Below, one piece after another: positions 1 to 42,689 of a stretch of 42,689 nucleotides of DNA. Within the stretch, counting starts at the first letter, position 1, and the number at the start of each line of letters is the position of its first letter. The notes under the pieces were generated by a model that ran no database searches, had not been told where the DNA came from, and was given only the letters and a program-made list of their open reading frames with translations. The stretch is taken from contig JBBFLE010000023.1 in NCBI GenBank assembly GCA_037481695.1, positions 1-42,689 of the forward strand, written 5' to 3'. This DNA is from a bacterium (lineage in GTDB: Bacteria > Desulfobacterota > Desulfocorpusculales > Desulfocorpusculum). The position numbers and the translations under genes are program-made.

Positions 1-521
1 CTTGGGCTTCCAGATCAAAGACAGTAGGGTCGTACAGGTTAGTTGACCAGATTATTACCTGATATCAAATGGATATCCCTGTTTGGTCGATGCTAACTTG
101 TAAAGTCCTGTATGAGGTTCTTGTCTGAGCCATGGTTCCTCCCCCTTGTTTTCAAAAGGCCCACTTCTGTTTCCAACCTTAGTTCTCAAGGCCCTGTAAA
201 GGCGGGCTCAGCGGCCAAGGGAGGCCACCCTCGGGGCTTATGTCTGCGAGCCCCTAAGATGGATTAGATGAGACCAACCCTCATGGCTCATCATGGCCAG
301 GGGGCCTCTGGGGTTATGCCCTAGTCATTGTGTAATCATGGTATTCCAAATTCAAGGTAACTTCTCTGCCCTCCAGACGAAATAGGGGTGTGTCTGAGGG
401 GCAAGAAACCTAATTCCGACATGTGGCAGAGCTCTTTGGTGCCACGAGCTCATGGTCAATAATTCGGGCCAACTTGCCCCTTTATCCCTGCACAAGACAC
501 AAATCATCTTGCCGGCCTGCC
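1..521. other. Gene-free left edge
   Basis: No reading frame with a recognisable product and no tRNA or rRNA signature is visible here. A weak hairpin (GGGGCT/AGCCCC, around 233-256) lies in the region, but no U-run follows it. The stretch lies 3' of the minus-strand acd-etfBA operon, so it may hold that operon's untranslated 3' end, but I see no clear terminator. Confidence 0.5.
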
Positions 522-995
522 TTATCCTGCCATGCTAATGGATGCGAGGTGGCCAGGCCCAGGCAGGACCAAAGGTTTCCTTGGGCTTTGTGAATCAGGC
601 CCCTGGTGTAGACCAAGCTCGTCTCCAAATACAACTTTGCATCCCAAGGCATCATGGAGGCTACCCCTTATGATGCTTACCAACCCTCTTGGGAATTCCA
701 TTACCTGTGCTGAGACAATGGCCTGCAGGTCTGTGGACATGATTGCCCAAGCTCCCCTCATTTCCAAGAAGCTAAACCCATGGGGGTTGCGGATCAGAAC
801 ATTTCTGTTCACTTCCACAAGGAATTGACCTTTGGGATCGAAGAACCGGCCGGAGACCACGGGAATCCTCCCGCCTGGCTCCAGCCTGTGGGCATGGAAG
901 AAGAAGCCTCCTGATCCCTCCACACGAAACTCTGCCTGGAGCCTTCCGTCCACCATGTAGTTGTGATATGCACTGACAGTTTTAAAGCTATGCAT
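522..995 (-). CDS. Unknown 157-aa protein, last gene of the acd-etf operon
   Basis: I do not recognise this family. The ATG overlaps the end of etfA by 8 nt, which suggests translational coupling and a role tied to acyl-CoA dehydrogenase/ETF. The protein has no signal peptide, membrane segment or cysteine cluster. The first ~115 residues alternate short hydrophobic stretches with glycines and look beta-rich (GGFFFHAH near residue 29, GRFFDPKGQFLVEVNRN near 49). The last ~30 residues are Pro/Gly-rich and probably disordered. The overlap and the ordered N-terminal part favour a real gene. A chance open frame cannot be excluded without homologues. Confidence 0.55.
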   Translation of the reverse strand: MHSFKTVSAYHNYMVDGRLQAEFRVEGSGGFFFHAHRLEPGGRIPVVSGRFFDPKGQFLVEVNRNVLIRNPHGFSFLEMRGAWAIMSTDLQAIVSAQVMEFPRGLVSIIRGSLHDALGCKVVFGDELGLHQGPDSQSPRKPLVLPGPGHLASISMAG

Positions 996-2013
996 GGGCC
1001 ACCTCCTCTCGCCCCCTTTGGGTCTCCTCCAAGGTACGGAGCAGTCTGGGCAAGATTTCCTCTATATTTCCTACGATTCCCAAGTCGGCCTGCCTGAAGA
1101 TTGGAGCATCGGGATTTCTGTCCAGGGCAATTATGAATTGGGAGTTCTGAATCCCTGCGGTGTATTGCAAGGCTCCGGAAGTTCCAAGGCTGATGAGGAG
1201 CTTTGGACTTATGGAACGCCCTGTCTGGCCTATCATCCTTTCCTCTGCAAGGATTCCTTTTTTTACCAGGGGCCTTGTACCACCGATCTGCCCTCCCAAC
1301 AAACGGGCCAGGTGTAAAGACTGCTGGAATCTCTTGGGATCAGCAGCTCCCAATCCCACACTCACCACCAGGGATGCATCTTCCAGTCGGGCCCCATCAT
1401 CCTGCAATTCCTCTTCATGAAGGAGCTCCACATCCTCTGCCTGGCAGAATTCCCCAGGTTCCAGGTAAATCACCTGAGCAGAAGCGGTTTCGTCATGAGG
1501 CCTTTCCTTGAAGACCCCTGGCCTGACCGTGGCCATTTGAGGGCGTGTTTCGGGGGTAATGACTTGTGCCAAGAGCCTTCCCCCAAAGGCTGGCGTAGTC
1601 TGCACCAACAAACCGTTGCTTTCATCTATCTCAAGCCCCACGCAATCCGAGCTGAGCCCTGTATGGAGCCTCTTGGCAACTCTAGGGGCAAACTCTCTAC
1701 CAAAATCGGTCCCACCCACGAGAAAAATGGCGGGTTCATAGAGTCTTATCATGTGGCAAAGGGCTTCTGTGAAGATTCGGCTCCTAAACAAGGCCAACTG
1801 AGGTGCTTCCATCACATAGATGGCCTCAGCTCCGTGGGCTATGTATTCCATTACATAGGGAGCAGTATTCCAACCCAGCACTGCTACTGCACACCTGCTA
1901 GAGAGCCTCTCTGCCAATTCTCTGGCCTTTGCTATGAGCTCCAAGGTCACCCGGTTTCGCCTATAGTCCCGGTAATCGCCGAAAACCCAGACTTCTGCGC
2001 TTTTTGTCTCCAT
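988..2013 (-). CDS. etfA: Electron transfer flavoprotein, alpha subunit
   Basis: This 341-aa protein is the FAD-binding subunit of ETF, which takes electrons from acyl-CoA dehydrogenases in the cytoplasm. The C-terminal FAD domain is clear: GQTGRSISPKL, then SGALQYTAG, then APIFRQADLGIVGNIEEILP. The N-terminal domain has the usual Rossmann-like pattern. I place the start at the ATG at 2013 because GGAGG ends 7 nt before it; an in-frame codon eight residues upstream is poorer. It follows etfB after a 180-nt gap and overlaps the next small gene. Odd points: the usual SGGRG flavin-contact motif reads SVGLG, and the usual His of SGAIQH is Tyr284. These substitutions suggest altered flavin tuning; function is inferred from the family. 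Confidence 0.93.
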   Translation of the reverse strand: METKSAEVWVFGDYRDYRRNRVTLELIAKARELAERLSSRCAVAVLGWNTAPYVMEYIAHGAEAIYVMEAPQLALFRSRIFTEALCHMIRLYEPAIFLVGGTDFGREFAPRVAKRLHTGLSSDCVGLEIDESNGLLVQTTPAFGGRLLAQVITPETRPQMATVRPGVFKERPHDETASAQVIYLEPGEFCQAEDVELLHEEELQDDGARLEDASLVVSVGLGAADPKRFQQSLHLARLLGGQIGGTRPLVKKGILAEERMIGQTGRSISPKLLISLGTSGALQYTAGIQNSQFIIALDRNPDAPIFRQADLGIVGNIEEILPRLLRTLEETQRGREEVAHA

Positions 2014-2193
2014 GAGGACTCCTCCGTGGCCCTTCAAAGTTCTGAGCGATCCCTTCCTCCTAAGAACAATTGATCCAAACTTTCAAGATCGAAGATCCAA
2101 GCCCCCTGTGCCTTGCGTATCTTTGCTCAATGTGTTCTTACATCCCCAAGTGGTCCCAAGATCTTGGAACAGCCCCCTCTCCAGCAAAGCGCT

Positions 2194-2985
2194 CTAGGGT
2201 AAAACATGGTTTCTGCGCAGAGCTTCCAGGATCACCTCCACGGCTTGGTGAGGCGGCAGGGCAAGGACCTTGCCTTGTCTTCCATGGCTTGGCTCCTTGA
2301 GACCTACCAGCACAGTAGCCGATCCCCTTAGCCCAACCTGTTCTGTTTTTAGCCCCAGGTCCCTCAGATTCCACATATGACATTCCTTTGACTGGAAGGC
2401 CTTGCCCACTGCTCCCAGGCAGACATCCCTTGGCCTCCTGGGAGCCCTGAGAACGCCCACCACTGCGGGTATTGTGGCCCTTAGCTTTTGAAGGCGCCTG
2501 TCCAGCCTCCTGAGCACATAAACATGGTTTTGCTTTATCTCCACTTCCAATGCATAACCCAAGTATGGAAGCCCCAGTTCCTCTGCCACCTGAGGACCTA
2601 CCTGCCCGGTGTCGCTGTCCGAAGATCTACACCCACAGAGAACCAGGTCAGCCCTGGGCTCTAACCTGTTAAGAGCCGCTGCCAGAGACCTAGAGGTGGC
2701 CAATGTGTCACTGCCAGCCAAAGCAGGGTCTGAGATGAGAAAAGCTCGGTCAGCACCCATGGCCAAAGCCTCCATGAGGGATTCCAGGGCTTGGGGGGGA
2801 CCCATGGACAGAAGCGTTACCCGGCCACCCTTTATCTCCCTCAGTTGCAGGGCAACCTCCAGGGCTTCCAAGTCCTGGGGGTTTATGCGGCCAGGCACAC
2901 CCCCTCTGTCAATGGCCCACCGACCATTTTCCCATCTTATCTCAGCATGCTCCGGGACATGTTTTAAACATACGGCCATCTCCAT
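2194..2985 (-). CDS. etfB: Electron transfer flavoprotein, beta subunit
   Basis: The 263-aa partner of EtfA. It starts MEMAVCLKHVPEHAEI, the usual ETF-beta opening, and has the conserved core NPQDLEALEVALQL and MEALAMGADRAFLI. The nucleotide-binding loop reads SDSDTGQVGPQVAEELGLP. This DT-x-QVGP pattern resembles that of ETFs linked to electron bifurcation more than the DDDxNQ pattern of classical mitochondrial-type ETF, but sequence alone does not settle this. GGAGG lies 9 nt before the ATG at 2985. An alternative ATG at 3003 overlaps the upstream dehydrogenase stop as TGATG and also has a GAGG, so six extra residues are possible. Position directly after acd supports a dedicated dehydrogenase-ETF pair. 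Confidence 0.93.
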   Translation of the reverse strand: MEMAVCLKHVPEHAEIRWENGRWAIDRGGVPGRINPQDLEALEVALQLREIKGGRVTLLSMGPPQALESLMEALAMGADRAFLISDPALAGSDTLATSRSLAAALNRLEPRADLVLCGCRSSDSDTGQVGPQVAEELGLPYLGYALEVEIKQNHVYVLRRLDRRLQKLRATIPAVVGVLRAPRRPRDVCLGAVGKAFQSKECHMWNLRDLGLKTEQVGLRGSATVLVGLKEPSHGRQGKVLALPPHQAVEVILEALRRNHVLP

Positions 2986-3002
2986 GGTTGCAGTCCTCCG
3001 CA

Positions 3003-4181
3003 TCAGGCCTCAGGACGGGCAGAACCCCGGGCCGATGAAGACAATGAAAGTTCCCTGTATATCACCATCCGCTGTATTTCCGATGTGCCTTCGTATATTT
3101 GGGTGGCTTTGGCGTCCCTCAAGTATCTTTCCACGGCATAGGCCCGGCTGTAACCGTACCCCCCGTGGATCTGCACTGCTTCCAAGGCTGCTCGCACAGC
3201 CACCTCACTACTGAAAAGCTTCGCCATGGCAGAGTTCTTGGATGCCCTCTCTGCCGCATCCAAGAGGCGGGCCGCCTTATAGGTCAAGAGTCTTGCCGCT
3301 TCTATTTCCACAGCCATCTGGGCCACCTTGGACTGGATCGCCTGGAAGGTAGCTATGGGCTTTCCGAACTGGATCCTCTCACTGGCATAGGAAATGGCCG
3401 CATCCAAAGAAGCCTGAGCCAGCCCTAAAGCCTGCGCTGCTATGCCCACACGTCCACCATCCAGAGTGGCCAGGGCTATTTTCAAGCCATCTCCGGGCTG
3501 TCCCAATAGATTTTGAAGAGGTACACGGCAACCATCGAAGGAGAGCGAGCAAACGGGGTTTCCCCTCATTCCGCACAGCTCCTCCACCGGACCCCTGGAA
3601 AAACCTTCTCTGTGCGACTCCACCATGATGACGCTGGATTCATTGGATCTTCCGGTCATAAATGTCCTTGCAAAAACCAGTGCCAGAGACGCCACACCAC
3701 CATTGGTCACAAAAACCTTGGTGCCATTCAAGAGCAGACCATCTGCATCCAGCACAGCTGCTGTCTGTATGGCGCCGGCCTCGGAGCCTGCATTGGCCTC
3801 GGTAAGGCAAAAGGCTCCGATGGCATCTCCTTTGGCTAATGGACCCAGAAACCTCTCTTTCTGCTCCTGATTGCCAAAGCGCATGAGGGGATTGATAACC
3901 ACCCCGTTGTGCACGGCCAACAGCAATCCCAAAGCCCCGCAACAGCGTGATATTTCTTCCACCACAATCACCGTCCCAAGCCAGTCCAGCTGCGCTCCCC
4001 CAAGCTCATGGCTGACCTGAAGTCCCAAATAGCCCAAAGAACCCATAGCCCTTACAACCTCCCATGGAAACCGTCCGGTGGAATCCATGCGGGCGGCCAC
4101 CTCGGGGGAAATGTGTTGTGAGCCAAACTGCCTTACCACTCTTTGAACCACCCTGTGTGGCATATCCAGTTCCAGATACAT
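3003..4181 (-). CDS. Acyl-CoA dehydrogenase (short/medium-chain type)
   Basis: A 392-aa flavoenzyme that oxidises an acyl-CoA to the 2-enoyl-CoA and passes electrons to ETF. Family motifs are all present: FCLTEANAGSEAGAI around residue 127 (FAD/substrate loop), FVTNGG, ERIQFGKPIATFQAIQ, IHGGYGYSRAYAVERYLRDAK and QIYEGTSEIQ, whose Glu364 is the expected catalytic base. It is the first gene of the acd-etfB-etfA operon. The start is uncertain: AGGAGG at 4195-4200 is 13 nt from the ATG at 4181, too far for an ideal start. An ATT codon at 4185-4187, 7 nt from the same AGGAGG and in frame, would add two residues. Substrate cannot be told from sequence. Confidence 0.94.
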   Translation of the reverse strand: MYLELDMPHRVVQRVVRQFGSQHISPEVAARMDSTGRFPWEVVRAMGSLGYLGLQVSHELGGAQLDWLGTVIVVEEISRCCGALGLLLAVHNGVVINPLMRFGNQEQKERFLGPLAKGDAIGAFCLTEANAGSEAGAIQTAAVLDADGLLLNGTKVFVTNGGVASLALVFARTFMTGRSNESSVIMVESHREGFSRGPVEELCGMRGNPVCSLSFDGCRVPLQNLLGQPGDGLKIALATLDGGRVGIAAQALGLAQASLDAAISYASERIQFGKPIATFQAIQSKVAQMAVEIEAARLLTYKAARLLDAAERASKNSAMAKLFSSEVAVRAALEAVQIHGGYGYSRAYAVERYLRDAKATQIYEGTSEIQRMVIYRELSLSSSARGSARPEA

Positions 4182-4246
4182 GGGAATCTTATGGCCTCCT
4201 GTGCCTTGGATCCGGAATCAAAGCATCTTGAGTTTTTTCTGACCAC

Positions 4247-4284
4247 AAAAAAAAGAGGCCGTGGATTTCTCCCCACGGCCCTCT
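4247..4284 (-). terminator. Intrinsic terminator hairpin pointing toward acd
   Basis: On the minus strand a GC-rich stem (AGAGGGCCGTGG with CCACGGCCTCT, one bulged base, loop around 4265-4272) is followed at once by eight T residues (A-run 4247-4254 on the plus strand). This is the textbook form of a rho-independent terminator. Its U-run ends about 65 nt before the acd start. It may end transcription from the right, or act as an attenuator in the acd-etf leader. Confidence 0.75.
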
Positions 4285-4288
4285 AAAA

Positions 4289-4325
4289 ATCAGAAGGCCA
4301 TGGGGATCACCCATGGCCTTCTGAT
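4289..4325 (-). repeat. Perfect 16-bp inverted repeat (second hairpin)
   Basis: ATCAGAAGGCCATGGG (4289-4304) is the exact reverse complement of 4310-4325, with the 5-nt loop GATCA. On the minus strand it is followed by TTTT and then directly by the terminator at 4247-4284, so the two may work as tandem terminators or as parts of one leader. A perfect 16-bp stem with such a short loop is far beyond chance. Confidence 0.85.
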
Positions 4326-4352
4326 CTCCTAAGCTTAGAGTCTCAGGCGCAT

Positions 4353-4409
4353 GGGCGTATGTAGCCGCGAATTATTATGTTGCTAATTCGTATCGCGCCA
4401 CATACGCCC
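4353..4409 (-). repeat. Third structured element with nested stems
   Basis: GGGCGTATGT (4353-4362) pairs perfectly with ACATACGCCC (4400-4409). Nested inside, CGAATTA (4368-4374) pairs with TAATTCG (about 4384-4390) around a 9-nt loop. An outer 10-bp stem enclosing a 7-bp stem, 27 nt from the 16-bp hairpin, gives a continuous folded region of about 160 nt that could be an RNA leader or a small non-coding RNA. Strand is assigned from the directional terminator next to it. Confidence 0.6.
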
Positions 4410-4903
4410 GTTATCATCTGCCTTTGCTCCACCAAAAGCGCATTTTCCAAAAAAATATCAGCGCCAAGTTTTCTTGTCAAGCCCACAGAGCCTGCCCAGA
4501 GCATATTGCATCCCTAGGTGGGCAGCAGGCAAGGCTTGTCCTCCCAAAACCCCCTAGCCCAGCCCATTGGAGCCTTCCTTATTCTGAGAAGAGATGATCT
4601 AGTTGGTGGGTCCAGCTGATAAAAACTCATCCATAGCTTCTCCCTGGGGTCCATTTCAGGTTTAGACCTGAAAATCACCAAATCTGCCGGGCTTGGGAGT
4701 AGCCCTTCCAGGGTGACTCATCTGCCATATGTCCTCGCCAGCCCTGTTCAGATTCAAACCCAGGCCTGATTTCACAATAGAGCAGCAAGGGGTGCTTGGC
4801 CATGGATGGATTCACCTCAGGAAGTGTTGAGCTTACCCCTGGGCATCCATGATACCTAAAAGAGCTGGTCAGACTGCCTGCACGATCTGGCCAATAGCTC
4901 TGG

Positions 4904-5758
4904 TCAATCTCTTGGGAATACGGCAATTACCGTGGGCAGTGCCCTGGAAGGAGTGGATCCTTGCGTTTGCACTTCAGACAAGGTTGGATAGCTAAAATTT
5001 TCCGTTCGCAAAACAAGCTGAGCCTCCTCGCCCCCATCCATGCTCATGGCCCTCAACACAGAAAAAGGGCTGTCTCGAATAATCTCTGCCAGATCCCAAA
5101 GGGTGTATGGCCCTTGGGTTAAAAAAAGAAGCAGATTGCCCCCTGTCTCCTCTGCCAGGATGGTTCTGGCTGCCATATTGGGGGTGCGGCGCACTCTTAT
5201 GTTTTTCCATCTGTCCAGGAGCATGAAAGATTGGGCCACCTCCAGGTAGCCGTGTGCTTCAGGATCGAATTCCTCTTCGGCCAGATCCAGGATTCGGGCC
5301 TTCTGTAGATCCTCTCTCAGAGGTTCTGCCAGAAAAAGCGCCTGGAAGAGCCTGTGGAGCCTGCCTTGAATTTTGTTGCCCCCGCTTACCAAAAGACCCA
5401 TGTATGAGAAGTCGGGATAATACTGTCCGGCATTGAAAACCGCAAGGGCTTGGCTCTTTTCTATCCAGTCAGACATTCTAAGGGGTTGGGAAACACCTTC
5501 CCTGAGAAAGTTTAACACTTTGAATCTGTACCTGTGGGGATCGATTCTCAAGACACATATGTCTGGATTGTTTGTAACTGTCCATCTTATCCATTGAAGC
5601 CCGGGCAGGAGTTCTTTGGATTGAATTGTTGGAGATTGGGGGTTGAAAGCACCCACACTGTCTTCTGCCAGAGCCGTGCTGGTGGCCATGACAAAGAGAA
5701 ATAGGGCCAATCTAATAGGATCACAAAGATAGCAAGGGATCATTTTCCAATTCCGCAT
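4904..5758 (-). CDS. Secreted phosphodiester glycosidase-like protein (NAGPA/DUF2233 type)
   Basis: A 284-aa protein. Residues 1-31 form a signal peptide (basic start, hydrophobic core PIRLALFLFVMATSTALA), so it acts in the periplasm or outside. The body matches the fold related to N-acetylglucosamine-1-phosphodiester alpha-N-acetylglucosaminidase: ALAVFNAGQYY, PNMAARTILAEE, LLLFLTQG and MSMDGGEEAQLVL, the last being the family's SLDGGGS-type motif with EE in place of GS. The known family cleaves sugar-phosphodiester links, and some members act on the cell envelope. The true substrate here is unknown. The ATG at 5758 follows a GGAAGGGTGG stretch; a TTG five codons earlier is possible. It stands alone, divergent from nifU. 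Confidence 0.75.
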   Translation of the reverse strand: MRNWKMIPCYLCDPIRLALFLFVMATSTALAEDSVGAFNPQSPTIQSKELLPGLQWIRWTVTNNPDICVLRIDPHRYRFKVLNFLREGVSQPLRMSDWIEKSQALAVFNAGQYYPDFSYMGLLVSGGNKIQGRLHRLFQALFLAEPLREDLQKARILDLAEEEFDPEAHGYLEVAQSFMLLDRWKNIRVRRTPNMAARTILAEETGGNLLLFLTQGPYTLWDLAEIIRDSPFSVLRAMSMDGGEEAQLVLRTENFSYPTLSEVQTQGSTPSRALPTVIAVFPRD

Positions 5759-6068
5759 GCCACCCTTCCCCAACGCATCATCTATATTGCACGCTACAGA
5801 ACTCCGAAATGTAGGTCAAGCCCCAGCACCGGTTCCCAGGCAAGGGCCTTCCAGGCAATCACGACCCAAAGCCATCTCGGGTTTTGAGGCCAGATCCCAT
5901 GGGGCTTGTTGCCCTGGCAAAGAAGGCTTCCCAGGAATCATTGCCAAGGCATGGCTGTGCTGGGTCTCAGTGGAGTTGAGATGGCCAGGAGCCCCTGCCT
6001 TGATGAATGCAAGAGAGTTATGATACATAGGGATCCTAGTAAAGTTCTCATGTAGGGGGAAAAAGGTC
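5759..6068. other. Divergent intergenic region between glycosidase-like gene and nifU
   Basis: 310 nt that should carry promoters in both directions. I see no tRNA and no clear IscR-type or consensus sigma-70 site. A TATGAT hexamer near 6018, 51 nt before nifU, is a weak -10 candidate for the nifUS operon without a convincing -35. Frames through this region are open by chance only. Confidence 0.4.
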
Positions 6069-6899
6069 ATGTGGGAGTATACCGAAAAGGTGATGGACCA
6101 TTTTCGAAATCCTAGAAACGTGGGTGTAATAGATGATGCCGATGGAGTGGGTGAAGTGGGTTCCATGGCCTGCGGTGATGCCTTGACTTTGTACATAAAG
6201 GTCGACCAGCAGGGACGAATAAAGGACGCCAAGTTTCAGACCTTTGGCTGTGCCAGCGCCATAGCTTCATCCTCGGCCCTAACAGAACTCATAAAGGGTA
6301 AGACCATAGAGGAGGCCTTAAAGATAACCAACCAGGACATAGCAGATTACCTGGGTGGTCTTCCAGAACAGAAGATGCACTGTTCGGTCATGGGCCGTGA
6401 AGCTCTTTTGGCTGCCATTGCCAACTACAAGGGGCAGAGCCGAGAGAGCCTGGCGTCTCCCCTTGTGTGCGAATGCTTCGGGGTCACACAAGAGGAGATA
6501 GAGCGTGCAATTCGGGAAAACGGACTCACCACCAGGGAGCAGGTGACCCACTACACCAAGGCAGGGGGCGGTTGCGGCAGTTGCCATGAGCGCATAGAGG
6601 AGATATTGGCAAGACTCAAGAAGGAAGTTCCTGTGGTCGCATTGCCTGCCCAGAGAAGACTCACCAACCTCCAGAAGATGCGTTTGGTGGAAGAGACCAT
6701 AGAGAGGCAGATTCGTCCCGAACTTCAAAAGGATGGCGGTGACATTGAGCTCGTAGACGTGGAGGGGAATCGGGTGATGGTTTCCCTAAGAGGGGTTTGC
6801 ACCGGGTGTCCAAGTTCCAACATAACCATAAAGGGAATAGAACAAAAACTCAAAGAAATGGTTTCCCAGGATTTGGTGGTGGAGGAGGTGCGCCAATGA
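6069..6899 (+). CDS. nifU: NifU, three-domain Fe-S cluster scaffold
   Basis: A 276-aa full-length NifU. Residues 1-125 are the IscU-like scaffold with its three cysteines (C35 in ACGDALTL, C61 in FGCASA, C105 in KMHCSVMG). Residues 130-180 are the BFD-like [2Fe-2S] domain (C134, C136, C169, C172). Residues 200-276 are the NifU C-terminal domain with CTGC (C244, C247). It assembles Fe-S clusters on sulfur provided by NifS. The start follows GGGGGAAAAAGG. The stop overlaps the nifS ATG as ATGA. No other nif genes lie nearby, so it probably serves general Fe-S assembly, as in several anaerobes, rather than nitrogenase. Confidence 0.95.
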   Translation: MWEYTEKVMDHFRNPRNVGVIDDADGVGEVGSMACGDALTLYIKVDQQGRIKDAKFQTFGCASAIASSSALTELIKGKTIEEALKITNQDIADYLGGLPEQKMHCSVMGREALLAAIANYKGQSRESLASPLVCECFGVTQEEIERAIRENGLTTREQVTHYTKAGGGCGSCHERIEEILARLKKEVPVVALPAQRRLTNLQKMRLVEETIERQIRPELQKDGGDIELVDVEGNRVMVSLRGVCTGCPSSNITIKGIEQKLKEMVSQDLVVEEVRQ

Positions 6900-8074
6900 A
6901 GGTCGTTTACATGGACAACAATGCCACCACCAGGGTAGACCCTTTGGTAGTCCAAGAGATGCTTCCCTTTTTCACAGAAACATATGGGAATCCATCCAGT
7001 ATGCATTTGGTGGGGGCAAGAGCCCAAAAAGCAGTGGCCCAGGCAAGGGAAAAGGTGGCTCAACTTTTGAATGCACACCCAGATGAGATCGTCTTTACCA
7101 GTTGCGGCACAGAGAGTGACAATGCGGCCATAAGAGGGGTCTTGGAGGCCTCACCCGAGAAGCGCCACCTGGTTACCACCCGGGTGGAACACCCAGCGGT
7201 TTGGAATCAGATCCCGTACCTGCGTCAAAAGGGTTATCGAGTCACAGAGCTTAGGGTGGATAGAGAAGGCAGGCTGGATCTGGAGCATCTGAAAGCTTCT
7301 CTCACCGATGACACTGCCTTGGTGAGCATCATGTTTGCCAACAACGAGACAGGAGTCATTTTCCCTTTGGAGGAGGTGGCCCAGATCGTCAAGGCAAGGG
7401 GTATAGTTTTTCACACAGATGCAGTCCAGGCAGTGGGAAAGATTCCTGTGGATCTTTCCAAGCTGCCCGTGGATCTCTTGAGCATGTCAGGCCACAAGAT
7501 CCACGCCCCCAAAGGTATAGGTGTTCTGTACATAAGACGTGGTACCAAGGTAGCCCCATTCATGATAGGAGGGCACCAAGAGAAAGGGCGTAGAGGCGGC
7601 ACCGAGAACGTGCCTTACATAGTTGGGCTTGGCAAAGCAGCCGAGATAAGCCAGCAGGAGCTTTCCAAGGAATCCATGAGACTCCAGGGGCTAAGGGACA
7701 AGCTGGAGCATGGCATCTTGGAGAGGATCCCCAGAGTGCTGGTCAATGGGAAGGGGGCTGAACGGCTGCCCAACACCTTGAGCTGTTGTTTTGAGTACGT
7801 GGAAGGAGAAAGTCTCTTGCTTCTGCTCAGCGACCTGGGGATCTGTGCTTCTTCAGGATCAGCCTGCACTTCAGGATCTCTGGAACCCTCCCATGTTTTG
7901 AGGGCCATGGGGATTCCCTATACGGCCGCACACGGCTCCGTGAGGTTCAGCCTGGGTCGTTTCAACACAGAAGAGGAAGTGGATTTCGTCTTGGAGAATC
8001 TTCCGGGCATTGTTGAGAGGCTGAGGCAGATCTCTCCATTTTGGGAGAGAAGGGCTGAGGTCTCAAAAGGCTGA
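6896..8074 (+). CDS. nifS: Cysteine desulfurase NifS
   Basis: A 392-aa class V aminotransferase-fold, PLP-dependent enzyme that converts cysteine to alanine and leaves a persulfide for cluster assembly on NifU. It opens MKVVYMDNNATTRVDP, typical of NifS. TSCGTESDN binds PLP phosphate, FHTDAVQAVGK contains the PLP-ring contacts, SGHKIHAPKG carries the Schiff-base Lys201, and SSGSACTSG carries the persulfide Cys324. The ATG lies within the nifU stop (ATGA), so the two are translationally coupled. A longer frame upstream runs inside nifU and is not used. NifS in selenium-using anaerobes can also deliver selenium; that is only a possibility here. Confidence 0.95.
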   Translation: MKVVYMDNNATTRVDPLVVQEMLPFFTETYGNPSSMHLVGARAQKAVAQAREKVAQLLNAHPDEIVFTSCGTESDNAAIRGVLEASPEKRHLVTTRVEHPAVWNQIPYLRQKGYRVTELRVDREGRLDLEHLKASLTDDTALVSIMFANNETGVIFPLEEVAQIVKARGIVFHTDAVQAVGKIPVDLSKLPVDLLSMSGHKIHAPKGIGVLYIRRGTKVAPFMIGGHQEKGRRGGTENVPYIVGLGKAAEISQQELSKESMRLQGLRDKLEHGILERIPRVLVNGKGAERLPNTLSCCFEYVEGESLLLLLSDLGICASSGSACTSGSLEPSHVLRAMGIPYTAAHGSVRFSLGRFNTEEEVDFVLENLPGIVERLRQISPFWERRAEVSKG

Positions 8075-8122
8075 GCTTCTATAGCGGATCGGCTTTGCTG
8101 CTGTTGTGAAAGGCAGGCGCGG

Positions 8123-9019
8123 ATGGACTCCACCCTCTGGCTAAGAACAAACTCTTTTCCTTTCTTTTCATCACATGACCCCCCCAGGTTATTCGCCCAC
8201 AGGGGGGCCTCAGGCCACAGGCCAGAGAATACCATGGAAGCTTTCTCTTTGGCCTGGGACATGGGTGTGAAGTACCTGGAAATGGATGTGCATATGAGTC
8301 GGGACGGACACGTGGTGGTGATTCACGATGAAACCCTGGATAGGACCACCGACGGCCACGGCTATGTCAAAGAGCACACCATTTCTGAACTGAAAAGATT
8401 GGATGCAGGATATTCTTTCCTCCCAGAGAATTCCTGCGAGCCGATTTTTAGAGGCATGGGTTTGCGTATTCCACTTCTGGAAGAGGTGGTTAAGGAGTTC
8501 CCCCAGGCCATGTTAAACATTGAGGTGAAGCAGAAAACCCCCCCAATGGAGGATTCTCTTTGGAAAGTACTGTCCCAAAATGGGGCCTTGGAGAGGGTCT
8601 TGATTGCCTCAGAGAATGGGGAGTTGCTAAGGCGACTCAGGGCCAGGTTCGGACCCGCTGTGGCCACTGGCATCTCCAGAAAAGAGGCCTTTGCATTTCT
8701 TAGGTGGTACCTGACCGGGAAAAGAGGCCATTACCGGCCCCAAGGCCAGGCCCTCCAAATCCCGCAAAAAATAAAAGGTCTTGACTATATAAGCCAGGGA
8801 TTTATAGATGCTGCTCACCAGCTGGGCCTGGAGGTACACATCTGGACCGTGAATGATTCTTCCAGGATGAAGAAATTTCTCGATATGGGAGCAGACGGTA
8901 TAATCACCGACTACCCGGAAAGATTTCCCCTAGGAAACCTTTCTGGGTCGCGAAGCCCTCAATTGGATGAGAGAAAGCATCAAGGAGGTCATCATGTATT
9001 ACGAAGCCTTAATGGATGA
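8123..9019 (+). CDS. Glycerophosphodiester phosphodiesterase family protein
   Basis: A 298-aa TIM-barrel enzyme of the GDPD family, which splits glycerophosphodiesters to glycerol-3-phosphate and an alcohol. Catalytic motifs are clear: LFAHRGASGHRPENT (His-Arg and Glu-Asn), YLEMDVHMSRDG (metal-binding Glu and Asp), VVIHDETLDRTTDG (general acid/base His), LNIEVKQ near residue 133, and near the C-terminus VHIWTVND and GADGIITDYPE. There is no signal peptide, so it is probably cytosolic. Typical members are 240-300 aa. The stop overlaps the next gene by 26 nt. It may recycle lipid head groups. A substrate cannot be assigned. Confidence 0.9.
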   Translation: MDSTLWLRTNSFPFFSSHDPPRLFAHRGASGHRPENTMEAFSLAWDMGVKYLEMDVHMSRDGHVVVIHDETLDRTTDGHGYVKEHTISELKRLDAGYSFLPENSCEPIFRGMGLRIPLLEEVVKEFPQAMLNIEVKQKTPPMEDSLWKVLSQNGALERVLIASENGELLRRLRARFGPAVATGISRKEAFAFLRWYLTGKRGHYRPQGQALQIPQKIKGLDYISQGFIDAAHQLGLEVHIWTVNDSSRMKKFLDMGADGIITDYPERFPLGNLSGSRSPQLDERKHQGGHHVLRSLNG

Positions 9020-10271
9020 AAAAGCCAGAGAGATCCAGCGCGAGGTAAGGAGATTTGTCAAAGAACAGGTCAGCCCTGATTATGTAAGGGCCATGGATCG
9101 AGAGGAAATCCTCTATCCTCGTGAATTCGTTCAGAAGCTTGCCTCCTGCGGCCTCTTGGGCCTCAGATTTGAACCTCGCTGGGGAGGCAGGGGGCTGCCA
9201 TGGACAGCCGAGGTGGTAGCCGAGGAGGAGGTGGGGGTTCTGGGGACTGCCTTGGGATGCGCCTTCGTGATGCCATCCATAGTGGGGGAGGCTCTTCACG
9301 TTTTTGGCAGCGAGGAGCAAAAAGAACGATTTCTCAGGCCCATTCTGAAGGCAGAAAAAATAAGCGCGGAAGCCCTGACAGAGCCAAGGGGAGGCTCGGA
9401 CTTCTTTGGTGCCACCACCAGGGCTGTCCTGGATGGGGATCATTTTGTGGTGAATGGCCAAAAAAGGTTTGTGGTGGGGGCCGCGGAAGCAGACATATTC
9501 CTGGTTTACTGCCGCACAAATTTTGATCCCCATGCGCACAAGTACAGCCGTATAAGCGCGCTGATCATAGAAAGGGGACCTGGGCTGGAAGCAGAGTATA
9601 TCTATGGGTTGATGGGTACCAGGGGAGGCGGTACAGGGAGGCTGGTTTTCAGGGATATGCGGGTGCCCAAAGAGAACCTCATCGGCGGACTTCATGGAGG
9701 AGCCATGGTTTTCAACCAGATGATGATCCCCGAGAGACTTACCTCTGCGGCGGCCAGTGTGGGGGGCGCCAGGGCCGCCCTGGAAATAGCAACTCGCTAC
9801 AGCCATAGGAGGCACGCTTTTGGTCAGCCCATTCGCAACTTCCAGGGTGTGAGCTTCAAGGTGGCCGATGCCATCACCCAGTTGGATGCAGCCAGAGGTC
9901 TGGTTTATATGGCAGCTCGTGCCGTGGATGAGAATGCACCTTATGCAAGAAGGCTCGTGAGCGAGGCCAAGAAATTCGCCACAGATGTGGCATGGAACGT
10001 GACCAACCAGGCCATGCAGATAATGGGAGGCATAGGCTATACAGATGTCTACCCCGTGGAAAAGATAGTCAGGGACACCAGACTCACCCAGATATGGACC
10101 GGCACCAACGAAGTCATGAATCTTCTCATTCAGCATGAGTATTATAGGGAAGTGATAGAGGGTTCTACGGATGCAAGGGACGTGGAGAAAGACGCTTTGA
10201 GACAGGATGAGGCAGAAAAATGCTTCACAGATGAGGACATGTGGAGAGTTCACGAGCAAGCAAAGAAATAA
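8994..10271 (+). CDS. Acyl-CoA dehydrogenase family protein with relocated catalytic Glu
   Basis: A 425-aa flavoprotein. The family is clear: ALTEPRGGSDFFGATTRA (FAD/substrate loop), VVNGQKRFVVGA, MGTRGGGTGRLVFRDMRVP, HAFGQPIRNFQG, MQIMGGIGYTDVYPVEKIVRDTRLTQIW. The usual catalytic YEGT motif reads WTGT, with Thr369 at the Glu position. Glu247 in PERL aligns with the alternative base of isovaleryl-CoA and long-chain dehydrogenases (LDLERL). AGGAGGT lies 5-6 nt before the ATG at 8994, so this start is preferred over one nine codons upstream. It overlaps the phosphodiesterase gene, so the two may be one unit. Substrate unknown; branched or cyclic acyl-CoAs are possible. Confidence 0.9.
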   Translation: MYYEALMDEKAREIQREVRRFVKEQVSPDYVRAMDREEILYPREFVQKLASCGLLGLRFEPRWGGRGLPWTAEVVAEEEVGVLGTALGCAFVMPSIVGEALHVFGSEEQKERFLRPILKAEKISAEALTEPRGGSDFFGATTRAVLDGDHFVVNGQKRFVVGAAEADIFLVYCRTNFDPHAHKYSRISALIIERGPGLEAEYIYGLMGTRGGGTGRLVFRDMRVPKENLIGGLHGGAMVFNQMMIPERLTSAAASVGGARAALEIATRYSHRRHAFGQPIRNFQGVSFKVADAITQLDAARGLVYMAARAVDENAPYARRLVSEAKKFATDVAWNVTNQAMQIMGGIGYTDVYPVEKIVRDTRLTQIWTGTNEVMNLLIQHEYYREVIEGSTDARDVEKDALRQDEAEKCFTDEDMWRVHEQAKK

Positions 10272-10378
10272 GGAGTCAGGAACATGCCCTGTGGTGGACT
10301 CGAGCGCCGAGTGCGGCCTTGAGTCTTCATGGGGCCATGGGCGCTGGATTCAAGAGGGATTTTGTGCGCTGATACGGG

Positions 10379-10384
10379 TATAAT
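10379..10384 (+). promoter_or_regulatory. Candidate -10 element for the gspC operon
   Basis: A perfect TATAAT lies 25 nt before the gspC ATG, in the first gap ahead of the T2SS run. No good -35 hexamer stands 16-18 nt upstream, so it may be a weak or activator-dependent promoter. Confidence 0.35.
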
Positions 10385-10409
10385 TAAGTAGTCGGGATCA
10401 CGGTAGGCT

Positions 10410-11324
10410 ATGGAACTATTACGGCAAAACATGGGCAGGATCTTGGTTGCCTCCATGTGCTTCTCCATCGTGGGAATCATTATTTTCGGCCTCAATCTTT
10501 GGGAAACACTCCGTACACCGACCTCTGTACCAGCTCCTCCACCCAAGTCTGAAAGAAGCAAGAAAATCCTTGAACTACCCTCTTTGAAATCCAAGGAACA
10601 GTATGATCTTATAGCCAGGAGAAATATCTTCTCCATGGGAGATGCTCCCAAGAAGGCTCCTGCTCCAGAGGCGCCCAAGGCTCCGGTGGAGACTGCTTTG
10701 AACCTGAAATTGAAGGGCACAGTTGTCTCCCCAGGAGGCCTGGCTTTGGCAATGATCGAGGATCCGACTCAACGAAGAGAGGATCTCTACATAGTGGGTG
10801 ACAAGCTCCAGGATGCCCAGATCGTGAGGATTCTACCCAACCAGGTGATCTTGCAAAGATCTGGCAGGGAAGAAACACTAAGCCTTTTTTCAGAAACAAC
10901 CTCCAAGGGAGGGCTTAAGCCTGTTCAGGGGCAACCCCAGGCTCCCTCCTCCAAGCCCACCTCACCCCCCCAGGCACGGGCCCCAGGAGGTCCGGCTCCT
11001 GAGGCTTCCTCGCCCAAGGGGGGACAGCAGCAGGCTGTACAGGCTCTCATGGCCAAGCTTCGTTTAAAGCCTCATTTTGCTGATGGAAAACCATCGGGGT
11101 TTGTAGTGGGGGATGTCCCCATGGGGAGTGTGTTCCAGGCTGCGGGGCTCAAGGTGGGTGACATAGTAGTGGGCATCAACGACGAGGAGGTTCGGACTCC
11201 CAACCAATTGCTCAAGGCCTACAAAGAGGTCTCCCAGGCAGGAGAACTATGGTTAGAGGTTTTAAGGGATGGCCAAGAGGAGACCATCGAGGTTGACATA
11301 GAGACCATCCTCTCCCAGAAATGA
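10410..11324 (+). CDS. gspC: Type II secretion system protein GspC (with C-terminal PDZ domain)
   Basis: A 304-aa inner-membrane protein that links the T2SS inner-membrane platform to secretin GspD. Residues 1-14 are cytoplasmic, 15-35 form one membrane helix (VASMCFSIVGIIIFGLNLWE), then a Pro-rich linker. The homology region runs about 60-160 (YDLIARRNIFSMGD, LKLKGTVVSPGGLALAMIED, DLYIVGDKL). A second linker rich in Pro/Ala/Ser follows, then a PDZ domain (about 215-300, FVVGDVPMGSVFQAAGLKVGDIVVGINDEEV). The order matches canonical GspC. A perfect TATAAT precedes it. It begins the run gspC-gspA-gspB-like; gspD and gspE follow only after the inserted minus-strand module. Confidence 0.9.
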   Translation: MELLRQNMGRILVASMCFSIVGIIIFGLNLWETLRTPTSVPAPPPKSERSKKILELPSLKSKEQYDLIARRNIFSMGDAPKKAPAPEAPKAPVETALNLKLKGTVVSPGGLALAMIEDPTQRREDLYIVGDKLQDAQIVRILPNQVILQRSGREETLSLFSETTSKGGLKPVQGQPQAPSSKPTSPPQARAPGGPAPEASSPKGGQQQAVQALMAKLRLKPHFADGKPSGFVVGDVPMGSVFQAAGLKVGDIVVGINDEEVRTPNQLLKAYKEVSQAGELWLEVLRDGQEETIEVDIETILSQK

Positions 11325-11333
11325 GGGACCAGG

Positions 11334-12929
11334 ATGTATCTGTCTTTCTTCGGACTCAGCGAGCAGCCTTTCAACCTCACTCCAGACCCCAAATTCTTTT
11401 TCATGAGTGAAAGCCACAGGAGCGCTTTCAACCACCTGCTTTTCGGCATCCATGAACGAAAAGGGTTCATGGAGGTGGTGGGAGGGGTTGGAACAGGCAA
11501 GACAACCTTGTGCAGGGCCCTGCTGTCCCAACTAGGAAATGAAGTTGCCACAGCCTTGATCTTGAATCCCTTTCTTTCGGAAAAGGAGCTTCTCAGGTGC
11601 ATAAACCTGGAGTTCGGTCTGGATGGGTCGGGTCGCAGCCGCAATCAGTTTCTGCAACAGCTGAATCATTTTCTTCTTGACAGGGCAGCAAAGGGTGGGA
11701 ATGCCTGCGTGATATTGGACGAGTGCCAGCACCTGGATGCCTCGGTCTTGGAACAGATCCGTATGCTTTCAAATCTAGAAACCAGCAAAGAGAAGCTGAT
11801 TCAGATGGTGCTTGTGGGGCAGCCTGAGTTTCATCAAAGGCTTGGCTCTGAGAAACTGAAGGCTCTTAATGAGAGGATTGAGGTTCGATGCTTTCTGGAG
11901 CCTTTGAGCGCTCAAGATACCGCAGCCTACATAAAACACAGGTTGAGAGTTGCCGGTGCGTCCAAGGAAACACTCTTCACGGATTCGGCTTTGGATGTTG
12001 TTTATCAATACGCCAGAGGAAATCCCAGAAGGACCAACGCCGTTTGCGACCGCGCCATGTTGCTGGCTTATGCCAGGGGAAGCAACAGGATCCACAAAGG
12101 TCACGTCAGGGCAGCCATCAGGGAGGTTTCCTGGACAAAGGAAGGGGTATCCCGGGTTTCTTCTTGGTCTGGATCACGCATGGGGATGATGGCCGCTTAT
12201 ACTTTTCTTACTTTGGCTGGGGTTACAGCAGGGTGGATGGGGGGACGAATTCTGCTTAATCCCACCATGGTTGAGAAGGCAGATATGCAGCAGAAGGATT
12301 CTGCTGAGACACATATGGAATCATCCACCCAGGAACCGGTATGGATTCAAGGGGTGGCCATGGACGCCGTTGCGGTTTATCGGCGTCTTGGCGGCATGGC
12401 CGGTCTGGCACTGCCTGAGTCTGGCGAGAACATGGAGGAATTGGCCAGAAGGGCTGGTTGGGAACCGGTCAGATTGATCGTGAACTATGAGAACTTGCTT
12501 CGTTTCAAGAGGGCCTGCATCTTAGAAACCAGAGTAACAGGCCAGGCATCCATCATGGGAGCCCAATGGGCTGTCTTGAGAGGGATTTCGGAGATGGGGG
12601 TCTGGCTGCAATATGGGGAATCGGCTCTGAGGTTCCTTCCCAGGTGGGAACTGGAGGCTCAGTGGTCGGGGGCGGTTTGGGTGTGGATTCCAGCCGGCAA
12701 CTTTTATCAAAGACTAAGACCCGGGATTCGAGGTGCCAAGGTGGAGTGGCTCCAGTCTGCCCTTGGAAAGCTGGGGCATTGGGAAGGCGAGCCCACGGGT
12801 TCCTATGACAGGTCCACCCGCAGAGCCGTGGCCGAGTTCCAGAAGGCCAATGGTTTGGCCGCGGACGGGAGAGCAGGCCCGCGTACCATTGCCATGCTTT
12901 TACAGCTTTTGGGTGAGGAGGTATCTTGA
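11334..12929 (+). CDS. gspA: GspA/ExeA-like AAA ATPase with peptidoglycan-binding domain
   Basis: A 531-aa protein. Residues 1-270 form an ExeA-type AAA ATPase: MYLSFFGLSEQPFNLTPDP opening, Walker A GGVGTGKTT (K56), Walker B CVILDE (D129-E130), sensor region NERIEVRCFLEPLS. A membrane helix lies near 283-306 (MGMMAAYTFLTLAGVTAGWM). The C-terminal ~70 residues form a peptidoglycan-binding domain (VEWLQSALGKLG, TRRAVAEFQKANGLAADG). In Aeromonas, ExeA with ExeB helps the secretin pass through and assemble across the peptidoglycan. It starts 9 nt after gspC and ends overlapping the TTG of the next gene. The region between helix and peptidoglycan domain (about 330-450) has no recognised domain. 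Confidence 0.88.
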   Translation: MYLSFFGLSEQPFNLTPDPKFFFMSESHRSAFNHLLFGIHERKGFMEVVGGVGTGKTTLCRALLSQLGNEVATALILNPFLSEKELLRCINLEFGLDGSGRSRNQFLQQLNHFLLDRAAKGGNACVILDECQHLDASVLEQIRMLSNLETSKEKLIQMVLVGQPEFHQRLGSEKLKALNERIEVRCFLEPLSAQDTAAYIKHRLRVAGASKETLFTDSALDVVYQYARGNPRRTNAVCDRAMLLAYARGSNRIHKGHVRAAIREVSWTKEGVSRVSSWSGSRMGMMAAYTFLTLAGVTAGWMGGRILLNPTMVEKADMQQKDSAETHMESSTQEPVWIQGVAMDAVAVYRRLGGMAGLALPESGENMEELARRAGWEPVRLIVNYENLLRFKRACILETRVTGQASIMGAQWAVLRGISEMGVWLQYGESALRFLPRWELEAQWSGAVWVWIPAGNFYQRLRPGIRGAKVEWLQSALGKLGHWEGEPTGSYDRSTRRAVAEFQKANGLAADGRAGPRTIAMLLQLLGEEVS

Positions 12930-13792
12930 GCGCCATACAGGAAGCCCTCGAACGAGTAAGAAAAGAAAGGCAGGACTCTCCAGGAAATGATCTCTCCTGG
13001 GTGGAGGTGGCTGCCACAGGCCCCAGGGAAAGATCCACCAGGCCGCGCCTGAAGCAGAGCCTTGGAATACTGGTTCTGGCAGGGGCTGCCGTGGGGATGA
13101 TACTGTCCCAGGTCTCTTGGACCGCCCTAGAGAAATCCATTGGCGGGATTGGGAGCTGGAAACAGCACGACACTTCCGGCTTTCAAAAGGGGGAGCAAGA
13201 CACTCAGCAAGGGGAAAAGCCCATGGAGCCCATAACAAATGCGACCTCATGGGAACATGGGCATCTTCAAGCCACATCAAGAGAATCTGCTGCGCATTCA
13301 CAAGAGAGTATTCAGAAGGCCGTGGCTGAGGCAAAAATGTTGCAAAAAAATGGGGACTCCCAAGGGGCCCAGAGAGTGCTTCTGAGCGTACTTGAAAAGG
13401 AGCCAGAATCAGTGGAGGTCTTGGTGGAATTGGCAGGTCTATACATGAGGGACTCTGTTGATTTTCAAAGAGCCATTGCCCTTTATGAGAGGGCTCTCCA
13501 GAGAAGCGCCCAACGCGCCTCTATCTGGGTAAATCTGGGAGTGGCTTATATGAGGATCGGGGATCCAAGAAAAGCTCAAGAGAAAATTTCTCGGGCTTTG
13601 CAGCTTGATCCATCAATGTTAGAGGCTCACTACAACATGGCTTGCGCTTTGGCCCTGCAGGGCAAAGATCAGGAGGCAGCTGTTTTTCTGCAAAGGGCTG
13701 CCTCCATGGATTCGCGAGTGATGGGATGGGCCAGCCAGGACCCTGATCTGCAATCCCTCAAGGATGTCTTGGTTCAAACCATTCACCATTAA
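12926..13792 (+). CDS. GspB-like membrane protein with TPR domain
   Basis: A 288-aa protein. The first residues (MSAIQEALERVRKERQ) resemble the cytoplasmic start of GspB/ExeB, the partner of GspA. One membrane helix follows at about 51-68 (GILVLAGAAVGMILSQ), then a low-complexity linker. TPR repeats fill about 130-285 (AKMLQKNGDSQGAQRVLL, VEVLVELAGLYMRDSVDFQRAIALYERAL, ASIWVNLGVAYMRIGDPRKAQEKISRAL, LEAHYNMACALALQGKDQEAA). Classical GspB lacks the TPRs, so it may be a GspB/TPR hybrid. The start is TTG at 12926, overlapping the gspA stop as TTGA, with GGAGGT about 4 nt upstream. Role in GspA-dependent secretin assembly is inferred from context. Confidence 0.75.
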   Translation: MSAIQEALERVRKERQDSPGNDLSWVEVAATGPRERSTRPRLKQSLGILVLAGAAVGMILSQVSWTALEKSIGGIGSWKQHDTSGFQKGEQDTQQGEKPMEPITNATSWEHGHLQATSRESAAHSQESIQKAVAEAKMLQKNGDSQGAQRVLLSVLEKEPESVEVLVELAGLYMRDSVDFQRAIALYERALQRSAQRASIWVNLGVAYMRIGDPRKAQEKISRALQLDPSMLEAHYNMACALALQGKDQEAAVFLQRAASMDSRVMGWASQDPDLQSLKDVLVQTIHH

Positions 13793-13897
13793 CGCGCATC
13801 ATCCTGGGGTTATTTGAGACAATGGCCGCCTGCTCCTGAAGCTTGATGGCGCAGCGCCCAGGGTCTCTGATCCTGCTGAATGACCCGGGTTAGTGTG

Positions 13898-14575
13898 TCA
13901 TCCATTGTCCCAAATCCTGCCATCTCTCATTTTAATGAGCCTGTGCACAAAGGGTGAGTCGCAAACTATGGGATCGTGGCTGGCTATGATTATGGTCTTG
14001 CCTTCTTCTTGGAGAGCCGCCATGTTTTTCATGAATTCCTGGGAAAGAATAGAGTCCAGGTGTGCCGTGGGTTCATCGGCTATGATGATGGGGGGATCAT
14101 TTATCAAGGCCCTGGCTATGGCCACCCTTTGGGCTTCTCCACCTGAAAGCCATTCCACCTTCTGGTCTGCCTTTCCCTGGATGCCGAATCTGGCCAGAAG
14201 CTGGCTGGCCTTTTTGCGCATCTCAGACCATCTTAGGCCCAATGGGTGTGCTGGCAGCATGACATTTTGCATGGCCGTGAGTCCCTGTATTAGAGAGACC
14301 TGCTGAAACATGAATCCGAAGGTCTTCCTTCTGAGCTCTGTTAGGAAGCGTTCAGGCAAACTGGTTATTTCCGTGCCCTGCAGCCATATGCGGCCCGAAG
14401 TGGGACGCGCCATGCAGCCAATCAAACTCAGCAGTGTTGTCTTTCCTGAGCCGCTGGGCCCCTTGAATACCGTTATGAAATTCTCCTGCAGGGAAATGCT
14501 GACATCTTCCAATGCCACGGTCTCATTGGGTTTTCCTTGATGAAACACTTTTCCCACTTTCAGGAGTTGGATCAA
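13898..14575 (-). CDS. ABC transporter ATP-binding protein (LolD/MacB type)
   Basis: A 225-aa ATPase. Walker A GPSGSGKTT (K45), Q-loop FMFQQVSLI, signature LSGGEAQRVAIARAL, Walker B IIIADEPTAHLD and switch IIIASHDP are all intact. The class is that of MacB/LolD/FtsE proteins, which drive mechanotransmission in the periplasm or lipoprotein extraction rather than classical import. It starts with TTG at 14575, overlapping the permease stop (TTGA), with AGAGGA 5 nt before it. It is the last gene of the minus-strand set nosL-147aa-permease-ATPase. The substrate is unknown; a role in copper or envelope-protein handling is inferred from NosL. Confidence 0.88.
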   Translation of the reverse strand: MIQLLKVGKVFHQGKPNETVALEDVSISLQENFITVFKGPSGSGKTTLLSLIGCMARPTSGRIWLQGTEITSLPERFLTELRRKTFGFMFQQVSLIQGLTAMQNVMLPAHPLGLRWSEMRKKASQLLARFGIQGKADQKVEWLSGGEAQRVAIARALINDPPIIIADEPTAHLDSILSQEFMKNMAALQEEGKTIIIASHDPIVCDSPFVHRLIKMRDGRIWDNG

Positions 14576-15720
14576 GCCTGTCCTCTCATCACCCTGTCAG
14601 GATCCATGGTAGCAGCTTTCCAGCAGGGAGTTATTGTCACCAAGGTGTAGGGTACCACGGTGAAAAAGAACAAAACCGCAAGGTCTCCAGCTCTAAGGGA
14701 TGGATACAAGGGGAAACTCGGGTACAGAACTGACCATCCTTTTAGAGCAGGTGCCATAAGGATCCATGAAAAATGGAAAATGTGAAAGTAAGCTGCAATG
14801 GCTCCCAAAAGAAAAGCCGAGAAGGAGATGACCAGTCCTTCAAGACCCTTGAGAAGCATCACATCCCCGGTTTCCCATCCAATGGCCTTCAGGATGCCGA
14901 TTTCCCGCTTCTCATCGGCGCTCAAGCCTGTGGCCTTGTCCCAAGCAAGTATAAAAAAGGCCAACAGTGCACCAACCAGTAGAAGCAGGGCCATGCCACC
15001 TCGCCAATCAAAAAGGGCTCGGTAGGTTCGCAGTATCTCCTCTCTTAGAATGGGCCTAGTATCTGGCAATAGTTGCGTGATTTTTTCGGCCACCGTGGCT
15101 CTTTCTCTGGGGTTTCTAACGGTTACTGCCAGATCTGTTGCGAAACCCTCTGGAAAACCAAAAAGATTCTTGAAATCACCTTGCTCCATGATAATCAAAT
15201 CAGATGTCAACAGCTCCGAGTCCGAGGGGAAGAGTTCCTTTATTCCCAGGGTCATAAAGCCACCCCTGTAGGATCTAAAGGTCAGGCTCTGCTGGTCCTT
15301 TGCGGCGAAACATCTCATAACACCCCGACCCACCAATATCCGGCCTGGCTCAGGACCGTGCCCCGGCAACATGGGAACCATTATTGTGTAATTGGCTCCG
15401 CTTCCGGGGTCATAGTAATAGCCCCAAATCCGGCCATAGACCTCTTTGACTCCCCGGATCCCCTTTATTTGCCCCATGTATTCCAAAGGAATGAGTTCAT
15501 GGCGTCCTGCGGTCATTCTTTGGACCAGGACCTCCGGGCTGTCTTGCAGCAATTTTTCGGCCTGGGCCTGCATGGCTCTGGCAAAAAGAAGCACTGAAGC
15601 CACCCAGAAGACCACCAAGGCATACACCAAAAAGAGTGCCAGGTTCTTGAACTTTCTCCTTCTTAAGGAAAACAGGGCAAAGTCCAAGAGGTTCAGCTGC
15701 CTGCGTAACCAGCGCCACAT
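14572..15720 (-). CDS. FtsX-like (MacB-type) ABC permease
   Basis: A 382-aa permease. An N-terminal membrane helix lies at about 27-46 (NLALFLVYALVVFWVASVLLF). A periplasmic domain of about 190 residues follows, then three helices near 240-260 (GGMALLLLVGALLAFFILAW), 285-312 and 343-370 (DLAVLFFFTVVPYTLVTITP). The segment KREIGILKAIGWETGDVMLLKGLEG is the coupling-helix signature of FtsX/LolE/MacB permeases. The ATG at 15720 follows GAGGTGG; a GTG at 15726 is possible. The stop overlaps the TTG start of the ATPase gene, so a complex is likely. It stands 7 nt after the 147-aa gene. Confidence 0.87.
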   Translation of the reverse strand: MWRWLRRQLNLLDFALFSLRRRKFKNLALFLVYALVVFWVASVLLFARAMQAQAEKLLQDSPEVLVQRMTAGRHELIPLEYMGQIKGIRGVKEVYGRIWGYYYDPGSGANYTIMVPMLPGHGPEPGRILVGRGVMRCFAAKDQQSLTFRSYRGGFMTLGIKELFPSDSELLTSDLIIMEQGDFKNLFGFPEGFATDLAVTVRNPRERATVAEKITQLLPDTRPILREEILRTYRALFDWRGGMALLLLVGALLAFFILAWDKATGLSADEKREIGILKAIGWETGDVMLLKGLEGLVISFSAFLLGAIAAYFHIFHFSWILMAPALKGWSVLYPSFPLYPSLRAGDLAVLFFFTVVPYTLVTITPCWKAATMDPDRVMRGQA

Positions 15721-15727
15721 TTCCACC

Positions 15728-16171
15728 TCACCTTTGAGCCCTGCCAGGAGCTAAGAAGATGCCTGAAGCAACTCGGGAAGATGAGGTCTTGGGTCCCGAG
15801 GTACTCATTCCTTCTGAATCATCCCTCTGAGGATCCTCATGGGAATCAAATGGAAGCACTGGGATCAATGGGCTCCAAAGTGGTTTTTGAAAATGGGGCG
15901 GGGGCAATATTAAAGACCCTGATGGGAAATGATCCAAGGCTCCTGGATGATCCTGAAAAGCCGAGTGCATGTCGGCTACAGAGGGGTGCCTGGTGTAGCG
16001 AGCTTCTGTAAAGAGGCACAAATCCGTGAGTCCATAAGCAATTACTAGGTTTCTCATCCTTTGTACAAATTTTTCTTGGGCTGGCTTGTCACGAGATGCC
16101 TGAACCCCTATTATCGTTAGCCCCATGAGTCCAAGAGCCACTAACAGCAGGAAGGCTGTGGATGGTCTCAT
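15728..16171 (-). CDS. Unknown single-pass membrane protein of the NosL/ABC module
   Basis: A 147-aa protein. Residues 5-25 are one membrane helix or uncleaved signal (TAFLLLVALGLMGLTIIGVQ). A short helical stretch leads to the segment EARYTRHPSVAD and then QDHPGALDHFPSGSL (about 57-86), rich in His, Pro and aromatic residues. The last 60 residues are Pro/Ser-rich. I recall similar His/Pro motifs in small proteins beside NosL-like and ABC genes, but no function is known to me. It starts 7 nt after the nosL stop and ends 7 nt before the permease. The His-rich motif could bind metal; this is a guess. Confidence 0.65.
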   Translation of the reverse strand: MRPSTAFLLLVALGLMGLTIIGVQASRDKPAQEKFVQRMRNLVIAYGLTDLCLFTEARYTRHPSVADMHSAFQDHPGALDHFPSGSLILPPPHFQKPLWSPLIPVLPFDSHEDPQRDDSEGMSTSGPKTSSSRVASGIFLAPGRAQR

Positions 16172-16178
16172 GAGCTGT

Positions 16179-16646
16179 TCAATCCAACTCTTTGATGACT
16201 TGAGGGGTAACCTGCTCGAATCTCAATATGAGTTTCCCGCTGTGATCCCTCATGAACTCTTTGGCATCCTCCTCTTTTAGAAAAGGTATCAATTCCCTTC
16301 CCATTGGGCCCAAAACATCACTTCCCATGACATAGAAAGCTTCCATTGCATTTATTGGCTCAAGGCTGTAATAATCGGTAACGTAGATCTCATGCAGTTG
16401 TTTCCTGCCCAAGCCCTGGACATATTTTTCCGGCTGATTCAGGAACTTAAACATGTCTTTTGCGCCGTCGAAAAAAAAGCTTTTTCCATCCTTGGACTTG
16501 ATCAGTGCTATCCATTCGGGATATTTGCTGACAAACATGCCGCAGACCGGACACTTGTCTTTGGCAGATGGCTTGGCGGGAGAATCTGCCTTGGAGGGAG
16601 TGATCATCAAGAAAAATCCTATTGCCAAAAAGATAAATGATTTCAT
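16179..16646 (-). CDS. nosL: NosL family copper-binding protein
   Basis: A 155-aa exported protein. An N-terminal signal (MKSFIFLAIGFFLMITPSKA) precedes the NosL domain, which opens with DKCPVCGMFV (C32, C35, M37), the Cu(I)-binding motif of NosL. The core then has AKDMFKFLNQPEKY, EIYVTDYYSLEPINAMEAFYV, GPMGRELIPF and EEDAKEFM. Classical NosL is a lipoprotein that supplies copper to nitrous oxide reductase; this one lacks an obvious lipobox Cys. I chose the ATG at 16646, where the signal begins; an ATG at 16664 or longer frames reach into sequence that does not look coding. There is no nosZ in the window, so a general copper-delivery role is more likely. Confidence 0.85.
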   Translation of the reverse strand: MKSFIFLAIGFFLMITPSKADSPAKPSAKDKCPVCGMFVSKYPEWIALIKSKDGKSFFFDGAKDMFKFLNQPEKYVQGLGRKQLHEIYVTDYYSLEPINAMEAFYVMGSDVLGPMGRELIPFLKEEDAKEFMRDHSGKLILRFEQVTPQVIKELD

Positions 16647-17436
16647 CTTCCCGCCTTTGTCCATAGAAATCCGGATCCACTGGAATTTGACGATACCAGC
16701 CAGAGCTTTTAGATTTGCACCTTTTTTGATCATAACCTTCACAAACCAATGAGGCAAGAAGCTACAAAGATCAAACCGGGCTTGAACTTTGGTCAAATTT
16801 TCCTTTTCTCCAGGCGTTCTCCCTGGGATGAAAGCCGCCAGTGCTGCTGGGGATGGTTCAATTCCTTTTTCTGGTTCAGGGCCCTGGGGGATCTCAGATG
16901 GTGGAACAAGGTGTGTTTGGGCACAAAGCAGTTTACCTAAAGATATCACAAAGTTCTAATCTACACACTCGCCTTCGATACTGCAGGCTAGGAGTGATCG
17001 GCTCAAAGGACACAGAGTTTTTGAGCCATGAAGGCTTTACCCAGCAGCTTGATTTAGTAGGGGCATGAAACCTCAACTTGGAAAGCATCTACAACCCTGG
17101 TATTATTCCCTAAAGCATACCTGGATTTGGAACGCGGTTTTGAAAACTTGCGCCAAAGGCAATATTGATGCGAACAAGGCGGCCTTTGGCAGGCCGGTCC
17201 ATGGGACCTGATGGGATCGTGGACTTTGTCTCTGGGAGTCTGCCCTGAGAAGGGTAGGCTTTGGGGCTCAGGTCATGACACATCCGATTCATGGGGCTTT
17301 TTTCCAATGGATAGGGTATCATCCTTTAGGGTTGCGTGGGGGATGTTTTCTTGTAACTGACAGGAGCCTGGCTTTTTCAGGGAGAAGCTTGGGGCATTTC
17401 AAAGGGTTTGAATCTGGCAGTAAACGGGAGGCATAG
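16647..17436. other. Divergent intergenic region between nosL and gspD
   Basis: About 790 nt. An open frame continues nosL upstream to 16949, but its residues do not look like protein and nosL starts cleanly at its signal peptide. The region should hold promoters for both the minus-strand module and gspD. The only clear structure is the inverted repeat at 17152-17190. A TATCAT at 17317-17322 is a weak -10 candidate for gspD. Confidence 0.5.
17152..17190. repeat. 9-bp inverted repeat upstream of gspD
   Basis: GCCAAAGGC (17152-17160) is the exact reverse complement of GCCTTTGGC (17182-17190), with 21 nt between. It is about 250 nt before gspD. It could be an operator or a hairpin in the leader, but a 9-bp match may arise by chance. 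Confidence 0.35.
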
Positions 17437-19872
17437 GTGAAGCATAGATTGCTGGTTCCAGGTACATTTGTCAGCGCTTTGCTTCTTGGGATTTTGATTG
17501 TGCCATACAGCGACAGCCTGGCGGCTAGGCTTGTTGAGGAGGGGCAAAAGCCTGCAACAGAGGCGGCTTCGCAAAAGCAGGAGGCTCCGGCCCGCTCAAC
17601 TCCCTCCAGGAGGCCTGTGCCCAAGAGCCAGAGCCTTCCAATTCAACAGCCCTCCCAGGGCTCCTCAGATCAGAAACCGGATACTGCCATCAACCCAGAT
17701 CAGCCCAAGCGACCGGGCAGCTCAGACCGTATCACCATAAATTTCGACAATGCTGATCTGCGCACGGTCATCAAGTTCATCAGCGAGCTCACGGGTAAGA
17801 ATTTCGTGGTGGATGATAAGGTAAAAGGCACTGTGACCATAATATCTCCTACAGACATAACGGTGGATGAGGCATATCAGGTTTTCCTGTCTGTACTGGA
17901 AATGAAAGGGTTCACGGTCGTGAAAGCCGGGAGGGTTTTAAAAGTCGTGCCATCTGCCGAGGCCAGGTACAGGGACATAGAAACCTTGAGGGTGGAGGAA
18001 TCCATCCGGGTTGGCAGGGAAGACCGGATGATAACACAACTCATACCGCTTCGGCACGCCAGTGCCAATGACCTCAGAGGGCTGCTTACCCCCTTGGTAT
18101 CCAAGGAGAGCCAGATAGTGGCTTACCAGCCCACCAACACCCTGATAATAACTGACTATGCTTCCAATATTCGCAGGCTTCAGTCTCTTATCAGGGAGAT
18201 GGATGTAGAGTCCACAGACGAAAAAATAACGGTTCATCAGCTCAAGTACGCCTCTGCACAGACGCTAGCCACAGAGTTGCTTTCTCTCATGGACAGAGGT
18301 GCTCAGCGCACCGGCACCACGGCGCGCCCCGTGGCCCCCAAGCCGGCCACTCAACCAGCTCCACCGGGGACCAGAGCGCCCAGCCCAGCCCAGCCTGTCC
18401 AAACCGCCCCAGCAGAGGAAACCGCAGCCCTGAGTGCTTCCAAGCTCGTGCCTGACGAGAGAACCAACTCTCTCATAATCATTGCCAGCGAAGCCGAGAC
18501 TCGAAAGATCCTGGAGCTCGTGGAAAAGCTTGACGTGCCCTTGCCCCCTGGGAGAAAAAAGATCCACGTCTATTATCTGGAGAACGCCAAGGCCGAGGAG
18601 GTGCTCCAGGTGCTCTCCCAGCTTTCGGGCAGGGGTGGGGCTGGTGTAGGTTATGGGACCTCATCGGGTTTGGGGACCAGCAGGGCCGGACTGGGAAGCA
18701 CAACAGGGATCGGTTCTTCGGGCTTGGGTGGCTTGGGCTCCACCAGTGGCTTGTCCCAAACCACAGGTTTGGGAAGCAGTGGCCTGGGAACGGGCCGCCT
18801 GAGCGGGCTGGGGACAGCAGGCCCAGGGATCTTTTCTTCGGGCATAGAGAGAGGGGCTAGGGCCGCCATATTGGGGGAGGACGTGGTGGTAGTGGCTGAT
18901 AAAGCCACCAATGCCATAATAGTGATGGCTCCTCCTGAAGATTATGAGACAGTAAAAGAACTCATAAGCAAACTGGATGTTTGGCGTCCCCAGGTACTTG
19001 TGGAGGCCCTCATTGCAGAGGTTTCCCTGACCAAGACCAAGAGCCTGGGTGTGGAATGGCGCCTTGCCGAAAGAGTGGATAGTTCTGGCAGGGAGACAGG
19101 CATTCAAACAGGAACGGGGCCTGCTAATCTGGATTTTTCCACTGCCGCTCAATTTCTTTTCGGGGTCTTCAAAGGGCCCATTACCATAGCCGGTCAGGAG
19201 TTTACAAACTTGAGGGCGGTGCTGAGGGCCTTTCAAAGGGCGGAGGACGTGAACATCCTGTCCACGCCACACATATTGACCTTAAACAATGAGGAAGCCG
19301 AGATAGTGGTGGCTCAGAACATCCCATTTCTCAAGTCCCAAACAGGCACTGCAGAGAGCACCACTCCCGGCACCACGACTCCCACAACAGCGGTTCTCCA
19401 GACCTTCGAGTTCAAAGATGTGGGCATTATCCTCAGAATCACTCCCCAAATTAGCAAGGGCAAGTTCGTGAGACTGAATATTTTCCAGGAGGTCTCGGAT
19501 GTGGGAGCACAACAGGTGCTCACCACAACCCCCACTACTTTTAAGAGACAAGCCAAGACAGTGGTGGTAGTGGAGAACGGTCAGACCGTGGTCATAGGAG
19601 GTTTGATCCAGGACAGCCAGAGGCAGTCCACCTCAGGAGTGCCCTGCCTTGGTAGTATTCCACTGCTGGGCAATCTTTTCAGGACTCAGTCCGTAGGGCC
19701 CCAGGAAAAGAGAAATCTTCTGATTTTCATCACTCCACACATAGTGAACACCCCTGAGGACATGGCCGGGATTACCGAACAAAAGAAAAAAGAGAGGGAT
19801 AAAGACGCCATCCAATTCCAGGAGTGGAGGGGCGAGGATTTTGAGGAAACCCTAGATATGATCCTCAGATAA
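17437..19872 (+). CDS. gspD: Type II secretion system secretin GspD
   Basis: An 811-aa outer-membrane secretin, the exit channel of the T2SS. A signal-like start (about 1-30) is followed by a Pro/Gln/Ser-rich linker. N0 begins near 98 (ITINFDNADLRTVIKFISELTGKNFVVD). N1, N2 and N3 follow, each with an LRHASA/YASA/LENAKAEEVL-type motif. N2 carries a Pro/Ala-rich insert and N3 a Gly/Ser/Thr-rich loop at about 398-470. The secretin core begins around 525 and includes VNILSTPHILTLNNEEAEIVVAQ, TVVVVENGQTVVIGGLIQD and SIPLLGNLFRTQ. The start is GTG at 17437 with GGGAGG about 5 nt upstream. No separate pilotin gene is visible nearby. Confidence 0.95.
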   Translation: MKHRLLVPGTFVSALLLGILIVPYSDSLAARLVEEGQKPATEAASQKQEAPARSTPSRRPVPKSQSLPIQQPSQGSSDQKPDTAINPDQPKRPGSSDRITINFDNADLRTVIKFISELTGKNFVVDDKVKGTVTIISPTDITVDEAYQVFLSVLEMKGFTVVKAGRVLKVVPSAEARYRDIETLRVEESIRVGREDRMITQLIPLRHASANDLRGLLTPLVSKESQIVAYQPTNTLIITDYASNIRRLQSLIREMDVESTDEKITVHQLKYASAQTLATELLSLMDRGAQRTGTTARPVAPKPATQPAPPGTRAPSPAQPVQTAPAEETAALSASKLVPDERTNSLIIIASEAETRKILELVEKLDVPLPPGRKKIHVYYLENAKAEEVLQVLSQLSGRGGAGVGYGTSSGLGTSRAGLGSTTGIGSSGLGGLGSTSGLSQTTGLGSSGLGTGRLSGLGTAGPGIFSSGIERGARAAILGEDVVVVADKATNAIIVMAPPEDYETVKELISKLDVWRPQVLVEALIAEVSLTKTKSLGVEWRLAERVDSSGRETGIQTGTGPANLDFSTAAQFLFGVFKGPITIAGQEFTNLRAVLRAFQRAEDVNILSTPHILTLNNEEAEIVVAQNIPFLKSQTGTAESTTPGTTTPTTAVLQTFEFKDVGIILRITPQISKGKFVRLNIFQEVSDVGAQQVLTTTPTTFKRQAKTVVVVENGQTVVIGGLIQDSQRQSTSGVPCLGSIPLLGNLFRTQSVGPQEKRNLLIFITPHIVNTPEDMAGITEQKKKERDKDAIQFQEWRGEDFEETLDMILR

Positions 19873-19911
19873 CCTTTTGCAGCTTGTAGAGAAAAAACAA
19901 GGTTAAAGCCA

Positions 19912-21687
19912 ATGGCTATGGAAGCGAGACAACATCCTGAGCGTCCAGTTGGAGCTGCAGAATCAAATATTGCCAAGCTGGGACAATCGGGCAGCAGGAG
20001 CTCGGCCCTGCTCGGTGCATTGCGGGAGCAGGGAATAGTCCTGGAACAGAGTCTGGATCAGGAGTTGCAAAGTTTGATGGAAAAGGACGAGTGGGCCCTG
20101 GGGGAAGCCCTAGTGGCCAGGGGTTTGGTCTTGAGAGAGGATCTGACCAAAGCCTGGGCTGTTTTGATGGATCTTCCTTTTTGGCCGGTCTTGGAGGTGC
20201 AGGGGATAGATGGCCAGATGTTATCACAGATACCCATTCATTTTGCCCGGAAACACATGATCGTGCCTGTTAAAATGGTGGATCATGAGATCTGGGTGGC
20301 CATGGCTGATCCGTTGGCTCTGGAAGTTCTGGATGACCTTAGAATAAAAACCGGCTGGAACATCAAGCCGGTCTTAAGCTTGGCCTCAGAGATCTCCAGG
20401 ACCATAAATCGGATCTACCATGAATCTGGAGACACAGCCGAGCAGGTCCTGGCAGATTTGGAGGAGTCGGGAAGCAGTGGTAGGGCTTTGGCCGAGCTGG
20501 AGGAATCCGAGGACCTGCTGGAATCAGCGTCAGATGCCCCGGTTATCAAGTTGGTGAACACCATTCTGAGCGAGGCAGTGAGGTTAAGGGCCAGTGATAT
20601 TCACATCGAACCCTATCAAAAAGAACTCAAGATTCGTTATAGGGTAGACGGGGTGCTCTACAATAGCTTGACTCCATCGCGGAACCTCCATTCGGCCATA
20701 GTCTCCCGCATCAAAGTCATGGCCAAGATGAACATAGCCGAGAAAAGACTCCCCCAAGATGGCAGGATTCGCCTGAGGGTGGCGGAGCGCGATTTTGACA
20801 TACGTGTCTCGACCCTGCCCACCTCTTTTGGAGAAAGAGTGGTGCTGAGGTTGTTAGATAAGACAAGCGTCTTGTTAGGGTTGGAAGAGGTAGGCCTTTT
20901 CCCCGAGCAGATGGAGCTCTTTGAAAGGCTTATTTCGGCTCCCAACGGGATAATTCTGGTGACAGGTCCAACCGGAAGCGGAAAGACCACCACGCTCTAC
21001 GCAGCCCTAAACAGGATAAACTCGCCAGATAAGAACATCATAACCATAGAAGATCCGGTGGAGTACCAGCTTGCGGGAATTGGCCAGATTCAAGTAAACA
21101 GCAAGATAGGTTTGACCTTTGCCAAGGGGCTCCGCTCCATTGTTCGCCAGGATCCTGATGTCATTCTGGTGGGCGAGATTAGGGATACCGAGACCGCTGA
21201 GATATCCATCCACGCAGCCCTTACAGGGCACCTGGTCTTCAGCACTTTACACACCAACGACGCTGCAGGGGCCATAACACGCCTCATAGATATGGGAGTG
21301 GAGCCTTTTCTGGTCTCCTCTTCGGTGAACGCCATTTTGGCGCAACGCTTGGTGAGGGTCATCTGTCCCAAGTGCAAGGAAGGTTACAGACCCAATGCCA
21401 GAACCATTAGGGAACTGGGTATTTCCCAGGATGAGGATGTGGTCCTGTACAGGGGAAAGGGGTGCGATGCCTGCCTCAACACGGGATTCAGGGGAAGGAC
21501 CGGCATCTTCGAGTTTCTGGTTATGGACGACACCCTAAGGGGGCTCATGATGCAGACTTCTGACTCTACCACCTTGCGAAAAGCTGCCATGGCAAGAGGC
21601 ATGAAAAGCCTTAGGGAGGATGGGGTCCAGAAGATAAGGGCCGGCATTACAACCGTAGAGGAGGTCTTGCGGGTCACGGGCGAGTAG
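19912..21687 (+). CDS. gspE: Type II secretion system ATPase GspE
   Basis: A 591-aa hexameric ATPase that powers pseudopilus assembly at the cytoplasmic face of the inner membrane. Residues about 30-170 match the GspE N-terminal (N1E/MshEN) domain. The core has DIHIEPYQKELKIRYRVDGVLY, AEKRLPQDGRI, Walker A GPTGSGKTT (352-360, K358), the Asp box IITIEDPVEYQL, Walker B DPDVILVGEIRD and the His box HLVFSTLHTNDA. The tetracysteine zinc motif CPKC...CDAC is present in the C-terminal domain. Length is near typical (500-600). The first or third codon may be the true ATG; the Shine-Dalgarno site is weak. It follows gspD after 39 nt. Confidence 0.95.
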   Translation: MAMEARQHPERPVGAAESNIAKLGQSGSRSSALLGALREQGIVLEQSLDQELQSLMEKDEWALGEALVARGLVLREDLTKAWAVLMDLPFWPVLEVQGIDGQMLSQIPIHFARKHMIVPVKMVDHEIWVAMADPLALEVLDDLRIKTGWNIKPVLSLASEISRTINRIYHESGDTAEQVLADLEESGSSGRALAELEESEDLLESASDAPVIKLVNTILSEAVRLRASDIHIEPYQKELKIRYRVDGVLYNSLTPSRNLHSAIVSRIKVMAKMNIAEKRLPQDGRIRLRVAERDFDIRVSTLPTSFGERVVLRLLDKTSVLLGLEEVGLFPEQMELFERLISAPNGIILVTGPTGSGKTTTLYAALNRINSPDKNIITIEDPVEYQLAGIGQIQVNSKIGLTFAKGLRSIVRQDPDVILVGEIRDTETAEISIHAALTGHLVFSTLHTNDAAGAITRLIDMGVEPFLVSSSVNAILAQRLVRVICPKCKEGYRPNARTIRELGISQDEDVVLYRGKGCDACLNTGFRGRTGIFEFLVMDDTLRGLMMQTSDSTTLRKAAMARGMKSLREDGVQKIRAGITTVEEVLRVTGE

Positions 21688-21696
21688 GTAAGACAA

Positions 21697-21724
21697 TTGC
21701 TCAAGGGGATTGAGGTTTGAGCAA
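21697..21724 (+). repeat. 8-bp hairpin between gspE and the TPR gene
   Basis: TTGCTCAA (21697-21704) pairs with TTGAGCAA (21717-21724) around a 12-nt loop. No U-run follows, so it is not a typical terminator. It may stabilise or divide the polycistronic message in the 167-nt gap after gspE. Confidence 0.4.
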
Positions 21725-21854
21725 GGAGTAAGATGGCTTGGTCTCTAGGGTAGGAATACAAGAAGGATACTTTTGAAAAAATTTAAGGTCTTCAGGTGGA
21801 TCAAATATTCTGGAGAGATTTGGGTGAATTCGAGGCAAGGGGAGAAAACAGGGG

Positions 21855-22496
21855 ATGGGGAATAAAGTCAGGAAGGATGGCCCATCTGACAAGGATCAAA
21901 GGGGGCTTGTTACCCGCGGCAAGCTGGTGGCATTTACTGGGGGGGCCTTGTTGGTGGGATTTGTGGCAGGGGCGATTTTAGGGGGCATATGGGAACATCG
22001 GCTGGCTGGGCGTTTGCCCACGAAGGCCCCAGGTGTGGTTTCGGCACCCTCTGGCATGGCTTCAGTGGAGCAAAGGGGGGAGCTGAAAGCCTTGGAAAGC
22101 AGAGTAGCGAAGGATCCTCAAGACGTGGAGGCCTGGATAAACCTGGGTAACTTGAACTATGACATGGGTAGGCCAGCAGAGGCCATCCGCGCGTATGAAA
22201 AGGCCTTGGCGCTTAGGCCAGGAAATCCGGATGTAATCACCGACATGGGCACCATGTACAGACTCTTGGGGCAACCCCAGAAAGCTGTGGAGCTTTTCAG
22301 AGAGGCTCACAGACTTGATCCCAATCACTTCAACAGCCTCTATAACGAAGGTGTGGTTCTTCTGCATGATCTAAATGATATTGTGGGGGCTGCACGGGCA
22401 TGGGAGGAGTTCCTGAAGTTGGTCCCTCAGGGTGAGCAGTCAGAGCGCATAAGAAAAATCCTCCAGAACCTGAGGTCACAAGGCAAAATACCCTGA
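21855..22496 (+). CDS. TPR-repeat membrane protein
   Basis: A 213-aa protein. A basic cytoplasmic start (about 1-22) leads to one membrane helix (about 25-45, VAFTGGALLVGFVAGAILGGIW). The rest is a short linker and at least three TPR repeats from about 75 to 200: DVEAWINLGNLNYDMGRPAEAIRAYEKAL, NPDVITDMGTMYRLLGQPQKAVELFREA, FNSLYNEGVVLLHDLNDIVGAARAWEEF. It lies between gspE and the diguanylate cyclase. TPR proteins in T2SS loci often act as assembly or scaffolding factors; that is inferred from position only. The ATG follows a GGGGAGA stretch. The stop is 23 nt from the next start. Confidence 0.85.
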   Translation: MGNKVRKDGPSDKDQRGLVTRGKLVAFTGGALLVGFVAGAILGGIWEHRLAGRLPTKAPGVVSAPSGMASVEQRGELKALESRVAKDPQDVEAWINLGNLNYDMGRPAEAIRAYEKALALRPGNPDVITDMGTMYRLLGQPQKAVELFREAHRLDPNHFNSLYNEGVVLLHDLNDIVGAARAWEEFLKLVPQGEQSERIRKILQNLRSQGKIP

Positions 22497-22519
22497 ATCT
22501 AACCCACAGTATTGCCAGA

Positions 22520-23671
22520 TTGGAAGGGGCGAAGAAGGCCGTGAAGAGGATTTCCAAAAAGAGCAACGTGATCTCTTTCAATGAGAGGCTCTTCCAGAGG
22601 GTGCTAAAGGAAAACGAGCTGCTCTTGGCACGGATCAATAATATATTGAGCGTGGCCAGGTCCAACCAAAAAATACAGGACCACTTCGATGCCCTGGAAG
22701 AAAAGATCCTTCGAAGCCGTTCTGTGAGGGAAATGGCTAGAGTCCTGGTGCAGGAGATCAGAAAACGTTTTGGTGTGGAGTGGGTAACCCTTTGCGTGGC
22801 TCTTGATCCGGCTGATGTCTTGAGACATTTGGGATCCACGGGCATAAAGGGGCTTCCCAGTTTCATACGTATAGTTAAAGAAGGGGAGTTGGAAAGGGCT
22901 GCCGAAGAATTGGGAAGGGGAGAGGTGCTTTTGGGAGCCCCAGAACGAAATGTTGGCCTTTTCTTTAGACGGCAAATGATTCCAGAGATGAGATCCCATG
23001 CCATAGTGCCGCTTTACTTCTCCGGCAGGCTGATAGGAACCTTGAATTTAGGCAGCAGGGATCCTCAGAGGTACTGTGCTGATCAAGGCACAGATTTCCT
23101 AAAAAGACTGGGCTACAAGATCTCCTTGATCATGGACAATATCTTGGCTCACCAAAGAGTCCTGGCCATGTCCATTACGGATCCAGTCACGGGAATCCAC
23201 AATCGCAGGGCCTTCGAATCTGCTTTGGAAAGAGAGCTGGGTCGCTCCCGCAGGCATAAGAGTCCCCTTTCATGTATGATCTTGGACCTGGACAATTTTA
23301 AGGAGATCAATGACAGATATGGGCACCTGGTGGGTGACCAGGCCTTGAAACATACAGCAGAAATTTTGCGCGATCACACCAGGGTTTATGATATGGTGGC
23401 AAGATACGGGGGGGATGAGTTTGCTGCCATGTTGCCGCAAACAGGTATTGACTCGGCTGTGAGTGTGGCCCAGAAGTTCCAAGGTGTGCTCAATTCCAGG
23501 CCCCTTGATCTGGGAGGTGTGAAGGTGAGCATCAAGGTGAGCATTGGGATTGCCGGGGTATTGGGCACAGAGGAAATTGGGGCCAAGGAACTTATTTCCA
23601 TTGCCGATAGTAGGATGTATTCAGCCAAGGCACAGGGGGGGAGCAGGGTGGTGTGGCAGGACTCCCAATGA
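22520..23671 (+). CDS. Diguanylate cyclase: DUF484 (GAF-like) plus GGDEF domain
   Basis: A 383-aa protein. Residues about 15-215 resemble DUF484, a GAF-like sensor (helical start, GRLIGTLNLGSRDPQRY and GTDFLKRLGYKIS). A GGDEF domain fills about 220-378: ITDPVTGIHNRRAF opening and the active site RYGGDEF (295-301), which makes c-di-GMP from two GTP. The inhibitory I-site is present as RVYD (288-291), five residues before GGDEF, so the product should limit activity. It follows the TPR gene and overlaps plsB as ATGA. The start is uncertain: TTG at 22520 has no good Shine-Dalgarno site, and a GTG a few codons later is possible. Confidence 0.88.
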   Translation: MEGAKKAVKRISKKSNVISFNERLFQRVLKENELLLARINNILSVARSNQKIQDHFDALEEKILRSRSVREMARVLVQEIRKRFGVEWVTLCVALDPADVLRHLGSTGIKGLPSFIRIVKEGELERAAEELGRGEVLLGAPERNVGLFFRRQMIPEMRSHAIVPLYFSGRLIGTLNLGSRDPQRYCADQGTDFLKRLGYKISLIMDNILAHQRVLAMSITDPVTGIHNRRAFESALERELGRSRRHKSPLSCMILDLDNFKEINDRYGHLVGDQALKHTAEILRDHTRVYDMVARYGGDEFAAMLPQTGIDSAVSVAQKFQGVLNSRPLDLGGVKVSIKVSIGIAGVLGTEEIGAKELISIADSRMYSAKAQGGSRVVWQDSQ

Positions 23672-26400
23672 CAGGGGACCAGAAGATGGGGCTAATGGGA
23701 GGGCCTCTAGAGTTTATGGGAAGAGGGGTGCAGGAAGGTATGCCTGGATTGGGGGGCATGCTCAGAAGGGATTCCCAAGGGCAGGGGGTTGGGGGGGTAC
23801 CTCCTGGGGACGCATGGGTGCCCTTTCACCGTAGCTGCCTGGAAGGCAATTACGGCCCTCTGCTCAGGATGTTGATGCGAATCCTCTTCTCACGGGTGGA
23901 ACCCGTGGGAGAGCAGCTGGATCATATTAGAGAGCTGGGTAATCTGGGATCAGTGGTCTATGTCCTGAGGAGCCGCTCTGATCTGGAAAGCCTTCTTTGT
24001 CACTATCAGTGTAGGAGAAAAGGCCTGCCTGTCCCGCTTTTGGCCTGTGACGGCAGATTGACCCTTTTTCAGTCCCTGGGTTTTTGTTGGAAGAGACTCA
24101 GGGCCAGGCTTTCCCAGAGAGGCGGCCCTGTTGAGGGTAGTCTCATCAGGGAAGCGGTGGCCAGGCGTCAGCATCTGGTGCTTTACCTAGAGGATATGGA
24201 TGCCTTCGAAAGAAGGTTTGTCAGCAGAGGTGTTGACCCTTTCACAGAACTGCTGGTGGCCTGCGAGCAAACAGGTACTCGGGTGTTTTTGGTGCCGCAG
24301 ATTATCATTTGGGACCGAGCCCGTGAGAGAATGGGACTGTTGCTGGATGAACTGCTGCTGGGCAGCAGGGCCAACCCTTCGGATCTGAGGGTTCTTTTCA
24401 ACTTCCTGCGATTCTATAGGAAGGATTCACATATCTTCCACTCCGAGCCACTGGAACTAGGGGAATATTTGAAGGTACAAGAGAACAAAAATAGGGATCT
24501 TGTTGCAGCATCCCTCAGGAAGGAACTCCTTGAGAGGCTGAAAAGGGAAAGAAGAGTTGTGACCGGACCGGTGGTGAGATCTCGACAGGAGCTTCTGGAG
24601 CGAGTTCTCACAGACGAAAGGGTTCAACAAGCCATACAGAGGAGATCACGCAAGAAGGGCAGGTCAGCGGAGTCTGTCAGGAAAGAGGCTTACCGGCTGC
24701 TAAAGGAGATAGCCGCAGACTTTGACCCATTGTTCCTACGCTTCTGGGACTGGGTCATGAGTTGGGCCGTGCGACATCTTTTCGAGGGGTTGGAAGTTGA
24801 TCAGGAGGGACTGAGAAAGGTTAGGGAGGCAGCCCGAAGAGCCAATCTTGTAATAGTGTCGTGTCATAGGAGCCATATGGACTACATGATCATGGGCTAC
24901 ATCTTTTATCACAACTATATGTATCCTCCCCTGACAGCGGCAGGCTTGAATTTGGCTTTTTGGCCCATGGGTTTTCTCTTTCGAAAATCGGGGGCCTTCT
25001 TCATAAGGAGGGATTTCAGGGGCTCGGTGCTGTACCCGGTGATCTTCTCTAGGTATCTTCACACAATTCTGTCAGAGGGCTATCCAATAGAGTTTTTCAT
25101 CGAAGGGGGCAGGAGTCGCTCGGGTAAGATGGTTCTCCCAAAACCCGGATTCCTGGCAATGCTCCTGGAGGGGCACAGAGCCGGGGCATGTAAAGAATTA
25201 GCCTTTGTCCCAGTGGCAATCTCTTATGACAGGGTGATGGAGGAGGGGGCGTACCTGAGGGAGCTGGAGGGTGGGGAGAAACGCAAGGAAAGCCTGTGGG
25301 AGGTGCTGCGAAGCAGAGAGGTCATACGCAGAAGATGGGGCCGTATTTGGGTGAGCTTTGATGAGCCCATTTACCTAAGCGAGTTCCTGGATAGAAGCCT
25401 TAGGAGAGACGGAGCTGGGACAGGTTACAGCAGGCAGCATATTCCTGATCGCCTGGGCTATGAAATTGCCCATAGGATAAATCGGGTTATGACCGTGGTG
25501 CCCACATCCTTTGCTGCCTCGGCGGTGCTTGCCAGTGGTCTGAGGGGATTCCTCTTTGAGGATGTGGTGCGCATAGGAAGGCTACTGTATTGGATTCTGC
25601 TGAGGGAAAGGGCCAGGCTGGCTCGGGTGATGCAAGACCCGGAAAGTGTAGAGAGAGTCCTTTGGGAGAGCCTGGAGTTCTTTCAAAAGGAAGGGATGTG
25701 TAGAAGGTCCAAAGAGGCGTCCGAAGAGTTGGAATCGGAGGAAGAGATCCAGTTCGAGCTGGAGGATAGAAACAGGAGGCAGTTGGATTACTATAAGAAT
25801 GTTATACTCCATCACTTCCTGCCTTACTGTTTTGTGGCTGCCACGGTTCTGTCGGCTGGCAGGTCTGTGGTGTCCAGGGAGTGGATTCTGGGTGAGGTGG
25901 AATTTTTGAGGAGATTTTTTGGGCAGGAATTTGTTTTCTTGCCTGAAGAGGATCTGGGGGAGAGGATAGAGAAGACCCTGGAGGGCATGGTGGCTTACGG
26001 TCTTCTTTGGCGTTCGGGTACGGGATACAGCGCTCCGGCTGGGAGGCGCTTGGAGCTATTGGGTTTGGCGCGGCTCATACAGGGATACTTCGAATCATAT
26101 TTCGTAGTGGGATCTTCCTTGAAGCACCTGGCTCGAAGAAGGCTTTCCCAGAGGATTTTTCTGTGGCGCATCAGGTTAAATGGCAGGAGGCTGTTTCGAA
26201 GCGGAAAGGTGAAGGCGGCCGAGGCGCTTTCTGAGCTAAACTATCTGAACGCGGTCGAGTTTTTGGTTCATGAGAAGATACTGGTTAGGCAGGTGGAAGG
26301 AAGCGTAAGGGAAGGCACATATTATGCCCTGAGCCGGGAGAGGCGTCCCATTCACTGGCGTAGATTGAAGAGGTTCATGGGTGTATACAGGGAGACTTGA
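23668..26400 (+). CDS. plsB: Glycerol-3-phosphate acyltransferase PlsB
   Basis: A 910-aa membrane-associated enzyme that acylates the sn-1 position of glycerol-3-phosphate, the first step of phospholipid synthesis. Acyltransferase motifs appear in order: block I CHRSHMD (399-405, the H-x4-D catalytic pair), block II FRKSGAFFIRRDF, block III FFIEGGRSRSGK (Glu479, Arg482), block IV FVPVAISYDR. The long N-terminal and C-terminal helical regions and overall length match PlsB rather than PlsY or PlsC. The ATG at 23668 overlaps the cyclase stop (ATGA), with AGGA 6 nt before it; a GTG at 23653 is an alternative. The first ~45 residues are Gly/Met-rich and encoded by G-tracts. Confidence 0.92.
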   Translation: MTGDQKMGLMGGPLEFMGRGVQEGMPGLGGMLRRDSQGQGVGGVPPGDAWVPFHRSCLEGNYGPLLRMLMRILFSRVEPVGEQLDHIRELGNLGSVVYVLRSRSDLESLLCHYQCRRKGLPVPLLACDGRLTLFQSLGFCWKRLRARLSQRGGPVEGSLIREAVARRQHLVLYLEDMDAFERRFVSRGVDPFTELLVACEQTGTRVFLVPQIIIWDRARERMGLLLDELLLGSRANPSDLRVLFNFLRFYRKDSHIFHSEPLELGEYLKVQENKNRDLVAASLRKELLERLKRERRVVTGPVVRSRQELLERVLTDERVQQAIQRRSRKKGRSAESVRKEAYRLLKEIAADFDPLFLRFWDWVMSWAVRHLFEGLEVDQEGLRKVREAARRANLVIVSCHRSHMDYMIMGYIFYHNYMYPPLTAAGLNLAFWPMGFLFRKSGAFFIRRDFRGSVLYPVIFSRYLHTILSEGYPIEFFIEGGRSRSGKMVLPKPGFLAMLLEGHRAGACKELAFVPVAISYDRVMEEGAYLRELEGGEKRKESLWEVLRSREVIRRRWGRIWVSFDEPIYLSEFLDRSLRRDGAGTGYSRQHIPDRLGYEIAHRINRVMTVVPTSFAASAVLASGLRGFLFEDVVRIGRLLYWILLRERARLARVMQDPESVERVLWESLEFFQKEGMCRRSKEASEELESEEEIQFELEDRNRRQLDYYKNVILHHFLPYCFVAATVLSAGRSVVSREWILGEVEFLRRFFGQEFVFLPEEDLGERIEKTLEGMVAYGLLWRSGTGYSAPAGRRLELLGLARLIQGYFESYFVVGSSLKHLARRRLSQRIFLWRIRLNGRRLFRSGKVKAAEALSELNYLNAVEFLVHEKILVRQVEGSVREGTYYALSRERRPIHWRRLKRFMGVYRET

Positions 26401-26421
26401 TGTAGCGTGATAGTTGCGCGA

Positions 26422-26455
26422 TACGCGCAGTTGAAAACTGCGCTATCTTTGTTTT
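26422..26455 (+). terminator. Intrinsic terminator after plsB
   Basis: GCGCAGTT (26425-26432), loop GAA, AACTGCGC (26436-26443) form a perfect 8-bp stem, extended by flanking ATA/TAT with one bulge, and followed by CTTTGTTTT. It lies 22 nt after the plsB stop and closes the gspD-plsB transcription unit. Confidence 0.8.
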
Positions 26456-26649
26456 GAAAAATTAGTAGGACTTCATAGGAGGAAACGAAGTCGGAGGTAG
26501 ACGTACTTAGTAGATTTATCTGGCAATAATTGCGTGATTCCTGATGGCAAAAAATGTAGCTCGGTAACATATTAATATTACAAAAGAAAGCGGTTTGGAG
26601 ATCAGGTCTTCAAAAGAGCTTGATTTAGGTGGGTAGAAAGTGTAGAAAA

Positions 26650-27432
26650 ATGGCCATGCCTAAGGTGATTGCCATCACAAACCAGAAGGGTGGAGTGGGG
26701 AAGACCACCACAGCCATAAATTTCTCTTGTGGTCTCTCCAAGAAGGGCAAGAGGGTTCTGTTAGTGGACCTGGATCCCCAGGCTCATGCCACCATAGGAC
26801 TGGGGGTAGAGCCAGGCAGCTTTCAGAAGGCGATCCATGACGTGCTTGTGAACAAGAGGGCCATGGAGGAAGTTGTTTTGAGCACCAGGTTCTCCGGGCT
26901 CTTCCTGGCTCCGTCTCATATCAGACTGGATAGGGCAGAGCAGCAGCTCATACCCGAGATGTATCGTGAGAGCATACTGGAGCGGTCTCTACAAGGATTG
27001 GATTATGACTTCATTGTCATAGATTGCAGACCCACACTTGGTATCCTGACAGTGAACGCTCTGAAGGCGTGTGATTTCATAATAGTGCCCTGCGAGATTG
27101 CCCGTTACTCGCTGGAAGGGTTTGCCGATTTGATGGATACCATAGCGACAGTCAAGAGTGCGGATGGGTTTGATATCGGAGAGCGGGTGCGGATACTGTT
27201 GACAAAGTATGATTCCCGAAAAAGCGTGTCAATTGAGTGGGTCATACAACAGCTGGAGCCCTTCCGACACATGCTATTTCAAACCAGAATCAGACAGAAC
27301 GAGGCCCTGAATCAGGCCCACATGGCCATGGAGCCCATCTTCCAGTTCAAGCCCAACAGCTTTGGGGCCGAAGACTACTGGCAGCTCACAGAGGAATTCC
27401 TAAACCAATGCCTTCCATCAGGGAAAAACTAG
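26650..27432 (+). CDS. parA: ParA family partition ATPase
   Basis: A 260-aa deviant-Walker ATPase that binds DNA non-specifically and moves ParB-bound DNA. It begins MAMPKVIAITNQKGGVGKTT; Lys13 and Lys18 are the signature and P-loop lysines. Switch and Walker B motifs follow as LVDLDPQAHAT and FIVIDCRPTLGILTVNAL. The usual DxPP reads DCRP here, a mild oddity. The C-terminal part has the Soj-like QTRIRQNEALNQA. There is no N-terminal DNA-binding domain, so it is the short, chromosomal-type ParA. I place the start at 26650 or the Met two codons later; an upstream GTG frame lacks support. It is followed by parB with 25 nt overlap. Confidence 0.9.
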   Translation: MAMPKVIAITNQKGGVGKTTTAINFSCGLSKKGKRVLLVDLDPQAHATIGLGVEPGSFQKAIHDVLVNKRAMEEVVLSTRFSGLFLAPSHIRLDRAEQQLIPEMYRESILERSLQGLDYDFIVIDCRPTLGILTVNALKACDFIIVPCEIARYSLEGFADLMDTIATVKSADGFDIGERVRILLTKYDSRKSVSIEWVIQQLEPFRHMLFQTRIRQNEALNQAHMAMEPIFQFKPNSFGAEDYWQLTEEFLNQCLPSGKN

Positions 27433-28256
27433 CAGACAAGAAGACCAAGCTGTCCTCACCACGCCATGGTCCTGTGGAGGAGCATCCAGCAGACCCCAAC
27501 CACTTTCCCGAGGGCATGTTCCTGCACATTCCAGTGGAGGAGATCCAGCCCAATCCGGATCAGCCAAGGCAATATTTCGATCCTGATTCATTGCAGGAGC
27601 TGGCTGAGTCAATAAAGGAAAGGGGGGTGTTGCAACCTGTACTGGTTCGCAGGGGAAAGGGGGGAGAGATAGTTCTGGTGGCAGGGGAGAGAAGACTCCG
27701 TGCTGCCCGAATGGCCGGGCTCGAGAGAATCCCAGCCATGATCACCTGCGGAAATGAGGCTGAGATAGCTCTGATAGAGAATCTGCAAAGGGAGGATTTG
27801 AGGCCGGTTGAGGAGGCCGAGGCGCTGTGGCGTATGGTGCAGGAGCATGGGTATACCCACGAGCAGCTAGCCAGGGTTATTGGAAAGGCTCGGACCACTG
27901 TGACGGAGACGTTGAGCCTGGTTCGACTTCCGGAGGAGATTAGAGAGGAATGTCGGCGCGCCGACTCTTACCCTCGCCGCCTGCTGGTGGAGATCGCAAA
28001 GCTGCCCACTCAGGAGGAAATGATTAGGCTTTTTAGTAAAGTAAAAGAAAAGAGCATAAAAAGCGAGGGCGTGAGGGACATCACCAGGGGCAGAGACAAG
28101 CCTAGGGGGACAGGCTCCAGGCTGGTAAAGCAGATAAGGGCTCTTACCAAACGATTGGAGAAGACGCAAATGGAAAGGATACATGAACAGGAAAAGGCTG
28201 AAATCTTAAGGGCACTGAGGAGATTGAAGGCTGTGTTGGAAGATGTGCTCTTCTGA
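27408..28256 (+). CDS. parB: ParB/Spo0J family centromere-binding protein
   Basis: A 282-aa protein of the ParB family, the DNA-binding CTP-switch partner of ParA. The N-terminal nuclease-like fold is clear: IPVEEIQPNPDQPRQYFDP, LQELAESIKERGVLQPVLVR, VAGERRLRAARMAGLERIPAM and ALIENLQREDLRPVEEAEA. GERRLRA matches the arginine-rich CTP-binding motif (GERRxRA). A helix-turn-helix lies at about 147-175 (YTHEQLARVIGKARTTVTETLSL). The C-terminal part is short and charged. The ATG at 27408 overlaps the parA end by 25 nt. GAGG is 13 nt upstream, an unusually long spacing. I found no parS-like palindrome near the pair. Confidence 0.9.
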   Translation: MPSIREKLADKKTKLSSPRHGPVEEHPADPNHFPEGMFLHIPVEEIQPNPDQPRQYFDPDSLQELAESIKERGVLQPVLVRRGKGGEIVLVAGERRLRAARMAGLERIPAMITCGNEAEIALIENLQREDLRPVEEAEALWRMVQEHGYTHEQLARVIGKARTTVTETLSLVRLPEEIREECRRADSYPRRLLVEIAKLPTQEEMIRLFSKVKEKSIKSEGVRDITRGRDKPRGTGSRLVKQIRALTKRLEKTQMERIHEQEKAEILRALRRLKAVLEDVLF

Positions 28257-29538
28257 GTTTCTCCTGTGGCTATAAGGATGCTGCCAGCCCGGATTGAGTA
28301 TCATGCTTCCACGGACAGGCCCCCAATGAACCAACTCCACACCAAGGTTGCCGCAGCATTGCCTGTATAAGCAAGCCCCAGGGCCTCATTCACTGCAATG
28401 AGTGGGGAAAATGTAATATTGCCCCCTCCTCTGGCAGTACAAATCGAGCTGTGTCAAAAAAAGAAAATTAACTCCTACCAGCTTCTCGAGACTTTATTGA
28501 TCCTAGTTTATGAAGGCCGGAAAAGAGCTCTCAAGGAGGGAAAGGAAGAGATTTGGCTGCAAGATGGGAGCCTGAGCTTTTCTTAGGGGGAATGTAGAGA
28601 CCCCCCCCCGACAGGCTGAGTGTATTGGGCGGGCCTGGATGTACGTGGTGAGCGCAAGCCTCTAATACAGGAGCCGTGGCGGGTGTTGGGGTTTAGCAAG
28701 GTGACTGGAGACTCCCAGCTGGCAGCAGAGAAAAGGGCGATGACTGCCTTAGACTCTTGCCTTGGCGGATTTTGTGTGTTGGGGGGGCCTTTGTCCTTGA
28801 GGTCCATGCGGGTAAAGCCAAGGATAGAGGACCTGGTGAGGGGCAATTCAGCAGGGTTTGATTCCCATGGCCCGAGAGCCCAAGATCAGGATGGCTTTGC
28901 ATGGAGCTCAAGGAGCAAGGAAGGATATCCGGAGATCACGGATTGGTGCCTAGAGAAGATGAGAAGATGGCTTAGATATTAGGGGTATACCTTTGTTGCC
29001 AGAAATATTGCCATATATGGCAGGAAGGAAGCAATGAAATGGGCTCAAGAGGGATCCGGGAGGAAATCAAAAGCGAGAAATTATGAAAGGGATTATGATG
29101 CAATTAGTTGGTATCATGAGGATATTAAAAATAACATGTGGGCATAGCTTGTTGGCCGCAATTTCTGTACGCGCTGACTGAGGGCGTGGAAATCTAAAAT
29201 CACGGGTACTGGCAGGATTTTTGCGCTCAGCTAGAGGGTGTTGAGGCCTGGTCTAGTTCCAACTCAAGCTAATTGCGTGATCAGTCATGGCTTTGCGAGA
29301 TGCATGGTTAAGCCTTTGGTGGGAGCCTCCTGATGCAGGAATGTGGCAAGGTGAATGAAGATTTAAGGAGCCAAGGATCCAAGCTTGGGTATTTGGGCAC
29401 TGGTAGAGCCCTAGGTGTTTGGGGGCAGGCCGAAGAGAATCATGTATGCAGAGATCCAAATACTTCTGGCAGCGCTAGAGAAAAGAGGGGTAAGGTGGAG
29501 GTCGGCATGCCGACAGTCCACCTTACACAAGGGCAGCC
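28257..29538. other. Gene-poor stretch after parB
   Basis: About 1.3 kb with no confident gene. It contains a 62-codon frame (listed), a C9 tract at 28601-28609, a perfect 14-bp palindrome TGCCATATATGGCA (29009-29022) and a 32-codon hydrophobic frame at 29083-29181. Longer frames (for example plus 28620-28982) lack a ribosome binding site and have atypical composition. It could be a decayed remnant or non-coding flank of the par locus. Confidence 0.5.
28398..28586 (+). CDS. Possible small protein after parB
   Basis: A 62-codon frame, 141 nt after parB. The product would be an unrecognised charged, partly helical protein (NSYQLLETLLILVYEGRKRALKEGKEEIW). The composition looks protein-like, but no Shine-Dalgarno site is visible. 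Without homologues it stays doubtful. Confidence 0.3.
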   Translation: MSGENVILPPPLAVQIELCQKKKINSYQLLETLLILVYEGRKRALKEGKEEIWLQDGSLSFS

Positions 29539-30411
29539 TCAGGACTTGGTGTAATCGTACCAGCCCTTTCCGGTCTTCTGGCCATATTCACCCTTCAAAA
29601 ACTTCTCCACTATACTGGGGCATGGCAGATCAGCCGGGTTGCCTGTAGTTCTGAAACGCTCCATGGCCATGGTGTAATGCAGATCAATTCCGGTTAAATC
29701 CATGAGGCGGAAGGGGCCCATGGGATGCCCTGCTCCATACACGCAGGCCTTGTCGATGTCTTCATAGGAGGCCACACCCATCTCCAGCAACCAGAGGGCC
29801 TCCTGTCTGATGGCTCGTATTATTCTGTTTAGGAGAAAACCATCAACCTCCTTGCGGATCCACACTGGCACCTTGTCAAGCTTTTGGGAGAGCTGGACCG
29901 AAAGACTAGCCGTTTCCTCGGACACATGGGGCCCCTGTACCACCTCTACCAACTTCATCACAAGGGCAGGGTTAAAGAAATGCAGGTTCAGGACCTTGTC
30001 TTGTCTGGCAGTGACATCGGCTATCTTTGAACTCACTATATAGGAGCTGTTGGTGGCCAGGATTGCATGAGGCGGGGCAAGTCTGTCCAGTTCTGCAAAT
30101 AGCTTTCTCTTTACTTCCAGGACCTCCACTACAGCCTCGATGACGTAATCGGCCTGGCTGACTGCTGTGGACAACTCTGCAGTGAAGGTCAGATTCTCCA
30201 TGGCCAGGCGAGCCTGCTCCTGCGATATCTTTCCCTTGCTCACCTGCGCCGGTAGATATGTCTCGGCAAAAGAACGAGCCTTGGCCAGCACATCGGAATT
30301 TATGTCCGTGCAAAAGGTCCGGAAACCTTTAATGGCGCACAGGACAGAAATCTGGTGACCCATGTTGCCAGCTCCCACTACCGCAATGGTCCTTACCTGG
30401 TCGATGAGCAT
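29539..30411 (-). CDS. 3-hydroxyacyl-CoA dehydrogenase
   Basis: A 290-aa NAD-dependent enzyme that oxidises 3-hydroxyacyl-CoA to 3-ketoacyl-CoA (or the reverse in butyrate-type fermentation). The dinucleotide fold starts IAVVGAGNMGHQI (G13, G15, G18). DYVIEAVVE, NSSYI (N121-S122) and LNLHFFNP (catalytic His144) match the family, as do VDGFLLNRI and HPMGPFRLMDLTGID in the C-terminal domain. The length is that of the stand-alone enzyme, not the fused FadB type. The ATG at 30411 is 9 nt from GGAGG; codons upstream are not used. The gene is 84 nt downstream of the radical SAM gene on the same strand. It complements the dehydrogenase and ETF genes of the window. Confidence 0.93.
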   Translation of the reverse strand: MLIDQVRTIAVVGAGNMGHQISVLCAIKGFRTFCTDINSDVLAKARSFAETYLPAQVSKGKISQEQARLAMENLTFTAELSTAVSQADYVIEAVVEVLEVKRKLFAELDRLAPPHAILATNSSYIVSSKIADVTARQDKVLNLHFFNPALVMKLVEVVQGPHVSEETASLSVQLSQKLDKVPVWIRKEVDGFLLNRIIRAIRQEALWLLEMGVASYEDIDKACVYGAGHPMGPFRLMDLTGIDLHYTMAMERFRTTGNPADLPCPSIVEKFLKGEYGQKTGKGWYDYTKS

Positions 30412-30495
30412 GCGCTTTTCCTCCTTTGCTTTTTTTTTGTATGAGCAAGCATTCAGATCCAAGAGATGCATCTTAGCTCACCTTAAGATAATCCA

Positions 30496-31605
30496 TTAAG
30501 CCGTATCTGTGCTGGTCTTTGCCAGGGTGCCAGGGCCCGGGGAGGGATTCGTTTTAAGGGAAAAATCTTTTCCTTGAGCCTCCTGAAAGAAAGGCCCTCT
30601 CTTGCCTCTGGAACACGAGGCCTTGATGTTTCCCGCAAAGGGCCTTTTCCTGCGAAAGTCTGGCACAAAGGGTCTATCCCCCCTGCCTCGGAGGCCGGGA
30701 ATCAGAGGCTGGTAGAGAATCCTGCGGAAGCCCAGTCCCATTGCATGCTCCAACACCTGCCGGAACTCCTCTGGCCAAAGCTCCCTGCCTAGCTCATCCG
30801 GCAAGTCATTGCCAGCCGGAGCATATTGGGACATGAGGCTCAAGGGCAGATCAGCCCCGAATTCAATGAAAAGCATAGTTAGGGCATCCATGGAATTTCT
30901 GGTCTGGCCTGGCAAGACCAAATGGCGTACCAAGACTCCTTTTTGGGCGATCCTTGGTGATGAGCCTCTGGAAAAGTCCTGGTGGTCCTTGCAAACCTCC
31001 AGAAATCCCTTCTGTCTGAGCATCTCCTCAATGGCCTCCAGGGCCTTGGCAGGATAATCCCCAGCCCTAGAGAGGTTCTCTGCCAGCTTGGCATCCCCAT
31101 ACTTGAAGTCAGGTAGGTAAATGTCCACAAAGGGCTCCAGAAGCCTTAGAGACTCGGGTCTTTGGTACCCAGAGGAGTTGTAGATGACAGGTAGAGTAGC
31201 CCCCCTTTCTCGAAGCTCATGGACAAGGGCAATGATGTGGGGAAGAAAGTGATCAGCTGTGACCAAGTTAACATTGTGAATGCTTTGAACAGCCCACAAA
31301 TCAAGGATCCTTTGGGCCACCGCAAGAACCGAGGTGCTTTTTCCCATTCCTTTTCTGGAAATCTGGTAGTTTTGGCAGTACCTGCAGCCCAATGAGCAAC
31401 CAGAAAAAAAGACCGTGCCAGATCCATTAACCCCTGTGAAAAAAGGCTCCTCTCCGAAATGAGCCTCAATGTGCGCAACGCGAAGGCGAGCAGCCTCCCC
31501 GCAAAAACCCTTCTGCCCCGAAAGCCTGTCCACAGAGCAGTGGCGGGGACACAATCGGCATGGGTCATAGAGGGAAAGTAAAGATCGTTTTTCCCTGGAG
31601 TTCAC
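30496..31605 (-). CDS. Radical SAM protein, PflA-like (YccP/AmmeMemo-related)
   Basis: A 369-aa protein. The radical SAM motif is FFSGCSLGCRYCQNYQIS (C70, C74, C77), binding a 4Fe-4S cluster and S-adenosylmethionine. An N-terminal cysteine group (C16, C19, C23, C35) precedes it, as in the pyruvate-formate-lyase-activase-like radical SAM proteins annotated without a known target. VIYNSSGYQRPE, VDIYLPDFKYGD and VRHLVLPGQ follow. The tail (about 330-369) is Pro/Lys/Ser-rich and looks disordered. The start is GTG at 31605 with GAGG 5 nt upstream; a TTG eight codons earlier lacks such a site. No glycyl-radical enzyme gene is nearby. Confidence 0.85.
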   Translation of the reverse strand: MNSREKRSLLSLYDPCRLCPRHCSVDRLSGQKGFCGEAARLRVAHIEAHFGEEPFFTGVNGSGTVFFSGCSLGCRYCQNYQISRKGMGKSTSVLAVAQRILDLWAVQSIHNVNLVTADHFLPHIIALVHELRERGATLPVIYNSSGYQRPESLRLLEPFVDIYLPDFKYGDAKLAENLSRAGDYPAKALEAIEEMLRQKGFLEVCKDHQDFSRGSSPRIAQKGVLVRHLVLPGQTRNSMDALTMLFIEFGADLPLSLMSQYAPAGNDLPDELGRELWPEEFRQVLEHAMGLGFRRILYQPLIPGLRGRGDRPFVPDFRRKRPFAGNIKASCSRGKRGPFFQEAQGKDFSLKTNPSPGPGTLAKTSTDTA

Positions 31606-32103
31606 TGCTGCCTCTGAATCACGTCGCAAAAAGATCTTGTTTTGAAAGTATCCGTGAAACCTGTGACTTTACTTTTACAACCCAAAACAACCCTTCAATG
31701 GATGGACTCAAAATCCGTCTTTAAAAAGCCCACCCGGACCTCAAGGCTTCTCGCCCAGAGCTAAGCTCCATGAGCATGGTTGAATTATATCCCACCTCGG
31801 CACAACCCCAAGAGGTACCCCTCTGCCATGGATCAACAGCCAAACATGGCATAGAATAACTGCTCCTGGAGTTTTATGCGAGACTGGTGCTAAAGCAATC
31901 TTTGTTGCCAGGGAAGGTGGGGTGCCTTGCGGGAAAGCAATACCGGTATTAGCATCCTCACTGAGAGCTAAGGGCAGGCCGGCAAAAAGATTCTCTGGCA
32001 GCAAGGGTTGCTGCCTGTGGGGTGAGGAAGGTGTCGGCAAGGGGCTAAGCAGGAATTATCTGTCTGATTTGCCTTGTTCATTGGTTCCTCGGAGGATGTA
32101 GAG
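31606..32103. other. Divergent intergenic region before pncB
   Basis: About 500 nt between the radical SAM gene and pncB. No gene or clear RNA element is visible. An anticodon-arm-like segment at 31698-31716 was rejected as a tRNA. It should hold the pncB promoter, though no clear -35/-10 is seen. Confidence 0.4.
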
Positions 32104-33549
32104 ATGGAGCATTTGTTCAACATGGCTTTGCTCACGGACCTTTATCAGCTCACCATGGTTGGAGGGTATGTTCAACAAGGGAAAAAGGAGCAATGGGCCA
32201 ACTTCGACTACTTCTTCCGAAAAGTGCCGGATGAGGGTGGATACTGTGTGCTGGCGGGTCTAGCTGACCTCATAGATTATTTGCAAAATCTTAAATTTAG
32301 CCAGGGGGAATTGGCTTACCTGGAAAGCCTTGGGCTTTTTCCCAAGACCGTATTGGACTATCTGGAGTCCTTCAAGTTCACTGGAGATCTTTGGGCTATC
32401 CCCGAGGGCACTGTGGTATTCCCCCACGAGCCCCTCATCCGCGTGAGAGCCCCTTTGCCCCAGGCCCAACTGATGGAAACAGCCTTGCTCAACATCATGA
32501 ACTTCCAGACTCTCATAGCCACCAAGGCTGCAAGGGTCTGCTGGGCAGCAAACGGGGCACCGGTGGTAGACTTCGGCCTTCGAAGAGCCCACGGACCCAA
32601 CGGCGGACTCATGGCCTCCAGGGCTGCCTATATTGGGGGCGTGGAAGGCACGTCCAATGTGCTTGCGGGAAAATTGCATGGAATCCCGGTCAGGGGCACC
32701 CACGCCCATTCCTGGGTGGAGAGCTTTCCCTCTGAGCTGGAGGCCTTTCGCGCATATGCAAGGGTATACCCCCATGCTTGTTTGCTTTTGGTGGACACAT
32801 ACGACACCCTCAGAAGCGGAGTTCCCAATGCCATAAAAGTGGCTTCGGAGCTGGCAGCACAGGGCTACAGGCTCAAAGGCATACGATTGGACAGTGGAGA
32901 CCTGGCCTATCTGAGCAAAGAGGCCCGTCGAATGTTGGATGAAGCCGGCTTTTCTGATGCGGTCATAGTGGCATCCAGTGATCTGGACGAGTGGTTGGTG
33001 GAAAGCCTGAGGCGCCAAGGAGCCAGGATAGATATCTGGGGTGTGGGCACCAGACTGGTAACTTCTTACAGCAGCCCTGCGCTGGGAGGAGTATACAAGC
33101 TCACGGCCCTGGATGAAGATGGCAAACGCATGGTTCCAAAGATCAAGCGTTCAGACAATCCCGATAAGATAACCAACCCCGGGGTTAAAAAGGTGGTTAG
33201 AATGTACGATTCTTCAGGTCAGATGAGGGGTGATGTTATTTTCTTGGAGGAAGAGAGGCTGCCCCGGGGAATGAGTTTCAGGGCACACCATCCTGTATTC
33301 CCTCATGTATCCAAGAGCTATCCAGAGCACTTCCAAATGGAGGAACTACTGGTTGCTGTTTTCAGAAAAGGGAAACTGGTGTACAAAAGCCCTGAAGTAT
33401 CTCAGATTCGTGAGAACACCCTCGGTAACCTGGCCAAGTTAGATCCCGCGTACAAGAGATTCCATAATCCCCATGTGTACCATGTGAGCCTAAGCTCTAG
33501 GCTCTACAGGGTCAAACAGACGCTTCTGAAAAGGGCCCTGGGCGTTTGA
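32104..33549 (+). CDS. pncB: Nicotinate phosphoribosyltransferase
   Basis: A 481-aa enzyme that makes nicotinate mononucleotide from nicotinate and PRPP, the salvage step of NAD synthesis. It has the family's opening LLTDLYQLTM, FDYFFRKVPDEGGYCVLAG, the core VVDFGLRRAHGPNGG and ASRAAYIGGVEGTSNVLAG (PRPP/base site), GTHAHSWVESFPSE, LVDTYDT, IRLDSGDLA and IWGVGTRL. Length is that of the longer bacterial type. GGAGG is 8 nt before the ATG at 32104, which decides this start over one ten codons upstream. It stands alone. Confidence 0.95.
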   Translation: MEHLFNMALLTDLYQLTMVGGYVQQGKKEQWANFDYFFRKVPDEGGYCVLAGLADLIDYLQNLKFSQGELAYLESLGLFPKTVLDYLESFKFTGDLWAIPEGTVVFPHEPLIRVRAPLPQAQLMETALLNIMNFQTLIATKAARVCWAANGAPVVDFGLRRAHGPNGGLMASRAAYIGGVEGTSNVLAGKLHGIPVRGTHAHSWVESFPSELEAFRAYARVYPHACLLLVDTYDTLRSGVPNAIKVASELAAQGYRLKGIRLDSGDLAYLSKEARRMLDEAGFSDAVIVASSDLDEWLVESLRRQGARIDIWGVGTRLVTSYSSPALGGVYKLTALDEDGKRMVPKIKRSDNPDKITNPGVKKVVRMYDSSGQMRGDVIFLEEERLPRGMSFRAHHPVFPHVSKSYPEHFQMEELLVAVFRKGKLVYKSPEVSQIRENTLGNLAKLDPAYKRFHNPHVYHVSLSSRLYRVKQTLLKRALGV

Positions 33550-33968
33550 TCTGAACCAACTGCTTTCTCTGGGCAATGCTTATTTCGATTATTGCCAGGA
33601 GCCTGTGAGTCCCGGCAAATCACCTTTAAGACAGCTCTTCCTGGCGCATCATCGGTCCTGAGGATTGATATGGGAAACTTGGATTTGTCAGCCCGCATTG
33701 CTGAGAATCAGGGCTTCATCCGAGTAGAGTTCATGGTGTGCTGTAGTGACTGATCTATTCTCAAATGCAGATAGATTCTTCCCTTCACTTGCTTTGTAGG
33801 TCTAGATCTGAAAATTCCCAAAGTGGCGAGGGCCACTAGGGGCTTAGCCTTCAATTGAGCTACTGTGGCTAGCAAAACCTATGGACCCCATGGGCATATG
33901 GAAAAATCTCCGGTTTTCATGCTGGCCCGGGGATTGCAACACAAGGGCATACGAGCCCTTCAATGAAC
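33550..33968. other. Convergent intergenic region after pncB
   Basis: About 420 nt between the ends of pncB (plus) and the Nudix gene (minus). A hairpin near 33567-33602 (TCTGG-CAAT pairing with ATTGCCAGGA, one bulge) may serve as a weak transcript end. A copy of the 25-nt motif seen at 4658-4682 lies at 33798-33822. No gene is evident. Confidence 0.4.
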
Positions 33969-34871
33969 TCAGGGCAGAACTGCTCGCCAGATTCCATCTT
34001 GCCATATGAGTCTTGAAAAAGGCTCCAAAGGATTTGCATACTGGATGCAAGTGTTGTGCATCCCACGGCCAGGCTCCTCTGAAGAATAATCCTGATCCCA
34101 GGGCATTAGCAGCATAGGCCCACAGGGACTCCTGAGTGCCCTGGGAACCCTGGGAGAGCCCCATCCCCTGTCCCAGGCTTTAATCCTTAACTCCTTGAGA
34201 TTCCTGAACTGTGATAACTCCTGAAGGCTCACAAGCGCAGGCGGGCTAAGAGGTATCCTGGCCTGGTAATTACCCAGAAGCGCATCCATTGGTCTTATCC
34301 ACAGCCCATGGGTTGTCTCCACTTGATCAGGCATGCAGATCTGCCCATATGGATGAATCGCCACGTAGAACCTGGTGTCGAATCTCGTGGGCATGGCCTC
34401 GGGGGTTATCCAGTGAGCCCAGGTAGAGAATCGTGAAGCCTGGAGTCTGGTGTCTTGCCCCAAGAGCAAGTCTTTGAAACGCCTGGTTTGGATTGAGAAC
34501 TTTTCAGAAAGGCTGCTTTGTGTTTCCCATCCTCTTTCCTCGGCCAAGAGCACGCCGACTTCCTCAAAGGTTTCACGGATGGCTGCCAAGAGGTGAGCCA
34601 TGGCTTGTCTTGGGGTAAGACCCTGCCCTAACCTTTCCAAAACCTTGGGAAGAGGCTGGTCCCATCCATTTTCGGGAAGGCCCGGGTTCTCATCCCAAGG
34701 CTCCAAAGAGCCTCCAGGAAAAACGTAAAGGCCTGGCATGAAGCTGCTCTGTTGACTTCTTCTAAGCAGATAAACCTCCAACTGGCCTTGCTCATTATCC
34801 CTTACAAGAATGACAGTGGATGCCTTGCGTAGAGCTGATTTGGGATGGGAATTGCCAGTTTTCTCATTCAT
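33969..34871 (-). CDS. Nudix hydrolase with insert in the Nudix box region
   Basis: A 300-aa protein. The Nudix domain starts near residue 17 (STVILVRDNEQGQLEVYLLRR). GG53-54 begins the Nudix box, but about 45 residues intervene before AAIRETFEEVGVLL (R99, E100, E103, E104, G106). This split arrangement is typical of NUDT19-like hydrolases, some of which act on CoA derivatives. That substrate fits the acyl-CoA genes here, but is not shown by the sequence. The C-terminal half (about 140-300) is less conserved. The start ATG is 34871. It is convergent with pncB. Confidence 0.85.
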   Translation of the reverse strand: MNEKTGNSHPKSALRKASTVILVRDNEQGQLEVYLLRRSQQSSFMPGLYVFPGGSLEPWDENPGLPENGWDQPLPKVLERLGQGLTPRQAMAHLLAAIRETFEEVGVLLAEERGWETQSSLSEKFSIQTRRFKDLLLGQDTRLQASRFSTWAHWITPEAMPTRFDTRFYVAIHPYGQICMPDQVETTHGLWIRPMDALLGNYQARIPLSPPALVSLQELSQFRNLKELRIKAWDRGWGSPRVPRALRSPCGPMLLMPWDQDYSSEEPGRGMHNTCIQYANPLEPFSRLIWQDGIWRAVLP

Positions 34872-35282
34872 ACCAAGAAGCTATCATGCTGGGTCTCTGC
34901 ACACAATACGCTCAGGTTGCATATCATAGGCGGATCACACCCTTTCTGGGTCCAGAGCCCTCAGCTCTACCTGATGCCTGCATCTTCCATGGTTAAATCC
35001 CTCCTGAGAAAGGAAAAGTAGAGATTTCGTGGGACCGAATCAAGATCTCCATATCATGAAGTTGGTTTGCCTTGGTTTTTGCTCCCCAATGATGCACCAT
35101 AAGCCATTGCAAAAGCAGCCAGGTCCCCATGGGGTGTCCCAAATCTTTTACTTTTCATGACCCATCAAATGCAGGGCCTTTTGTTTTGTTTGACAAAACG
35201 AGCTCCAGAGCGTAGCCTGGACTTCATGAGCCTGGGCCATTCCAACAGTGGACCCAGCAGTGTCCAAGAAGGGGGCAAGGAT
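34872..35282. other. Divergent intergenic region before the prolyl isomerase
   Basis: About 410 nt between the Nudix gene and the parvulin gene. A promoter candidate with an overlapping inverted repeat lies at 35183-35218, listed separately. An in-frame extension of the isomerase to 35157 lacks protein-like sequence before the signal peptide. Confidence 0.5.
35183..35218 (+). promoter_or_regulatory. Candidate promoter with operator-like repeat before the isomerase gene
   Basis: A perfect -35 TTGACA (35190-35195) is followed after 17 nt by TAGCCT (35213-35218), a 3-of-6 match to the -10 consensus. The -35 lies inside the inverted repeat GTTTTGT-TTG-ACAAAAC (35183-35199), which could be a repressor or activator site. 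The pair is 65 nt before the ATG. Confidence 0.4.
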
Positions 35283-36275
35283 ATGCTTAGAAAGGTTGTC
35301 TTGGCGGTATTACTGGCGTGGATATGCGCATGGGGGGTTTCCATGGGGAAAGAGCAGAAGGGGCAGGGGACATCTGGGGATGTCCCAAAGGTGGTGGCCA
35401 AGGTCAATGGTAAGGCCATCAGCGGGGAGCAATATCAGAAGCTTTTCAGACAGATGGAAAGCTCCAAAGAAACAGGGGCACAGCCTGATGCGGCCCCCTC
35501 AGATCCCAAGGCCATGAAGGAGCAGGTTCTGGAGCGCTTGATCACAGTAGAGGTTCTTTCTCAGAAGGCCGATCAGCTCAAGATCCAGGCCGAACCCAAG
35601 GAACTGGATGAGAAGATCCAGGAGATCCAAGAAAGCCTGGGTGGGGAGCAGGCCATGAGGGAGGCACTTCAGTCCCATGGGCTGAGCATGGAGGAATTAA
35701 GGGCGGACATAAAACGTTCCATGGGAATTCAAAAACTCCTGGAACGTGAGGTGTTCGATAAGGTCACCGTGGACCAAGGAGAGGTAAAGGGATTTTACGA
35801 CTCCAATCCCCAGGTTTTCCAGGTACCAGAACAGGTCAGGGCCCGCCACATAATAGTTAGGGTCAAGGAAGGGGCCAGCGATGCAGAAAAAAAACAGGCC
35901 AAGGAACTCATTGAAAAAGCGGCAGAAAGGATCAAAAAAGGCGAGAGCTTCGAAGAGGTAGCCAAGCAGGTGTCCCAAGACGGATCAGCCCAGAGAGGGG
36001 GCGATCTTGGTTACTTCAGCCGGGGCCAGATGGTGCCTGAGTTCGAAAAAGCTGCCTTTTCCCTGGAAAAGGGCAAGTTGAGCCCAGTGGTAGAGACCAA
36101 GTTCGGATATCACCTCATAAAATTGGAAGATCGAAGAGAGGCTCGCAAGCTGGAGTTCCAGGAAGTACAGCCCAAGATAACGGAGTTTCTTAGACAGAAA
36201 AAAGGCGAGGAACAGCTAAAGCTTTACGTGGACAGTCTAAGGGGACAAGCCAAAATAGAGAGAATCAATTTTTGA
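35283..36275 (+). CDS. Periplasmic peptidyl-prolyl isomerase (SurA/PrsA-like parvulin)
   Basis: A 330-aa exported chaperone. The signal peptide is MLRKVVLAVLLAWICAWGVSMG. A SurA-type N-terminal helical domain (about 35-170, VVAKVNGKAISGEQYQKLFRQ) is followed by one parvulin domain at about 185-285: RARHIIVRVKEGASDAEKKQ, GESFEEVAKQVSQDGSA, RGGDLGYFSRGQMVPEFEKAAF and TKFGYHLIKLEDRR. It probably folds outer-membrane or secreted proteins. AAGGA lies just before the ATG at 35283; an upstream in-frame ATG adds 42 unlikely residues. A terminator follows at 36288. Confidence 0.9.
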   Translation: MLRKVVLAVLLAWICAWGVSMGKEQKGQGTSGDVPKVVAKVNGKAISGEQYQKLFRQMESSKETGAQPDAAPSDPKAMKEQVLERLITVEVLSQKADQLKIQAEPKELDEKIQEIQESLGGEQAMREALQSHGLSMEELRADIKRSMGIQKLLEREVFDKVTVDQGEVKGFYDSNPQVFQVPEQVRARHIIVRVKEGASDAEKKQAKELIEKAAERIKKGESFEEVAKQVSQDGSAQRGGDLGYFSRGQMVPEFEKAAFSLEKGKLSPVVETKFGYHLIKLEDRREARKLEFQEVQPKITEFLRQKKGEEQLKLYVDSLRGQAKIERINF

Positions 36276-36936
36276 GGCCTTCCCGCAGGGGCGCCCCGAA
36301 GATCTCTCAGGCAGGGCGCCCCTTTTATTGCTGCTCCACAAAATCTTCTGACTCAACCGGCTCTGATATCTCGCAAAAGACCCCAACCGGCAAAACCTGG
36401 CCATACTCATCAAGACGTGCAAGGGTTTGGAGAGCGCATGGCCCGCCCATCATTGACCAGGAGTGCTGCGGGTCAACCTGAGTGTATCCTGAGGATCACT
36501 GATTCGTGACCAAGGACAACCTGATCTTCCCCACGGGCTCCTCTTTTTTCAGACCTTAAGGTACCCAAAGATAATGCTGGTTTTGAGGCGCAGCCACCAA
36601 GCTCACAGACCCTGGCAAATGATCCGGGTTAGGCCCTCATGGAATCAAGAGAAAAGGCTTTTTGATACAGCCCAGGAATGTAGCAATGGGTCCTCCCAAC
36701 GCAGATGAGAGCATCCCAGCAACGCCGGCCCTGGACCGATTTCTTTATGGAACAGCCGCGGCCAAAACGTGATGACTCAGCTTTAAAACGAGGAATCCTT
36801 TGTTTTGCTTACCTGAGCAACTTGGTGTTTCTTGACCCTTTAGATGTTTCTGGATAGATTTAGCCTGTGGTACCAATGACAAACAAGGGGCTGGGAGTCT
36901 CTTAGGCTCCTGAATTCAAGTTTTGAGAGGTCCCAG
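36276..36936. other. Intergenic region between isomerase and moeA-like gene
   Basis: About 660 nt. It begins with the terminator at 36288-36327. The remainder shows no gene. I looked for a molybdenum-cofactor riboswitch before the moeA-like gene and could not recognise its conserved elements by eye. Confidence 0.45.
36288..36327 (+). terminator. Intrinsic terminator after the prolyl isomerase gene
   Basis: GGGGCGCC (36288-36295) pairs with GGCGCCCC (36315-36322), followed by TTTTATT. The 8-bp GC-only stem with U-run lies 13 nt after the stop codon. Confidence 0.8.
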
Positions 36937-37956
36937 ATGAGAAAGGTCCGGGTTGAGAGGGCCGTGGGCATGGTGCTGGCCCATGATGTAACAAGGATAG
37001 TGCCTGGCGTATTCAAAGGTGTTGGATTCAAGAGGGGCCATGTTGTCAAACAAGAGGATATACCCGAGCTCGTCAGGTTGGGTAAGAGATCTGTATTCGT
37101 TGAGAACACTGGAGATTCCAGGATCCACGAGGAGGAAGCGGCTGTTCGAATCGCCGCAGCCATCAGCGGAGAAGGGATCCGTTGGACCGAGCCCAAGGAG
37201 GGAAAGACCAACCTCATGAGTGAGCACTGCGGGCTCCTGAGAATAAACGAAAAAGCTCTGTGGAGAATAAACCGCAGTGGTGACATCATAGTTTCGACTC
37301 TGAAAGACCGTTTTCCATGCAAGGCAGATCAAATGGTGGCTGCCACGCGCATAATACCCTTGAGCATCTCCCGAAAAAGATTTGAAAAACTGGAAGCTGC
37401 TTTGAAAAAGATGGGCCCTGTGGTGAGGGTCTTGCCTTTTAAGAGCCTAAGGATCGGAGCTGTAGTGACAGGCTCAGAGGTGGCTCAGGGGCTGGTTCAG
37501 GATGGTTTCGATGAGTATGTGGGTGAAAAGATAAAAGAGCTGGGATGCCAGCTTGTGGGCAAGAGAGTGGTGGGTGATGATCCCAAGTGGATCTCCCAGG
37601 CCATCCTGGAACTGGTGGCCGAGGGTTCTGAGGTCATATTGACAACGGGCGGACTTTCCGTGGATCCGGATGACAGGACTCGCCATGGAATCAAACGAGC
37701 CGGTGCCAAGATAATTTTCTATGGAAGCCCGGTGCTGCCAGGAGCCATGTTTCTCCTGGCCAAGCTGGGAAAAGTTCTTGTCTTGGGACTTCCAGCCTGT
37801 GTCTTTTACCACAAGACAACAATGTTCGATCTGGTTTTCTTTAGGATCCTGGCAGGCGAGGAGGTGACACGCAGGGACGTTGCCCAAATGGGCCACGGCG
37901 GGCTCTGTCTTAACTGCGAAAGCTGCAGGTTTCCCGCCTGCTCCTTTGGCAAGTAA
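36937..37956 (+). CDS. MoeA-like molybdopterin-binding protein with cysteine tail
   Basis: A 339-aa protein. Residues about 1-165 have no strong domain but keep MoeA-like pieces (AVGMVLAHDVTRIVPG, FKRGHVVKQEDIPELVRLG). The MoCF/molybdopterin-binding domain fills about 165-312: RIGAVVTGSEV, VGDDPKWISQAI, GSEVILTTGGLSVDPDD and PVLPGAMFLLAKLGK. The C-terminal tail has four cysteines (C324, C327, C330, C335; CLNCESCRFPAC), which may bind zinc or an Fe-S cluster. GAGAGGT is 6 nt before the ATG at 36937. It heads the run with yqeB, yqeC and xdhC, so a role in cofactor insertion or maturation of molybdenum hydroxylases is likely. Confidence 0.87.
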   Translation: MRKVRVERAVGMVLAHDVTRIVPGVFKGVGFKRGHVVKQEDIPELVRLGKRSVFVENTGDSRIHEEEAAVRIAAAISGEGIRWTEPKEGKTNLMSEHCGLLRINEKALWRINRSGDIIVSTLKDRFPCKADQMVAATRIIPLSISRKRFEKLEAALKKMGPVVRVLPFKSLRIGAVVTGSEVAQGLVQDGFDEYVGEKIKELGCQLVGKRVVGDDPKWISQAILELVAEGSEVILTTGGLSVDPDDRTRHGIKRAGAKIIFYGSPVLPGAMFLLAKLGKVLVLGLPACVFYHKTTMFDLVFFRILAGEEVTRRDVAQMGHGGLCLNCESCRFPACSFGK

Positions 37957-38197
37957 AAATGATTTCCTGGATATTCCAAAACATGAGTCCGTGATCCTGG
38001 GATCCAGTAGCATTACCCAGGAGGTTGCGGGACCTGCTGGCTGAGCCTCTTGGGACTTCGCGGGCATGGAGTCAAAGCAGGATATGAGTCACTGGTTAGG
38101 CCAGGGAAATGCCATTGCTTCTTGATTTGGCTTCCCTGGGGGGTTGTAATTGCCAGACAGAGCAAGGCCACTTCGAGCCTCATGGGGAGGATATGGC

Positions 38198-39007
38198 ATG
38201 TCTTATTGCCTCAAACAGCTCATAGTCGGTATCAAGGGTGCCGGAGAGATGGCCAGTGCCGTAGCCTGGAGGCTTTACCAGGCCAACATCAAACGCATCT
38301 TCATGTGTGAGGTTCCTCAGCCTTTGGCTGTGAGGCGAAAGGTATCATTTTGTGAGGCTGTGTATGAGGGCAGGCAGGTGGTGGAAGATGTAACAGCGGT
38401 CATGGTTCAGGACCTTGATTCACTCCGGGAGGCTTGGGAAAGAGGATACATCGGGGTGGCAGTGGATCCACACTGGGAGCTATTGAAAGGAGTAGGTCCT
38501 CAGGTGCTTGTGGATGGAATCCTAGCCAAGAGGAATCTCGGTACATCGCGGGCCGAGGCCCCACTGGTCATAGCCCTTGGTCCTGGATTCATAGCCGGGG
38601 TTGATGCACACATGGTGATAGAGACCAACAGAGGTCACGACCTGGGCAGGATCATTACTCAGGGAGAAGCTCAGCCCAATACCGGAGTGCCTGGCAACAT
38701 AGGCGGGTATACAGAGGAGAGAGTCTTGAGGGCTCCTGGGGATGGAGTATTCCAGGCAATCAAATGCATAGGTGACCTGGTCAGCTGCGAAGATGTAGTA
38801 GGCAGGGTTGATGACCTGGAGGTGAGAGCTGGTGTAAGCGGTGTGATCAGAGGCCTGATCAGGGATGGCACTTTGGTGAACAAGGGTCTTAAGATCGGAG
38901 ACATAGATCCCAGGGGCCGCAGGGAATTTTGTCCCACCATCTCAGACAAGGCTAGATCCATAGCCGGATCCGTGCTTGAGGCTGTATTGAGGGTGTACAA
39001 CAGATGA
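38198..39007 (+). CDS. yqeB: YqeB, selenium-dependent molybdenum hydroxylase system protein
   Basis: A 269-aa protein of the EF2563/YqeB family, found next to genes for selenium-dependent molybdenum hydroxylases. A Rossmann-like start (LIVGIKGAGEMASAVAWRLY) is followed by VAVDPHWELLKGVGPQVLVDGILAKRN, VIALGPGFIAGVDAHMVIETNRGHDLG and GEAQPNTGVPGNIGGYTEERVLRAPGDG. The C-terminal half may contain a biotinyl/lipoyl-like fold (VRAGVSGVIRGLIRDGTLVNKGLKIGDIDPRG). Biochemical function is not established to my knowledge. GGAGG is 7 nt before the ATG at 38198. The stop overlaps yqeC as ATGA. Confidence 0.88.
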   Translation: MSYCLKQLIVGIKGAGEMASAVAWRLYQANIKRIFMCEVPQPLAVRRKVSFCEAVYEGRQVVEDVTAVMVQDLDSLREAWERGYIGVAVDPHWELLKGVGPQVLVDGILAKRNLGTSRAEAPLVIALGPGFIAGVDAHMVIETNRGHDLGRIITQGEAQPNTGVPGNIGGYTEERVLRAPGDGVFQAIKCIGDLVSCEDVVGRVDDLEVRAGVSGVIRGLIRDGTLVNKGLKIGDIDPRGRREFCPTISDKARSIAGSVLEAVLRVYNR

Positions 39008-39798
39008 AAAAAGACTTGGCCAAGATCACCCTTTCCCAAGCCCTGGGGCTCGAGGGAAAGGGGATGGTAAGTCTTGTAGGGGCCGGCGGCAAAACCAGCT
39101 TGCTATATGCATTGGCCCGTGAGCTGGCATCAGAGGGCAAAAGAATCCTAATTACAACTACAACGCACATGCTGGTTCCTCCGGCCACGGAAGTTTCAGC
39201 CACCGTGCTATCACCTGATCCAGAGGAGGTTCTAGAAGAACTCCGGGGATTTCCCCCTGCGTGGAACCCCATTTTTGTGGCCTCTCACCGAAGCAAAGAG
39301 CAAGATAAGGTGGTGGGTTTTCCCTCGGAAGGGATAGAGAAACTGTGGGATGCTGGTCTTGCAGATTGGATTTTGGTGGAAGCGGATGGCGCTGCGAGAC
39401 GCCCCTTGAAGGCCCCTGCAGCCCATGAGCCAGTGGTGCCGTTCGGTTCCAGGTGGGTGGTGGGGCTGGTGGGTCTGGATGGGGTTGGAAAGCCGCTGGA
39501 AGATGCATGGGTGTTCAGGTGGGAAATCTACGGCCGCCTTTGTGGTTTGAGGCGGGGGGAAGAGGTAAGCCCTGAATCGGTGGCAGAGGTGGCGCTTCAT
39601 GTTGATGGAACTTTTAAGGGAGTTCCACCAAAGGCTTCTAAGATCCTTTGGTTGAACAAGGCGGATCTGCCTGGTGCCCAGGTTGCTGCTTATGAGATAA
39701 TTGCCATTATCGCAGAAAAAGGATGGGGTGTAGTCACCCAGGCGGTCATAGGTTCGGCCACGAGTCCAGAGCCGGTCATGGCCTGTTTTGCACCCTAG
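39004..39798 (+). CDS. yqeC: YqeC, putative selenium cofactor biosynthesis protein
   Basis: A 264-aa P-loop protein of the YqeC family, proposed to take part in the labile selenium cofactor of molybdenum hydroxylases. GAGGKTSLLYAL (about 27-38) is the P-loop, ITTTTHMLVPP follows, and DWILVEADGAARRPLKAPAAHEPVVP is the family's metal/nucleotide segment. KILWLNKADLPG resembles an NKxD guanine-specificity motif. ATG overlaps the yqeB stop. The next gene, xdhC, starts 19 nt after its stop, preceded by AAGGAG. No selD (selenophosphate synthetase) is in the window. Confidence 0.88.
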   Translation: MKKDLAKITLSQALGLEGKGMVSLVGAGGKTSLLYALARELASEGKRILITTTTHMLVPPATEVSATVLSPDPEEVLEELRGFPPAWNPIFVASHRSKEQDKVVGFPSEGIEKLWDAGLADWILVEADGAARRPLKAPAAHEPVVPFGSRWVVGLVGLDGVGKPLEDAWVFRWEIYGRLCGLRRGEEVSPESVAEVALHVDGTFKGVPPKASKILWLNKADLPGAQVAAYEIIAIIAEKGWGVVTQAVIGSATSPEPVMACFAP

Positions 39799-39817
39799 AG
39801 AGAATAAGGAGTTGCCC

Positions 39818-40885
39818 ATGCTAGAGGTATATCTGGAGATTCCCTCTTATCTGGAGAAGGGAAAAGGCCTGGTGCTTGCGCGAATCGTGAGGCAGTTGGG
39901 ATCAGCTCCCAGGGGAATAGGGACCAGATGTCTGGTCTTGATGGATGGTTCGGTTGTGGGAACCATCGGGGGTGGAATGCTAGAGTATCTTGTCTCCCAG
40001 AGGGGCAAGGAAGCTCTGGCTGATGGTAAGACCCGTGTGCTTCATTTCCAGCTCCAGGGCGACGATCTGGCCAAGACTGACATGCTCTGCGGCGGTAAAG
40101 TAGATGTTTACCTGGAGCCACTGGATCCCCGAGATTCCCATTGCCTGGAGCTTTTCTCCAAGGTTAAAACAGCCATGCAAACTCGTGGGGGGGGAGTTCT
40201 ATTGACCCGTGTGCTGGATGGAGGTGACCCCTCCCAGCCAGGGGCCAGGCTCTTCTTAGAACCCAAGGACATACCCCAGGCCCTTCCACCAGAGCTGAGA
40301 GCCCTTTGGGAACATCTCCCAAGATCCAGCCCCAAAATGGTTGAGGCAGAGGGCAGTCCCCCTGTCTTTTGGGAGCCCTTGGTTGCCCCTGAGATTCTAT
40401 ATCTTTTCGGGGCCGGTCACATATCCACCTTTGTGGCATCCTTGGCCAGCATGGTCGGATTCGCCGTTGTGGTGATAGACGACAGGGAGGAATTCGCCAA
40501 CAGAGATCGTTTCCCATCGGCCCATGAGATACTGGTAGCTTCCCCCGAGGAAGTTGCCGGTAGCATAAGCTTGGACTCGGGCTCTTACGTGGCGGTCATC
40601 ACAAGGGGCCACATACAAGATGCGGCCGTGCTAAGAAGAGTGGTCAGGGGTCAGGCGGCCTACATCGGCATGATTGGAAGCCGCAGGAAGAGGGCTGTGG
40701 TATACAAGGCCCTGATGAAAGAGGGGGTGCCCAGGGAGGCCTTGGAGAAGGTACACTGCCCCATAGGTCTGGACATTGGGGCAGAAACCCCAGAAGAAAT
40801 AGCCATCAGTGTTGTTGCGGAGCTTATTCAGGTAAGGGCCCGCGCACAGGGGCTAAAGACTCTGGCCGGAAAGGTTGCCCAGTGA
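39818..40885 (+). CDS. xdhC: XdhC/CoxI family molybdenum-hydroxylase maturation protein
   Basis: A 355-aa protein. XdhC binds the molybdopterin cofactor and guards or sulfurates it before insertion into xanthine dehydrogenase-type enzymes. The N-terminal domain has LARIVRQLGSAPRGIGTRCLV and GTIGGGMLEYLV, and MLCGGKVDVYLEPL carries the conserved CGG. The C-terminal Rossmann domain begins ILYLFGAGHISTFVASLASMVGFAVVVIDDREEFANRDRFP and ends with IGLDIGAETPEEIAISVVAEL. AAGGAG is 7 nt before the ATG at 39818. The stop overlaps the DUF202 start as TGATG. Confidence 0.93.
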   Translation: MLEVYLEIPSYLEKGKGLVLARIVRQLGSAPRGIGTRCLVLMDGSVVGTIGGGMLEYLVSQRGKEALADGKTRVLHFQLQGDDLAKTDMLCGGKVDVYLEPLDPRDSHCLELFSKVKTAMQTRGGGVLLTRVLDGGDPSQPGARLFLEPKDIPQALPPELRALWEHLPRSSPKMVEAEGSPPVFWEPLVAPEILYLFGAGHISTFVASLASMVGFAVVVIDDREEFANRDRFPSAHEILVASPEEVAGSISLDSGSYVAVITRGHIQDAAVLRRVVRGQAAYIGMIGSRRKRAVVYKALMKEGVPREALEKVHCPIGLDIGAETPEEIAISVVAELIQVRARAQGLKTLAGKVAQ

Positions 40886-41283
40886 TGAATCAGAGGGAGA
40901 CCTCCAACAGACGTGTGCACATGGCCAATGAGAGGACCTTTCTGGCATGGATCCGCACCAGTATAGCCATCATGGCTTTCGGCTTCGTGGTCGAGAGATT
41001 TGCGATTTTCATGAACCAGTTTTCTGCCTTCTTGTGTGGAGGCAGCCAAGCAGCCACCCAGCAGACCTGGGCTGCTCCGAGTTCCAAGACCTCCTGGGTG
41101 GGGCTGTGTCTTGTGGGCTTGGGTGCCCTGATGGGCATACTGGCCTTTGTGCGTTATAAGAAGACCGAGAAACAGATAGATGAGGGTTCTTATAGACCAT
41201 CTTTGGTCTTGGATACTTTGCTGATACTTGCTGTTGCATCTGTGGGGGTGTTCCTGATAGTCTTGCTGAGACAAACGGTCTAA
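40885..41283 (+). CDS. DUF202 (YidH-like) membrane protein
   Basis: A 132-aa protein. NERTFLAWIRTSIAIMAFGFVVERF is the DUF202 signature. Three membrane segments are expected: about 20-38, 72-92 (TSWVGLCLVGLGALMGILAF) and 110-130 (LVLDTLLILAVASVGVFLIV). No function is known. The ATG overlaps the xdhC stop (TGATG), so it is co-translated with the maturation cluster, though it is probably unrelated in function. Confidence 0.85.
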   Translation: MNQRETSNRRVHMANERTFLAWIRTSIAIMAFGFVVERFAIFMNQFSAFLCGGSQAATQQTWAAPSSKTSWVGLCLVGLGALMGILAFVRYKKTEKQIDEGSYRPSLVLDTLLILAVASVGVFLIVLLRQTV

Positions 41284-41340
41284 GCCGGGCAGTTAATCCT
41301 CTCAGAGCGCTCAGGGTTAAGAAACAAGAGGCCTTTCCCG

Positions 41341-42162
41341 ATGAGATACTCGAGAGCGGTTTTCAAATTCCAACAGAGTCGGGAGAGCAAGATGTGGATC
41401 CTGATCTTTCTGGCCTTCTCCTTAGTTGTGACCAGCCATGCCTTTTCCCAGGGGGAAATGGGGCATTCAGGCCCTGAAGCCTCTTTTGTGTCAGCCCCTC
41501 CCATCAAGATCCACAGGCCTCTGGAGACTCTGCTCAAGGGCATAGACATCCATGTGACATGGGCTGGAAGCATCAAGAAGCCCTTGGTGGCCCTTACCTT
41601 CGATGACGGGCCACATCCTCAGTACACTGCCCAGGTCTTGCGCATACTGGAGGAACAAGGGGTCCAGGCCACCTTTTTTGTGGTGGGCCGCAATGCCAAG
41701 CGTCATCCAGAACTTTTAAGAAAGATCCGCTCCGCAGGCCATTCGCTAGGGAATCATACCTTCTCTCACACCAAATTGACCTCTGTCAAAAACGGGCTCT
41801 TGAGAGAGGAATTGGAGCGCACCAGGGAGATAATATTGGAGGAAACAGGGGTGAACACCTGCCTGTTTAGGCCCCCTTTTGGAGCCTTTGATGCCAGATC
41901 CCTGGCCGAGCTGGCCATACGTCGCATGGAGGTGGTGCTGTGGTCTGTGGACTCCAGGGATTGGGTCACCACCGCAGCCCAAGAGATCCGCCACAACGTG
42001 GAGAATACCACACAGCCAGGTGCCATAATTCTGCTCCACGACGTGCATCCGCAGACCGTGGAGGCTTTGCCTGGAATCATTCAGGCTCTCAAGAATCGCG
42101 GTTATGGTTTTGCGACTATTCCCGAGATGATCCCAGCTCCACAGACTGCTTGGGGAGGCTGA
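41341..42162 (+). CDS. Secreted polysaccharide deacetylase
   Basis: A 273-aa NodB-fold carbohydrate esterase (CE4) that removes acetyl groups from a cell-wall or extracellular sugar polymer. Motif 1 is LTFDDGPHPQYT (metal and catalytic Asp), motif 2 GNHTFSHTKLT (His-x3-His metal pair), motif 3 FRPPFGAFDARS, motif 4 WSVDSRDWV and motif 5 ILLHDVHPQT. A membrane-type signal (MWILIFLAFSLVVTSHAFS) is near the start. The ATG at 41341 gives a charged leader; the ATG at 41392, with GGGAGAG upstream, is equally good and gives 256 aa. Substrate is unknown. Confidence 0.9.
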   Translation: MRYSRAVFKFQQSRESKMWILIFLAFSLVVTSHAFSQGEMGHSGPEASFVSAPPIKIHRPLETLLKGIDIHVTWAGSIKKPLVALTFDDGPHPQYTAQVLRILEEQGVQATFFVVGRNAKRHPELLRKIRSAGHSLGNHTFSHTKLTSVKNGLLREELERTREIILEETGVNTCLFRPPFGAFDARSLAELAIRRMEVVLWSVDSRDWVTTAAQEIRHNVENTTQPGAIILLHDVHPQTVEALPGIIQALKNRGYGFATIPEMIPAPQTAWGG

Positions 42163-42200
42163 GGAGCTTCATCTTGAAGCATTGGGCCGAGGAAGAACTG

Positions 42201-42686
42201 ATGGGAAAAAACAAGGATGTCTCACAGGAGAGATGGGAAAGATCTGGGTTGACTCTGAAGCGGCATTTTGAGGCTTCCACCGCCAAGATGAGAAAGCAGG
42301 CCTTGAACAGAGGAGATTACGATCCGGCAAGGCTTTACCGCTGGGGTCAGATGATGGCTCTGGCCCTGGTTCGCATGATGGAGGCGGTTGAGAGGAGCTT
42401 CGGACTCCAGGGTCAAGAAGTCCTTTGCAACACACTGGTGGATCTGGGTAGGGAGATAGGCAAGGAGGTGTTGGAGGGTCTCAGCATCCAGCCGGGCACT
42501 CCAGAGATACAGGTGGTTTCCAGTTTTGTCACATATCTAAACGAGGAGATCTGGGCTTCTCCGGAAATCCCCAAGGTGTTGGACGAGAACACATGCGTAT
42601 GCGACATTCTGTGGTGCCCCCATCAAGATCAGGCTCCATACACGAATTTGTGGGTGGGATTGGTTTATAGGGACTTGAAAGCATGA
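42201..42686 (+). CDS. Unrecognised 161-aa protein
   Basis: I do not recognise this family with confidence. The protein is soluble and largely helical (residues about 1-100), followed by a segment with clustered cysteines (NTCVCDILWCPHQDQAPYTN, about 130-150) that could bind metal. ATG at 42201 follows GAGGAAG. A TTG at 42174 in frame, with GAGGAG 7 nt upstream and 39 nt closer to the deacetylase, is a fair alternative start. It lies 38 nt after the deacetylase on the same strand. The gene is complete, with its stop three nt from the window edge. A weak resemblance to L-2-amino-thiazoline-4-carboxylate-hydrolase-like proteins was considered but is not supported enough to name it. Confidence 0.6.
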   Translation: MGKNKDVSQERWERSGLTLKRHFEASTAKMRKQALNRGDYDPARLYRWGQMMALALVRMMEAVERSFGLQGQEVLCNTLVDLGREIGKEVLEGLSIQPGTPEIQVVSSFVTYLNEEIWASPEIPKVLDENTCVCDILWCPHQDQAPYTNLWVGLVYRDLKA

Positions 42687-42689
42687 ATC

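Follow-up and report, generated by a model that had tools for sequence, protein, structure and literature searches.

What does it mean for a diguanylate cyclase gene to run directly into plsB at the end of a row of type II secretion system (T2SS) genes? An earlier note on the window (the whole 42,689-nt stretch of DNA analyzed here) had read this arrangement as co-expression that would link c-di-GMP, membrane growth, and secretion. The answer favored here, as probable though well short of certain, is a class-specific T2SS operon that a soluble sensor cyclase gene and plsB have joined, through an inherited rearrangement after gspE and with no biochemical circuit.

Cyclase and plsB lie, as that note had it, 3' of gspD, gspE, and a TPR gene on one strand; coordinates and NCBIfam and Pfam matches agree. 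The forward-strand order is gspD, for the T2SS secretin (17437..19872; TIGR02517, 589.6 bits against a cut-off of 351.35); gspE, for the T2SS ATPase (19912..21687; TIGR02533, 719 against 630.25 bits); a TPR protein gene (21855..22496; Pfam TPR families), kept in G001 and G002, the two other class genomes sampled; the cyclase gene (from a GTG at 22541 or a TTG at 22520, to 23671); and a gene for a PlsB-type glycerol-3-phosphate acyltransferase (23668..26400). The two NCBIfam equivalogs, GspD and GspE, identify the system as a T2SS. Gaps are 39 bases (gspD-gspE), 167 (gspE-TPR), 44 (TPR-cyclase, counted from 22541), and -4 (cyclase-plsB), with 252 between plsB and the parA gene beyond. From the single strand and short gaps, it is plausible that gspD through plsB are transcribed together. 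A scan of the region for promoters and terminators gave sites no commoner than in shuffled sequence, so the extent of the operon is judged from strand and spacing; a weak terminator-like hairpin 3' of plsB (26425..26443, forward strand) is one of 11 such sites, where shuffles average 13.0. The TPR domain of the 21855..22496 product is probably periplasmic; the protein has one N-terminal membrane segment (hydropathy peak at residue 24).

The cluster begins farther upstream than the 22520-26400 range first considered, at 10410, with a gspC-like forward-strand gene (10410..11324; T2SSC and PDZ domains; PF11356, 56.5 bits, over cut-off) that scores below cut-off for the NCBIfam GspC models and has an ortholog, in the same order, in a second genome of the class (G001). 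It is followed on the same strand by a gene for an ExeA-like AAA ATPase with a peptidoglycan-binding domain (11334..12929; PF13401 and PF01471; TIGR03015 below cut-off), whose ortholog in G001 (45%) is two genes 5' of gspD, and, with a 4-base overlap, by another TPR protein gene (12926..13792; TPR families), partially matched (44%, residues 139-280) by the G001 ORF immediately 5' of gspD. An opposite-strand block (13898..16949), consisting of an ABC ATPase and an FtsX-like permease (both named from sequence, without a family search), a small ORF, and NosL (PF05573), splits this first part from gspD; its ABC, permease, and NosL ORFs have no match in the G001 cluster stretch (L064). Genes for GspF, GspG, GspK, and GspL, over NCBIfam cut-offs, are on another contig of the genome (C21); outside the class, gspF was found 3' of gspE in 21 of 28 loci.

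The cyclase had been described as a DUF484-GGDEF protein with both its active-site and inhibitory motifs intact, and so it proves: PF00990 (145 bits) and PF04340 (DUF484; 64.4 bits against a cut-off of 24.2) are over cut-off, and the RxxD and GGDEF motifs (RVYDMVARYGGDEF) and the metal and substrate residues are intact. The GG[DE]EF signature, metal-binding Asp, and FKxxND residues are identical in this genome and the two others of the class (G001 and G002), and all three have an RxxD inhibitory site 5 residues upstream of GGDEF (RVYD, RAPD, RRYD). The enzyme is apparently active and product-inhibited. Among solved structures, residues 9-192 match chain 3e98, titled "GAF Domain of Unknown Function" (E 9.7e-7); an AlphaFold model built from a two-row alignment reached a mean pLDDT of only 55. 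Homologous DUF484/GAF-GGDEF cyclases in the phylum (~28-37% identity) share, in most of those fetched, this two-domain layout across almost their full length; the RxxD Arg and Asp are each present in 35 of 36 aligned rows (3 class members included). The cyclase DgcP contains a DUF484-like part. Passages on DgcP in PMC7033161 mention no DUF, the main text of PMC9427106, retrieved for DUF484 and c-di-GMP, is without DUF484, and DUF484, GGDEF, and diguanylate cyclase were not found together in any paper of the open PMC literature.

The overlap of the cyclase stop and plsB start, ATGA at 23668..23671 on the forward strand, is present in the DNA as claimed. Its interpretation as translational coupling does not extend to the two relatives: the overlap is not kept there, the spacing being +14 in G002 (to the first ATG) and +66 in G001, and any coupling would be specific to this genome at most. 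For the G002 plsB, a TTG start that overlaps the cyclase stop is also possible. The pair itself is not confined to this genome, a restriction that the earlier note had said would refute its proposal; TPR, cyclase, and PlsB genes occur together in all three genomes of the class sample (three genera), and since the G002 contig starts inside the TPR gene, gspD and gspE can be checked in two of the three. With 9 GGDEF matches in a genome of 4.1 Mb, the placing of a cyclase beside plsB by luck in one genome is unlikely; the three class genomes are, through inheritance, one event.

The acyltransferase matches PF19277 (213.2 bits) and PF01553 (74.2 bits), both over cut-off, and a solved GPAT, 9vuq (E 4.3e-64). 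It is labeled PlsB-type rather than a curated PlsB equivalog because it does not reach the NCBIfam equivalog cut-offs (TIGR03703, 415.8 against 618.5 bits; NF003441, 421.7 against 610), and because its first ~40 N-terminal residues have no match in relatives, its exact start is a prediction. A search of the genome found one PlsY and no PlsX, so PlsB is probably the working acyltransferase. It could conceivably be regulated directly, by the cyclase or by c-di-GMP made beside nascent PlsB, which would couple c-di-GMP to phospholipid synthesis. The adjacency with overlap and the recurrence of the pair throughout the class sample fit such an arrangement, and PlsB binding is listed for (p)ppGpp, likewise a guanine nucleotide, in a passage of PMC6416229; however, Pfam finds in PlsB only the two acyltransferase domains and no known c-di-GMP-binding domain, the overlap is not conserved, and no c-di-GMP-PlsB link was found in the titles and abstract openings of the open papers listed as containing both terms. 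Direct regulation is very unlikely. Little credence, likewise, is given to a dedicated pair of sensor cyclase and sole working acyltransferase across this class, which probably belongs to Thermodesulfobacteriota, in which c-di-GMP or the cyclase protein would set the rate of phospholipid synthesis along with envelope secretion.

Gene order beyond the pair bears on whether selection maintains it. Eleven window ORFs (a-k, 988-13792) are collinear with G001, as are gspD through plsB, and at least five of the eleven are unrelated in function (nifU, nifS, GDPD, and two acyl-CoA dehydrogenases); because these upstream ORFs are equally collinear, preservation of the cyclase-plsB pair is not above the local background. 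Some room for selection on the two genes is left, since the block ends just 3' of plsB, with other genes thereafter in G001, and their order survives at 48-57% cyclase identity among the class genomes. Selection might, for example, hold the genes for secretin, secretion ATPase, cyclase, and lipid enzyme together in one transcript without direct binding, so that secretion capacity, surface signaling, and membrane supply would rise jointly. Such an envelope co-expression module is a minority reading and unlikely: it agrees with the short same-strand gaps, with the order retained in G001 and, within the extent of its contig, G002, with a NosL block that lies 5' of gspD and leaves gspD-plsB unbroken, and with a plsB that probably encodes the working acyltransferase, but it does not account for the equal collinearity of nifU, nifS, GDPD, and the acyl-CoA dehydrogenases, or for the failure to find the pair elsewhere in the phylum sample.

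That failure extends to both matches and fetched loci. Outside the class, 32 genomes, read by eye, have a cyclase and a PlsB that pass the E limits (1e-35 and 1e-40, respectively); among the matches listed, the two are never near each other in the 30 that could be located (27 on different contigs, 3 on the same contig at least 154 kb apart), and some genomes have a second cyclase match beyond those listed. The cyclase query (E 1e-3) found nothing in 71 loci retrieved through PlsB matches or weaker acyltransferase matches, whose flanks are mostly 1.5 kb and at most 10 kb, several being shortened by contig ends; these are 26 of L004-L030, 22 of L042-L063, and 23 of L128-L150, in which genomes may recur, leaving out L026, where PlsB was not found, and the class's own L002, L003, L041, L126, and L127. 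Among another 10 PlsB loci, L202 shows a GGDEF match 2.5 kb 3' of PlsB, in an ORF whose start is PAS-like by eye and which is not an ortholog. Cyclase homologs have other neighbors: PlsB, gspD, gspE, and the class TPR gene were hit in none of the 40 such loci fetched (L081-L120, the final three matching the GGDEF part only). Several of these homologs are 3' of ppdK-like and endonuclease III-like genes (names from sequence). In one family (f13), all six genomes with a PlsB match have parA and parB 3' of plsB and on its strand, within ~0.7 kb of the PlsB match end. A deeper plsB-parA-parB linkage was rejected: f13 ParA is 54-58% identical to this genome's other ParA (contig C6) and 37-41% to the window's, so these adjacencies do not go back to one ancestral pair. 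A parS consensus, allowing up to 3 mismatches, had no match within the window.

The secretion ATPase offers another possible target. The MshEN domain of GspE (PF05157) has a fold known as a receptor for c-di-GMP, and passages of PMC5013675 report c-di-GMP binding by a T2SS ATPase of P. aeruginosa, both consistent with a cyclase that supplies c-di-GMP to the GspE of its own cluster and thereby acts as a switch for type II secretion. The binding motif given there, RLGxx(L/V/I)2xxG(L/V/I)2x4LxxxLxxQ, occurs in two copies. GspE here has the domain in common with MshE and other MshEN ATPases, but a motif scan shows degenerate copies, matching at 8/11 and 7/11 positions, with Arg1 and Gln24 lost in both repeats; G001 GspE (8/11 and 6/11) has the same losses, and Xanthomonas GspE reportedly lost binding through key-residue changes (PMC5013675, in passages). 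GspE was set aside as a receptor for this motif loss, and the switch is most improbable. In each of three other MshEN ATPases of the genome, one or more of the motifs match at 10-11 of 11 positions, and the 8 PilZ matches all lie on contigs other than the window's. The proposed linkage of c-di-GMP, membrane growth, and secretion is partly supported, by the one-strand order with short gaps, the apparently active cyclase, and the pair's recurrence in the class sample, but not by the overlap, the GspE motifs, or a gene order that is matched by 11 upstream ORFs.

Partial likenesses to known systems exist. In rcbAB of Vibrio vulnificus, according to PMC12282931, a TPR gene precedes a GGDEF gene in one operon, as here, but that cyclase carries TPRs through which the two proteins interact; by Pfam the present cyclase has none, and its neighbor's TPR domain is probably periplasmic. 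DgcP of Pseudomonas aeruginosa works with FimV, a membrane protein that bears TPRs and belongs to the pilus machinery (passages of PMC7033161); the FimV TPRs are cytoplasmic, unlike the probable location here. The earlier note knew of no described operon with the present combination, and none was found in open PMC literature at the level of listings, to which the statement is limited.

In the favored reading, of a T2SS operon joined by two further genes, the cluster would be the 3' end of class-specific T2SS genes (gspC, ExeA-like, TPR, gspD, gspE, TPR), onto which the soluble sensor cyclase and plsB were joined and with which they would be co-transcribed. The DUF484/GAF-like domain would sense a signal, and dimerization would let the GGDEF domain make c-di-GMP, which would shut the cyclase off at its RxxD site and act on receptors encoded elsewhere, such as the PilZ proteins and the three other MshEN ATPases. 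PlsB would be translated from the last part of that message and would not be directly regulated by the cyclase. The neighborhood would stem from the inherited rearrangement after gspE, with gspF, G, K, and L on another contig.

The degenerate MshEN motifs speak against the simplest route from c-di-GMP to secretion. Were there a real circuit, phospholipid synthesis would be tied to c-di-GMP at its first step, a connection not found in open PMC literature at the listing level. In practical terms, plsB, probably the working acyltransferase gene, is likely the last gene of the T2SS/cyclase message, so knockouts of upstream genes may have polar effects on an essential gene.

The DUF484-GGDEF cyclase gene has two candidate starts, at 22520 (TTG) and 22541 (GTG), and ends at 23671; a possible start codon for the next frame lies at 23668, and the ATGA overlap with plsB described in the earlier note is thus present in the DNA. 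By Pfam, the product combines an N-terminal DUF484/GAF-like domain with GGDEF and has no membrane domain; it should be cytosolic. Of the 55 solved sequences matched, just one has its match in the N-terminal part: 3e98, catalogued as a GAF domain of unknown function. The catalytic residues and RxxD site, claimed earlier to be intact, are so in the alignment, both here and in the two available relatives from other genera of the class (G001 and G002). Judging by these families, the GAF-like domain would gate activity of the dimer on a ligand, and the RxxD site would impose product inhibition.

The downstream protein has two GPAT domains (Pfam) and matches a solved glycerol-3-phosphate acyltransferase, but scores below the NCBIfam PlsB equivalog cut-offs, and is for that reason called PlsB-type.

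The class is represented by three genomes, one per genus, and the order TPR-cyclase-PlsB is found in all three, with gspD-gspE ahead of it in the window's genome and G001 (the G002 contig starts inside the TPR gene). The GGDEF-plsB pair is therefore conserved as an order, but its overlap is not: the 4 bases shared in the window become a gap of 14 bases in G002 (from the first ATG) and 66 in G001. As a control, the ORFs at 988-13792 were compared; they too are collinear with G001, and nifU, nifS, a glycerophosphodiesterase, and two acyl-CoA dehydrogenases are among them. The cyclase-plsB order kept between these two genera is therefore the general pattern of the upstream neighborhood and by itself no evidence of a circuit. 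Collinearity ends after plsB: the window goes on with ParA/ParB, and G001 with an unassigned gene, an aminotransferase, and ThyX. None of the 12 window ORFs compared from downstream of plsB was matched in three G001 stretches.

The ParA and ParB ORFs (26629-28256) overlap as listed, ParB opening at 27237 within ParA with its ParB_N domain from residue 96. No parS-like site was found in the window, and a second ParA-ParB pair is on contig C6 of the same genome. In the six genomes of family f13 that have a PlsB match (L066, L067, L197-L200), plsB is followed on the same strand by parA-parB, the ParA being of the C6 type.

Across the phylum (an evenly drawn sample covering part of it, with flanks mostly of 1.5 kb and some short contigs), the cyclase is matched in 136 of 395 genomes down to an E limit of 1e-35, though many of these matches cover just the GGDEF part, and 117 have a PlsB match at E 1e-40, using a query lacking the first 40 residues. 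PlsB, gspD, gspE, and the TPR gene had no match in the 40 cyclase homolog loci fetched, and no cyclase ortholog was found beside PlsB in loci outside the class; at L202, an unrelated GGDEF match lies 2.5 kb from PlsB. A second recurring cyclase neighborhood is seen in families f9 and f42 (L083, L087, L094, L100, L103, L107-L110), where homologs follow a ppdK-like gene; in most cases an endonuclease III-like gene separates the two and a glyS-like gene precedes them.

The first gene of the T2SS-related cluster, at 10410, is gspC-like, and genes for an ExeA-like ATPase and a TPR protein come next; gspD and gspE are above their NCBIfam cut-offs, as are gspF, gspG, gspK, and gspL on contig C21, apart from them. 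An opposite-strand block of ABC ATPase, FtsX-like permease, and NosL (13898-16949) splits the cluster between this upstream TPR gene and gspD. The cluster is uninterrupted there in G001, where the TPR counterpart sits immediately ahead of gspD and the 19-kb stretch compared holds no match to the ABC, permease, or NosL ORF of the block; either insertion here or loss in G001 would account for this. Outside the class, gspF was detected after gspE in 21 of 28 loci, and none of the 28, some of which may be pilus ATPases, has a match to the TPR gene that precedes the cyclase, to the cyclase, or to PlsB in the 0.9-1.5 kb downstream (enough for the TPR gene, but only the start of the cyclase). The joining of gspE to TPR-cyclase-plsB therefore looks peculiar to the class.

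The TPR protein encoded between gspE and the cyclase (21855-22496) has a single membrane segment, with a hydropathy of 2.25 at residue 24; the net charge is +4 ahead of it and +2 behind. By the positive-inside rule, the TPR part probably lies in the periplasm, and this speaks weakly against its touching the cyclase in the manner of FimV.

The two MshEN motifs of GspE score 8/11 and 7/11 (8/11 and 6/11 in G001), and in each genome both motifs lack Arg1 and Gln24. Three other MshEN ATPases of the window's genome have at least one motif at 10-11 of 11 positions and are candidate receptors for the genome's cyclases: C2:205249 (L121; 10 and 9 of 11), C1:232474 (L122; 11 and 7, the weaker repeat without Arg and Gln), and C15:40046 (L124; 11 and 8). 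A fifth MshEN protein (C3) reaches 6 of 11 at best, and all eight PilZ matches are on contigs other than the window's. The c-di-GMP signal therefore probably acts away from the operon.

The titles and abstract openings of the open papers searched yielded neither a diguanylate cyclase-plsB operon, in keeping with the earlier statement that no described operon with this combination is known, nor a link between c-di-GMP and PlsB; a passage on PlsB in PMC6416229 concerns (p)ppGpp. Among open papers, none was found joining diguanylate cyclases, phospholipid synthesis, and type II secretion. Each part belongs to a known kind; the arrangement, though new to us, is ordinary in what can be shown.

Single profile searches of the whole assembly, rated 100% complete, gave one PlsY match (contig C6, L151) and none for PlsX. 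The acyl-phosphate route therefore seems to lack a step, and the working acyltransferase of this genome is probably PlsB; without PlsX, the start of phospholipid synthesis would rest on PlsB.
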